64,000 bases of DNA from Phytopythium helicoides (lineage: Eukaryota > Oomycota > Peronosporomycetes > Pythiales > Pythiaceae), in the NCBI GenBank assembly GCA_024867545.1, contig JANFNE010000076.1:82501-146500 (forward strand), given 5' to 3'. The stretch's first letter is position 1. Each line of letters opens with the position of its first letter. The notes beneath the pieces were generated by a model that saw only the letters and a list, made by a program, of their open reading frames with translations, did no database searches and had not been told where the DNA came from. A program made the translations under genes and the position numbers. Shown piece by piece: positions 1-64,000 of the stretch.

Positions 1-318
1 CACACATCGATTCATTCACCAACCACTTTTCCTTTCGACCTTTCATTTTATTTATTTATTTATTTGATATTCTTTTCTTTTTATTCAGTGTTCTTTAGCC
101 TCATCTTCCTCTTCTCCTTCTCCTCCTATGATTAGACACACTACGCATTCAATCACTACACACAACATACCATCCAAGTTGACGTATTTGTGTTGGATGC
201 AGCGCAGAATATACCTCGCTTCGCATTGCACACTTCTCAAAATATGATATACAGAGAAAGGACAGGGGACAGCAACGCTTTCTCGAGAGTCGGGTTCTAG
301 CATGCACCTATCATTTTG
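1..318. repeat. 318-bp direct repeat, left copy
   Basis: This stretch returns at 23267-23584 with the same length and only a couple of visible differences, for example CCTTT against CCTGT and TTAGCC against TTATCC. It may begin before the window. On the minus strand it holds an open frame ending GEEEDE.KEH, followed by AATAAA-like signals, so it could be the 3' end of a transcript. The two copies lie on either side of the disrupted tRNA-Glu locus. This suggests an old tandem duplication of the locus or a dispersed repeat near tRNA genes. The 223 bp from 319 to 541 hold a short CGCA microsatellite and a purine-rich tract. Confidence 0.85.
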
Positions 319-541
319 GACCAAACCTTCCTCTCTCTCCAGCCACGCACGCACGCACGCACGCATGGTTCCCAACGGGTGTCACAAAGAGAATGCCATT
401 CTCGTAAAGAATAACCCAAATCGGTCCATCGGACCGATAGAAGAAATTGGAAAGAAAGAAAGAGGGAAAGAGGGAAAGAAGAAGAAAAGGCACGACAAGA
501 AAATGGGAAAGCAAAAGCAAAAGCAAAGCAAAGCAAAGAAT

Positions 542-589
542 TTCCCAAACCGGGACTCGAACCCGGGTCGCGTGGGTGAAAGCCACGTA
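542..589 (-). tRNA. tRNA-Glu(UUC), 3' part of a gene split by a transposon
   Basis: Read on the minus strand, this carries the anticodon arm (stem CGTGG/CCACG, loop CTTTCAC, anticodon TTC), the T arm with the B box GGTTCGAGTCC, the 3' acceptor strand TTTGGGA and discriminator A. The 5' acceptor strand and D arm are missing here and lie 22.6 kb away at 23183-23209, beyond the pogo-like transposon. Joining the halves at the duplicated TA gives a normal cloverleaf of about 73 nt. As it stands the gene cannot give a tRNA, because the internal A box and B box are too far apart. Confidence 0.9.
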
Positions 590-617
590 CCGTATAATCG
601 TAGTTATAAGCGACGTT
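590..617 (+). repeat. Left terminal inverted repeat of the pogo-like transposon
   Basis: It starts CCGTATAATCG and pairs with the complement of 23155-23182, with one T/C mismatch at the sixteenth base. It directly follows the TA target duplication within the tRNA-Glu gene. Confidence 0.9.
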
Positions 618-755
618 TACTCCTTAGCGACACGACCAATCATCCAATCAGAGCGCCAGTAAAACAGATGTGCACTGCGAGCTATCTTTAGCTGAGGCAG
701 CTGTAAATCGTTGCTGCAGGCCCACAACCAATTTGGACCCCCGCGCATCTCAATC

Positions 756-1516
756 ATGGGGCGGCCATGCACCACCGGTACGGGCAGAAAAACCAAGCAG
801 TACAAACGCATGAGCGTTGAGTATGGAGACAAAAAGAAAGTCCTTGACTATTTGGCTCAAGGTCACAGTGTCAATGATACAATCACGAAGTTTTACGGTG
901 AGTTAACGAAAGACCAACGCCGAGCTCGGCAGCAACAGTTTAGCAAATGGCGTGGTGCTGAAATGAGTATCAGACGTGCATGCGAAGATGGCTTTGCACA
1001 GCATCGAAACATGCGAAATCTAGGTGATGGTACCGTGCTTAGTAGGGAGATCGAAGAGCAGATTGTGCTATGGGTGAACTGTATGAGAAAGGATGGCGCA
1101 CCAGTGTCTCGGGCCATGCTTCGAATCAAAGCAAGGGAAATTGCAAGCGAAGCTGGTGTCAACGAAGCGCAATTTGCTGCATCTGACACATGGATTCAAT
1201 TATTTCTTCGCCGACATAAGCTATCACTCAGAGCACGCACTCGGCAAGGGCAAACGACACCAGAAGACGCACGCGAAGCTGCATTAGCATTTCAGAAGCT
1301 TGTCCGTACAACTATAGTAAAGCAGCACTGCGTAGAGGTCTATAATGCGGATCAAACAGGTGTGTATTTACACATACCGGCATCGCGAATGGTACTAACA
1401 AGCATACATTGTAGCTGTTTTTTTGAGTATGTGCCAAAACGAACTGTGAGTGCACGAGGAACGAAGACTGTGTGGATAAAAAGCGCTAGTAAGGACAAAG
1501 AGAGAGCAACAGTAAT
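756..1516 (+). pseudogene. pogo-like transposase, N-terminal part, interrupted by gypsy A
   Basis: The first in-frame ATG of the conserved part is at 756 (MGRPCTTGTG). The encoded part has an N-terminal helix-turn-helix region, a CENP-B/Tc5-like DNA-binding domain (from REIEEQIVLWVN) and the start of the DDE domain with the first catalytic Asp in YNADQTGV. Reading stops making sense at 1516, where the gypsy A LTR begins. The frame resumes exactly at 22238 after removing one TAAT copy. The two parts together are 1611 nt, a whole number of codons for 536 residues, so the coding frame was undamaged when the retroelement arrived. Confidence 0.9.
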
Positions 1517-2529
1517 TGTGATATAGTGACTGAATAAAAATACAGGCGTATTGAACCCCCCTCACGTTGTGTTCCCTTTTGGCAAGGTTCTTTCCCTATA
1601 AGCCGGGTTGCACACGTATGAACAGGGTTCAACAAGCAACACACACATCGCTCCGCTGGCTACGAGCAAGCCAGCGAGCTGCACTCGCACTCCGTGCCCT
1701 CAGCTAGAAAGCTGACGACGTGCACTAGGCACTACACGGCAGCTGACGGACCGAAATCCCTCAGCTGAAGGGTCTTTCACCGTACTAAAGGCGGCTCGGC
1801 CCACACACAGGGCCACCAAGCACTTCCAACTCTTGGCCTGACCTTGGGCGCAACCACGACACTCAATGTGCGTTGGTGCAGCCGGCGGTCATATCCAGCC
1901 CGCACCTACGACTCACCTTGCGCAGATGCTTGCGTCGGACTTGAAAAATTCCGCTCTGTATTGGTTACTTTATAGCTTCATCATCTTCCTACTGTCTCCT
2001 ATACAATATGCAAGTATAAAATCCTACTTCCGCTGAGCAGTCGCGTCCGACCAGCAGCGGTGCCTCTTCATCTGTCCCTTGGGCCGTTTGGCTGGCCTTT
2101 GTATGGGCAGCTTGGGCGACCTTCCTGCCACCGCCCGCTCACCCGGCCAGACTTTCGCCACAGGCCACTTGTCACAGTCAGCTGTACACGCTTGTCCACC
2201 GTCCAGTGTACCCGTCTACGGGCACTGCCTAGGCGCCACCGTCTGAGGGTACACACCCACCACCGGCCAGTGTACCCGTCTACTGGCACTGCCGACCGTC
2301 ACCGTCTGAGGGTACATACCCGCCACCGGCTGGTGTACCCACACCTCCCAGCGACACTCGGTCAACCCATGAGCGCTTGGCCAGAAACGTAAATTGTTTC
2401 CCACCGACGCGGGAACGCCCGCCTGATAGCCTCGGCGCTTGGTCATAATTGCAATTTCTTCGGGCGCCTGTCCAGCCGGCCGCTAAATTGTCCGGGACTT
2501 TGGTCAGAATTGAAATTTGCTTCACCACA
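1517..2529 (-). repeat. Gypsy A 3' LTR
   Basis: It is 1013 bp with TG...CA ends and matches 21217-22233. Because the element is transcribed on the minus strand, this is the downstream LTR. It contains about 2.3 copies of a 64-bp tandem unit at about 2199-2345. The adjoining internal sequence reads AGGGGCGGT on the minus strand, a plausible polypurine tract. Confidence 0.92.
2199..2345. repeat. 64-bp tandem repeat inside the gypsy A LTR
   Basis: The core CCAGTGTACCCGTCTAC recurs at 2203 and 2267, and a diverged version (CTGGTGTACCC) starts at about 2330. The period is 63-64 bp. The 5' LTR has the same array at about 21903-22049. The solo LTR at 25003-25948 is about 67 bp shorter and appears to have one unit fewer. 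Confidence 0.8.
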
Positions 2530-2642
2530 ACCGCCCCTGGCGCGTGACGAGCCAATCAGTGAGTCGCGCGGCAAACTTTTCTGTCGTCGGCTGTTCTGTC
2601 CAAAATTTCCGCCGGCCTCTCACATCGACCGCCCCGGCCACA

Positions 2643-3234
2643 TGTAATGGGCCCCATGTCCATTACATGACACAATCTGGTCACAGATTGGTGTCTGTGG
2701 CAGCAGACTGGTGTGAGACACACTCACGGGAGCAATCAATGATTGCGACCGCACGGAATGCTCTCGAAGCATTCTCGAGTGCTCTCTGCACACGTGTCTC
2801 TGTGCATGAAGATGGTTCCTGCTGGATTTCTCTCTAGTGACGAAGCCGACGTGTCATTGTGGGTACATGTTCGTGGTTTCAACCAATCACAACGTGCCAC
2901 GTGGCGAGAGAGAGGTTCTTTGTTGAAGAACCCGAAGCTCAAGTTCAAGTTCAAGTTGGAGAACATTCTCCTGGTCCAAGCTTCAAGTTCAACCTGATTC
3001 AACCCAAGGTTTTATATTGCATTTGTAGGTTGATTGCATTTAACCCCATAGGACCCTAGTGGTTTTATGCTCGTAGGATTCAGGAACCATAAGCTTTTCA
3101 ATTCAGTTGCAAATTTGCCGCCTTCAACTCAAGTCTCCCTCCTCCTCCCTCCAAGTCGGGAGAGACCAAGTCTTCCTCAAGCGCAAGCGTGTGTGCCGTG
3201 TTTTGGGGACTGTCGTGGACAGCGCCCCAATACA
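2643..3234 (+). repeat. Gypsy B 5' LTR
   Basis: It is 592 bp and nearly identical to 9547-10138. A possible TATA element (TTTATATT) lies near 3010-3018. The final bases read CAATACA, where the other LTR has CATTACA, so this terminal inverted repeat is one base imperfect. Confidence 0.93.
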
Positions 3235-3236
3235 CC

Positions 3237-3254
3237 TGGTAGCACTTCGAGAGG
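3237..3254 (+). other. Gypsy B primer binding site
   Basis: TGGTAGCACTTCGAGAGG starts two bases after the 5' LTR. The TGG start is what pairs with a tRNA 3' CCA end. I cannot name the tRNA from the sequence alone. Confidence 0.6.
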
Positions 3255-3404
3255 TCCTTCCTGCGACCTTCCTAGAAGGGATTGCCGAAGTTGCGCTGAG
3301 CACTTCGTGAACCCTGCTCTAGAAGAGGATTGACAAAGAGGCTTTCGCCCTTTGTGCACTTCCTTTCAAGACTCTCCCTGTCTACTGCGCAGACAGCAGA
3401 AGGG

Positions 3405-4448
3405 ATGGAGACTCCGACGAGTGTGCTGCACGAAGACCAAGTGACGCTGACGAATGAGCATTTTCCTCATTTGTCCGGTCATGAGTGGGCAGCCCTCGAG
3501 CGGATGAGCGCAGTCATCGGTGAGGCAGCTGTGATCACACTGTTGAGATCAGCCTCTCCGGATGAGCAGCGAAGCGCGGCAGTGAGCTTCATGCACCATG
3601 AGGTCATGGACTCTCGTCGACAGCCCGCAACTCCTGTCTCGACGATGAGAGTAACGCCTCTGAAGCTCGACATCTCCCCGTATCGTGGCGGAGAGAACGA
3701 ACCTCTGGCGAGATGGTTCGTTGAGCTGGATGCAGCGGTGACTGCAAGACAGCTCCGGGACCCGACACAGCAAGTGTTGTTTGCAATGTCCAACCTTGCG
3801 GGTCGAGCGAAGAGTTGGGCGTATGGGAAGCGTTTGGCGGAGCCAACATGCTTCTACAACCTCGACGACTTCAAGCAAGAGTTGAAGCGCGCGTTCGAGC
3901 CTCCGCAGAGCGAGTTCCGTGCTCGTGCCGAGTTTCTCAAGCTTCGACAAGGACGCCAAGACCTCCACTCGTATGCACAACGCGCACGATATCTCGTGTC
4001 GTGCATAGTGGATCAGCCGATCGACATGGCAACACAAGTTGTCACATTCATGGCCGGTCTGGACGATGGACCGATCCGGAACCAACTGTTCCGCGAATAC
4101 CCAACGACGCTGGATCAAGCCATCGAGAGAGCGATGCAAGAAGAATTCAGCATCAAGCAAGCCAAGTTCGGTGGACCAGTTCCACGTCAAGTCCGCGTGA
4201 CGTCGTCGGCGAGCAATGGACCAGAGCCGATGGATCTGTCGTATGTCCAACATACCGACAACAAGCGCCCTCGCAACGATGGGAAATGTTTCCGTTGCGG
4301 GAAGCCAGGTCATATCGCTCGAAACTGCAAGATGTCCTTGCCGAATCGGCAAGAGACACAAGGATCGCGTTCGAACCAGAACAGCAACCGAAATTTCGGC
4401 CGCCGGTTCGACCGTTCCCAAGGGTCAAAAAACGGGAACGACCAGTAG
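3405..4448 (+). CDS. gag: Gypsy B Gag (capsid/nucleocapsid)
   Basis: This is the structural protein that packages the element RNA. I chose the ATG at 3405 (METPTSVLHE) because the preceding residues look like leader; an in-frame ATG at 3330 is possible. From 3405 it gives 347 residues. The middle (about residues 90-220) resembles the Retrotrans_gag capsid domain, with WFVELD, AKSWAY and the FEPPQSEFRAR...L stretch. A zinc knuckle CFRCGKPGHIARNC starts near residue 295, followed by a basic Asn/Arg/Ser-rich tail. The TAG stop at 4446-4448 lies within the stem of a frameshift signal, so a fraction of ribosomes should continue into pol. Leader and start position are inference; the family call is firm. 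Confidence 0.9.
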   Translation: METPTSVLHEDQVTLTNEHFPHLSGHEWAALERMSAVIGEAAVITLLRSASPDEQRSAAVSFMHHEVMDSRRQPATPVSTMRVTPLKLDISPYRGGENEPLARWFVELDAAVTARQLRDPTQQVLFAMSNLAGRAKSWAYGKRLAEPTCFYNLDDFKQELKRAFEPPQSEFRARAEFLKLRQGRQDLHSYAQRARYLVSCIVDQPIDMATQVVTFMAGLDDGPIRNQLFREYPTTLDQAIERAMQEEFSIKQAKFGGPVPRQVRVTSSASNGPEPMDLSYVQHTDNKRPRNDGKCFRCGKPGHIARNCKMSLPNRQETQGSRSNQNSNRNFGRRFDRSQGSKNGNDQ

Positions 4449-4467
4449 GGGCGGGGCTCCCTACTGG
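4427..4467 (+). promoter_or_regulatory. -1 ribosomal frameshift signal between gag and pol of element B
   Basis: The heptamer A AAA AAC (4427-4433) lies in the correct phase relative to gag (..TCA AAA AAC). An 8-nt spacer follows, then a perfect 9-bp stem CCAGTAGGG/CCCTACTGG (4442-4450 with 4459-4467) with an 8-nt loop. The gag stop is inside the 5' arm. Loop bases CGGGGC (4452-4457) can also pair with GCCCCG at 4512-4517, which would make a pseudoknot. Slipping back one base enters the open pol frame exactly. Confidence 0.88.
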
Positions 4468-7400
4468 GCCCGACAAGAGGACTGTGAATGTTGTGGAGAC
4501 ACAGGACTCTGGCCCCGATGTGCATGAGGCACGTGCAGTTTCCACAAGGAGTGATGGGAGTGTCAGTCAGAGCACTGCTCTGATCATGCTCAAAGTTCAT
4601 GTAGATGGTATTGAAACGCCTCTACGTGCTTTGGTTGACACTGGAGCGTCGAATAATTTTGTTCGAGCGAAAGTCGTGATCGGGAGTGACAAGACTCCTC
4701 ACGATGCGACGAAAGATATGGTTGTTCGGTTGGCCAATGGGTCGACTGTGAAGATGCCGAAGCGAACCGTGCGCTTGGCAATCGAGTTTGAAGATTTCCG
4801 AGGCGAGGACGATTTCATTCTCCTCGATCTCGATGACAAGTTTGACATCATCCTGGGCATGCCATGGTTGAAGCGTTACCAACCTCGCATTGACTGGATG
4901 AAGATGAAGATTTCCGTCGACAAGAGTGTCAACGAAGACCTGGGCTGCGTTGCAGCAGGTGAAGTGATTTGGGCGTATGCGTCTGTGGAAGATGCGTCGA
5001 ATGGGACTCAGGAGTGCGATGGCCCCTCAATCCCACAAGACAAGCCCGAGACGACTACTGGAGGTGGAGCAGTCAGGCGCCAGAAAAAGACTGTCTCCTT
5101 TGCCATTGGTGACGAGAAAGCTCGTCATGGCGTGAAGTGTGAAGATCCTTCCCAAGATATGGAGAAACCCGACGAAGAGAGTTTTCCGTCGTCAAGCATC
5201 CCTGATCAAGATGCGAGTCAAGGCGATGAAGGTGGTGACCCACAGAGAGGCATCACAAGCAGTTATGCGAACGTCGTGGTCTACGGTGAAGATGGTGACG
5301 TCGATGTGTTCCGTCACGTGAAGATTGAAAATCCTCCAAGTTCAGTCGAAGATTTGGTTTCCTTGCCCGTGATGAGCAAGAAGGCGCTTATGCGTAGCCT
5401 GGCGAAAGGCGAAATTTCGCAGCTTTGTGCGATTGTTGAGGCAATCGACGAAGACCTCGTCAACACAGCATCAAGTCTGGATGCTGAAGTGTTGCACGAG
5501 AAGACACGGAAGGAAAGGTTCGAGGAGCAGTCATGGGATGCCCTCAAGGAGAACCCCGTGTATGAGCTTGTCCGGGAGTTTGAGGACATATTCCCCGACA
5601 AGGTGCCGGACGAACTGCCGTTCGATAGAGGCATTCGTCATGAGATTGATGTACTTCCTGGCACGAAGTACTGTATCACTAGACAGTGGCCGTTGCCAAA
5701 GGAACAAGTCGATGCGATCGACGAGTTCTTTGCACAACGCGCAAAGGCTGGTCATGTGCGAGAGAGCAAGTCCCCGCACTGCAGTCCCACTTTCTGTGTG
5801 AAGAAGGCGACTGGCGGATGGCGCATCGTTCATGCTTTCAACAAGCTGAACGACGCTACCATTCCCGCTCAGACTCCGGTTCCACGCAAGGACATGATCC
5901 TTGATGGAATGGTTGGCAGCACCGTTTTCAGTGCGATCGATCTGAAGGATGGGTTCTATCAGCTTCGAATGCGCGAAAGCGATGTCCCACTAACCGCAGT
6001 GAGTACCCCGAGTGGTATGCTGTGGGAATGGTTAGTGATGCCACAAGGACTGAAGAATGCACCTGCGACTTTCAATCGCATGGTCACGAATGTTCTTCGC
6101 CCTTTGCGAACATTTGCACCAAGTTACTTTGACGATATATTCGTTCATAGTAAGGCCGTGGACGGAAGATCTGATGTTGATGTTCATCTTGGTCATCTTC
6201 GTCAAGTATTCCAGGTCATGCGTGAGAACAAGCTCTACGCAAACTTGAAAAAGTGCGTGTTCTTTGCCCCTGAGATTCCTGTTCTCGGTTGCTTTGTGGG
6301 AAAGAACGGTGTTCGAGTCGATCCGGAGAAGGTCAAAGCTATTGATGATTGGCCCGTGCCTAAGAACATCAAACAGCTACGACAGTGGTTGGGTCTGGCC
6401 AACTACTTGCACAAGTACACGCGCAATTATGCAGCGTTAGTGCAGCCTCTCACACAACTGTTGAAGAAAGACGTTGAGTGGAAGTGGTCTGACGATCACC
6501 AAGCGGCGTTCGAAGAGGTCAAGAGGAGTCTTCGTGAAGCTCCTGTGCTGGCTCTTCCGAACCACGACAAGCCGTTCCACGTCGTCTGTGATGCAAGCGG
6601 CTATGCCATCGGTTGCGCTTTGATGCAACACGATGATGAGGGCCGAGAGCGAGTAGTGTCGTATCAATCACGACAACTCCGACCCGCAGAACGGAACTAC
6701 CCAGTTCATGACAAGGAACTTCTTGCGATGAAGTATGCCTTAGTCAAGTTCCGTGTATACTTGCTTGGCGAGGAGCGCTTTGCGATCTACACAGATCATG
6801 CGTCGCTGCGAACAGCGGTAAAGACTCCTCACTTGTCCCAAAGGATGGCTAGGTGGCTCTCCTTCTTTGCGGAGTACAACTTTGTTGTGCACTACAAGCC
6901 AGGCAAGATGAACATCCTAGCCGACGCCTTGTCAAGACGTCCGGACTATGATCCCAAGTCCAAGAACGAGGATCCGGACGAAGCGTGTCGACTCTGCGAA
7001 GATGTTCAAGCGATCGCAGTTCAAGCTTCGACTTCAGTGCGCGAAGACATCATCGAGGGATACAAGTCTGACGAGACCTGTCAGGACTTGCTCAAGTATT
7101 TCAAAAATCCCTCTGACAAGGCACTGCAAGGTCTCCCAGCACGAACAAGATCGCGCGTTCACCGCTTTCGAGTACACAATGGGTTGTTGTACTACGCGGT
7201 TGAAGATGGGGATACAGAACGAGTTGTTGTTCCCAACGATGAGGGTGTGCGTCATCGACTCTTGTATGAGTATCATGACAGCCCTTCGGGTGGCCATCTC
7301 GGACGAGAGAAGACATTTCTCAGTCTTTCCCGAGATTACTACTGGCCACACATGTACAAGTGGGTTCGCAAGTATGTGAAGACCTGTGAGATCTGCCAGC

Positions 7401-9163
7401 GAGTGAAGCCTTCAGGCTCCACGCAGGCCCCACTTCGTTCATTGCCTGTCCCTCAGGACAGCTGGAGGTCCGTGAGCATGGATTTTATATTCGGACTTCC
7501 ACGAGACAAGCACCGCAGGAATGGGATCCTGGTGTTTGTGGACCGATTCAGCAAGATGGTCCATCTTGCTCCTGTTTCGGACAAGATCTCAGCCGAGAAG
7601 ACAGCCAAGGTCTTTTTGGATGTGGTATTCCGTTTGCACGGTTTGCCAACTGAGATCGTGTCAGACCGTGACACCCGCTTCACATCCAAGTTTTGGCGCG
7701 CATTGTTCAAATTGTTGGGCACCAAGCTGTCCATGTCAACAGCGGCGCACCCTGAAACGGACGGTCAAACGGAACGAGTGAATCGTGTCCTTGAAGACGT
7801 ACTGCGTAGTTACGCTACGTCATTTGGAGAGTGGAGTGAATTTCTCCCTCTCTGCGAGTTTGCGTTGAACAATTCCACGCATGTCTCGACGGGTCACTCC
7901 CCATTCTATGTGAACTACGGTCTCCATCCGAGAGTACCAGCGTCACTAGTGGGAGAGGTCTCTACCTTAAGTGGGGGAGGGACTACGGCGAATGACAATA
8001 CGCCGCAGTCAGATGATGACCTGAATGCTGCCATCGAGTTCAATGCCAATTTTGAATCGATGAAACCGTTAGATAAACTAACTGGTCGCGAGAAGCAGCT
8101 AGTCGATGACTTTGTCGTGCGGAGTCAAGCCGTTGTGAGGTTTGTTCGAGACGCAATCGCACAGGCTCAGGATCTGCAAAAGCAAAACGCAGACAAGAGT
8201 GGAAGGAAGAACAAGCAATCTTTCAAGGTCAATGATCTTGTATTGCTTAGTTCGGCGAACCTGCCTGAACATGCAGTGTCCAACCTGGGAAGTTCAAAAC
8301 TTTTGCCAAGGTTCATTGGACCGTTCACGGTGGTGAAATGCAATGGTGATGCCTACACACTAGACATCCCAACGAGCATGCGTCTGCACCCAACGTTTTA
8401 CGTGGGCAGACTAAAGCCTTACCTTCCAAGTGGGTCCGCAGACCCTAGTGAGCCTTGCGCGAGTGATCCATACGATCATGAAGTTGCTCCATTTGGTGGC
8501 GAAGAGTCTTCAACTCATCGTCTTGGAGCATCTTCTCGGCATAGAGGCGCTGAAGCACATCGAAGGACTCCTCCTTCACTGCTTCCAACGCAAGAAGGCG
8601 AGATTGGTACTCCTTACGAAGTACCTCGAGTGCAGTCCCTGCCTCCTCCACAGAGCGAAGCAGACGCTCATGGAATGCCTCTCGAGCCTTCTGAGTCTTC
8701 TGGAGTCGCTCAAGTTCGGCCTGAACTTGCTCGAACCGTTGCTCAAAACGGGACTCCAATGCCGAACGCTGGGCTGGACCATCGGACAGCGAGTCAAGTA
8801 TTGACTCCTGCTCCTTCAGCTGGTCCTCGAGGCTGTCGCACCGGTCAGCGAGAACTGCGTCGCGAACTTCCAGTGCCTCGATCTGCGCACGATGAGCACT
8901 CTTCCACTTCCAGAGCCGCTCGATCGTTTTCGCGTTCAGCCCCACCTCCTCTGATCGATCATCAGGGAGAGCATCGATGGATCGTGGAGTCGATTGTTGG
9001 TCACGAGGACCGACAGACTCGTGGGAAGAAGCGGTTGACTCGTCAACGCTTCTATCGAGTTCGGTGGCGCGGCTACCCACCGAGTTCGGACACGTGGGAA
9101 CCGAGACAGACCCTTGAGTCTGATATTCCCGACGTGGTCCGCAGCTACGAGGCAAGCTTGTAG
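4433..9163 (+). CDS. pol: Gypsy B Pol (protease, RT, RNase H, integrase, chromodomain)
   Basis: It is made as a Gag-Pol fusion by -1 frameshifting at 4427-4433, which adds about 1576 residues; the open frame extends upstream but overlaps gag. In order: aspartic protease with LVDTGAS (Asp codon 4637); reverse transcriptase with FSAIDLKDGFYQL, MPQGLKNAPATF and catalytic YFDD (6125-6136); RNase H with VVCDASGYAIG and IYTDHASL; integrase with the zinc-binding H-H-C-C region (YHDSPSGGHLG...CEICQ) and catalytic D, D, E in SMDFIFGLP, VSDRDTRF and HPETDGQTERV; a GPF-type module near 8310-8410; and a C-terminal chromodomain (about 8965-9140, RFYRVRWRGYPPSSDTWEP). The proline-rich linker before the chromodomain, about 8445-8960, is also coded on the other strand by the antisense frame 8445-9479. 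Only one RNase H is present, unlike element A. No disabling lesion was seen. Confidence 0.94.
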   Translation, partial: RERPVGAGLPTGPDKRTVNVVETQDSGPDVHEARAVSTRSDGSVSQSTALIMLKVHVDGIETPLRALVDTGASNNFVRAKVVIGSDKTPHDATKDMVVRLANGSTVKMPKRTVRLAIEFEDFRGEDDFILLDLDDKFDIILGMPWLKRYQPRIDWMKMKISVDKSVNEDLGCVAAGEVIWAYASVEDASNGTQECDGPSIPQDKPETTTGGGAVRRQKKTVSFAIGDEKARHGVKCEDPSQDMEKPDEESFPSSSIPDQDASQGDEGGDPQRGITSSYANVVVYGEDGDVDVFRHVKIENPPSSVEDLVSLPVMSKKALMRSLAKGEISQLCAIVEAIDEDLVNTASSLDAEVLHEKTRKERFEEQSWDALKENPVYELVREFEDIFPDKVPDELPFDRGIRHEIDVLPGTKYCITRQWPLPKEQVDAIDEFFAQRAKAGHVRESKSPHCSPTFCVKKATGGWRIVHAFNKLNDATIPAQTPVPRKDMILDGMVGSTVFSAIDLKDGFYQLRMRESDVPLTAVSTPSGMLWEWLVMPQGLKNAPATFNRMVTNVLRPLRTFAPSYFDDIFVHSKAVDGRSDVDVHLGHLRQVFQVMRENKLYANLKKCVFFAPEIPVLGCFVGKNGVRVDPEKVKAIDDWPVPKNIKQLRQWLGLANYLHKYTRNYAALVQPLTQLLKKDVEWKWSDDHQAAFEEVKRSLREAPVLALPNHDKPFHVVCDASGYAIGCALMQHDDEGRERVVSYQSRQLRPAERNYPVHDKELLAMKYALVKFRVYLLGEERFAIYTDHASLRTAVKTPHLSQRMARWLSFFAEYNFVVHYKPGKMNILADALSRRPDYDPKSKNEDPDEACRLCEDVQAIAVQASTSVREDIIEGYKSDETCQDLLKYFKNPSDKALQGLPARTRSRVHRFRVHNGLLYYAVEDGDTERVVVPNDEGVRHRLLYEYHDSPSGGHLGREKTFLSLSRDYYWPHMYKWVRKYVKTCEICQRVKPSGSTQAPLRSLPVPQDSWRSVSMDFIFGLPRDKHRRNGILVFVDRFSKMVHLAPVSDKISAEKTAKVFLDVVFRLHGLPTEIVSDRDTRFTSKFWRALFKLLGTKLSMSTAAHPETDGQTERVNRVLEDVLRSYATSFGEWSEFLPLCEFALNNSTHVSTGHSPFYVNYGLHPRVPASLVGEVSTLSGGGTTANDNTPQSDDDLNAAIEFNANFESMKPLDKLTGREKQLVDDFVVRSQAVVRFVRDAIAQAQDLQKQNADKSGRKNKQSFKVNDLVLLSSANLPEHAVSNLGSSKLLPRFIGPFTVVKCNGDAYTLDIPTSMRLHPTFYVGRLKPYLPSGSADPSEPCASDPYDHEVAPFGGEESSTHRLGASSRHRGAEAHRRTPPSLLPTQEGEIGTPYEVPRVQSLPPPQSEADAHGMPLEPSESSGVAQVRPELARTVAQNGTPMPNAGLDHRTASQVLTPAPSAGPRGCRTGQRELRRELPVPRSAHDEHSSTSRAARSFSRSAPPPLIDHQGEHRWIVESIVGHEDRQTRGKKRLTRQRFYRVRWRGYPPSSDTWEPRQTLESDIPDVVRSYEASL

Positions 9164-9479
9164 CGTCGCTGGAGACGCTACCGCGACGAAGGCCATGGGC
9201 TGCCTTGTCGTGACTTGGAGTCTTGCTGAGCAAGCGCTCCATCTTGCCCTCGTTCTCAAGGCGAACAAAGGCTCGCCAAGAGTCTGCCTTGGCTGTGATA
9301 GGTTGGTCCGGATCATCGCGGTTGTTGATCCGACGCCAACGGAAGAACCGCTCCTTATAGTACTCTGTGTCTCCCACCCGACGGCGGATGGAAGTCACAT
9401 CGAAGAGTTCTGGAGCCCGGCGCTGATGCTTGCGCACTGCGGGTTCTTCGAGAGATGCTTGGTCACTTGATCGCTTCAT
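8445..9479 (-). CDS. Antisense accessory ORF of gypsy B: chromodomain-like plus coiled-coil protein
   Basis: The 344-residue frame starts at a true ATG (9479-9477, MKRSSDQASLEE). Residues about 25-85 look like a chromodomain: FDVTSIRRRVG, then EYYKERFFRWRR (the place of the YLVKWKGY strand), then ADSWRAF (the place of TWEP). A Ser/Pro-rich linker follows. From about residue 185 to the end there is a long heptad-patterned coiled coil (EALEVRDAVLADR, LEDQLKEQES, FEQVQAELERLQK, LRHQMEQLHDRM). The last 240 codons overlap the pol linker and chromodomain on the opposite strand in a shifted phase; the chromodomain-like part (about 9220-9405) lies downstream of the pol stop and is not shared. It would be expressed from an antisense promoter near the 3' LTR. 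A chance frame is possible, but its organised composition argues for a real protein. Confidence 0.6.
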   Translation of the reverse strand: MKRSSDQASLEEPAVRKHQRRAPELFDVTSIRRRVGDTEYYKERFFRWRRINNRDDPDQPITAKADSWRAFVRLENEGKMERLLSKTPSHDKAAHGLRRGSVSSDATSLPRSCGPRREYQTQGSVSVPTCPNSVGSRATELDRSVDESTASSHESVGPRDQQSTPRSIDALPDDRSEEVGLNAKTIERLWKWKSAHRAQIEALEVRDAVLADRCDSLEDQLKEQESILDSLSDGPAQRSALESRFEQRFEQVQAELERLQKTQKAREAFHERLLRSVEEAGTALEVLRKEYQSRLLALEAVKEESFDVLQRLYAEKMLQDDELKTLRHQMEQLHDRMDHSRKAH

Positions 9480-9531
9480 AGCGGTTTCGAAAGTGAGTCA
9501 AGCACCCCAAAGAGAGCGAGTGGTCGCTACT

Positions 9532-9546
9532 TTAAGGGGGGGATGA
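9532..9546 (+). other. Gypsy B polypurine tract
   Basis: AAGGGGGGGATGA directly precedes the 3' LTR at 9547. A purine run at this place primes plus-strand DNA synthesis in LTR elements. Confidence 0.75.
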
Positions 9547-10138
9547 TGTAATGGGCCCCATGTCCATTACATGACACAATCTGGTCACAGATTGGTGTCT
9601 GTGGCAGCAGACTGGTGTGAGACACACTCACGGGAGCAATCAATGATTGCGACCGCACGGAATGCTCTCGAAGCATTCTCGAGTGCTCTCTGCACACGTG
9701 TCTCTGTGCATGAAGATGGTTCCTGCTGGATTTCTCTCTAGTGACGAAGCCGACGTGTCATTGTGGGTACATGTTCGTGGTTTCAACCAATCACAACGTG
9801 CCACGTGGCGAGAGAGAGGTTCTTTGTTGAAGAACCCGAAGCTCAAGTTCAAGTTCAAGTTGGAGAACATTCTCCTGGTCCAAGCTTCAAGTTCAACCTG
9901 ATTCAACCCAAGGTTTTATATTGCATTTGTAGGTTGATTGCATTTAACCCCATAGGACCCTAGTGGTTTTATGCTCGTAGGATTCAGGAACCATAAGCTT
10001 TTCAATTCAGTTGCAAATTTGCCGCCTTCAACTCAAGTCTCCCTCCTCCTCCCTCCAAGTCGGGAGAGACCAAGTCTTCCTCAAGCGCAAGCGTGTGTGC
10101 CGTGTTTTGGGGACTGTCGTGGACAGCGCCCCATTACA
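9547..10138 (+). repeat. Gypsy B 3' LTR
   Basis: It is 592 bp and ends CCCATTACA, a perfect inverted match to the TGTAATGGG start. The target duplication CCACA follows at 10139-10143. Confidence 0.93.
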
Positions 10139-10163
10139 CCACAGCTCGATCGCTCCCGCGCGC

Positions 10164-13138
10164 ATGGCTTCTGGTGGCCCTCCGCCGCAGCGCGCTCAGG
10201 ACGAGGTGCGCCATGGGGTGTTCTACCCGCGCGCAACGTGGTTCCGTCGTCTGACGCTTCGTTGTTGCTCTACAGCCTCCTGAGCGGCTAACACTGGCCG
10301 AATACTCGGGCCGGTTGCTCGCGCAGCCGGGCGGCGTCGGCGCAGATTCCGCCGACGTCGGGCGCGCGATGACCTCGTTCCCTGGGGCTCGGCGCCCCGA
10401 CTCCGTCATCTCTTCCGCGCTCTTCCACCACGTGGTTGAGCGCGCTGAAGCGCAGGTCGCCCCGGTAATTGGGGCGGCGCTAGCCCATTCCTGCCGTGAT
10501 GTCCTCACGGTCAGCCAGGCGAACGCCTGCTTAGGCTCGACAGATTTCCGCAGCCTGTACCGGGTTGTGAAGGACGCCTTCAAGCCCGGTGAGGTCACGT
10601 CGCTTGCTGACATTGACCGGATGGAGACCAGCGAGCTGAAAAAGCTCGTTGGTGACCTGCGGGAGCAGTCGGCGGTCCAGCAGCGCCGGATTTCCGCCCT
10701 CGAAGTCCAGCTGAAGACCGCGGACTCCGACAACAAGCTGCTCTCCGCCAAGGTGGTGTCGCTCAACAGTAAGCTGACGGCCTCTCGAGCCTCCGAAGCA
10801 ACTTCCGCTGCTCAGTGTGAGCACTTCTCGAGGCTGTCGGAGTCACACGAGAGACTGCACACTCGTTACCAGGCCGAGTTGGACGCGCAACAGGCCACCA
10901 TCGCGACTCTCGGCCAGCAGCTCCGCAATGTACAAGAGTATGCGGCTCGGAAAGCGGCAGAATGCATCCAGCTTCAGCTCGCTGCTGCAAATGGTGACTC
11001 GCACAAGCTCCGGCTGGCGGAATCCCAGCTCCAACGTGCTCGAGTCAAGCTGGCAAGCGTTCGACGACCTGTTATACCGCTTCCCCAAGGCAACCGACCC
11101 AGCGGAACTCGCGGTAAGTTGTCTTTCGTTGCTGATTTCATGAATTCCGCTGGGCTGGTTCTCACTTGTAGCTTTACAGCTCCATCCGCACCTGCGCCAT
11201 CGGATCCGTCCCCGGCCGATGAGCATTCCTCGGGCTGCTCGGCCACTGAGAGCTATCCTTCGGACAGCGATGACCAGATTCCTCGTCCATCACGCAGTTC
11301 CGCCAGACAGAAGCGTCTCGTTGGCGGCCGAGTGCGTTCTGCCGCCAGTCGTAAGTCGACCGACGCAAGTTCAGCGGCCGATAAGCAACCAATTTCTCGG
11401 TCAACCAAGTCTCGTGCCGCTTCTGAAGCCTCCGCTGGTTCCTCTAGTGAAGATGTACGTATTTCTGTTGCTGAATCCTGCCTGAAGTGCCTCGTTTCAC
11501 CTTGCGGCGTTGATTCCTTCACAGATTCCGGTTGGGAAACTCAGCGGAAAACCTCCTGCGGCTCGCAACAAGTCATCTACCCGTTCTCCAGTGGAAAACT
11601 CGCCTGGAGAAGGCAATTCCGCTGGTGATATCGGTGGTTCTGCACAAATCTCTGCCCGAGCGCCGGCTGAAAAGCGGACTACAGCGTCCAATGCTTCGAC
11701 TTCTGCGGCTAGCAAGAGCTCGGTTGCTAATTCTGCTGTTGCAAGCAGTCCCCGCACAGGTTCTGCCGGTGCTGCTGGCCCTCGTCGCAAGTCTCATGAC
11801 GATGCGATTCGGATCGCGCAGCTTGAGCTGGCGGATACACAGTCGTCTGCTCCTTCTCAACCAGCGAGTACTCCCAAGAAGACCTCCGCTGCTAAAGGCA
11901 AGAAGAAGCGTGCGGCGCCAGCGGAAATGCCAAGTTCACCGGCTGCTCGCAAGAAGTCTCGCGCTTCTTCAGCTTCCTCCGTTGGCAATGAGGTCGTGCA
12001 GACTCCTCCTACTGCTCCGGTGGTTTCCGCCAAGAAGAAAGGGAAGGCTCCAGCGAAGAGCAAGACCTCTGACACGCCAAGCTCGTCAAGTCGCCAGCGG
12101 AAAACTTCCACCGCCACCTCAAAGAGCTCTTCTACTACGGGGAGAGCACCGGCTGGTGCTTCCCAAGCTTCCGCTAGTCCGCACGTGGTGTCTGCTTCTA
12201 CTGGTGGTACTGGTTCAGCTCCCGGTGCCACTGCACCAGCGACCGTGATGCTTTCTAGTGGAGATACACTGGTGACCGCGGGCTTTGAGGTGGCCGATCG
12301 GCCTACGCTTAATCTTTGGCCCAAACCCCAGCCAGCTGACAAGAGGACTCTCACAGGTGATGCCATCATCACTGTGTTGCGTGGGCTGAACTTCCGTACC
12401 ACTGCTGGCAGGCACTACTGGAACGACGTGCGTCTGTATCGGACCTTCGAAGAGGAGAACGACACCGCCACTTTGGCTTCAGTTGTGCCAATTTCCGCCA
12501 GTTCGTTCTAGTCGTTCCTTTCAGCCAAGCCATGCGAAGCGCTCCAAGCTCTGCAGCTTCTGCACCCACTGTTCTTCAATACTACTCAGACTGATCTCGA
12601 GACGCTTGCTCGACAGTGGCATCGGCTACGGAATCAAGAATTCCAAGCATTCTGGGAACGAGATTTCTGGATTCCACAGGCTGCGGTCGCCAAGTATCTC
12701 CGCCAGCATCCCAATCCCCAGCTGGCGAGTAAATGGAGGGCGTACGTCAGCCAGCGGAAAGCTCGGGCTGACTCGCTCCGTTTCCACTACGGACGGTTCT
12801 TGTACGAGGCGCACTCCTTGCTGGCGGAAGAAAAGTTGGATCTTCGTGCTTTGGTTGATCCTTCTCTTCCCTTCTACAGCGCGTCTCCGCTGTTGTGGAC
12901 CCCGAAATCGACGGACTGGTTGGCGGAACTGCACGACAAGTACGTGGACGATCCATTCCGCTGCTCCTGGATGACCGCGCGGAATATCCATCCCTTCCAG
13001 ACTGTTTTCCGCCCAGCTGTGGGCTTGAGCCACGCGCCTAATCTTCTCGCTTTGCCTACCGTTGGGCGACCGGGACCTGCTCCTCGACCATCCTCCCGAG
13101 GTGCTGCCGGCGGTGATGGAGTCACCGCTGAGATTTGA
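10164..13138 (+). CDS. Antisense accessory gene of gypsy A, spliced, with one in-frame TAG
   Basis: It runs opposite to gag-pol, tail to tail with pol (90 bp apart). The model 10164-10205, 10276-11113, 11180-11454, 11525-13138 removes three introns of 70, 66 and 70 nt with GT-AG ends (donors GTGCGC, GTAAGT, GTACGT; acceptors CTACAG, TTACAG, TCACAG). It joins one frame of 923 codons. The only defect is a TAG at 12509-12511; reading continues cleanly to a TGA at 13136-13138. The protein has a folded-looking N-terminus (LTLAEYSGRLLAQPGG), a long coiled coil (about residues 120-280, KKLVGDLREQSAVQQRRISALE), a Ser/Ala/Lys-rich disordered middle with basic patches (KGKKKRAAP) and a C-terminal region (about 12250-13090) that is also found in gypsy C. 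No known family is recognised. Start and first intron are the least certain parts. Confidence 0.68.
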
Positions 13139-13228
13139 AGGTCGTTTCTTCGTTTCCGCTCGTGCGTCGTAGGATGAGTTAATGCATATGCAGGTTAATA
13201 CATTTGGTGGTGCATCTTCTTTCGCTTG

Positions 13229-16200
13229 TTATTCTTCATCTGCAACTTGCACCACCTGGAGTCGGTTGTCTCGCTTCCGCTGGAGGAGGTAGTCGTACAA
13301 GACACCTCCACACGCTAAATTCGAAAGCGGTTCCCACGTTGGGTCCTCGTACCCCTTCCATTTGACCAAGAATTCGCGATGTTGGCGACCGCTTCGGGTC
13401 GACATCGGCAGCCGATCGTCCAGAATTGCTTCAACTTCAAATTCTCCATCTCTACGAGCTCGTTCCCAACTGTCTTCAGGTAGCAACTCCTCATCAAAGT
13501 CAAGTCGGCCAGTTTCAGCCAGTCCATCTATCAGCGGAACGGTGGGTCTCTCTGGATAGTCTCGGTACAATTTCAGCCGGCTAATGTGAACGACCGGGTG
13601 AAACCTATACCCGCTCTTGTTCGGGAGCTCCAACTCGAAAGCAAACGCATCCACCCGCCGCAGAATTTTGAAAGGACCATGCCACAAGTGGGCCAGCTTC
13701 TTGACCAAACCTGGTCGAACTCTCGCCATATACAGCCACACCAGCCGACCTTCTGCGAAAGCAGAGTGATCCGGCTCGCCGTTTTCCGCCGGAATTTCAG
13801 CCTCGGTGAGCTGTGCATTGTGCACTTCCGCTCGCCGTGCTTTCTCTTTGGCTTGGTACTGTTTGGCTAAGATCAGTGCTACTCCGTGCTGTCGACATAT
13901 CTCTCGCCTCCATTTCGCTGCATCTGATTGATCACCTCGGCCTTTGAACAGAGATAGCATCGCACCAATTGTGTTCTTGGGATCCCAGCCATGCACCAAG
14001 AAGAATGGTGTGTCCTTCCGAGTTGCGTCCATCGACGTGTTGATTGCAAACACCACCTTCTCAGCAATATCATCCCAGTCTCGCTGTAGCGGATCTTCCG
14101 CATAGATGCGAACCGTTTTGATCACTGATTGCACAGATCGTTCTTGCTGTCCGTTCGCTTGCGGTCGATAGCTCAGCGTTGCTCGAGCCTGCGCCCCCAG
14201 CATGTCTCTAAAGTGGCTGAAAACCTCGCCAATGAATCTTCCATCTCTGTCTGACCGAATCATGCTTGGGGCTCCGAACTGAAGGAACACTTTCTCCTCA
14301 AATGCCTTCGCTACAGCTAACGCCCCTGAGTCTCTCATAGGCTTAGCGATTACATATCCTGTGAATGAACATTGGAAGAGCAGAAGAGAAGTGTTTCCGC
14401 GGCTGGTTTCAGGCAGCGGAATCACAAAATCCATCGACACGAGCTGGAACGGTCGTTCCGCTAGGATGTTGCCAGGGGAATAGCCACTCAACTGTGGTGT
14501 TCCTTTGCTTGAGCTGCAATCAGCGCACCCTCTCACGTGATCAACGACATCTCGGTATAACCCCACCCAATAATACTCCTGTCGAACGCGATGGTACGTT
14601 CGAGTGATTCCTTGGTGTCCGCCTTCATAGCTCTCATGACACGTCTGAAGGATTTCAGGTATCAGGGTAGTCGGGACAACGAGTTTCAGCTCGGGCGTAG
14701 GGTCTTCCTCTACTGACCATTTCCTCCCTTTGTCAAGGTAATGTAGCAACTGTTTGTCATCCACGACAAATCTGTCGGCCAGTTTTGAGCAGTCTTTCGC
14801 TTCACGATAGCTCAGCTCGCTGATGTTGCCCAGCAGGTATTTCTTGAGCAGATTCCACCTTGATTCCTCATCTTGTGCTGCTGCAATGCGTTTCAGTCGC
14901 TCGTCTAGCGCATGCCGCAGTGTTTCCGCTGACTCTGCCGGCGTCAAGCTGTTGTGCTGCTCTTCTGCTGGTTGCTCCTGAGGGTCAGACCTGCTTCCTT
15001 CTTGCTCGTCTGGTGCTTCCGCTGGCGGCGGATGACTCTTTGACACTTCCTTTGCCTTTACCACCGGCTTGGGCGGTGCCTTCTCGACAGATTCACTATA
15101 CTGGTGGTTCCGTCCATCATTTCCGCTGATCCGTGATTTGCTCCTAGTCACTGCCGCGACGCTTCCAGACGGTTGTTCGACTTCCGCCGGTCCGTCTCGT
15201 TGCTGAGGTTGTGCCACCACGTCCTCCGCTGGTAGTTCAGCTCCATTGGGCTTCTCGGCATGCTCTTCCGCTACCACTTCATCGCCTTCGTCAGCGTATA
15301 ACTCCTTATGCGCACTATTGAGTGCTTTCAGTCCATCTTTTCGCTGCTCACTGACGATTTCCCACCCGGTCTGCGTAGTTAGCGCTTCAGTAGCCAGCGA
15401 GTCTGCCGCTGAATTGAACGAGCGAGCTACATGTCGATAGCGTACTCGTTTTAGCTGCGCTACTAGCAGTTTGTGCTCTTGCAGGTGGATTTTGAGCGAG
15501 TCTTTGTGGCAAGCGATGACACCCATGGCCTGCTGGATTGCCAGCCGTGAGTCACCCACGATGACGAGCTCCTGGATTCCTCTTGATACGCACTCTTTGA
15601 CTCCTCGGTTCATGCCGATATACTCTGCTTCGTTCACAGTTGCGCCGTCGAGGTGAGCGGAAGCAGCAAATTCAATCTCCCACTCGGGCAGTTTCCAGAT
15701 GATCCAGGACGACGCCCCTGTTCCGCCACTCTTCTCAGGCTTTGCCGACCCGTCGAACGTCAGCACGTATCCATCGTACGACCGTGGAAGTCGAGCATAC
15801 ATCAGCTGCGGGTCAATAGGAACAGGTGTGGCCGAACTCTTAGGCGGAGCAAATTCCGCTAGCGATTCTTCCAGCGATATGAACGGTGTAATCGATGCAT
15901 GGACCAGCTGAACGAACTTGGTGTCTTTCTCCTTCACCCGCTTGACCGTCAGGCTCCACGGGGACAACATCACTGCAAACTGGACTGTTCGTCCAAAGAG
16001 ATTCTTCGACTTGTACACCCATTCCAGCGTGGAGAATCGCGTGTACACCGTGATCGGTCGTCCAGCGAGCTGTCCGTAGCAGACTTTCAGCACCCGAAGC
16101 AGTGCTAGCACCTCCCTTTCCGCTGGGTGGTATCTCGTCTCTGCGTCATTCAACACGCGACCACAGAACCGCACGGGGTGTAAAACCCCATCGTGCATCT

Positions 16201-17431
16201 GCATAACAGTTCCGCTGAGCGCCCAATTGTTCGCAAACACCATTATATGGACGTCCAGGTCTGGTTGGAAGTGCTTCAGCACGGGTGCGGCGGCAGCTTT
16301 TGCCTTGAGCATTTCGAAAGCCGCTCGGGCTGGTCCCAGTCGCTCTTCTGACAGGAAATCCTCGTCATTCAGCTGGTAGAGTGCCGCTCCGTAGACTGCC
16401 AAGTCCTGGATGAACCGGTTGTAGTAGTTCAACGCCCCCAGGAATGCTTGAACGCCCCTTTTTGTGGAGGGGAATGGCAGGTCTTTCAGCTGTCCCAGCT
16501 TCTTCTTGTCGGCGGACAGACCATTTCCGCTGACCTTGTGTGACAGGAAGTCGACTTCGTTCTTGCAGAATAAGCTCTTGGTGAAGCTCACACTGATCCT
16601 GCACTCTTCGAACCTGGCAAGTAGCATCTCTAAAATGTCCAGACACTCTTCCGCTGTCTGCGCGCCGAAACAAATGTCGTCCACGAATGATCTTCTACCA
16701 AACACTGGTACCAACACCGAGTCTTCAGGAGCTCCTTCGCTGAAAATGTCGTTAGCTACTCCGCTCACTGGCTCGTTTCCTTCAGCGGAGTTTTCCGCTT
16801 GAGCAACTCGTTGCGCTCGTTCGGCCCAGCCTTCCTCTGGCTTTACAAAGCCCCACAGTGCATTATCAATCATCCGTTGGTATATCATCGGCGCATTCTT
16901 CAGCCCGAATGGCATCCGCAGCCATTCGAAGTGTCCGAGGGGACAGACAAACGCCGATATCAGTCTCGCACGTGCAGACATGACGATAGCCCAGAATCCG
17001 CTCGCTGCATCTAGCGAGCAGAACCACAAATAGCTGTGCAACTCCGTGAGTAGGTCGTCCACGAGTGGCATAGCATACTCCAGGATCTTTGTGATTGCAT
17101 TGACCATCTTGTAGTCGATGCACAACCTGATGTCTACCTTGTTCTTCTTCATGACGATCACAATAGGAGATGCCCACTCGCTACTTGAGAACGCGATTAG
17201 CCCAGCACTCAGCAATCCTTTCAGCAGTTCATACAACTTCTTCATGTGCTTCAGCGGAATCCTGCGTGACTTCTGCTTGATCGGAGCATGATCCCCCACA
17301 TCGATATCGCACACCACACCATAAGCTGGCGGTGGAAGCGCATTTCCGCTGGAAATTAAGATTGCTTTGTGCTTCTCAAGACAGCTTACCAACCGCGCTT
17401 GTTGCTCTGTGGTTAGCTCAACATTGACCAC
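13229..17431 (-). CDS. pol: Gypsy A Pol (RT, two RNase H domains, integrase, chromodomain)
   Basis: About 1400 residues. The frame opens without an ATG, and its upstream end overlaps the protease frame by roughly 30 nt in the -1 phase, so a frameshift fusion is likely although no canonical heptamer is seen. Domains: RT with FCSLDAASGFWAI, MPFGLKNAPMIYQR and catalytic FVDD, with an extra acidic stretch of about 50 residues between the last two; a Ty3-type RNase H whose first catalytic Asp appears replaced (VFANNWAL); a second, complete type-I RNase H (LTFDGSAK, NEAEYIG, VGDSRLA, AADSLA); a Pro/Glu-rich linker; integrase with H-H-C-C (TCHESYEGGHQG...CADC) and D, D, E in SMDFVIPLP, RSDRDGRF and PQANGQQER; and a C-terminal chromodomain (REFLVKWKGYEDPTWEP). 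Dual RNase H gypsy elements are known from the plant Tat lineage and from oomycetes. No inactivating lesion was seen. Confidence 0.93.
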   Translation of the reverse strand: MVNVELTTEQQARLVSCLEKHKAILISSGNALPPPAYGVVCDIDVGDHAPIKQKSRRIPLKHMKKLYELLKGLLSAGLIAFSSSEWASPIVIVMKKNKVDIRLCIDYKMVNAITKILEYAMPLVDDLLTELHSYLWFCSLDAASGFWAIVMSARARLISAFVCPLGHFEWLRMPFGLKNAPMIYQRMIDNALWGFVKPEEGWAERAQRVAQAENSAEGNEPVSGVANDIFSEGAPEDSVLVPVFGRRSFVDDICFGAQTAEECLDILEMLLARFEECRISVSFTKSLFCKNEVDFLSHKVSGNGLSADKKKLGQLKDLPFPSTKRGVQAFLGALNYYNRFIQDLAVYGAALYQLNDEDFLSEERLGPARAAFEMLKAKAAAAPVLKHFQPDLDVHIMVFANNWALSGTVMQMHDGVLHPVRFCGRVLNDAETRYHPAEREVLALLRVLKVCYGQLAGRPITVYTRFSTLEWVYKSKNLFGRTVQFAVMLSPWSLTVKRVKEKDTKFVQLVHASITPFISLEESLAEFAPPKSSATPVPIDPQLMYARLPRSYDGYVLTFDGSAKPEKSGGTGASSWIIWKLPEWEIEFAASAHLDGATVNEAEYIGMNRGVKECVSRGIQELVIVGDSRLAIQQAMGVIACHKDSLKIHLQEHKLLVAQLKRVRYRHVARSFNSAADSLATEALTTQTGWEIVSEQRKDGLKALNSAHKELYADEGDEVVAEEHAEKPNGAELPAEDVVAQPQQRDGPAEVEQPSGSVAAVTRSKSRISGNDGRNHQYSESVEKAPPKPVVKAKEVSKSHPPPAEAPDEQEGSRSDPQEQPAEEQHNSLTPAESAETLRHALDERLKRIAAAQDEESRWNLLKKYLLGNISELSYREAKDCSKLADRFVVDDKQLLHYLDKGRKWSVEEDPTPELKLVVPTTLIPEILQTCHESYEGGHQGITRTYHRVRQEYYWVGLYRDVVDHVRGCADCSSSKGTPQLSGYSPGNILAERPFQLVSMDFVIPLPETSRGNTSLLLFQCSFTGYVIAKPMRDSGALAVAKAFEEKVFLQFGAPSMIRSDRDGRFIGEVFSHFRDMLGAQARATLSYRPQANGQQERSVQSVIKTVRIYAEDPLQRDWDDIAEKVVFAINTSMDATRKDTPFFLVHGWDPKNTIGAMLSLFKGRGDQSDAAKWRREICRQHGVALILAKQYQAKEKARRAEVHNAQLTEAEIPAENGEPDHSAFAEGRLVWLYMARVRPGLVKKLAHLWHGPFKILRRVDAFAFELELPNKSGYRFHPVVHISRLKLYRDYPERPTVPLIDGLAETGRLDFDEELLPEDSWERARRDGEFEVEAILDDRLPMSTRSGRQHREFLVKWKGYEDPTWEPLSNLACGGVLYDYLLQRKRDNRLQVVQVADEE

Positions 17432-17472
17432 ATTTTCCGCTGTGAAGTCCAGCTCGTTCTGTCCAGAGTTGT

Positions 17473-18822
17473 CTACCTCGGGGAGGAACGGGTGAACGTA
17501 TCACCTGGCTCTTTATCACAGGGCATTTCGTCGCCGGCTGCTGCAGCTGCAGATGCGTATGCCGATTCGAGCTCGCTGAGGCGGTCTTCCACTCGCCACC
17601 GCTCTCTCGCTTGGGCAGAGTCCGGTTCTTCCTCATCTTCCGCTGAAGACTCTGTTGCTCCGCCAGGTGAGCTCACGGCACAAGCAGCAACGCAGATCGG
17701 TTCCGCTGGATCTCGCAGCTCCGTCAGAGCGCTTCCAGTTTCCGCTGGAGCCGTTGGCCTTTCCAGAATCGCCTTTGGCCACGGATACTCGGGCTTTGGG
17801 ACGATTGGCGGCTGCTTAGCAAGCCATTGCTCGTAGATTTCCTTTTCCACATGATATAGCTGCTTGACTTTCGCAGCTGAATAAGCGAGCACCTGCCAAT
17901 CGACGTACTTCGGTGAGTGGACTCGAACGTATCCTTCTTGTTGGGGCATCCGCCCCCGCGGAATCCACACAGCCATTTCCGCCCGCAGTGGACAGCACAC
18001 TCCACTGTCGGTGACGTTCGTTAGCCTCACACTTTTCACCCGCCCTGACCTAGCGGAAATAACCGTAGGCACGAGCTTCTCCGTGCGCTTTACCCAAAGC
18101 TCATGAGTTGCCGTTCCAGGCTGATTCTTTGGTGCTCGGTAGTCTTTAAAGCCTCGTGGCTCAATAGTCAACAGCTCTGTCGGCACACACAGAACCTCTT
18201 CTCCTGTCTCGGGCTCTTCGGCTGCATTCGCCGATTTCACGAGCGGAATCACCACTTCATCCGGCAATTTCGCCTTCAGGTTGTACATGTCGAGCCGCAC
18301 ACCGGCTGGAATCATGAAGTCCGTCCCAAGGACCACATCCACTCCTGCGTTGTGATCCATCACCCACAGATCATACACGTACACCGTGTTCCATCCGAGG
18401 GTAATCTTTACCAGGACGCGTCCCCCAGCGACGCCGCTCTTATCGTTGATTCCTTGCACGGTGATGACCTTGTTCCTCCTCATTGCTTTAGACAAGTTGA
18501 GTCTTTCCGCTAGCTTTTTGCTGATCATGCTGACATTTGCTCCTGTATCTAGCAGGATCTTCATCCGTGTGTCGTCCACCGCGCCATTCACCAACGCTCT
18601 CATCCTGATCCGTTTGTCGAACCGCTTTGAGGCCCACCATCCTCGGCGTTCTCCGTCCTTCAGCTCAAGGACCCGCTCCATCTGGAGCATCTGTGCCGCG
18701 TCCGCGTCGTCCTCACTCATTTGACGGCTGGATGCAGCTTCATACCGATTGGTCGGGACTTCCGCTGTCGAATCCCACCACCTTACTCTCTTCCTTCTAA
18801 CATCTTGCTCACCGGTCTCCAT
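17473..18822 (-). CDS. pro: Gypsy A protease ORF
   Basis: The 449-residue frame starts at an ATG (18822-18820); an in-frame TGA lies three codons upstream, so it is truly separate from gag. The aspartic protease core is ILLDTGANVSMISKKLAERL with the later flap/hydrophobic part DVVLGTDFMIPAGVRLD. A long C-terminal extension (PRGRMPQQEGY, VDWQVLAYSAAK, then an acidic Ser/Glu-rich tail) has recognisable counterparts in decayed gypsy C, so it belongs to the family. It lies about 140 nt after the gag stop and slightly overlaps the pol frame. How ribosomes reach it is not visible; reinitiation or splicing are possibilities. Confidence 0.85.
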   Translation of the reverse strand: METGEQDVRRKRVRWWDSTAEVPTNRYEAASSRQMSEDDADAAQMLQMERVLELKDGERRGWWASKRFDKRIRMRALVNGAVDDTRMKILLDTGANVSMISKKLAERLNLSKAMRRNKVITVQGINDKSGVAGGRVLVKITLGWNTVYVYDLWVMDHNAGVDVVLGTDFMIPAGVRLDMYNLKAKLPDEVVIPLVKSANAAEEPETGEEVLCVPTELLTIEPRGFKDYRAPKNQPGTATHELWVKRTEKLVPTVISARSGRVKSVRLTNVTDSGVCCPLRAEMAVWIPRGRMPQQEGYVRVHSPKYVDWQVLAYSAAKVKQLYHVEKEIYEQWLAKQPPIVPKPEYPWPKAILERPTAPAETGSALTELRDPAEPICVAACAVSSPGGATESSAEDEEEPDSAQARERWRVEDRLSELESAYASAAAAAGDEMPCDKEPGDTFTRSSPR

Positions 18823-18962
18823 TTCTTCTCATCCCAATTCGTCTTCCGCTAGCAGCCATTCAGCCGAACCCACATAGGCGCAAATGTAATTCGCATCCAG
18901 CGTTGGTTCGGCTAACTGTGGCAGCCCGTTCGAGCCCAGCCCAGTTTCAGCTGGCGGGCCTG

Positions 18963-21206
18963 CTAGTTTAAAGACTCGTGGATCTCCTTGATGTCGTCGG
19001 GAAGGGTGTTGGGGTCGAATTTGGTTCCGACAAACTTGATCAGTCGCTCGAGATGCTTGTTCTTCTCACACTGCCCTGCTGGGTGAACCTGCAGGCACAT
19101 TTTGCAGCGCTGGAAGCAGCGATGGGTTGGGTGACCGATTTTTCCGCACGCTCCACATGTTGTTTGGCTCCAGTCCTCTCGCGGCTCGCGGTTGCGAGGC
19201 GGGTATTGAGGATAGCCCATGCGGCGTCCGTCCGGTACTTGATGCCGCCCCTGGTATGAAGGTGGCTGCCTGGTGGCCTCCTGTTCAGCGGAATCGACGA
19301 AGTATCCGTCCGAATCGTACTCGTCGTCATCAGCTCGTCGATCATCGTGGTCCCAGTGGTCCCAGTAGCTTCCGTCGTCGTATTCATCATCGTAGTAAGT
19401 CTGCACTCGGCGACCACGGTCTGGAACGCGATTCGCACTGGCTGAAACGCGATTTCCGCTGGAAGTTCGGCGCATTGTTAGCGCGTCGATCAACTCACTC
19501 TCTGTTGCTTCCGCCAGACTGATTCTTGGCGGGTTTCGAGCCTCGTCGCGGCGGCGTTCATTGTCTCGTTCTGGTCTACGGCGCCCCATTGAGCTCCGGG
19601 CCTTCTTCCGCTCCTCACCGCGTAATTTCTCTTGGATCATCCGCTCGAGATCGTCAATTCGAGCGATTCCGAGCGGATAAAAGCGATCCATGAGCTCGTC
19701 GTCTCCGCACGTCATGAGAAACTGGCGGACATGTTCCGCTCCTCCGTCGGACGAGCTGATGCGGATCTTCGCTGCCTTAGCGTATCCGTTCAGCCGAAGC
19801 AGGTAATCGAGAACGTGCTCGTTCGTCCGACGAGCAGCCTGGTAGTATCTGGCTGCTGGAGTCTGTCTGGCGTTTTTGCAGTAGTACTCGAGGAACGCCT
19901 CGCACAGCAACGTCCACTTCCTCTTTGTCTTCGGCGATAGCTGGCGGAACCAGTCGAGAGCTCCTTTCCGCAGCCGCAATTCGAACGTGTCGACCCACTG
20001 ATCTTGCGGCCGCTTCGACCCTTTCATAGCGTAGACGAACATCTTCAGCCACTGCGTGGCTTCCTCTCCGCGGTCACGATCGCCATAGAATAACGCGATC
20101 GTATCCAACGGAATATGCGTTTGTATCTGGATTGTCTGCGCTGTTCCCGCTCCTGGGTGAGCTGAAAAGGCTTCTCGCACTTCCTGAAAAGGATCTTCGC
20201 GGTCTCCATCGATGCTCTCCATCTCAACGTCTTCCTTGTCCACTTCCGCCTTGAAAGGCAGCTGAAACGGCGTTTTCCCTCGCTTCTTCTCTTCAAACTC
20301 GTCATATTCATCTTCATCTGAGAAGGTAAGCGTCTTCCTTGCAGGTTTCTTGGCGGAATTTTTTGCTACGGTGGATGGAGTCTTCTGTTGGTCGGTCCCA
20401 GGCATCCGGGACGGGTGCGCGGACTTCCCACTCGGTGGGGGAATTCCGCTGGGTCCCGACATCTCGCTCCAGCCAAGTTCTTCGACGATTCGCCGCTTCC
20501 ACTCCTTCACTTGTTCTCGGACCTCCATGAAGTCGTACTTGGCGAGCGTTTCGACGTCGGGACGAGCGTTGCACCGTATCCCCAGCGACAGGAGCAGTTT
20601 CTCCGTCTGGAGAGCGAGCAGACTGATATTTTCCACCGTCAGTGGCTCCCACAAGGTTTCCCAGGCAGCGACCCACGACGGCTTAACGACATATTCGGGA
20701 TCGAATAGTCCCATCCACCGCGCACTCCTCATCTGCTTCGCCAAGCGGAACATCGTCTTTTCCGCTGCTGGCGAGTTCTTCGGCTTCGACTCGGTCGCAA
20801 GCGACAATTCAGCCAGACGGACGTCGACAGGTGGGTCCGACGGGGAATTCGCACCAGCGGAAACTCTTCCAGAGGCAGAACCACCTCCAGTTGCGCGTGC
20901 TGGCGCCCCCGGGACGCTCCTAGCACCGCCTGCAGCCCTTCCGCTGCTCACCAACACTTCTTCTTCGTCTTGGTCACTCTCCTCCAGCTCCTCTCGCACT
21001 TCTTCAGCTGCTGACTTCTCCTCGAACAGGTCCGGAGTGACCTGCTCGGCGAATTCCGCCAGCTCTTCGTCTTCATCCCGCGCAGTCGTCACCGCACGAG
21101 CTGCCGACTTGGCTGAAGTCGCACGCGAGTAGCTCTTCACCATCCTCTCCTCTTCACTCGTAAGTTGCTTGCTGAACCTGTTCGCACGACAACGCAATCC
21201 GGGCAT
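18963..21206 (-). CDS. gag: Gypsy A Gag
   Basis: About 747 residues from the ATG at 21206, which lies inside the primer binding site; the next ATG (MVKSYSRATSAK, 21143) is an equally good start. An acidic, Ser/Ala-rich N-terminal half (EELEESDQDEEEV) is followed by a Retrotrans_gag-like capsid region (ATQWLKMFVYAM, LRKGALDWFRQL, LCEAFLEYYCKNA, YLLRLNGYAKAAKI). An Arg/Asp/Tyr-rich stretch then leads to two zinc knuckles near the C-terminus: CGACGKIGHPTHRC (CX2CX4HX4C) and CKMCLQVHPAGQC (CX2CX3HX4C). The frame ends with TAG at 18963-18965. Gypsy C encodes a diverged relative. Confidence 0.88.
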   Translation of the reverse strand: MPGLRCRANRFSKQLTSEEERMVKSYSRATSAKSAARAVTTARDEDEELAEFAEQVTPDLFEEKSAAEEVREELEESDQDEEEVLVSSGRAAGGARSVPGAPARATGGGSASGRVSAGANSPSDPPVDVRLAELSLATESKPKNSPAAEKTMFRLAKQMRSARWMGLFDPEYVVKPSWVAAWETLWEPLTVENISLLALQTEKLLLSLGIRCNARPDVETLAKYDFMEVREQVKEWKRRIVEELGWSEMSGPSGIPPPSGKSAHPSRMPGTDQQKTPSTVAKNSAKKPARKTLTFSDEDEYDEFEEKKRGKTPFQLPFKAEVDKEDVEMESIDGDREDPFQEVREAFSAHPGAGTAQTIQIQTHIPLDTIALFYGDRDRGEEATQWLKMFVYAMKGSKRPQDQWVDTFELRLRKGALDWFRQLSPKTKRKWTLLCEAFLEYYCKNARQTPAARYYQAARRTNEHVLDYLLRLNGYAKAAKIRISSSDGGAEHVRQFLMTCGDDELMDRFYPLGIARIDDLERMIQEKLRGEERKKARSSMGRRRPERDNERRRDEARNPPRISLAEATESELIDALTMRRTSSGNRVSASANRVPDRGRRVQTYYDDEYDDGSYWDHWDHDDRRADDDEYDSDGYFVDSAEQEATRQPPSYQGRHQVPDGRRMGYPQYPPRNREPREDWSQTTCGACGKIGHPTHRCFQRCKMCLQVHPAGQCEKNKHLERLIKFVGTKFDPNTLPDDIKEIHESLN

Positions 21207-21214
21207 GCGCACCA
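21201..21214 (-). other. Gypsy A primer binding site
   Basis: On the minus strand TGGTGCGCATGCCC starts two bases inside the 5' LTR, as expected for pairing with a tRNA 3' CCA end. It contains the first in-frame ATG of gag. The tRNA was not identified. Confidence 0.6.
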
Positions 21215-21216
21215 GT

Positions 21217-22233
21217 TGTGATATAGTGACTGAATAAAAATACAGGCGTATTGACCCCCCCCCCTCACGTTGTGTTCCCTTTTGGCAAGGTTCTTTCCCT
21301 ATAAGCCGGGTTGCACACGTATGAACAGGGTTCAACAAGCAACACACACACCGCTCCGCTGGCTACGAGCAAGCCAGCGAGCTGCACTCACACTCCGTGC
21401 CCTCAGCTAGGAAGCTGACGACGTGCACTAGGCACTACACGGCAGCTGACGGACCGAAATCCCTCAGCTGAAGGGTCTTTCACCGTACTAAAGGCGGCTC
21501 GGCCCACACACAGGGCCACCAAGCACTCCCAACCTCTTGGCCTGACCTTGGGCGCAACCACGACACTCAATGTGCGTAGGTGCAGCCGGCGGTCATATCC
21601 AGCCCGCACCTACGACTCACCTTGCGCAGATGCTTGCGTCGGACTTGAAAAATTCCGCTCTGTATTGGTTACTTTATAGCTTCATCATCTTCCTACTGTC
21701 TCCTATACAATATGCAAGTATAAAATCCTACTTCCGCTGAGCAGTCGCGTCCGACCAGCAGCGGTGCCTCTTCATCTGTCCCTTGGGCCGTTTGGCTGGC
21801 CTTTGTATGGGCAGCTTGGGCGACCTTCCTGCCACCGCCCGCTCACCCGGCCAGACTTTCGCCACAGGCCACTTGTCACAGTCAGCTGTACACGCTTGTC
21901 CACCGTCCAGTGTACCCGTCTACGGGCACTGCCTAGGCGCCACCGTCTGAGGGTACACACCCACCACCGGCCAGTGTACCCGTCTACTGGCACTGCCGAC
22001 CGTCACCGTCTGAGGGTACATACCCGCCACCGGCTGGTGTACCCACACCTCCCAGCGACACTCGGTCAACCCATGAGCGCTTGGCCAGAAACGTAAATTG
22101 TTTCCCACCGACGCGGGAACGCCCGCCTGATAGCCTCGGCGCTTGGTCATAATTGCAATTTCTTCGGGCGCCTGTCCAGCCGGCCGCTAAATTGTCCGGG
22201 ACCTTGGTCAGAATTGAAATTTGCTTCACCACA
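21217..22233 (-). repeat. Gypsy A 5' LTR
   Basis: It is 1017 bp and matches 1517-2529, with a longer C run near 21255 and a handful of substitutions. It is followed by the TAAT duplication at 22234-22237 and then by the resumed transposase frame. Confidence 0.92.
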
Positions 22234-22237
22234 TAAT

Positions 22238-23087
22238 GCTCCTGGGCGATTCATGTGGGCGCAAGTATCCGCCTTTCATCCTTTTCAAATCACAACTCGC
22301 AAAAACCGCCGCAAAACGATTAGAAAACGACACGATACGGAATGGATTTGGACCGACGGTATGGCGAGAAATTCAGCAATTGCAAAAGCAGCATGATTGT
22401 ATGATCTATGGTAACAAAACGGCATGGTGGAACTCAGAAATGTCGCTCAAGTTCCTCAAATTTCATTTTTCAGAGCGCGAATCTCGAGATGACAATGTGT
22501 TGCTTTTGTGGGATGATTTTAGCGGGCACTGGACATCCGAAGTCATGGAATATGCGGCGTCTCTTAATGTTATTTTGCTCAAAGTTCCTCCACGATATAC
22601 ATACGTCTGTCAACCAGCCGATATTGCATGGAACCAACCATTTAAAGCTGCACTACGAGCTCAATGGGCAGAAGAGCTACGAATGCAACTCAATAACTAC
22701 AATGTTGGGGAACGGCTGCGCCAGCAACAGCGAGAATCACTGACTAATCAGGTGGCACAGGCACGGATTGATCTAGTACAAGAGGACGCAGAGCATGTTG
22801 CTGCTGCCCTCGAGCAACAACAAGTCGTTCGCAAGTTTACTGTGGTGCCACCAACACGAAGACGTTTAACCGACTGGATAGTTGCCTGTTGGGGACAGCT
22901 CACGTCAGCTACAATCATGAACGGCTTCAAAAAAGCTGGGCTACTTACTGACTCTCGTGTCGCGAATGACCACCTAGACTACAACCACATCAGCAACGAT
23001 CTTGCTGACATGCTCGACGGCTTCCTCGTCCTCGGGAAAGAGGTGACTTCTGACGATGACTTCAGTCGTGAAGATGATCTCCCGTAA
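22238..23087 (+). pseudogene. pogo-like transposase, C-terminal part
   Basis: It continues the frame of 756-1516. The second catalytic Asp is in LLLWDDFSGHW and the third in YVCQPADIAWNQP, 35 residues apart (DD35D). The rest (WAEELRMQLNNYNVGERLRQQ and the C-terminal MLDGFLVLGKE) is intact to the TAA at 23085-23087. Any ATG used here, for example in MLLGDSCG, would give only an inactive fragment. Confidence 0.9.
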
Positions 23088-23154
23088 TTATTAGCTCTGG
23101 TGAGGATAAAGCTGACAGCTGCTTAGAAATTCATTACGTAATGTGTGTTGGTTG

Positions 23155-23182
23155 AACGTCGCTTATGACTACGATTATACGG
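23155..23182 (-). repeat. Right terminal inverted repeat of the pogo-like transposon
   Basis: It ends ..CGATTATACGG, the complement of the left end, and is followed by the TA duplication and the 5' part of the tRNA-Glu gene. Confidence 0.9.
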
Positions 23183-23209
23183 TATCCTAACCACCTAGAC
23201 TATTTGGGA
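23183..23209 (-). tRNA. tRNA-Glu(UUC), 5' part of the split gene
   Basis: The minus strand reads the acceptor strand TCCCAAA, then TA, GTCT and the D-loop with the A-box-like AGGTGGTTAGGAT. It pairs with the TTTGGGA acceptor strand at 543-549. The break point is just before the anticodon stem. Confidence 0.88.
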
Positions 23210-23266
23210 GCACTAACACACAAACACACACACAAACACACCATACACAACGACAATCAAATTACA

Positions 23267-23584
23267 CACACATCGATTCATTCACCAACCACTTTTCCTT
23301 TCGACCTGTCATTTTATTTATTTATTTATTTGATATTCTTTTCTTTTTATTCAGTGTTCTTTATCCTCATCTTCCTCTTCTCCTTCTCCTCCTATGATTA
23401 GACACACTACGCATTCAATCACTACACACAACATACCATCCAAGTTGACGTATTTGTGTTGGATGCAGCGCAGAATATACCTCGCTTCGCATTGCACACT
23501 TCTCAAAATATGATATACAGAGAAAGGACAGGGGACAGCAACGCTTTCTCGAGAGTCGGGTTCTAGCATGCACCTATCATTTTG
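23267..23584. repeat. 318-bp direct repeat, right copy
   Basis: It matches 1-318 without gaps and ends at the same base (..CATTTTG), after which the flanks diverge. It lies upstream of the tRNA-Glu locus in the tRNA direction, whereas the left copy lies downstream. Confidence 0.88.
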
Positions 23585-25002
23585 AATAATGTCAAGCAAA
23601 AAGAGAGGTAGGCAGTCATTGAATGTGTTGAGCACGTTTTTGATATGGTGGTTACCCTAGTTGTTCAATTAACCACAGATGAGGCAGTGTGTATGCAGTT
23701 GATATATGAATATCCTGGCAAACGGAATTAATGTGTTACTGTCTGGATTTTCAGCAATCACTATGTGCAACGATAGCGCTGTCGATCGGTCAATGTTTAC
23801 AGCGTTGTGAAGAGTGTGTCTGATATTGCGCGGGTCGTTGCAGAGGCGTTGCCCCCGCAAAAGGCACATATGAAGCGGCTAGCAGTTTTGGGAGGTTCTT
23901 AGTCGAACCGACCCATAGCGTCAGTGCTTAGTTCTGTGTCTCCTGATTGGCTCTTGGTTGCGCTCCGGTCACCCGTCTGTCACGGCACTGTGGATCTGTG
24001 ACAGACAGTGGCGTCATTCCGCGCGTGGGATATGTAGAACATACAGCGGCCTAATCATAGAACGCACAGTTTTCCCGTTTCACATCCCCCTTGTGGGCCA
24101 TCCATCAAGGACACTTCCATCAGGAGGAATCTCGTTCGCAGTTCGACAGTTAATATGGTACAAGCCCAAAAACCGTTCCGAACTTAATTCTCATAAAGCC
24201 CAAATGTGAGAGTTTGTCGACACTCACAAACGCCAAGATGAAGGATGGCTGTAGTGGTCAACACCCCCTTCGCCCAGGAGGAGACCTATATAGTGGTCAA
24301 AGCCTGCCCGCCATAACTCCGCACCTAGTGGATCTATCACCGCACAGGTACGATACATATCCCTTTCGCTAAGATATATAGTGGTTGATCCGCTCAGGGG
24401 ATTATCACGCGACTTACTAATGCTGCACCCAATTAGGCCCTCAATCAATGTACAAGCGTATCCTAAACCACTGGTACCATCTTGCCCCTGATATGCTTTA
24501 ACGGGACGATTTGCCGTCACATCTTCAGTACTTAGCAACGCGCACGCTATCTATCAACTAAGAATCGTATCCGACAAGGTCACTCCTAGCGAACACAGCC
24601 CAACAAACAACGCACACATCAGTGATATGGAGCATTTTCAATTGAGAACACGCGCAACATGTGCATCGCATCCACACACACAGAACTCCTAGTGCATACA
24701 CGTTTTGCCTCAACACATACTGAGCCTCACTCCAAACATCGAGACTACCGCAGCAGAACACACACACCACGTACCGGTAGGAATCGAAGGGAACCGCGTT
24801 ATCGTGTCGCACTGGGTAATCTCGCTCGCTTGGTGGGAAAATTTCGACTAGATTGTTTGACCAAACAAATGAAAATGACTACTTCTGCTGTGCACAGGGG
24901 AGACCCCCTTTGGAGAGTACTGGATGTACCTCTGATTCTTGATGAACCTGGTCAGTCTTAATGAATCAGGCAACTTGGTAGCATACAAAGCCGACTCTTG
25001 AG
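23585..25002. other. Non-coding stretch, nothing recognised
   Basis: No credible coding region, RNA gene or element end was recognised here. Short TAGTGGTCAA-like phrases recur around 24250-24390 without a clear period. Confidence 0.5.
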
Positions 25003-25948
25003 TGTGGTGAAGCAAATTTCAATTCTGACCAAGATCTCGAGCTATTTAGCGGCCCGCTGGACAGGCGCCCGAAGAAATTGCAATTATGACCAAGCGCCGA
25101 GGCTATCAGGCGGGCGCTCCTGCGTCGGTGGGAAAATATTTACACTTCTGACCAAGTACCCATGGGTTGTCCGAGTGATGCTGGGAGGCTTGGGTACACC
25201 AACCGGTGGCGGGTATGTACCCTCAGACGGTGACGGTCGGCAGTGCCAGTAGACGGGTACACTGGATGGTGGACAGCGTGTACGACTGTGACAAGTGGAC
25301 TGTGGCGAAAGTCTGGCCGGGTGAGCGGGCGGTGGCAGGAAGGTCGCCCAAGCTGCCCATACAAAGGCCAGCCAAACGGCCCAAGGGACAGATGAAGAGG
25401 CACCGCTGCTGGTCGGACGCGACTGCTCAGCGGAAGTAGGATTTTATACTTGCATATTGTATAGGAGACAGTAGGAAGATGATGAAGCTATAAAGTAACC
25501 AATACAGAGCGGAATTTTTCAAGTCCGACGCAAGCATCTGCGCAAGGTGAGTCGTGGGTGTGGGCTGGATATGACCGCCGGCTGCACCTACGCACATTGA
25601 GTGTCGTGGTTGCGCCCAAGGTCAGGCCAAGAGTTGGAAGTGCTTGGTGGCCCTGTGTGTGGGCCGAGCCGCCTTTAGTACGGTGAAAGACCCTTCAGCT
25701 GAGGGATTTCGGTCCGTCAGCTGCCGTGTAGTGCCTAGTGCACGTCGTCAGCTTCCTAGCTGAGGGCACGGAGTGTGAGTGCAGCTCGCTGGCTTGCTCG
25801 TAGCCAGCGGAGCGGTGTGTGTGTTGCTTGTTGAACCCTGTTCATACGTGTGCAACCCGGCTTATAGGGAAAGAACCTTGCCAAAAGGGAACACAACGTG
25901 AGGGGGGGGTTCAATACGCCTGTATTTTTTTTCAGTCACTATATTACA
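25003..25948 (-). repeat. Solo LTR of gypsy family A
   Basis: It matches the complement of 1517-2529 from end to end, starts TGTGGTGAAGC and ends ..CACTATATTACA (one base changed near the terminus). TGAG is duplicated on both sides (24999-25002, 25949-25952), so this is a genuine insertion later reduced to one LTR by recombination. It is 946 bp, about one 64-bp unit shorter than the LTRs of element A. Confidence 0.9.
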
Positions 25949-28900
25949 TGAGACTTGATGGCATCATTGATGCCGTGGGCGTTTGATGTCGACTCGACAC
26001 CTCTACTGCAACGAAGCATGCCCTCTTTCAACGTATGGGTATCGAGCGGGTTGCTTGCTCACAGCATCTGGATACCTCAGTGGGATGATTACACCATAAC
26101 TTCACACCACCCCCGAAGCGACAGCATGTCTTGGAGGTGGACGGGAGTCCTGGCATAATACTCCGCCTTGCCAGATCTTGGTGTCAACTGGGATAGAACA
26201 CTAACTTGTCACAGCTCAGAATAAGTCACGATTGCTGAATCCTGAGCTCACTCGGTTGCGAGTACTTTCGTCGTGGCACGGGAAGCCACAACAAACAACT
26301 CCACAACCATGGGCATCTTCTGATTCCGACTGTTGTTTGTTGAGGTCGATCCACGGAATGAAATGTAACTTTGCGCGTCCGATACTGACTCGTTACACTT
26401 AGTGAAGAGTATGGCGTTACGCCTGGCATGACCAGCGAGTCTTTCGATCTTGACCGAGTGAAAATCAGAATGAATCTTTCTCTTGGTGTATCTATTTCCA
26501 ACACCTTATGGATAACGCTCAGATAGTCAGTAGGAGATGGCTCTTGTTCGACATGCACTTCTCCGAATAGTCACTCTATCACAAGTGGGATGCTTTGTGT
26601 CGTAGAACCACCGGCAAAATGTGCAGCTCGGACAAGACCTATGTAGTTGGTTCAGAGCGGAGAGAGATGCAACCGTGAGTGTCTGCACGTTCCTGGCGCG
26701 TAGCAGTCGTTGTCTCTTGACGCTGGTCAGAGATCCAGCGTAGATCCTTGGTTATCGATCGCCGATCTCTGTTTGTCGAGCGTCGATCCTTGATCGCAGA
26801 GTCAAACGAGGCACAGCAACGCAGGGTACGCGTTTGCCCAGCCAAACCAGTCACAGAAGTGCCCAGAGAAAACCCCTCCAATCAGAGATCCGAGGTCGCG
26901 AAGCTGGGATCCTTGGAGATTGGAGACTGTCTCGGCGCCGGGTCGTGAAGCCGACGTCTCTTGCCTTTAATACGTGTGCGCGCCGACGGTTAGGGTGCTA
27001 ACGGCACGCAGTTTGCCACGAACTCTGGTGTCGTGGGCTTGCCCAGCGGGAAGCGGATTGCCGCGACAGGCTGGGAATTCCTTGATATGTTTTACATCGC
27101 CTCCACTTGGCGACGGAGTTGGGTGGTTGGGCCGCGGTCCAGCTACTTCGACGGGCTACTCTTGGCCTCGACTTGATGGGTAGAAGGAATATTCCGGACT
27201 GATTACCTAAGACATGCACACCTACTAGCTCTCGTGCCCTCCTTTACCTACGATCGGTCAACCGACACTACAACCACTTCGACATCTGTCGTCTATCCTC
27301 GAGGATCTGCTCTCGGAATCAAGGATCCAGCTTAGAGATCAGGGATCCGAGCCAGGGATCAGAGACCCGGCTTCTAGGATCTGGGATCTGGGATCTTACA
27401 CCAGGGAGCTGGGATCTGGAGCCTGGTACCAGGGATCTGGGATCTCGCGTGGCACTCTTCTCCGCTATTCTTAGACGCCCTGTCGCCCCATGGATTTTCG
27501 TTGACCAGTAATACCACATTTGGCTGATTCTTTTCAACACGGTACGTATCGTGCAATTCCACGAATCAAAGTGCCCAGAATCTAGTAGTTGCACTGGTGA
27601 TAATACACATGCGCTAATATGATTCCCTACTGTTGTAAGGTTCTTAAAATCCCGCAAACGTCCACACCCACCACAACGACCGGCAACACAATCCCCTATC
27701 GCGCACATCCTCCATTCGCATCTCACACAAAAAATTAATCGTAGAGTCTGGACGGCCACTTGCAGCCATCTTCGACGCCAAGATGGCACGAATCCGAGTC
27801 TCCTAGTCTCGCGCTGCCAAGCAGCACAAGCACAAAGGTTTGTTTTTACATAATTGATTGTGCGGAAGTAACTCAGCAGGGTGTGCAAATATGCTGTGCT
27901 CTGCACGGGTGGAGCATCTGCCCATCTGTCCGTGCCGATGGAGAGTTCTCGAAATGGATTTGGACAAGTTGTCGCAGTTGCACTGCAGTATACGATGAGA
28001 ATGGGTTACATCTCGTATGGATAAAAGTACTGAGCTTGTGTAACAGTAGTTGGACGTACTGACGGTCTGTGTAGTAGAAGGTAAATGAAAGGCTGTATAT
28101 TTGTATGCTCTGCAGCCAATTCGAATGGATAATTCCTACTAGGACTGTTTGGATACTACTTTACTACTGTATGCAGGGCTCATGTGACTCATGGCAATGT
28201 AACCAAGTGCCGCCTATTATTGGCCAATCAAGGGGCATGGAACGTTGGTGTGGTCCACAGTGGGCACTCACGCGTTCAAGATGGCGCACATCGACTGAGC
28301 TGGCGGTGGCTTGGATCATGGAAGCAGCTCGATAGCTATACGAGATCTGGCCACCGACGTCAGCCTGCCGCGTCCACCAGTAAGCTCACGGGTTCACTCG
28401 ACCACGCGGCAGCTAGCTAAGAAAAGGTCGACCAAGCCGACGAATGGGTAAGCAGAAGGCCCACTCGTCAGCTCCCTGCACTGCACGACACTCTGAGTTG
28501 ACGGCCAACTATGTCCGTAGTATCGGCTGACCTACGCCGGCCGATCAGCTAACAGGGATTGACCGATCGACGGACAAGCGTTAGCCGGGCACCAGTCGAC
28601 GATCCGACAACGAAGCGACAGGGCCAGTTGCCGGAGATCGCCTGACCTTTGTGCGCGTACCAGTTGATTGCTAACCGACAAGCGCGCAAATCTCCCAAAC
28701 AGATTGCTTTGTGTGGTAGGGGTTCACCCACGGGACACCTTGGTAACCCTTGCCTAAATACACTCGCTCTTTTCCCTTCTCGGACACAAGACTCTCCTGC
28801 GTTCCCGACCACCAGCGGCGCCGGACCAAGCCGCGCTGACGCTGTGTTTTCTCTCCACTGGCATACGACCTCGGTATACCACGTATCGGCTGGACGGGAG

Positions 28901-29959
28901 GGGAGCCCGCGACGCGCAGAGGTATTTCCGGTCTCCCCGGTGTACATTTCCCTACATCTAGTAGCTTAGCCCTACATATCTGTCGGTGAGTGCTCAAATG
29001 TTGGAACGACGAGTGTCTAGCGGTTTGGAGCGTGTATTCCATTAGTTCGTGTATAAGGCTCTAAGTCTGGGCCAATAAAGACAGAGACTATTGGAGTGCG
29101 CGCGGCTTGCGTCCATACGTCTGCCGCGTGCACATGCATACTCTTCTTGCCATTTGCTTAGTGACTGTGTGCCTGTGTGAGCTTAGTAGCAGCCTAGATT
29201 CCTATCTGGGCGTGTTACGACAACCCGATCCAAAGGGGCAAGCTCAAGGGGTTACACAAAGTGAGACTGATCAGAGCAAAGCTTAGACTCTCGTAGTCCT
29301 AGCTCGCTCAGAGTGTTCACAGGCTCCAGCCCCTGCCTGTGTCTCTCTATACCTGTCGGTCGGGCTCTCCGTGCCAACCGGCTGACGCGTCAGGTGCCGG
29401 CTTGGGACTCCCAAGCGGGATTTCCCAGCCCATCTCATCACAGTCATACCTAGCCGGAGGACCAATTAGTTTCGCACTACGAACCTATTACTGAAAGCTT
29501 TTGAAGGACCGTACTCCTATCTGTCTCGTACATCATTACGTACTTCGAACAAAGTGGGTACTATTCATAGTTCGAAGAACTGTTGTTGGATGTGCTCTGG
29601 ATTGTTTGTGATTATACGACATTCGCGCAACCTTTACAGGCGGCCGCCGCAACGGGTGATTGGGTCTTTCTACGCAATTGGGTCATTGCGCTGCGTTGCG
29701 TTGCCCGCAAAGCGATCGATCCAGCTAGGCAAGAGAGCAAGGACATCGGACACAGTGCACGTGGTGGCTTTAGCGTGTGGTATGCTGAGTGAGTGGATGG
29801 ACGGACCCACGGGCGAAGCACCTCGCCCGTACGCGCGCACGCAGCGTGTGATGGTGGGGCTTAGCGAGGCGTGACGAGTGCCAAATCCAATAGGGACTCC
29901 ACGGTCGTGTGGGGACTGGGACTCTCTGCAGATCCAGCCGTCTGTCAAGTCAAGTCAAG
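25949..29959. other. Non-coding stretch with degenerate repeats, no gene recognised
   Basis: About 4 kb without a supported gene. A cluster of GGATCTGGGATC-like repeats lies at about 27300-27440, with related GATCC/GATCTC phrases at 26730-26900. AATAAA occurs near 29075. The open frames here are short and lack domain features. Confidence 0.5.
27300..27440. repeat. Degenerate GGATC-rich tandem repeat
   Basis: Variants of GGATCTGG, AGGGATC and GGGATCCGAG recur every 10-20 bases, including two tandem GGATCTG units. The period is irregular. Confidence 0.55.
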
Positions 29960-32170
29960 CTACATAGCGTAATTCGTACAGGAATTTGGTGCCTTGCGAC
30001 AGCGGCCGATACCGTTAGTCGTCGAGGAAGGACGCAGCCCAGAACGTGACGTTTGTGTGCCTTCTCGCAGCTCTACGAGGCTGCATGAGTGAGTGTCGTG
30101 CTGCGTCAGCTCGCGCATAACTTCAAAGAGTGGTAGGGCTGCACGGGGAGCACTGATGTACGCACACGATCCCCGCAGCAAATAGAGCACTGCCATTGGA
30201 TCTGCAATCTCTCGCAGATTGGAGAGCGCAAGGACCATGGACGAGACGCGTCGGCGCCTAACCACCGAGCGATTGACTACAGCCGTGACGGAGTCCAGTA
30301 GGCTTTTTATCTTCGTTACGTACTTGGTCGCGTAGTAAATCCACAACAGCGCCTCCAGCCCGCCGATGACTACTTGGACGTCGTGGCTAGACTTAATCAT
30401 TTCGTTCTGACGGCATTGTAGCCGTTGACGTACTTGAACGGTGCCCGACGGCAAGCATGATGCCAGCGCTAGCACAAGAAGTTTAAGTAGAGCAAAAACA
30501 AATAGGTGCCGTAGAAGTCGTTGCCATCGCTGCCGCTCGTGGTCAAAGGCATGTCTTGCCGAAAGACGGCCGCTTTTGCTACGCCAACACCGCCTTGACT
30601 ACCAGCCTCCATCTGCACCACATCGTCAAGCTCTTCCGAGGAGTACGGTCGCATCTGCGGCGGCCAGGTTGCGATCCAGAGCCGTAACAGAGCATGCCGT
30701 AGCACGTGCTGCGAACTCATCTTTTTGCCGAATCCTGCGCACCGCACAAGCAACAGCGCGCTGCAAGTGAGGGCTCAGCCTCTTTTCGGGTCCTCGTACA
30801 CCACGGGCGGGATCGGCAGCGCCTGCAAGTCCGCAAACGAGTGCCCACAGAATCGGCAGCTCAAAGCCGCCACGTCGAGCTGCAAGGAGACGCATCAGTG
30901 TTAGGCGGCGCGCCGGCGAGCCAGACGAGGAAGTGGGTATGCAACGTGCCGCCGCCCTGCGTCTCCACCATGCCGAAATAGGCCTTCACGTCGCCGAACA
31001 GGCCGTCGAACGGCTTGTTATTCATCAGCTTGAGTGGCACACCGAGCATGTGCTCGATGAATGCGTCCATGTTATGCATGAGCAGCCGAGCCGAAGCTGC
31101 GTCGTTGCGCAGACAAGCACTGTGGAGCACCGACCGCGTGGGCGGCTCCGCCATGGCGGCGTCGAAAAGCGGGTCCAGCGATGTAATGCCCGTGTAGTGG
31201 GCCATTGCGAAAGACTCGGCAACGCTCGGGGTGAGCATCAAGAACAGCGCAGGCTGCCCGTACCTGGCCTGGTAGGCGAAGGCGTGGCGACAGCACTGGG
31301 TCCGCTCGGCATCGCTCCCCTAAACCATGCCGCTGCTGAGTTCGACTGTCGTCAAGAAGCCGCTGGTGCTCGGGTGGTCGAGGCACCCCGCTGGTGTGCG
31401 GCCTTGGCGATGCAGCTCCTTCTTGCGGAGGGCTTCGGCCAGCGAAGCCCAGGGAGGCCTCATAGATGGCGCTGAAGCGCTCGAAGCGAGTTGGGTCTCG
31501 CTGGCTCTTCAGCGCGACTAGCGTGTACATACGCCTGGTCAAACCCAACGAGCGTGAACAGCTCCTCCTCGGCAAATCTTCTCGAGCTGAGCTTACAGTA
31601 GTGCTGGATGCACGCGTCAAGCGACACCACAACGCGGCGCTGCTCTCTTGGGTGCCCCCTCCGTACGGAGAAAGTAGGGGAACATGCGCGCAAACAGCTT
31701 CCCATCTCCCGACGACGCAAAATCACTCGAATTTCGGACGAAGAACCGGAGCTGCGAGATGTCCTGGGCAGATAGCTCGCTCACCTGAACAGGGGCGTCC
31801 AGTGCGTCTTGTGAGGTGGCTTCGCGGTCGTCGCGAATAAATACTACGGGGTTCTCGATAACGTCCGTCTCTCCGCCTGCACCGCCAAGCTCTGCGACGC
31901 TACCGCCTCGGTCGCGCTCGACCTCGACGCTGTCGGCTGCCACGGTGACGTCGGCTGCCTAACAAATCAAGTGCCCGCCACGGACTCGGTCGGGATGATG
32001 GAGCAATTGACAGCAACGTCTGCGTACAGCAAATTGTGCTCGCGGTTGAAAGCCAGCAACTCCTCGACCACCCGGCGCCAAACGACGTGCATGAGTGGTT
32101 GACGAACCACATCCGTCCGACAAAACGAGCGGCGTCGATTACCCGGTCACGGTTCAATTGGAGTATGTAG
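29960..32170 (-). pseudogene. Helitron Rep-like protein remnant
   Basis: The minus strand encodes, in shifting frames, parts of a Helitron-like N-terminal replication protein. Upstream there are VWRRVVEELLAFNREHNLLYADV (32110-31980) and CIQHYCKLSSRRFAEEELF (about 31600-31540). Then come LMNNKPFDGLFGDVKAYFGMVE and GGGTLHTHFLVWLAG (31020-30910) with the HxH of the HUH nuclease. At the end is WIYYATKYVTKIKSLLDS (30350-30300) near the place of the YYK motif. Several frame changes and stops make it non-functional, and no helicase part is present. Copia I begins at 32171 in what was the upstream part of this gene. The family call rests on pattern recognition. Confidence 0.7.
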
Positions 32171-32537
32171 TGTTGAGGGTAGCCGGTTTGACCTGGACCG
32201 ACTAGCCCGAGGCAGTCCAATGCGATCCCACGTTGATTACGCTCGTCGATTACGCCAACTCGTGGGTACGAGATTGCGGGTACAAGATGGGATCCACGTG
32301 GCGCCCTCTGATTGGCTGTCGTGAATCAGTATCCAGGAAAAGATCAAGTAGAGTGAACCCAGTAAAGGACAGGCAGGCTTAGAGGTAGCAAGTAGTTGCG
32401 AACTAAGGACCTCAATCGAATCACTTTCGAATCTTCCTTCTACCCCTCAAGTGGTCTTCGCTCCGGTCTTCTGTCCAAGTGAAGAACTCCCTCCGCTCTC
32501 CCCAAGCTTCGTGTCCAAGACCTCACTACCTCCAACA
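32171..32537 (+). repeat. Copia I 5' LTR
   Basis: It is 367 bp. It differs from the 3' copy at TGTCGTG/TGCCGTG, TAGAGTG/TAGAATG and CCTCCAACA/CCTTCAACA. Confidence 0.94.
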
Positions 32538-32550
32538 GGTTATGAGCCCA
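32538..32550 (+). other. Copia primer binding site, half initiator-tRNA type
   Basis: GGTTATGAGCCCA directly follows the LTR and is complementary to the anticodon stem-loop of eukaryotic initiator tRNA-Met (GGGCTCATAACC), not to a tRNA 3' end. Drosophila copia is known to use such an internal half-tRNA primer. The ATG within it is in frame with the polyprotein. The same site occurs in the other three copies. Confidence 0.8.
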
Positions 32551-35500
32551 AGCACCATGTCCTCTGCGCAAGACGCCTCGACCAAGGTCTCCATCGACAA
32601 GTTCAACGGAGACAACTACGCGACTTGGAGCCGCTACATGCGTGGCGTGTTCCTGACCAAGTCGACGTGGCATGTCGTGAACCGCGAGACGACTCCGAGC
32701 TTCACGGATCCGCGGGCCAAGGACGACTACGTCAAGGCAAGCAGCATCGCGTTCGGCTTGATGCTGCTCCACATGGACGCGGACTACCATCACGTGGTCG
32801 ACGACTGTGAGGAAGCCTGGGTGGCGTAGGAACGCTTGAAGACCCTCTACGGTGGATCGCAGAAGGCTGGCCGCATCTCCTTGAAGCGACAGCTCTTCAG
32901 CATGGAGATGGCGGAAGGCGGCAATGTGTTGCATCATTGCAATGAAGTCCTCAACATCAGCGCCAAGCTCAGCAGCATCGGCGCCAAGATGGAGGATGAA
33001 GATGTGGCGATCTGCTTGTTGCGCAGTCTCCCCAAGAGCTACGAGAACGTCGTGCTCAACTTGGAGATGAGCAACGCAGAGCTGCGAACGCGAGACGTTG
33101 TGAAGGTGCTCACGAATGAGCATATCAAGCGGCAAGGCGAGAAGACTCCGGCGATGAAGACTGAAGACGCGACCAAGGCGTTCAGTGTCGACCGAGAGCC
33201 TCGCCAGTGCACGTACTGCGGCAAGATGGGGCACTTGGTTGACAAGTGCTGGACCAAGCAGAAGGACGAGAACCGAGGAGGTCCGAGACGCGGCGGCAAT
33301 GGCCGTGGACGCGGGGCCAACAGCGCGCAATGGAGGAACGACGACTACGACTACGACAACCAGCGAGTTGCGTTTGCGGTTTCCCTCGAGTGCGGAGTTT
33401 CGACGGGCGGGAAGATGCCCGGGATGTGGGCGGTCGACAGCGGCGCAACGCACCACATCTGCAACGACAAGACCAAGTTCGCCAGCCTGATTGAGCGAGA
33501 CGACGGCGAACTATCGGTGGCCAACGGCAACAAGGCGGCCATCAAGGGTGTGGGAAGCATCTTCGAGCGAGTGCTTCTGCCCAACGGTGAAGAGCGCGAG
33601 ATCGAGATCAAGGACGCGCTGTATGTTCCTGACATGAGCAAGAATCTTCTATCGGTGCCGCAAATCAACAAGAGTGGCCAGTTCCAAGTGATCTTTGACG
33701 GCACCAAGATGCATGTCGCGCGCAAGGCTTCGAAGCAAGTGGTGGCGACGGCAGACCTCGTTGACGGGCTCTATTGGCTTCGCACGCCTCAGCGGTCGGC
33801 TAACGCGGCAACCAGCGGAAGAGCGATTGATCTGCATGCGCGCATGGGTCACGCTCCAGTCGAGGTGCTTCGCAAGATGGTCGACAACGGAATGATCAAG
33901 GACGCGAAGCTACCCTCGAGCTCGAGTGGACCAAGCGTGTGCCGCGGCTGTCAAGAAGGAAAGATGGTTCAGAGGCCATTTCCAAGCAACCGCGACAAGC
34001 GCCACTACGACACGTTCGAGTTGCTCCACTTCGACATCTGCGGACCCATGGAACAAGACTCTCTGGGTGGAAGCAAGTATCTGCTGCTGATCGTCGACGA
34101 AGCCAGCGGATGCATGAAGGGATTCTGTCTGCGTGCCAAGTCGGAGAGCGAGGACTGCATCAAGACGTACATCACCAAGGTCCAGAACCAGTTCGGCAAG
34201 AAGGTGAAGTTCGTGCGTCATGATGGAGCGCGTGAGTTCGCGACCAACTCGCTCAAGATGTTCTACGAAGACGAAGGCATCGAGCAGCAAACGACGGTTC
34301 CCTACGCGCACCAGACCAACGGCACGGCAGAGCGAGCCATCCGGACAATCGTCACGATCGGCCGCAGCATGCTCCACCACGCCAAGATGGACAAGATCTT
34401 CTGGGCTGAGGCAGCGATGACAGCCATCTACGTCAAGAATCGTCTACCGTCTCCCAAGTTCCAGCACAAGACTCCGTTCGAGATTCTGTACAAGTCCAAG
34501 CCAAGTGTGAAGCACATGCGTGTGTTCGGTTGTCGCGCTTACGTGCTGACTCCGAAAGAGAAGAGGCTCAAGTGGGACCCGAAGTCTCGTGCTGGATTGT
34601 TCGTCGGATACGAGGAAGCGTCAAAGGCCTATCGGGTTTATGACATCGAGGCGGGGCAGGTGGTCATCAGTCGCGATGTCACCTTCGACGAATCGACTTT
34701 CGGCTTCTTCTCAGCGCCCTCCGATGAAGACGTGGAAGATCTCGCCTTCGACTCTCTCGAAATTGCCGAAGATGGACCAGGACAAACGGACTACACGCAG
34801 GCGGGGAAGCGCAAGAGCCGATCGGCAACTGAAGATGACACTGCTGGAAGATCGCGGGCTGTTCGACACCGAGTTGGATTGGAAGAAGCAAGTGCGCCGC
34901 GCAGTTCTCCCTCGCGCCAAGAAGACGAAGAAGAAAAATCTGGCGGCCAACACGACGGCTCGGACCCTTCGACTCCTCCTGTGTTTTGGCGGGCAAGCGC
35001 CAACGCTGTTGAAGCCTCCGACCTCTCCGAGCCAACTACATTCGAAGAAGCGGTGAACGGTCCGGATCAAGCTCACTGGCGCAAAGCGATTCGCGCGGAG
35101 CTGGAATCGATGCGACTTCGAGGAGTGTTTCGTGCGGCCAAGCTTCCAACAGGACAACGCGCCATCGGCACCAAGTGGGTATTCAAGATCAAGCGAAAGG
35201 CCGACGGATCCATCGAGAAGTACAAGGCACGCCTCGTGGCCAAGGGATTCAAGCAGAAGTACGGCATCGACTACACGGAGACGTTCTCGCCCGTGGTCAA
35301 GTACGCGATGCTGCGCATCGTGATCGCGCTCATCGTCTTCTTCGGTTGGCAACTCGATCAACTGGACGTGGTGACGGCATTCTTATACGGCGTGATGAAG
35401 GAGGTCGTGTACTGTGTGGTTCCAGAAGGCGTCGAGCTGGACAGTGGCTTCGACTGCCTTGAGCTGGTGAAGGCGATCTACGGCCTCAAGCAAGCTTCGC

Positions 35501-36579
35501 GTGTGTGGAACGAGACCTTCGACGAGTTCGTGTGCTCCATCGGCTTCCAAGTGTCAGCGTTCGACCCGTGCCTCTACATCAAGATCGTCAACGACCACTG
35601 CGTGCTCATCTTGGTCTACGCCGACGATGTTCTAGTGACGGGAAGCTCGATCGAGCTGATCGCACGCACCAAGTACGACCTGAAGATGCGCTTCGATATG
35701 ACCGACAGCGGCAAGTGTGCGTTCGTGCTCGGCATCGAGTTGGTCTATGGACCTGATGGAAGCATCACACTGTGCCAGCGACGCTACATCAACGACATCC
35801 TCACGCGTTTCAACATGCTCCGGTGCAAGGCTGTGGTGAGTCCGGTCGACATGAGTTCGCGTCTGGTTCCAAGCGACGCATCTACCAAGGTGAACGCTCC
35901 GTTTCGGGAAGCGGTCGGCGCCTTGATGCATCTGATGACAGCGACTCGACCGGACATCGCGTTTGCTGTGGGCTACGTCTCACACTTCATGGAGAACCCG
36001 CAAGAAGAGCACTGGGTTGCGGTCAAGCGAATCTTTCGCTACTTGCAAGGGACCAAGGACCACGGAATCTGCTTCAAGCCCGGCAACGTCATCGACTTTC
36101 GCGGCTACTCCGACGCCGACTGGGCTGGTGACCTCGCAGACCGCAAGTCAACATCCGGCTACACCTTCGTGTTGATGGGCGCGCCGGTCAGTTGGGGAAG
36201 CAAGAAGCAGTCAAGTGTGTCTCTGTCGACAAGCGAAGCGGAGTACATCGCGCTCAGCCTGGCCATCTAAGAAGGCAAGTGGATTCATCGCGTGGTTTGC
36301 GAGATCCTTGCGGCTGCGAACAAGTCGGGACCAGAGCTCATGATCCGCGAAGACAACCAGTCGTGTATCAAGATGACCAAGAACCCAGTCAACCACGGTC
36401 GCGCCAAGCACATCGACATCAAGTACCACCACATCCGCGATGAAGTCAAGCGTGGTGAAGTCAAGCTCGAGTACTGCGAGACTGCGACGATGCTGGCCGA
36501 CATCATGACCAAGGCGCTCCCAGGACCTCGCCACACGGAACTCGCAGCGGCTCTCGGCATCCATGGGACTTCGCATTGA
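32542..36579 (+). pseudogene. Copia I polyprotein, broken by two stop codons
   Basis: It has the same Gag-Pol frame as copies II-IV (zinc knuckle, protease DSGA, integrase, RT with YADD, RNase H). A TAG at 32827-32829 replaces the Trp codon of AWVAWERL, and a TAA at 36268-36270 replaces the Gln codon of SLAIQEGK. The rest of the frame is open. It cannot make the full product without readthrough. Confidence 0.93.
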
Positions 36580-36586
36580 GGGGGCG

Positions 36587-36953
36587 TGTTGAGGGTAGCC
36601 GGTTTGACCTGGACCGACTAGCCCGAGGCAGTCCAATGCGATCCCACGTTGATTACGCTCGTCGATTACGCCAACTCGTGGGTACGAGATTGCGGGTACA
36701 AGATGGGATCCACGTGGCGCCCTCTGATTGGCTGCCGTGAATCAGTATCCAGGAAAAGATCAAGTAGAATGAACCCAGTAAAGGACAGGCAGGCTTAGAG
36801 GTAGCAAGTAGTTGCGAACTAAGGACCTCAATCGAATCACTTTCGAATCTTCCTTCTACCCCTCAAGTGGTCTTCGCTCCGGTCTTCTGTCCAAGTGAAG
36901 AACTCCCTCCGCTCTCCCCAAGCTTCGTGTCCAAGACCTCACTACCTTCAACA
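36587..36953 (+). repeat. Copia I 3' LTR
   Basis: It is 367 bp. A purine tract TTGAGGGGGCG precedes it. It is followed by the TGTAG duplication. Confidence 0.94.
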
Positions 36954-38463
36954 TGTAGCTATGATTTTTGCGTCGGTAGATCTGCTAGTCGGGCGAGCTG
37001 TTAGCGATGCGTAAACGATTGCTGCGCACCTACCGGAACCTGCGAACCGCGCCGAGGAGTCCTGACGCCATGGCACTTGCCGGCGCAAGCCGGTGTGCTG
37101 CAAATGGACCGCTGAAACTGTCTTTGCGCCTGAAACGACCCGACAGCTGGTTGTTGGATGGAAGTCGCCCATGTTCGCGCCATCGAGCGCAACCAACGGA
37201 TCTCAAGGCCTGCCTAGCCGTTCTCACCGCCATTGTGTGGTGGAGCGCACAGGGGAAAAGCGAGGATCTGCGCGCTCCTGATGGGAAGATCGGCAACGAC
37301 TACAGCAACGGCGGCGAGTGTCCAAAGGTGTACACACTCATCTGTGTGGACCACCTCAAGATGGGACCCAAGGATCCAACCATCATTCGTAGGTCCTCCA
37401 GGGATCGCTTGATGACGGCACGCGCGTCGGCCCCGGCATTGATTACGCGACTCGGACCAGATGATCTTCACACAAAACAGGTACATAGGCGTGCAGGAGC
37501 AGGTACAAGGATGGGTAGGCACAGACACGTAGGTAAACAGTCAGTCGAGAATTCACCTTGGGGTATCAAGACGTCTTCCTTGTTCTCCTCTGCTCGACCA
37601 ACTCCTCCCAACTCCACGCCCGATAAGAGGGTTAGAAGACTAACAAAGGACATTGGACTACACTTTGGGTGACCAGGCGAGGATCGCCAGCCACATCTAT
37701 CCTTTGGCGCGCCAGGACTAGGATCCTGCGCAGCGGCCGCCGATCACCTATCGACCGCCACACAACCCAACACCGCGGAGTGAAGAGCATCCACGCCGCG
37801 GCTTCGAGCCCCTCAGCCTTGCCTCCACGCATCCACCAGAACCCGTGAAGATCGCAACCGCCCACCAGCGGGTACACAATGTGACTCTTTCCTACATCTA
37901 CCGGGGTAACCCCTCCGACAGCCGGTGTCGGGCGTGTTGGTGACAGGTCTCTCCGTTTTCGGGAGGATCACCCAACCACTGTGGAGATGTGGTCGGCCAT
38001 TTTTCAGGCTGATCGCTCCCTCACGCGCCCGTCACCGACTGACGGAGGGGGTGCTCCGGTTTGCGGACGGTCTCACGTTGTGTACCCGTCGGTGGGCGAT
38101 TCGCGATCTCCGCGGATTAGGAGGGACGCTTGTGCCAGGTCGTCTCGAGTGGGGCTGGAGTCGCAGCAGCGGCAATTCCTCGCGCTGCGACGATAGGGTA
38201 AGTGCTGCGTAGCAGCAGGCCTCGACGCCCGCGTTGTCGAGGCACTCCAAGGGGTTTGCGGCAGGAGTAGTGCCCTAGCCGCCCAAAGTGGTGGGGTAGA
38301 TGTCCAATGTCCTTCACAGTGTCTTGCACCCTCTTGTTGGGTGTGAGGTTTCGTTGAGACGTGAGATGAATGGCCAAGAAGACGGCTTGAGCTCTCCAAA
38401 GTAGTTTCACGACTGATTTACCTCCTACAGCTCCCTGACCTCCACTGGCTCTCCAACCCTACC
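36954..38463. other. Unassigned stretch with a diverged inverted repeat
   Basis: The sequence just after copia I should continue the interrupted Helitron remnant, but I cannot recognise it. About 37615-37672 and the complement of about 38275-38345 share AAGAGGGT...AAGGACATTGGAC and CACTTTGGG, a diverged inverted pair roughly 600 bp apart. The 221-codon plus frame at 37007-37672 lacks any domain signal. Confidence 0.45.
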
Positions 38464-39432
38464 ATGACTACCTGGTATACATATGGTGTGGCAAACATCA
38501 CACCTATGAGGATCGCACCCAACAAGAGTGATAGTTCTCGATCCTCAGACTCAGACGATCCGGAGAATACTCCTCGGTCTCCCCGCTTCCGCGCTGACAC
38601 TCCACCACACCACAATGGTACGCATGCCCGGATCTTCCCGATCTCAGAGTGATGCGACAGTCAAGACTGAGCCAGGGGTTCCTCCACCAGCGGATTCAGG
38701 GTCGACGCTGGTGAATCAAGAATCAAGAATCAACCATACCCTGTGTAGGTCAGGTCTCAAGGGGGATGCCTGACGACGTAACTAAGGACAAACTCGAAGT
38801 GAAGAGTCCAGTCCCCCCTGTAGCCCCGAAAGGGGCAATTGCGGGTTCTGCTAACCTGCAGCATCCGCCATCGGGTCTAACTCGACTCAAACGAGGCAGA
38901 AAGCCTCGTAAAGATACAACCACGTCGACGACTAAGCCGACGTCGAAGAAGACGACCAGGAGTGGCAGTGCCCGCAAGAAACTGCGGGCCCAGGGCCAAA
39001 CGGATTCAGAGTCCCAGCCCCTCGCAGAATCTACGTGGCTAAGCAAAGCACAGTCGGCCTTCAGCCGAGATCAAGCTGATGAAGACGAGTGTTGCCTCGT
39101 ATTCAATAATATTCTGACAGGCCCTGCGCGCAACTGGTACCGGCAGCTCAGCCGATCAACTCGCAGATCCTAGCCGAACTTGTGCGAACATTTCCAGGTG
39201 CAATACTGTGGGCGCGGCACATCAGTAGCTCACCAATACTATCATGTGCGTCACCGACCTGACGAGACACCGTTGGAGTATCTCTTCCGCTTGAGTGTTG
39301 CAGCCCTCCGCGCGAAGATCAAGGTCAAAGACGGCATGGCGGAAGTCCGCCGGGAACACGTGGAGCAGTTCATCGGTACTCTCGAAGATCCAGACCTAGG
39401 AGCTCGTCTCATACCTCTGCGTCTTGAGGATT
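38464..39432 (+). pseudogene. gag: Gypsy C Gag remnant
   Basis: An N-terminal stretch (MTTWYTYGVANIT) shifts frame near 38610, and the main part runs from about 38700. LVFNNILTGPARNWYRQL, EHFQVQYCGRG, YYHVRHRPDETPLEYLFRLSVAALRAKI and RREHVEQFIGTLEDPDLGARLIPL align with the capsid region of element A Gag. A TAG at 39171-39173 breaks it, and copia II interrupts it after 39432 within ..RLED. The frame continues at 44220 for a few codons to a TAA. Confidence 0.8.
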
Positions 39433-39798
39433 GTTGGAGGTAGTGAGGTCTTGGACACGAAGCTTGGACGGAGCGGAGGGAGTTCTTCACTTGGACAGAA
39501 GACCGGAGCGAAGACCACTTGAGGGGTAGAAGGAAGATTCGAAAGTGATTCGATTGAGGTCCTTAGTTCGCAACTACTTGCTACCTCTAAGCCTGCCTGT
39601 CCTTTACTGGGTTCACTCTACTTGATCTTTTCCTGGATACTGATTCACGGCAGCCAATCAGAGGGCGCCACGTGGATCCCATCTTGTACCCACAATCTCG
39701 TACCCACGAGTTGGAGTAATCGACGAGCGTAATCATCGTGGGATCGCATTGGACTGCCTCGGGCTAGTCGGTCCAGGTCAAACCGGCTACCCTCAACA
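39433..39798 (-). repeat. Copia II 3' LTR
   Basis: It is 366 bp, bounded by TGTTGGAGG (left) and CCCTCAACA (right) on the plus strand. The purine tract of the element adjoins at 39799-39809. Confidence 0.93.
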
Positions 39799-39805
39799 CG
39801 CCCCC

Positions 39806-42800
39806 TCAATGCGAAGTCCCATGGATGCCGAGAGCCGCCGTGAGTTCCGTGTGGCGAGGTCCCGGGAGCGCCTTGGTCATGACGTCGGCCAGCATCGTCG
39901 CAGTCTCGCAGTACTCGAGCTTGACTTCACCACGCTTGACTTCGTCGCGGATGTGATGGTACTTGATGTCGATGTGCTTGGCGCGACCGTGGTTGACCGG
40001 GTTCTTGGTCATCTTGATGCACGACTGGTTGTCTTCGCGGATCATGAGCTCTGGTCCCGACTTGTTCGCAGCCGCAAGGATCTCGCAAACCACGCGATGA
40101 ATCCACTTGCCTTCTTGGATGGCCAGGCTGAGCGCGATGTACTCCGCTTCGCTTGTCGACAGAGACACACTTGACTGCTTCTTGCTTCCCCAACTGACCG
40201 GCGCGCCCATCAACATGAAGGTGTAGCCGGATGTCGACTTGCGATCAGCGAGGTCACCAGCCCAGTCGGCGTCGGAGTAGCCGCGAAAGTCGATGACGTT
40301 GCCGGGCTTGAAGCAGATTCCGTGGTCCTTGGTCCCTTGCAAGTAGCGAAAGATACGCTTGACCGCAACCCAGTGCTCTTCTTGCGGGTTCTCCATGAAG
40401 CGCGAGACGTAGCCCACGGCAAACGCGATGTCCGGTCGAGTCGCTGTCATCAGGTGCATCAAGGCGCCGACCGCCTCCCGAAACGGGGCGTTCACCTTGG
40501 TAGATGCGTCGCTTGGAACCAGACGCGAACTCATATCGACCGGACTCACCACAGCCTTGCACTGGAGCATGTTGAAACGCGTGAGGATGTCGTTGATGTA
40601 GCGTCGCTGGCACAGTGTGATGCTTCCATCGGGTCCGTAGACCAACTCGATCCCGAGCACGAACGCACACTTGCCGCTGTCGGTCATCTCGAAGCGCATC
40701 TTCAGATCATACTTGGTGCGTGCGATCAGCTCGATCGAGCTTCCCGTCACCAGAACGTCGTCGACGTAGACCAAGATGAGCACGCAGTGGTCGTTGACGA
40801 TCTTGATATAGAGGCACGGGTCGAACGCTGACACTTGGAAGCCGATGGAGCACACAAACTCGTCGAAGGTCTCGTTCCACACACGCGAAGCTTGCTTGAG
40901 GCCGTAGATCGCCTTCACCAGCTCAAGGCAGTCAAAGCCACTGTCCAGCTCGACGCCTTCTGGAACCACACAGTACACGACCTCCTTCATCACGCCGTAT
41001 AAGAATGCCGTCACCACGTCCAGTTGGTCGAGTTGCCAGCCGAAGAAGACGATGAGCGCGATCACGATGCGCAGCGTCGCGTACTTGACCACGGGCGAGA
41101 ACGTCTCCGTGTAGTCGATGCCGTACTTCTGCTTGAATCCCTTGGCCACGAGGCGTGCCTTGTACTTCTCGATGGATCCGTCGGCCTTTCGCTTGATCTT
41201 GAATACCCACTTGGTGCCGATGGCGCGTTGTCCCGTTGGAAGCTTGGCCGCACGAAACACTCCTCGAAGTCGCATCGATTCCAGCTCCGCGCGAATCGCT
41301 TTGCGCCAGTGAGCTTGATCCGGACCGTTCACCACTTCCTCGAATGTAGTTGGCTCGGAGAGGTCGGAGGCTTCAACAGCGTTGGCGCTTGCTCGCCAAA
41401 ACACAGGAGGAGTCGAGGGATCCGAGTCGTCGTGTTGGCCGCCAGATTTTTCTTCTTCGTCTTCTTGGCGCGAGGGAGAACTACGCGGCGCACTTGCTTC
41501 TTCCAATCCAACTCGGTGTCGAACAGCCCGCGATCTTCCAGCAGTGTCATCTTCAGTTGCCGATCGGCTCTTGCGCTTCCCCGCCTGCGTGTAGTCCGTT
41601 TGTCCTGGTCCATCTTCGGCAATTTCGAGAGAGTCGAAGGCGAGATCTTCCACGTCTTCATCGGAGGGCGCTGAGAAGAAGCCGAAAGTCGATTCGTCGA
41701 AGGTGACATCGCGACTGATGACCACCTGCCCCGCCTCGATGTCATAAACCCGATAGGCCTTTGACGCTTCTTCGTATCCGACGAACAACCCGGCACGAGA
41801 CTTCGGGTCCCACTTGAGTCGCTTCTCTTTCGGAGTCAGCACGTAAGCGCGACAACCGAACACACGCATGTGCTTCACACTTGGCTTGGACTTGTACAGA
41901 ATCTCGAACGGAGTCTTGTGCTGGAACTTGGGAGACGGTAGGCGATTCTTGACGTAGATGGCTGTCATCGCTGCCTCAGCCCAGAAGATCTTGTCCATCT
42001 TGGCATGGTGAAGCATGCTGCGGCCGATCGTGACGATTGTCCGGATGGCTCGCTCTGCCGTGCCGTTGGTCTGGTGCGCGTAGGGAACCGTCGTTTGCTG
42101 CTCGATGCCTTCGTCTTCGTAGAACATCTTGAGCGAGTTGGTCGCGAACTCACGCGCTCCATCATGACGCACGAACTTGACCTTCTTGCCGAACTGGTTC
42201 TGGACCTTGGTGATGTACGTCTTGATGCAGTCCTCGCTCTCCGACTTGGCACGCAGACAGAATCCCTTCATGCATCCGCTGGCTTCGTCGACGATCAGCA
42301 GCAGATACTTGCTTCCACCCAGAGAGTCTTGTTCCATGGGTCCGCAGATGTCGAAGTGGAGCAACTCGAACGTGTCGTAGTGACGCTTGTCGCGGTTGCT
42401 TGGAAATGGCCTTTGGACCATCTTTCCTTCTTGACAGCCGCGGCACACGCTTGGTCCACTCGAACTGGAGGGTAGCTTCGCGTCCTTGATCATTCCGTTG
42501 TCGACCATCTTGCGAAGCACCTCGACTGGAGCGTGACCCATACGCGCGTGCAGATCAATCGTTCTTCCACTGGTTGCCGCGTTAGCCGATCGCTGAGGCG
42601 TGCGAAGCCAGTAGAGCCCGTCAACGAGGTCTGCCGTCGCCACCACTTGCTTCGAAGCCTTGCGCGCAACATGCATCTTGGTGCCGTCGAAGATCACTTG
42701 GAACTGGCCACTCTTGTTGATTTGCGGCACCGATAGAAGATTCTTGCTCATGTCGGGAACATACAGCGCGTCCTTGATCTCGATCTCGCGCTCTTCACCG

Positions 42801-43843
42801 TTGGGCAGAAGCACTCGCTCGAAGATGCTTCCCACACCCTTGATAGCCGCCTTGTTGCCGTTGGCCACCGATAGTTCGCCGTCATCTCGCTCAATCAGGC
42901 TGGCGAACTTGGTCTTGTCGTTGCAGATGTGGTGCGTTGCGCCGCTGTCGACCGCCCACATCCCGGGCATCTTCTTGCCCGTCGAAACTCCGCACTCGAG
43001 GGAAACCGCAAACGCAACTCGCTGGTTGTCGTAGTCGTAGTCGTCGTTCCTCCATTGCGCGCTGTTGGCCCCGCGTCCACGGCCATTGCCGCCGCGTCTC
43101 GGACCTCCCCGATTCTCGTCCTTCTGCTTGGTCCAGCACTTGTCAACCAAGTGCCCCATCTTGCCGCAGTACGTGCACTGGCGAGGCTCTCGGTCGACAC
43201 TGAACGCCTTGGTCGCGTCTTCAGTCTTCATCGCCGGAGTCTTCTCGCCTTGCCGCTTGATATGCTCATTCGTGAGCACCTTCACAACGTCTCGCGTTCG
43301 TAGCTCTGCGTTGCTCATCTCCAAGTTGAGCACGACGTTCTCGTAGCTCTTGGGGAGACTGCGCAACAAGCAGATCGCCACATCTTCATCCTCCATCTTG
43401 GCGCCGATGCTGCTGAGCTTGGCGCTGATGTTGAGGACTTCATTGCAATGATGCAACACATTGCCGCCTTCCGCCATCTCCATGCTGAAGAGCTGTCGCT
43501 TCAAGTAGATGCGACCAGCCTTCTGCGATCCACCGTAGAGGGTCTTCAAGCGCTCCCACGCCACCCAGGCTTCCTCACAGTCGTCGACCACGTGATGATA
43601 GTCCGCGTCCATGTGGAGCAGCATCAAGCCGAACGCGATGCTGCTTGCCTTGACGTAGTCGTCCTTGGCCCGCGGATCCGTGAAGCTCGGAGTCGTCTCG
43701 CGGTTCACGACATGCCACGTCGACTTGGTCAGGAACACGCCACGCATGTAGCGGCTCCAAGTCGCGTAGTTGTCCCCGTTGAACTTGTCGATGGAGACCT
43801 TGGTCGAGGCGTCTTGCGCAGAGGACATGGTGCTTGGGCTCAT
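39806..43843 (-). CDS. Copia II Gag-Pol polyprotein
   Basis: One uninterrupted frame of 1345 residues from the ATG that lies in the primer binding site (43843-43841); the frame is also open upstream into the LTR. Order: copia-type Gag ([28 protein letters not shown]), zinc knuckle [14 protein letters not shown] (about residue 230), protease [13 protein letters not shown] (about 300), integrase with H-H-C-C (ARMGHAP...CRGCQEG) and D, D, E in [17 protein letters not shown] and [12 protein letters not shown] with [12 protein letters not shown] and catalytic YVDD, and RNase H with [18 protein letters not shown] and EDNQSCI. This copy has YVDD, whereas copies I and III have YADD. It appears competent. 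Confidence 0.95.
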
Positions 43844-43847
43844 AACC

Positions 43848-44214
43848 TGTTGGAGGTAGTGAGGTCTTGGACACGAAGCTTGGACGGAGCGGAGGGAGTT
43901 CTTCACTTGGACAGAAGACCGGAGCGAAGACCACTTGAGGGGTAGAAGGAAGATTCGAAAGTGATTCGATTGAGGTCCTTAGTTCGCAACTACTTGCTAC
44001 CTCTAAGCCTGCCTGTCCTTTACTGGGTTCACTCTACTTGATCTTTTCCTGGATACTGATTCACGGCAGCCAATCAGAGGGCGCCACGTGGATCCCATCT
44101 TGTACCCACAATCTCGTACCCACGAGTTGGAGTAATCGACGGGCGTAATCATCGTGGGATCGCATTGGACTGCCTCGGGCTAGTCGGTCCAGGTCAAACC
44201 GGCTACCCTCAACA
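43848..44214 (-). repeat. Copia II 5' LTR
   Basis: It is 367 bp and is followed by the AGGAT duplication. The half-tRNA primer site adjoins inside it. Confidence 0.93.
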
Positions 44215-44259
44215 AGGATGCAGACGCGCCAACGCCGAGAGGATGCTAAACAAGGATGC

Positions 44260-45330
44260 TCGCTGAGTTAGAATCCAGTGCGGGAGGAGCGGTCTGAAGT
44301 TTGCATCTATGTATATGTGGAACGATCATCACGAGAGGCAGTTAGCTTGCAGCTAACTCCAAGGATGGTAATGCATGTAATCTACCTACCCTCGACTTTG
44401 CTGCCGTGTCTAGTCTACGCTTGAGTGCTGAATTAAGTCGTCAGCCCACGGCGATGACCATAAAGTTGCTGGCGGGAGAATCCCGAAACACCACGCTCCT
44501 TATAAATGGTTCAATTAGTCGAAGGTCACCGGGTAGATTAACAATGAGAAAGAGCAAATCCTCTTCGACTCTGGCGCGGAAGTCTCGATCCTAGACACCA
44601 ACTTCGCTCGCATGGTAGGATGTACGTTGGCGGGAGTTAGCGCCAAGATTGTGTCGGGATCGGAGAGAACACGTACATGACGGACGCAGGAAGATCAAGG
44701 TCACCCTGGCAGGATCTCTGGTGTACTACTGCCAAGTGTGGGTGGGCTGTATTGCGGGGCAAGATGCCATCCTGGGGATGTGGACTTCATGGTACCCACC
44801 GGCGTCCGACTCGACCTGGCCGACGGGCCAGTCTGTCTCCCAGACGAAGTGAGGATCCGACTACAGGGAAGACGCCAGCTCTTCAGCTCTAAAGCACGTA
44901 TGGTCACACCTAACTCATTCCTGTCGTTTGCACCTGGTAATTATGCTGAGGTCATGAACATATCATCGCCGGAAGACAAGCAAGCGTTGGGGTTACATGC
45001 AGCAAGAACTGGGTAGCAACGGAAATAAAAGCTTTGGCCGCACCCAGTACATCAGGATCACCAATGTCGGCAAGGAAGAGGTCAAGTTTGACCGTCTGCA
45101 GCGGATCGGGATCTGGATATAGGGAGGACACATACCTGCCGGGCTTTGTCTCCGTTGGGTCAAAAAGATACCGTGAGTGGCATAATATTGCCTATAGTGC
45201 TACAAAGGACCGACGATCGTGCGATAATGATGCGGGTGTCGACGAAGTACCAAAGTCTGAGAAGGTGTCATACCTCACTCCTGAGGGAATCCTCGAGAGA
45301 CTATCACCGGCGGTGGCAGCACTAGTCTAA
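44260..45330 (+). pseudogene. pro: Gypsy C protease remnant
   Basis: Across three frames one reads the aspartic protease core QILFDSGAEVSILD (DSGA at 44567-44578). It is followed by VDFMVPTGVRLDLADGPVCL and ..PDEVRIRL, then NVGKEEVKFDRLQRIGIWI and YREWHNIAYSATKD. Each has a counterpart at the same place in the element A protease ORF. Frameshifts and stops (for example the TAG within 45118-45122) make it inactive. The catalytic triplet is DSG where element A has DTG. Confidence 0.78.
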
Positions 45331-45452
45331 AGCTGTCAAGAACACATAGATTCCCCTCAGGAGGATCGACCGAAGAGTAGTCACCACAGATCGACGAGTC
45401 AGTCTACTACCACAAGGGCGGCAAACTCTTCGCTGAAGATATCGAAGCTCAG

Positions 45453-46029
45453 ATGGCAGTCTTGCCAGAAGTCACGCCTGGCGCGGACGAAAGGAAGATC
45501 GAGTATATTCAGGTTAAAGACCCCGGCGTCAATACGGTCAAAGAGATGGATCAGTTGCGATCAATAATCTGGGATAAACGGCACTTGCTGATGGGGAAAG
45601 GGAATGGACTCCCTCCAAAAGCCAAAGGAGCGGTGGGTGACATCGATGTCGGCAATGCGAGGCCAGTTGCGCAACGTGTCCGACGAGTTCCGCTACAGTT
45701 CCGCATGAAGGTCGCCGAGCTTCTCAAAGGATAACTCTGAGCGAAGATCGTCCAGCCGTTGACATCACCCAGGGCTTCGCCCATCGTAGTGATATAGAAG
45801 AAGAATGGGGTCGACATCAGGCTATGCATCGATTACGAACTAGTCAACAGCCTGACCCAGCTCATGGTGTACCCGATGCCAATCGTGAACAACCTCCTTG
45901 AAGACCTTGACAAAGTGCTATAGTTTTGCTATCTCGATATCAACAGTGGATTTTGGGTGGTGGGGATGACCCGAAGAGCTCGCAAGATATCAGTCTTCAT
46001 CACTCCGTTCGGGCTTTTTGAATGGAATC
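45453..46029 (+). pseudogene. pol: Gypsy C reverse transcriptase remnant, N-terminal part
   Basis: KRHLLMGKGNGLPPKAKGAVGDIDVG and RRVPLQFRMKVAELLKG match the start of element A pol (GNALPPPAYGVVCDIDVG, RRIPLKHMKKLYELLKG). After a stop near 45733 the frame changes to ..RLCIDYELVNSLTQLMVYPMP and a YLDINSGFWVVGMTRRARKIS segment, the RT region with catalytic Asp. It is cut at 46029 by copia III in the middle of RT and continues at 50818. Confidence 0.8.
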
Positions 46030-46396
46030 TGTTGGAGGTAGTGAGGTCTTGGACACGAAGCTTGGACGGAGCGGAGGGAGTTCTTCACTTGGACAGAAGA
46101 CCGGAGCGAAGACCACTTGAGAGGTAGAAGGAAGATTCGAAAGTGATTCGATTGAGGTCCTTAGTTCGCAACTACTTGCTACCTCTAAGCCTGCCTGTCC
46201 TTTACTGGGTTCACTCTACTTGATCTTTTCCTGGATACTGATTCACGGCAGCCAATCAGAGGGCGCCACGTGGATCCCATCTTGTACCCACAATCTCGTA
46301 CCCACGAGTTGACGTAATCGACGGGCGTAATCATCGTGGGATCGCATTGGACTGCCTCGGGTTAGTCGGTCCAGGTCAAACCGGCTACCCTCAACA
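46030..46396 (-). repeat. Copia III 3' LTR
   Basis: It is 367 bp and shares the copy-specific bases CTTGAGAGG, GTTGACGTAATC and CTCGGGTTAG with its partner at 50446-50812. Confidence 0.94.
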
Positions 46397-46403
46397 CGCC
46401 CCC

Positions 46404-49400
46404 TCAATGCGAAGTCCCATGGATGCCGAGAGCCGCCGCGAGTTCCGTGTGGCGAGGTCCTGGGAGCGCCTTGGTCATGATGTCGGCCAGCATCGTCGCA
46501 GTCTCGCAGTACTCGAGCTTGACTTCACCACGCTTGACTTCGTCGCGGATGTGATGGTACTTGATGTCGATGTGCTTGGCGCGACCGTGGTTGACCGGGT
46601 TCTTGGTCATCTTGATGCACGACTGGTTGTCTTCGCGGATCACGAGCTCTGGTCCCGACTTGTTTGCAGCCGCAAGGATCTCGCAAACCACGCGATGAAT
46701 CCACTTGCCTTCTTGGATGGCCAGGCTGAGCGCGATGTACTCCGCTTCGCTTGTTGACAGAGACACACTTGACTGCTTCTTGCTTCCCCAACTGACCGGC
46801 GCGCCCATCAACATGAAGGTGTAGCCGGATGTCGACTTGCGATCAGCGAGGTCGCCAGCCCAGTCGGCGTCGGAGTAGCCGCGAAAGTCGATGACGTTGC
46901 CGGGCTTGAAGCAGATTCCGTGGTCCTTGGTGCCTTGCAGGTAGCGAAAGATACGCTTGACCGCAACCCAGTGCTCTTCTTGCGGGTTCTCCATGAAGCG
47001 CGAGACGTAGCCCACAGCAAACGCGATGTCCGGTCGAGTCGCGGTCATCAGATGCATCAAGGCGCCGACCGCCTCCCGAAACGGAGCGTTCACCTTGGTA
47101 GATGCGTCGCTTGGAACCAGACGTGAACTCATGTCGACCGGACTCACCACAGCCTTGCACTGGAGCATGTTGAAACGCGTGAGGATGTCGTTGATGTAGC
47201 GTCGCTGGCACAGTGTGATGCTTCCATCGGGTCCATAGACCAACTCGATGCCGAGCACGAACGCACACTTGCCGCTGTCGGTCATCTCGAAGCGCATCTT
47301 CAGGTCATACTTGGTGCGTGCGATCAGCTCGATCGAGCTTCCCGTCACTAGAACATCGTCGGCGTAGACCAAGATGAGCACGCAGTGGTCGTTGACGATC
47401 TTGATGTAGAGGCACGGGTCGAACGCAGAGACTTGGAAGCCGATGGAGCACACGAACTCGTCGAAGGTCTCGTTCCACACACGCGAAGCTTGCTTGAGGC
47501 CGTAGATCGCCTTCACCAGCTCAAGGCAGTCGAAGCCACTGTCCAGCTCGACGCCTTCAGGAACCACACAGTACACGACCTCCTTCATCACGCCGTATAA
47601 GAATGCCGTCACCACGTCCAGTTGATCGAGCTGCCAACCGAAGAAGACGATGAGCGCGATCACGATGCGCAGCGTCGCGTACTTGACCACGGGCGAGAAC
47701 GTCTCCGTGTAGTCGATGCCGTACTTCTGCTTGAATCCCTTGGCCACGAGGCGTGCCTTGTACTTCTCGATGGATCCGTCGGCCTTTCGCTTGATCTTGA
47801 ATACCCACTTGGTGCCGATGGCGCGTTGTCCTGTTGGAAGCTTGGCCGCACGAAAGACTCCTCGAAGTCGCATCGATTCCAGCTCCGCGCGAATCGCTTT
47901 GCGCCAGTGAGCTTGATCCGGGCCGTTCACCGCTTCCTCGAATGTAGTTGGCTCGGAGAGGTCGGAGGCTTCAACAGCGTTGGCGCTTGCTCGCCAGAAC
48001 ACAGGAGGAGTCGAAGGGTCCGAGTCGTCGTGTTGGCCGCCAGATTTTTCTTCTTCATCTTCTTGGCGCGAGGGAGCACTGCGCGGCGCACTTGCTTCTT
48101 CCAATCCAACTCGGTGTCGAACAGCCCGCGATCTTCCAGCAGTGTCATCTTCAGTCGCCGAACGGCTCTTGCGCTTCCCCGCCTGCGTGTAGTCCGTTTG
48201 TCCTGGTCCATCTTCGGCAATTTCGAGAGAGTCGAAGGCGAGATCTTCCACGTCTTCATCGGAGGGCGCTGAGAAGAAGCCGAAAGTCGATTCGTCGAAG
48301 GTGACATCGCGACTGATGACCACCTGCCCCGCCTCGATGTCATAAACCCGATAGGCCTTTGACGCTTCCTCGTATCCGACGAACAACCCAGCACGAGACT
48401 TCGGGTCCCACTTGAGTCGCTTCTCTTTCGGAGTCAGCACGTAAGCGCGACAACCGAACACACGCATGTGCTTCACACTTGGCTTGGACTTGTACAGAAT
48501 CTCGAACGGAGTCTTGTGCTGGAACTTGGGAGACGGTAGACGATTCTTGACGTAGATGGCTGTCATCGCTGCCTCAGCCCAGAAGATCTTGTCCATCTTG
48601 GCATGGTGAAGCATGCTGCGGCCGATCGTGACGATTGTCCGGATGGCTCGCTCTGCCGTGCCGTTGGTCTGGTGCGCGTAGGGAACCGTCGTTTGCTGCT
48701 CGATGCCTTCGTCTTCGTAGAACACCTTGAGCGAGTTGGTCGCGAACTCACGCGCTCCATCATGACGCACGAACTTGACCTTCTTGCCGAACTGGTTCTG
48801 GACCTTGGTGATGTACGTCTTGATGCAGTCCTCGCTCTCCGACTTGGCACGCAGACAGAATCCCTTCATGCATCCGCTGGCTTCGTCGACGATCAGCAGC
48901 AGATACTTGCTTCCACCCAGAGAGTCTTCTTCCATGGGTCCGCAGATGTCGAAGTGGAGCAACTCGAACGTGTCGTAGTGGCGCTTGTCGCGGTTGCTTG
49001 GGAATGGCCTTTGGACCATCTTTCCTTCTTGACAGCCGCGGCACACGCTTGGTCCACTCGAGCTCGAGGGTAGCTTCGCGTCCTTGATCATTCCGTTGTC
49101 GACCATCTTGCGAAGCACCTCGACTGGAGCGTGACCCATGCGCGCATGCAGATCAATCGTTCTTCCACTGGTTGCCGCGTTAGCCGATCGCTGAGGCGTG
49201 CGAAGCCAGTAGAGCCCGTCAACGAGGTCTGCCGTCGCCACCACTTGCTTCGAAGCCTTGCGCGCAACATGCATCTTGGTGCCGTCAAAGATCACTTGGA
49301 ACTGGCCACTCTTGTTGATTTGCGGCACCGACAGAAGATTCTTGCTCATGTCGGGAACATACAGCGCGTCCTTGATCTCGATCTCGCGCTCTTCACCGTT

Positions 49401-50441
49401 GGGCAGAAGCACTCGCTCGAAGATGCTTCCCACACCCTTGATAGCAGCCTTGTTGCCGTTGGCCACCGATAGTTCGCCTTCGTCTCGCTCAATCAAGCTG
49501 GCGAACTTGGTCTTGTCGTTGCAGATGTGGTGCGTTGCGCCGCTGTCGACCGCCCACATCCCGGGCATCTTCCCGCCCGTCGAAACTCCGCACTCGAGGG
49601 AAACCGCAAACGCAACTCGCTGGTTGTCGTAGTCGTAGTCGTCGTTCCTCCACTGTGCGCTGTTGGCCCCGCGTCCACGGCCATTGCCGCCGCGTCTCGG
49701 ACCTCCTCGGTTCTCGTCCTTCTGCTTGGTCCAGCACTTGTCAACCAAGTGCCCCATCTTGCCGCAGTATGTACACTGGCGAGGCTCTCGGTCGACACTG
49801 AACGCCTTGGTCGCGTCTTCAGTCTTCATCGCCGGAGTCTTCTCGCCTTGCCGCTTGATATGCTCATTCGTGAGCACCTTCACAACGTCTCGCGTCCGCA
49901 GCTCCGCGTTGCTCATCTCCAAGTTGAGCACGACGTTCTCGTAGCTCTTGGGGAGACTGCGCAACAAGCAGATCGCCACATCTTCATCCTCCATCTTGGC
50001 GCCGATGCTGCTGAGCTTGGCGCTGATGTTGAGGACTTCATTGCAATGATGCAACACATTGCCGCCTTCCGCCATCTCCATGCTGAAGAGCTGTCGCTTC
50101 AAGTAGATGCGACCCGCCTTCTGCGATCCACCGTAGAGGGTCTTCAAGCGCTCCCACGCCACCCAGGCTTCCTCACAGTCGTCGACCACGTGATGGTAGT
50201 CCGCGTCCATGTGGAGCAGCATCAAGCCGAACGCGATGCTGCTTGCCTTGACGTAGTCGTCCTTGGCCCGCGGATCCGTGAAGCTCGGAGTCGTCTCGCG
50301 GTTCACGACATGCCACGTCGACTTGGTCAGGAACACGCCACGCATGTAGCGGCTCCAAGTCGCGTAGTTGTCTCCGTTGAACTTGTCGATGGAGACCTTG
50401 GTCGAGGCGTCTTGCGCAGAGGACATGGTGCTTGGGCTCAT
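46404..50441 (-). CDS. Copia III Gag-Pol polyprotein
   Basis: 1345 residues, uninterrupted, with the same domain order as copy II: Gag, zinc knuckle, protease DSGATHH, integrase with D, D, E, RT and RNase H. The RT motif is YADD ([13 protein letters not shown]). Small differences from copies II and IV are scattered through the frame (for example EEDSLGG for EQDSLGG). ATG 50441-50439 is in the primer site. Stop is TGA at 46404-46406. Confidence 0.95.
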
Positions 50442-50445
50442 AACC

Positions 50446-50812
50446 TGTTGGAGGTAGTGAGGTCTTGGACACGAAGCTTGGACGGAGCGGAGGGAGTTCT
50501 TCACTTGGACAGAAGACCGGAGCGAAGACCACTTGAGAGGTAGAAGGAAGATTCGAAAGTGATTCGATTGAGGTCCTTAGTTCGCAACTACTTGCTACCT
50601 CTAAGCCTGCCTGTCCTTTACTGGGTTCACTCTACTTGATCTTTTCCTGGATACTGATTCACGGCAGCCAATCAGAGGGCGCCACGTGGATCCCATCTTG
50701 TACCCACAATCTCGTACCCACGAGTTGACGTAATCGACGGGCGTAATCATCGTGGGATCGCATTGGACTGCCTCGGGTTAGTCGGTCCAGGTCAAACCGG
50801 CTACCCTCAACA
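50446..50812 (-). repeat. Copia III 5' LTR
   Basis: It is 367 bp, apparently identical to 46030-46396, and is followed by the GAATC duplication. Confidence 0.94.
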
Positions 50813-50817
50813 GAATC

Positions 50818-51140
50818 GAATGCCCTTCGGACTGAAGAATGCGCCCCAGATTTACCAGAGGCCTATCGACAACACGCTGGACGGATTCATGAAGATCGCT
50901 GCAGCGACGCTTGAGAGCACTGACAAGGATTCCGCAGTTGAAGACACGCCTCCTAAAGACGTCTTCACTAGCGGAGTGCGGGATGTAAGGCACCTAGTTA
51001 TCCGTATTAGGGAGGTGCTCGTACATTGATGACATCCTGGTCACCAGAAGAATTGTGCGCAAAAGTAATTAGGTTGCTCGACGCTTGCGACAAATGGAAC
51101 TTATCCATCAGCGTTCCCAACAGTTATTGCGAGTTCTACT
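50818..51140 (+). pseudogene. pol: Gypsy C reverse transcriptase remnant, catalytic part
   Basis: RMPFGLKNAPQIYQRPIDNTLDGF follows directly from the segment before copia III. An acidic insert with KDVFTSG comes next, as in element A, and then YIDDILVT (YIDD at 51022-51033). The frame changes just after, and EELCAKVIRLLDACDKWNLSISV..SYCEFYSK is read from 51044. Recognisable sequence stops near 51140 and resumes at about 59370. Confidence 0.78.
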
Positions 51141-51559
51141 CAAAATTTCCGAGGCCGATTGGTTCAATCAATCCGGCTCTACCGCCCATGCAACCGGCCA
51201 ACCTGCTAGAAATGATAGGATGGAGAGAGACAGTCTCGATCACGTTGAGCAAGTTATGCGTTGTCATAGGTGTATCTTGCAGCTCGAAGATCGTTGAGAG
51301 TTGCAACACGAGCAGATTCAAGACACACGAGAGCTACACTGCGCTTATTGCCTAGCTAGGCTAGCAGTCCTGCGAGCTCTGCCAGTACAGAGCGCACAAG
51401 ACTGCCCTGCCATCCATCATCTATCTGGCAGTGTGAGTACGTGAAAGCATAGCCGACACCGGAAGATCACCATTTCCACCTGCTGACTGATCAAAATTGC
51501 ATCTATTCCTTTGGTTCTGTCAGCTTTGATCGTACAGTTGGCTGGGCTCAAGAGCCAGC

Positions 51560-52731
51560 ATGGGAGATCAGTCTGCTAGCCCACCAGTCCAAGCTCCACC
51601 AGTGGTAACGCCAAGGACTTCTCTAAATGCTTCGAGTCCTGCTGCGAGCAGATCTTCTCCCCCTCAAAGCTCGGCTTGTCTCACTGTCAGATCGCCATAT
51701 AGTTCAATAGCTGGGTCACCGGAAAGCATGGCACGCGCATCCCCGAGCGTACGTGCCCACACACGCGCCTCGCCGTACCCATTGCGGGTGAGAACACCAA
51801 CCCAAAGTGCATCACCTGCACCCAGCAAGCTTCCTCAGCCAACAGGTGAAGAGCGCCGGCTGCAGCTCCTCATCCGACCCATCATAAAGACAACAATAGG
51901 CCAGCGCGATACGTCTGGACAAGCTCTTGATGATATTGTGTTCAATGGAAGCACGTTCAATGAGATCAAGCGCAAGATCTGGGAGGCATTCAGCTCCCAC
52001 GTGAAATGCCGTGCGACAAAGGCTGATGGTGCTTGGGCAGTTGAAGTGCCAGTAGAGGCTGATTGGACCAAGGTGATGCACTTCAAGTCAAAGGGACACA
52101 TCGTTGATAACGCAAAGTCCGAGATACAGTGGAATCAATGGGTGACGAAGGCACGCGGTCAAACAGTGACACTTTTAATTTACAAGTATGGAGTTTCCAT
52201 CACGAAAGCTCAAGACCTTGATGCGTTCAAGGCAGCTTGCATCCAACCCGAGCACACAGACCGGGCAGGCGCTGCATCTGAGGAAGTTATCAGAGATCTC
52301 TTGGCTCAGTTGCAAGAGCAGTGGCAGTCGACTTTCCGTGCGCATTCAGTGGTGTGGCGAATGTGGCCAACGCTATCTGTCGAAATCTTGATCGCTCAAC
52401 ATGGCAAGCTGCGATAGCACAACCACCGCCAGCACACATTGCCAATCTACTTCGGCTAGCTGATACTGACGTAGAACAGCACATTGAAGGTGTTGTCCAC
52501 TCAGCCAATGTGGCTTTAGATAGCGTAAGAGCATCGATAGAAGAGAACAAACAGCTCTGCGAATATTTGGAGGCGTTTGGGAGAAGACTTGACATCAGTG
52601 ACCAGCGTTTACAAACTCGCTTGAACGTCATTGAGGCGTTTATTCGCGACATTGCACCACCAGCTCGAAATGCGGTGATGGACCCTTTCCTCCAGCTCCA
52701 GAATGCCGACGACACAGACCATGCAGAGTAA
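51560..52731 (+). CDS. Unknown protein paired with the DD34E transposase, with a frame change
   Basis: A 285-codon frame from ATG 51560 has a Ser/Pro/Ala-rich disordered N-terminus. A folded-looking part follows from about residue 95 (RLQLLIRPIIKTTIG, TFNEIKRKIWEAFSSHVKCR, WTKVMHFKSKGHIVDNAKSEIQW). It ends at 52417. A second frame, one base back, overlaps from 52321 and continues to 52731 (ANLLRLADTDVEQHIEGVVHSANVALDSV, CEYLEAFGRRLDISDQRL), likely helical. A frameshift between 52313 and 52417, programmed or mutational, or an unseen splice would join them. The stop is 13 bp from the end of the transposase gene on the other strand. No family is recognised. Confidence 0.55.
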
Positions 52732-52744
52732 GCCTCATAGTCAT

Positions 52745-53818
52745 TCATTCCCTATTCGTGAGTAGGTCAGAAAAACCAAATGCATCCTCTTCTACGCCTT
52801 CAGGATCTGGTGCGGATACTGTTGCTTTGTTTTGCTCGTACGAAAGTGGTCCAACAGGATCGAAGTAGCCTTGAATTTTCCAGCCACAGTGCTCAAAAAC
52901 TTTTCCCATATGAGTGTTTTCAAACCGCTCGAAAGTCTCGACAAGGAATGGCAGCAAGTCATTCTGACTGGACTCCACGTAGTGACGCTGCATTGAGCGC
53001 TTCACGTAGCCGAACATGAATTCAATTGGATTGTAGAATGGGCAGTACGCTGGGAGAAAAATGGGAATGACACCAACACTTCTGAGATAGTGGACAATCT
53101 CGGGGTGTCTGTGGATTGCAGCGCCATCAAGTATCCATACAGAATTGGGGCCTGGATACAGCCGAACTCTGCCAGTTCGGGAGTGCACAAAGTCTTGGCA
53201 ACATCCCGTAAACTCAGCACGATCAAATGTCCCCTCCGTGTTGAAGTAATCAATAATCCCATTGACTCCAATGAAAGCCAACACAGAAACCCGAGGCTTT
53301 CGCACAAAATCTCCACGAATTGCTAGCTTCTTGCCGCGCATCGCGTATCCTCGCTTCCGTATCATGCCGCGGTTGCCGAAAGATACTTCATCCAAGAAGA
53401 CAATGTTATGGTGAGACCAATCAACATGGTGCAGCTCCTGTACAAATCGAAACACATCTCTTTCCTTGATGTGAGTTGCTCGGCGCTCCAGCACTTTCCA
53501 CGTCAATCCAAACTCACTGATGATCCGCCATATCGAGGATGTAGATATTGTGACGCGATATGCTCGAGTAAACGCAGCTTGGGCTTCGTCTAGGTACGCG
53601 AGAGGATGCTGCTGGTAGAAGTTAAAAAGCCATGCTCGCTGCTCCCCGTTGAACTTTTGGTTGGCACCGCTTGCTGTGCGCTGGAACGATCCATTTGCTT
53701 CATACACCTTGATCCAATTACCGAGGTGACGCCTGGAGTACCCAAGCTTGTAGTAGGCGAAGAGGCAGTAATAGACAGTGTTGGCGTGGGCGTGCTGCCG
53801 AGTTGCAGCCTTCACCAT
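52745..53818 (-). CDS. DD34E transposase (DDE_3, Tc1/IS630-like)
   Basis: 357 residues from ATG 53818. The N-terminal half has helix-turn-helix features (YSRRHLGNWIKVYEANGSF, then RVTISTSSIWRIISEFGLTWK). The catalytic domain has VFLDEVSFG (first D), VWILDGAAIH (second D) and FYNPIEFMFG (E), with exactly 34 residues between the second D and the E. Such enzymes cut and paste DNA at TA sites. The frame has no lesion. Copia IV begins 51 bp upstream of the start codon and may separate it from its promoter and terminal repeat. Confidence 0.88.
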   Translation of the reverse strand: MVKAATRQHAHANTVYYCLFAYYKLGYSRRHLGNWIKVYEANGSFQRTASGANQKFNGEQRAWLFNFYQQHPLAYLDEAQAAFTRAYRVTISTSSIWRIISEFGLTWKVLERRATHIKERDVFRFVQELHHVDWSHHNIVFLDEVSFGNRGMIRKRGYAMRGKKLAIRGDFVRKPRVSVLAFIGVNGIIDYFNTEGTFDRAEFTGCCQDFVHSRTGRVRLYPGPNSVWILDGAAIHRHPEIVHYLRSVGVIPIFLPAYCPFYNPIEFMFGYVKRSMQRHYVESSQNDLLPFLVETFERFENTHMGKVFEHCGWKIQGYFDPVGPLSYEQNKATVSAPDPEGVEEDAFGFSDLLTNRE

Positions 53819-53869
53819 CGGTTATGTTCTCGTGCCAATACGAACGATGATAGAATGACGCTCGTTTTT

Positions 53870-54235
53870 GTTGGAGGTAGTGAGGTCTTGGACACGGAGC
53901 TTGGGCAGAGCGGAGGGAGTTCTTCACTTGGACAGAAGACCGGAGCGAAGACCACTTGAGGAGTAGAAGGAAGATTCGAAAGTGATTCGATTGAGGTCCT
54001 TAGTTCGCAACTACTTGCTACCTCTAAGCCTGCCTGTCCTTTACTGGGTTCACTCTACTTGATCTTTTCCTGGATACTGATTCACGGCAGCCAATCAGAG
54101 GGCGCCACGTGGATCCCATCTTGCACCCACAATCTCGTACCCACGAGTTGGCGTAATCGACGAGCGTAATCAACGTGGGATCGCATTGGACTGCCTCGGG
54201 CTAGTCGGTCCAGGTCAAACCGGCTACCCTCAACA
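53870..54235 (-). repeat. Copia IV 3' LTR
   Basis: It is 366 bp and is preceded on the left by the GTTTT duplication, next to the upstream region of the DD34E transposase. Confidence 0.93.
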
Positions 54236-54242
54236 CGCCCCC

Positions 54243-57200
54243 TCAATGCGAAGTCCCATGGATGCCGAGAGCCGCCGTGAGTTCCGTGTGGCGAGGTCCC
54301 GGGAGCGCCTTGGTCATGATGTCGGCCAGCATCGTCGCAGTCTCGCAGTACTCGAGCTTGACTTCACCACGCTTGACTTCGTCGCGGATGTGATGGTACT
54401 TGATGTCGATGTGCTTGGCGCGACCGTGGTTGACTGGGTTCTTGGTCATCTTGATGCACGACTGGTTGTCTTCGCGGATCATGAGCTCTGGTCCCGACTT
54501 GTTCGCAGCCGCAAGGATCTCGCAAACCACGCGATGAATCCACTTGCCTTCTTGGATGGCCAGGCTGAGCGCGATGTACTCCGCTTCGCTTGTCGATAGA
54601 GACACACTTGACTGCTTCTTGCTTCCCCAGCTGACCGGCGCGCCCATCAACATGAAGGTGTAGCCGGATGTCGACTTGCGATCAGCGAGGTCGCCAGCCC
54701 AGTCGGCGTCGGAGTAGCCGCGAAAGTCGATGACGTTGCCGGGCTTGAAGCAGATTCCGTGGTCCTTGGTCCCTTGCAAGTAGCGAAAGATACGCTTGAC
54801 CGCAACCCAGTGCTCTTCTTGAGGGTTCTCCATGAAGCGCGATACGTAGCCCACGGCGAACGCGATGTCCGGTCGAGTCGCGGTCATCAGATGCATCAAG
54901 GCGCCGACCGCTTCCCGAAACGGAGCGTTCACCTTGGTAGATGCGTCGCTTGGAACCAGACGCGAACTCATATCGACCGGACTCACCACAGCCTTGCACT
55001 GGAGCATGTTGAAACGCGTGAGGATGTCGTTGATGTAGCGTCGCTGGCACAGTGTGATGCTTCCATCGGGTTCGTAGACCAACTCGATCCCGAGCACGAA
55101 CGCACACTTGCCGCTGTCGGTCATCTCGAAGCGCATCTTCAGATCATACTTGGTGCGTGCGATCAGCTCGATCGAGCTTCCCGTCACCAGAACGTCGTCG
55201 ACGTAGACCAAGATGAGCACGCAGTGGTCGTTGACGATCTTGATATAGAGGCACGGGTCGAACGCTGACACTTGGAAGCCGATGGAGCACACGAACTCAT
55301 CGAAGGTCTCGTTCCACACACGCGAAGCTTGCTTGAGGCCGTAGATCGCCTTCACCAGCTCAAGGCAGTCGAAGCCACTGTCCAGCTCGACGCCTTCTGG
55401 AACCACACAGTACACGACCTCCTTCATCACGCCGTACAAGAATGCCGTCACCACGTCCAGTTGATCGAGTTTCCAGCCGAAGAAGACGATGAGCGCGATC
55501 ACGATGCGCAGCGTCGCGTACTTGACCACGGGCGAGAACGTCTCCGTGTAGTCGATGCCGTACTTCTGCTTGAATCCCTTGGCCACGAGGCGTGCCTTGT
55601 ACTTCTCGATGGACCCGTCGGCCTTTCGCTTGATCTTGAATACCCACTTGGTGCCGATGGCGCGTTGTCCTGTTGGAAGCTTGGCCGCACGAAACACTCC
55701 TCGAAGTCGCATCGATTCCAGCTCCGCGCGAATCGCTTTGCGCCAGTGAGCTTGATCCGGACCGTTCACCGCTTCTTCGAATGTAGTTGGCTCGGAGAGG
55801 TCGGAGGCTTCAACAGCGTTGGCGCTTGCTCGCCAAAACACAGGAGGAGTCGAGGGATCCGAGTCGTCGTGTTGGCCGCCAGATTTTTCTTCTTCGTCTT
55901 CTTGGCGCGAGGGAGAACTACGCGGCGCACTTGCTTCTTCCAATCCAACTCGGTGTCGAACAGCCCGCGATCTTCCAGCAGTGTCATCTTCAGTTGCCGA
56001 ACGGCTCTTGCGCTTCCCCGCCTGCGTGTAGTCCGTTTGTCCTGGTCCATCTTCGGCAATTTCGAGAGAGTCGAAGGCGAGATCTTCCACGTCTTCATCG
56101 GAGGGCGCTGAGAAGAAGCCGAAAGTCGATTCGTCGAAGGTGACATCGCGACTGATGACCACCTGCCCCGCCTCGATGTCATAAACCCGATAGGCCTTTG
56201 ACGCTTCCTCGTATCCGACGAACAACCCAGCACGAGACTTCGGGTCCCACTTGAGTCGCTTCTCCTTCGGAGTCAGCACGTAAGCGCGACAACCGAACAC
56301 GCGCATGTGCTTCACACTTGGCTTGGACTTGTACAGAATCTCAAACGGAGTCTTGTGCTGGAACCTGGGAGACGGTAGACGATTCTTGACGTAGATGGCT
56401 GTCATCGCTGCCTCAGCCCAGAAGATCTTGTCCATCTTGGCATGGTGAAGCATGCTGCGGCCGATCGTGACGATTGTCCGGATGGCTCGCTCTGCCGTGC
56501 CGTTGGTCTGGTGCGCGTAGGGAACCGTCGTTTGCTGCTCGATGCCTTCGTCTTCGTAGAAGATCTTTAGCGAGTTGGTCGCGAACTCACGCGCTCCATC
56601 ATGACGCACGAACTTCACCTTCTTGCCGAACTGGTTCTGGACCTTGGTGATGTACGTCTTGATGCAGTCCTCGCTCTCCGACTTGGCACGCAGACAGAAT
56701 CCCTTCATGCATCCGCTGGCTTCGTCGACGATCAACAGCAGATACTTGCTTCCACCCAGAGAGTCTTGTTCCATGGGTCCGCAGATGTCGAAGTGGAGCA
56801 ACTCGAACGTGTCGTAGTGGCGCTTGTCGCGGTTGCTTGGAAATGGCCTCTGAACCATCTTTCCTTGTTGACAGCCGCGGCACACGCTTGGTCCACTCGA
56901 GCTGGAGGGTAGCTTCGCGTCCTTGATCATTCCGTTGTCGACCATCTTGCGAAGCACCTCGACTGGAGCGTGACCCATGCGCGCGTGCAGATCAATCGTT
57001 CTTCGACTGGTTGCCGCGTTAGCCGATCGCTGAGGCGTGCGAAGCCAGTAGAGCCCGTCAACGAGGTCTGCCGTCGCCACCACTTGCTTCGAAGCCTTGC
57101 GCGCGACATGCATCTTGGTGCCGTCAAAGATCACTTGGAACTGGCCACTCTTGTTGATTTGCGGCACCGATAGAAGATTCTTGCTCATGTCAGGAACATA

Positions 57201-58280
57201 CAGCGCGTCCTTGATCTCGATCTCGCGCTCTTCACCGTTGGGCAGAAGCACTCGCTCGAAGATGCTTCCCACACCCTTGATAGCCGCCTTGTTGCCGTTG
57301 GCCACCGATAGTTCGCCGTCGTCTCGCTCAATCAGGCTGGCGAACTTGGTCTTGTCGTTGCAGATGTGGTGCGTTGCGCCGCTGTCGACCGCCCACATCC
57401 CGGGCATCTTCCCGCCCGTCGAAACTCCGCACTCGAGGGAAACCGCAAACGCAACTCGCTGGTTGTCGTAGTCGTAGTCGTCGTTCCTCCATTGCGCGCT
57501 GTTGGCCCCGCGTCCACGGCCATTGCCGCCGCGTCTCGGACCTCCTCGGTTCTCGTCCTTCTGCTTGGTCCAGCACTTGTCAACCAAGTGCCCCATCTTG
57601 CCGCAGTAAGTGCACTGGCGAGGCTCTCGGTCGACACTGAACGCCTTGGTCGCGTCTTCAGTCTTCATCGCCGGAGTCTTCTCGCCTTGCCGCTTGATAT
57701 GCTCATTCGTGAGCACCTTCACAACGTCTCGCGTTCGCAGCTCTGCGTTGCTCATCTCCAAGTTGAGCACGACGTTCTCGTAGCTCTTGGGGAGACTGCG
57801 CAACAAGCAGATCGCCACATCTTCGTCCTCCATCTTGGCGCCGATGCTGCTGAGCTTGGCGCTGATGTTGAGGACCTCATTGCAATGATGCAACACATTG
57901 CCGCCTTCCGCCATCTCCATGCTGAAGAGCTGTCGCTTCAAGTAGATGCGACCCGCCTTCTGCGATCCACCGTAGAGGGTCTTCAAGCGCTCCCACGCCA
58001 CCCAGGCTTCCTCACAGTCGTCGACCACGTGATGGTAGTCCGCGTCCATGTGGAGCAGCATCAAGCCGAACGCGATGCTGCTTGCCTTGACGTAGTCATC
58101 CTTGGCCCGCGGATCCGTGAAGCTTGGAGTCGTCTCGCGGTTCACGACATGCCACGTCGACTTGGTCAGGAACACGCCACGCATGTAGCGGCTCCAAGTC
58201 GCGTAGTTGTCTCCGTTGAACTTGTCGATGGAGACCTTGGTCGAGGCGTCTTGCGCAGAGGACATGGTGCTTGGGCTCAT
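54243..58280 (-). CDS. Copia IV Gag-Pol polyprotein
   Basis: 1345 residues without interruption, same architecture as copies II and III. RT motif YVDD as in copy II. Distinguishing residues include CRGCQQGK in the integrase zinc region (QEGK elsewhere), TSRRTID and WKLDQL. The key protease, integrase, RT and RNase H residues are all present, so it appears competent. Confidence 0.95.
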
Positions 58281-58284
58281 AACC

Positions 58285-58651
58285 TGTTGGAGGTAGTGAG
58301 GTCTTGGACACGGAGCTTGGGCAGAGCGGAGGGAGTTCTTCACTTGGACAGAAGACCGGAGCGAAGACCACTTGAGGAGTAGAAGGAAGATTCGAAAGTG
58401 ATTCGATTGAGGTCCTTAGTTCGCAACTACTTGCTACCTCTAAGCCTGCCTGTCCTTTACTGGGTTCACTCTACTTGATCTTTTCCTGGATACTGATTCA
58501 CGGCAGCCAATCAGAGGGCGCCACGTGGATCCCATCTTGCACCCACAATCTCGTACCCACGAGTTGGCGTAATCGACGAGCGTAATCAACGTGGGATCGC
58601 ATTGGACTGCCTCGGGCTAGTCGGTCCAGGTCAAACCGACTACCCTCAACA
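58285..58651 (-). repeat. Copia IV 5' LTR
   Basis: It is 367 bp and ends ..GACTACCCTCAACA, followed by the GTTTT duplication at 58652-58656. Confidence 0.93.
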
Positions 58652-58656
58652 GTTTT

Positions 58657-59329
58657 GACCAAAGTCCGCATCGATCAGCACAGTAACGCACCGTGCGCAA
58701 CAAGTATCCGAAAAATGACTAGATCCAAGTGCTCAGTCTCACGTGCAACGTTCTCGCACAGGTACACCTAATGCCACGCCGACTGAGCAATCGACCACTA
58801 TCTCCTCCTTGAAGATTACACAGAGATCGACGCACAGCCGAACGGAGCTTGGTCGCAATGCTCTTGAGAGGAGCAACCAAGAATCCGCGTCCTGGTTGAG
58901 GGTAGTACAATCGCACACGGCAACGAGCTCCAGCTAAAGATGTCAAGCCCCAAGTTACCGCAGCACACAGCCCAAGCACACTTCGAACCAGCTTGGCGCA
59001 ACGCACAAGCACCGACACACTTCTCGTGAGAGAGATCTTCTCTCAAGCTCCAGACAACGAACGATACAGCAGTAAACTGAAACCACTAGATGAAGCCTCA
59101 GCTGTGCAAGCGCGATGGGTTCGACTACAGCCTGCTCCACGTCGGTTAGTATGTGTCTGCGCCTTCCCCACGGAGCGAGACGCACAACAACGCCCTCCGC
59201 CATCCCGCAAGCCATCTCACCTTTCTACGGCTTGGGTTCTTCGAAAGTGATGTCAACTCATTGGTGATTATACTGCAATTTCAATTATTTCTACCAATCA
59301 CATCAACGATCGATTCGTGGTGCGGTTCG
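58657..59329. other. Unassigned stretch between copia IV and gypsy C
   Basis: No gene is supported. It should include the upstream end of the DD34E transposon and any further inserted sequence, but no inverted repeat was recognised. Confidence 0.45.
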
Positions 59330-59642
59330 AACCTCAGCGCTGAACTGCTCTTGTTCAGCAAATTTGGGCAAAATCGACAATACTGGGGGCGTCGTTGGAT
59401 AGAGTACTTGGGACACCAGATTACCATTGAAGGACTCGAAGCGCATCCGAACAATTTGGAAGAGCTGGTGCAGTTGCCATTTCCACGCACGCTTAGAGGG
59501 CTTCAGTCCTTCCGCAGGAGCTTGAATTACTACCACCGATTCATCGAGGACTTTGCGGTCTATGCTGCCGCGCTCTACAAGCGGCGAGAGACCGACTTCC
59601 ACGCCATGCCACCGAAGGATCAGCTACGCGAAGATCCGACAT

Positions 59643-59643
59643 G

Positions 59644-59672
<29 letters not shown>
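59643..59672 (+). repeat. G30 homopolymer
   Basis: Thirty consecutive G within the gypsy C RNase H region, at the place where element A encodes RLGPARAAFEML. It reads as poly-Gly. Confidence 0.95.
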
Positions 59673-59674
<2 letters not shown>

Positions 59675-60716
59675 GTCGTTGCTTTCAGAATACTGAAGAC
59701 AAAGTTCTCACAAATGCCTTTCCAAGAATCGGCCAGCAGTGTTGGTGGTCTATGCAGGGGAATGAACAGTCGTCACCACCTTGGTTCAAGACCATGATGG
59801 GACATTTCCGACAAAGTTCTGCAGTCGAACTCTGAAGTCCAATGAGCTGAACTACAGCGTAGCAGATAAGGAGATCTTGTCGCCACTGAGGGCGCTAGAC
59901 TACTGCTTCAACATGCTGATTGGACGCCCGGTGAAGGTATTAACGCGGCATACAACCTTGGCTTGGCTGTGGAGGTCGCATGGTTTGCAGAGCCGGCACG
60001 CACAGTGGGCAGCGATACTCTCTCCGTGGACACAGGAAATCGTCAAGTGTTCGAAAAGCGAAGTGGAGATTGTTGGAACGTTGGCGGCTTGCATTACACA
60101 TCGAGACCAAGTCAACGAGGCGTTGGTTGCAATCGCACCAAAGAAGAAAACTCTTAAGTCAACCGCAATGCCGGTACCAACCGTGCTCCCTGAAGAGCAA
60201 CTGCTAGTGGTGAGCTTCGACGGATCCTCCCGGACCAAACGAGGAGGTGGAGCTTTCAGTGCCATAGTCTGGCAGCTTCCTGAGTGGGAAATACTGGACG
60301 CAGCCTCCGAATATTGCCAAGATCTCACAGTCAACGAAGCAAAATATCGCGGTCTCCTTCTAGCGCTGGATCTCCTGGAAACCCAAGGTCGAAGTCGACT
60401 TGTCATCTGCGGAGACTCCAACCTCGTTATCAGGCAACGGACGCGCGAGATTGATTGCAAGGCACCTGGCTTGCAGCTCCTGCGTCAACAGGCACTGGAC
60501 CGTCTTCAATCTTGGGACTGCACAGAGTATCGTCATGTCAAACGTGACTGGAACCGGAGCGTCGATTTCCTCGCAGGGACGGCCTTGCAACGAGAGGAAG
60601 GCGTACGAGTGCAGAAGGAGTCTACGAGGCAGGATCTCAAAGATCTAAACCGGTTGGCAGAGATCCTGAGACCACTGGAGTCAGAAGAGGCCGCGAGGGT
60701 CACGGCACTAGCCACG

Positions 60717-60717
<1 letters not shown>

Positions 60718-60751
<34 letters not shown>
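60718..60751 (+). repeat. G34 homopolymer
   Basis: Thirty-four consecutive G, located where element A has the long Pro/Glu-rich linker between the second RNase H and the integrase. Confidence 0.95.
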
Positions 60752-60756
<5 letters not shown>

Positions 60757-60778
60757 CTCAGCCAACAAGTCAAAAGAG

Positions 60779-62095
60779 GTGGTCAACGAGGAGGTCGTTA
60801 AGAGAATGCGAATAAAACGCATCAAGACTGCACAAGACGAGAAAACATGGATCCTTTACTTCAAAGCGTTCTTGCGAGGCGAGTTTACAGAACCGACTGA
60901 GGTGGAAGTGAAGACCTATAGCCTGCTGAGCGATCAGTACGAGGTTGACGACTCCGACTTGTTGTACTGCTGCCCACCTGCTAGCGACTCGGCCGAAGAT
61001 CGCTCACAGTTGATGCGGCTTATGATCCCTGACACCCTGAAGAGCGATGTACTGCACCATTACCACGCAAGCCTGGAAGGAGGACACCAAGAAATAGGTC
61101 GCACGTATCAGAGGGTGAATGGATATTTCCATTGGCGAGGCATGTACCGCGACGTTCAGCAATCGTTGGCGAATGCACCGACTGCGAGACTGGCAAGGGT
61201 AGACCCATCATACGAGGATCTTCGCCTGGGAACATACGAGCGACGTACCCGTTCCAGGTCGTGGCGATGGACCACATCCCTTCGTTGCCCAAGTCTTATC
61301 GAGGCAACACAGAGCTCTTGATCTGGGTAGACTTCTTCTCCGGCTTCTTCATTGCAAAAGCGAGCTCATCACGGACGGCCCAAACCATCGCTGAAACGTA
61401 TAAGTCGAGTGTCTTCAGGCGATTCGGCGCTAGCGAGGCTATTCGTCACGACCGGGAGCCTGGGTTCATGTCCGATTTCTTCAAAGCATTTAACCGGATC
61501 GTTGGACAACGCCAGTGAGCCGCCATGGCATATAGGCCACAGGCCAACGGAACCGCCGAGCGCATGGTGCAAACGATCACCGTCGCCATCAAGATGTTCG
61601 TCGCGGATGAACAGCAGAAGGATTGGGATGACTACGCAGAGAGGCTGACGTTCGCGTTAAACACCGCAGAAGACCGAGTAAGGAAGGAGACACCATTCTA
61701 CCTTGTATATGGTTGGGATTCACTCTCAACGCTCGAGGCGACGATCGCCGTCGGTAGCACACGGCGGCAAGACGTGGAGCCCCGAAGGTGGAGGTATCAC
61801 ATTCATCGCCATTACCAGCACGCGAGGGCGCAAGTGAACGACCTCCTCAAGGCCGCAATAGCCGAGCGCGCCGAAGCCGTGGCCGAGCAGGCAACCGCCC
61901 ACGGCGTTGAGGCCGGTGCGCGCGTGTGGTTCTACATCGCCCGCGTCAAGGTCGGGTACGTTCGCAAGCTAGCGCACATGTGACACGGTCCCTTCCGCGT
62001 CGCGGAGATGGTCGACCAGCATGCAGCACGTCTGGTAATCCAGGGTTCCGAGTACCGGTTATTTTCAACTGTTCATGTCTCCAAGTTGTAGTTAG
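60779..62095 (+). pseudogene. pol: Gypsy C integrase remnant
   Basis: HHYHASLEGGHQEIGRTYQRV..YFHWRGMYRDVQ and ECTDCETGKG give the H-H-C-C zinc region, the latter in a shifted frame. AMDHIPSLPKS, RHDREPGF (Arg-His-Asp in place of RSDRDGRF) and MAYRPQANGTAERMVQ carry the catalytic positions. A stop splits the frame at 61516-61518. After TGA 61981-61983, in the place of a Trp codon, the HGPF module and VHVSKL sequence can be followed to 62095. Confidence 0.8.
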
Positions 62096-62196
62096 TGCGT
62101 GACTATCCCGATCGTCCAGCGGTCGCCCTCTAGGTCGACCCAAGCAACCGCTTCGATTTTGACGAGGAGCTCCTACCAGAGGATAGCTGGAAGAGT

Positions 62197-62427
62197 ATGT
62201 CGAACGAGGGAGAGTATGAGGTGGAGAAGATCCTCGACGTGCGTACTGGGCGGCGAACGCGTTATGGGCACAGCCTACGCGAGTTTCTAGTTCAGTGGAA
62301 GGGCTACGATGACCCGAGTTGGGTCGACGAGGCCGATCTCAGTTGCGGTGCGTTACTGTTCGAGTTCCTGAGGGGTCGAACCAGCAAGAGCGGCCTAAGC
62401 GCTATGCAAACCCATGAAGAGGCGTAG
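62197..62427 (+). pseudogene. Gypsy C chromodomain remnant
   Basis: YEVEKILDVRTGRRTRYGHSL is followed by REFLVQWKGYDDPSWVDEADL, clearly a chromodomain and close to that of element A (REFLVKWKGYEDPTWEP). The frame is open for 76 codons to a TAG and was the C-terminus of Pol. Confidence 0.85.
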
Positions 62428-62681
62428 CACAAAGTGATGCGCTGATCAAGGGGTTCGCAGTTGAGCGGATACCCGGCATGGGGTGGATGCAAGACAGACT
62501 AAGGAAAAGAAGATGGTTTACGTGTGCTTACCAAAAGACAAGCGCCGACAAGGAGTCCAAGATGCCAGTTATGATGAAGAGCGGACGACATGCACACGAC
62601 CCGAAAGAGTGGACAAAGCCGAGATGAATTTATGTGTTATTCAAGTAAGTGCCTGCAAATGGAGATCAGTGACCACCAGTA

Positions 62682-63738
62682 TCACGACGAAGCAGTGACG
62701 CAGCGTGGTGCGCGCAAGAACTTGTCGCGCAGACGCGAAAGCTGATAAGCAGGATGACCCTGGATACCGGCGTGATACTGTAGACGCCAAGGATCCGCTC
62801 GGTCCAACGCTTCCAATGACCCGACTAAGCTACGGGGCAGTCGAGGATCCTCGACCGGGTGCCATTCACGCACCTTGATGCGCGGCGCCAGATGAAAGAA
62901 GAAGGAATCCAGCAGAATGTCGAGGTCGCAATAACCTCGATGGATAAGGTCGACGATCTCTGCGAGGATCAATCCACGAAGCTTTTATATGAGACAGTCG
63001 GTTTTTTCGCCGCTTCACGTAGGCTGCCAGGTCGGCGTCCAGCTGACCGCCGGTGAAGATCGCGAGGTGATGCGTTCCCACCCATAACACCTTGACACAC
63101 GAGCTGACGAAGTTTGTGTAGAGCGCCACTAGTGGTGCGAACACCGCATCCAGCGGATCGAAAGTCAATGGATCCACCGCGACCGTCATTGAATCCCATG
63201 GTTGATTGGTGTACAATGCGCTGATCGCGCTCCAAGTGAGCAGTCTGGGGTCGGCCGTGATGCGTGGTGCCTTTGCCGGGAAGATCGATCCGCTAATAGG
63301 CACCAGATTTAGGATCCACTCCACGTCGACAGCACCCCGGAAGGATGACGACACTTCCAACACCGGCCAGGGCTCGACTTCGGACTCCAAGAAGGCTACT
63401 GGGCTGCGCGCTCCTGGGATCGACACGAAGCTTGAGGGCGTGTCGCTCGCGTCACTTGTGATGAAGGTCGAGGAGGAGCTGTCGGAAGGTGATGGAGACG
63501 CGCTCCCGTCGGGATTCGCGTTGTCACCACGTCGAACAGGCGACACTGAGCGGCGAGCAGCTTGCGCCCCGCCTAACACCGACGCCTGCGTCGACGCTCC
63601 GACCGGAAAGGTGACGGAACGGCCACGCGCTCCCCGAAGGTCCGCTCTCGGCGCACTGCCCGCAGTGTGCACCGCAGACACCTCCGACACTGGTCCCGTG
63701 GCCGTCGTGCGCTCAGCTAACGACGCAGAGCTGGACAC
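62682..63738 (-). pseudogene. Gypsy C antisense accessory ORF remnant
   Basis: It runs tail to tail with pol, as in element A. The frame 63738-62866 has no ATG (it opens with GTG and continues upstream to a TGA near 63810); an upstream exon beyond the window is likely. The first part is Ser/Pro/Ala-rich. ILNLVPISGSIF then matches VVPISASSF of the element A protein, and AAYVKRRKNRL matches RAYVSQRKARA about 80-90 residues later. After a frameshift near 62965, ILAEIVDLIHRGYCDLDILLD matches FLYEAHSLLAEEKLDLRALVD with the right spacing, and a DPWR...HP end matches DPFR...HP. The match is by eye but collinear. Confidence 0.65.
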
Positions 63739-64000
63739 GGTGATGGGGAAGGAGGATGAGGCAGGTGCGAACGTCGGCGGGCTTGTGACAGGCGCATCCC
63801 CTTGCGTCTCAGCGCATCACCCACCGGCTCGTCCACACCAAGGAAAAAGGCCGCTGGAGACAGTGCAAGAGTCAGACGAGGGAGATGAGATCAAACGACC
63901 ACGTGAAGCCACTCACCAGGATCTGCGTGCATGCGCAGCGCACGGCGGGGAGCGCCACGGATCAGAGCTGGCCGAGGAATGCGGTACGTGCTGGGTAGAC

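Follow-up and report, generated by a model that had tools for sequence, protein, structure and literature searches.

The host element and its surroundings

The window, a stretch of 64,000 nucleotides of Phytopythium helicoides DNA, corresponds to positions 82501-146500 of contig C75; this and similar labels denote contigs of the genome, which comprises 49 Mb in 100 contigs. It contains a large Ty3/gypsy element on the minus strand, about 13.2 kb long when a nested element is excluded. The LTRs of the large element are 98.9% identical and have TAAT on both sides: the 3' LTR occupies positions 1517-2529 (TAAT at 1513-1516) and the 5' LTR positions 21217-22233 (TAAT at 22234-22237). The gag, protease and pol frames are also on the minus strand. 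The gag frame (18963-21347) has a start that overlaps the 5' LTR and a Retrotrans_gag match below 21215. It is followed by the protease frame (17473-18822) and by the pol frame (13229-17431), in which Pfam finds a reverse transcriptase (RT), an RNase H (RT_RNaseH, 390-490 of pol), a second RNase H (RVT_3, 560-683), an integrase (Integrase_H2C2, 919-976) and a chromodomain (Chromo, 1331-1375). The dual RNase H precedes the integrase, and the chromodomain, which follows the integrase as the last domain of pol, scores above the cut-off (E 3.5e-8). The Ty3/gypsy elements named Chronos, found in oomycetes, have the same order (Ustyantsev et al. 2017, PMC5348765): their RT is followed by the native RNase H, a second one, the integrase and the chromodomain. 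Judged by its domain order, dual RNase H and chromodomain, the large element is of the Chronos type.

A second gypsy element, on the plus strand (2643-10138) and flanked by CCACA at either end, lies nested in the large element, outside the antisense gene described below. It ends 25 bp 5' of the ATG of that gene. A CCAAT motif on the plus strand (2552-2556) is a candidate promoter element of the antisense gene. In six other copies the motif is situated 112 bp 5' of the ATG, its position being the same in all of them; in the window, the nested element separates the ATG from the motif and from the conserved upstream region.

Several other elements lie in the window. At 25003-25948, outside the large element, an inverted LTR-like sequence is 96% identical to the LTR of that element over about 760 bp and is possibly a solo LTR. 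A 344-codon fragment of another dual-RNase-H pol (RT_RNaseH and RVT_3) is located at 59781-60815. Four 4.8-kb copia-type elements with RVT_2 and copia gag (32170-36956, 39432-44214, 46026-50812 and 53869-58651) have LTRs of about 370 bp and a mutual identity of 97-98%, one of them being inverted relative to the other three. DNA transposons are found beside these LTR elements, with a DDE_3 transposase frame at 52745-53818 and a Tc5-type HTH frame at 711-1526.

Structure of the antisense gene

The antisense gene is located on the plus strand, opposite gag-pol, between pol and the 3' LTR. It converges with pol, and the stop codons of the two genes are about 90 bp apart. Exon 1 (10164-10205) has 14 codons and starts with the ATG at 10164, which is present in all seven copies compared below. 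Intron 1 (10206-10275) is 70 nt long in all seven. It is followed by exon 2 (10276-11113), a probable coiled coil; by intron 2 (11114-11179), which has 66 nt, or 65 in two copies; and by exon 3 (11180-11454), which is Ser/Ala-rich and looks disordered. Intron 3 (11455-11524) has 70 nt in the window and 69 in the other six copies. Exon 4 (11525-13138) carries a basic region and, according to the alignment and structure model, a C-terminal helical domain, and ends with the terminal TGA (13136-13138).

When spliced, the window copy has 923 codons, counting the terminal stop, and an internal TAG in exon 4 (12509-12511, codon 714) that is found in only one of the seven copies. The earlier note had described three GT-AG introns of 70, 66 and 70 nt and a 923-codon frame with a single TAG, and these coordinates, lengths and frame are confirmed. 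All three introns begin with GT and end with AG on the plus strand, the orientation that it had claimed. It had further held that the removal of 11455-11524 links two frames that otherwise end. In the unspliced plus strand one frame is indeed open over 10255-11625 and another over 11486-12508, and the two are joined because this intron is removed. In codons 15-45, which follow intron 1, there are 1, 1 and 9 variable columns at codon positions 1, 2 and 3, respectively. The scarcity of changes at the first two positions indicates that coding begins 5' of the first methionine of exon 2.

Copies of the gene and coding constraint

A search of the genome found 11 matches to the C-terminal piece and 13 to exon 2. 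The gene was compared along its full length in seven copies of the TE1 type, one of them that of the window; a C21 remnant with extensive deletions and a short piece on C42 were set aside. The seven are separate insertions, each judged from one flank. GT and AG are retained at all three introns in every copy. An intact protein of 978 residues is encoded by four of them (C47, C1, C28 and C49), and in those on C1 and C28 splicing is needed before the long frames meet. The remaining three are broken: the window copy by its TAG, that on C25 by a small frameshifting deletion and that on C35 by an insertion of 1156 nt in exon 2. Across the five copies tested, the proposed frame contains one or two stops, including the terminal one, and each of the other five frames contains 13-56. 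Alignment of four of the six other copies with the window places single-nucleotide indels in introns 2 and 3, and the exon indels in two intact copies measure 168, 3 and 3 nt.

The divergence between the window and the four intact copies is 0.17, 0.14-0.15 and 0.31-0.32 at the first, second and third codon positions, respectively. The corresponding dN/dS ratio is 0.298-0.299 for the gene and 0.145-0.163 for codons 1-294, against 0.07-0.14 in the 720-815 codons of pol that were sampled, showing that the antisense protein is constrained, less so than pol. The closest pair, C1 and C28, with 24 changes in all, has a dN/dS of 0.485 for the gene as a whole and of 1.8 for its middle region. The antisense frame is a genuine spliced protein gene and not a product of chance. 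Comparison of further family copies and of dN/dS in the antisense frame had been suggested in the earlier note, and both speak for the gene, with four of seven copies intact and a ratio of 0.30.

The hypervariable block

An identity scan delimits a hypervariable block at 11341-13138 of the plus strand, which ends at the antisense stop codon. The window and C25 copies differ at 380 of 1797 sites within the block, compared with 60 of 1428 in the neighbouring sequence, and the shift in their identity coincides with the stop codon. The p values for the block are descriptive, because its limits were picked after viewing the scan. Silent sites show the same pattern: between the window and C47, dS is 0.24 in the N-terminal part of the gene, 0.87 in the C-terminal part and 0.23 in pol. 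Between C47 and C28, 117 of 599 sites differ in 10891-11490 and 29 of 1346 in 11491-12840. The identity dips at different places in different pairs, which fits recombination among diverged versions of the gene. The middle and C-terminal parts apparently constitute a hypervariable, recombined block between conserved flanks.

The antisense protein

The protein had been predicted in the earlier note to consist of a coiled coil, a basic disordered middle and a conserved C-terminal domain. As to the coiled coil, exon 2 matches coiled-coil families in Pfam, all of them below threshold. The basic middle is evident in the composition of the two intact copies examined, in which residues 561-700 have a net charge of +16 and runs of K/R. 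The C-terminal domain is real and is common to 24 aligned sequences, with W51, P160 and R193 invariant in all 24, yet it is hypervariable between near-identical copies.

Two models of the C-terminal domain, both derived from the same 24 sequences, predict a helical structure with a mean pLDDT of 75 and 81. A structure search with these models gave no convincing solved fold and none pointing to a function. A search of the region, as proposed earlier, found family matches in the same genome, and no Pfam family scored over the cut-off. No homologue of the TE3 and TE1 C-terminal domains was found in a large protein database. PF04195 (TRP28) is absent among the Pfam matches of the antisense protein up to E 0.05, or 0.1 in one search.

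Distribution among the elements of the genome

A search with the domain of one gene on C68 gave 57 matches genome-wide. When these were paired with RVT_3 over a range of 2.0-4.5 kb, the C-terminal domain was found 2.5-3.4 kb downstream of 30 of the 51 RVT_3 RNase H matches, on the opposite strand, and never on the same strand. The antisense position is fixed in 30 of 30 paired elements, which, together with the conserved introns and the constrained frame, bears out the earlier proposal that this gypsy family carries an antisense accessory protein. Among 139 RT matches, drawn from the 150 best candidates, 26 have a domain on the opposite strand 3.0-5.5 kb downstream and none has one upstream; three same-strand RT pairs use domain matches already paired with another RT.

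The other 21 RVT_3 matches have no partner, the C21 remnant and TE2-type places on C36 and C28 being among them. In one TE2 copy (L081, C36:411000-412500) pol is open over 1959 codons, and a deletion has removed most of the antisense gene; read in part, the copy matches the other C36 copy (L039) on either side of the deletion. The unpaired matches and this copy suggest that the antisense gene may be dispensable in cis.

In the RT tree, which covers elements of this genome and includes just four alignable RTs of other elements (five of 17 sources were dropped), nine antisense-bearing elements lie on one side of a branch with a support of 94/99. The groups TE1+TE2 and TE3+C48 are recovered in both the RT and the antisense trees. 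The RT tree groups the TE4 rows (83/83), but in the antisense tree one of them has no clear placement. The N-terminal similarity between TE1 and TE2 is marginal (E 0.019). The antisense gene probably predates the split of TE1/TE2, TE3 and TE4 and has been inherited with pol since.

Cellular relatives

An RVT_3 partner is lacking for 27 of the 57 domain matches. Twenty of these are clustered, eight on C57, seven on C90 and five on C68, and none of the 139 RT matches lies closer to them than 81 kb. The other seven are scattered, and one of them (C57:1205062) is of the TE3 type. The domain of the window copy matches C68:1155367 with an E value of 1.7e-6, and the C68 domain matches TE1 copies with a best E value of 1.5e-7; the C-terminal domain is homologous to the cellular genes on C57, C90 and C68. 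Public sequence collections contain four relatives, for which no Pfam family scores over the cut-off. At the level of sequence, the antisense gene family also exists as clustered cellular genes.

The mirror-image clusters are situated at C57:495-518 kb and C90:1156-1178 kb, and GAPDH pairs are found on the same two contigs, suggesting that the assembly retains two haplotypes. On C16, triosephosphate isomerase (TIM) and the GAPDH C-terminal domain are both contained in one 644-codon open frame; a TIM-GAPDH fusion is typical of stramenopiles and, taken with the Chronos-type elements, suggests an oomycete.

The cellular clusters might represent a domesticated Chronos antisense gene, with the element as source and the host as recipient. 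This is possible but rather unlikely, and would be compatible with a regulatory role of the protein. The tree of 29 domain rows, rooted at the midpoint only, needs two changes between element and cellular positions (one is also compatible), in line with such a transfer. A stretch of 125 nt within the C68 cluster region (C68:1161288-1161412) shares 90% identity with a TE2 copy, so that element DNA is not absent there, and stops occur inside the match at three places (C68:1129062, C57:497657 and C16:140234). However, the clusters are sizeable, with those on C57 and C90 mirroring each other in gene order, three pairs of cellular copies have dN/dS of 0.33-0.36, and several cellular copies have the same protein layout in a single long frame, whereas TE1 has three introns.

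It is also conceivable, though improbable, that Chronos long ago captured a host nuclear gene in antisense, which became a self-encoded counter to the very host family from which it derives. If this were so, the contest would be visible as clusters of cellular genes set against a hypervariable, recombining cassette, bounded by the stop codon, in otherwise near-identical elements.

Proposed function and comparison with known systems

With somewhat better than even confidence, the gene can be read as coding in antisense for a nuclear regulator, which would have been acquired once from a cellular gene family or later given to it. A promoter of its own, next to the 3' LTR, would drive transcription of the gene in the direction of pol, and its mRNA would be spliced. 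The sense RNA would be the mobile RNA, in which the antisense introns are backwards and stay unspliced. As follows from the replication of LTR retrotransposons, the introns would for this reason survive retrotransposition. The protein might re-enter the nucleus and oligomerise via its coiled coil, whereupon the C-terminal domain would act on the chromatin or transcription of the element, or the protein would compete with its cellular relatives. We infer the own promoter, spliced mRNA, nuclear return and action on chromatin from the layout of the element and from plant precedents (PMC7264820, PMC11963269).

The place of the gene, after pol and before the 3' LTR, corresponds to that of env, and the protein might instead act in the particle or at entry or exit, in an env-like manner or in RNA packaging. 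The antisense orientation, the basic K/R runs and the cellular gene relatives argue against this, and we consider it doubtful. Equally doubtful is a passenger, a captured gene that brings the element no benefit. The TE2 copy whose pol is still open without the gene, and the three broken copies among seven in TE1, would agree with a passenger; constraint between copies and a fixed place in the 30 paired elements, which span at least three subfamilies, would not. The antisense transcript could matter rather than the protein, since convergent transcription would give double-stranded RNA limiting the element. Such a role has been discussed for plant elements (PMC7264820) and would suit the short distance between the converging stop codons, but RNA alone would not maintain a 978-codon frame, the splice sites and a dN/dS of 0.30, making this quite improbable. 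Open frames are common in the GC-rich coding regions of this genome, yet their chance origin beside splice-like sites can practically be dismissed, as the antisense stretch is situated past the pol frame, the other five frames are crowded with stops in the copies tested, and intron conservation, constraint and RVT_3 pairing across elements all contradict it.

A regulator coded in antisense has partial counterparts among other elements. Both plant elements and the Botrytis element Boty have antisense ORFs located between pol and the 3' LTR (PMC7264820). Those of the plant Retand and other Tat elements (TRP28/PF04195) likewise combine this position with a dual RNase H and a suspected nuclear role (PMC11963269, PMC7264820). 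For the plant ORFs, no similar sequences outside transposons are described, and their origin and function are given as not known (PMC7264820). Unlike the Tat/Retand ORFs, the gene described here lacks PF04195, contains three introns, has cellular relatives and belongs to an element with a chromodomain. The earlier note had supposed it to be independent of the plant ORFs, in keeping with the missing PF04195 match and with the description of Chronos as just distantly related to Tat (PMC5348765). Boty of Botrytis cinerea, likened here by description, provides an antisense ORF in the same position outside plants (PMC7264820). The main text of the Chronos paper describes ORF1 and ORF2 and does not contain the word "antisense" (PMC5348765).

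A literature search found no report of such an antisense gene in oomycete elements. HBZ of HTLV-1 is encoded by an antisense gene near the 3' LTR and is a coiled-coil protein and a regulator. The parallel with HBZ, drawn by description, is one of working only, the function here being predicted. PMC11963269 notes that HTLV has antisense genes.

What appears to be new is a separate group of elements with an antisense gene that bears introns, is under constraint and has cellular relatives. It is also evident from the backward introns that these elements transpose via their sense RNA, with a further gene borne on the opposite strand. Since cellular relatives exist, the question of origin can be tested by comparing element and cellular genes across oomycetes, and the cellular family offers a route to learning what the protein of the element does.
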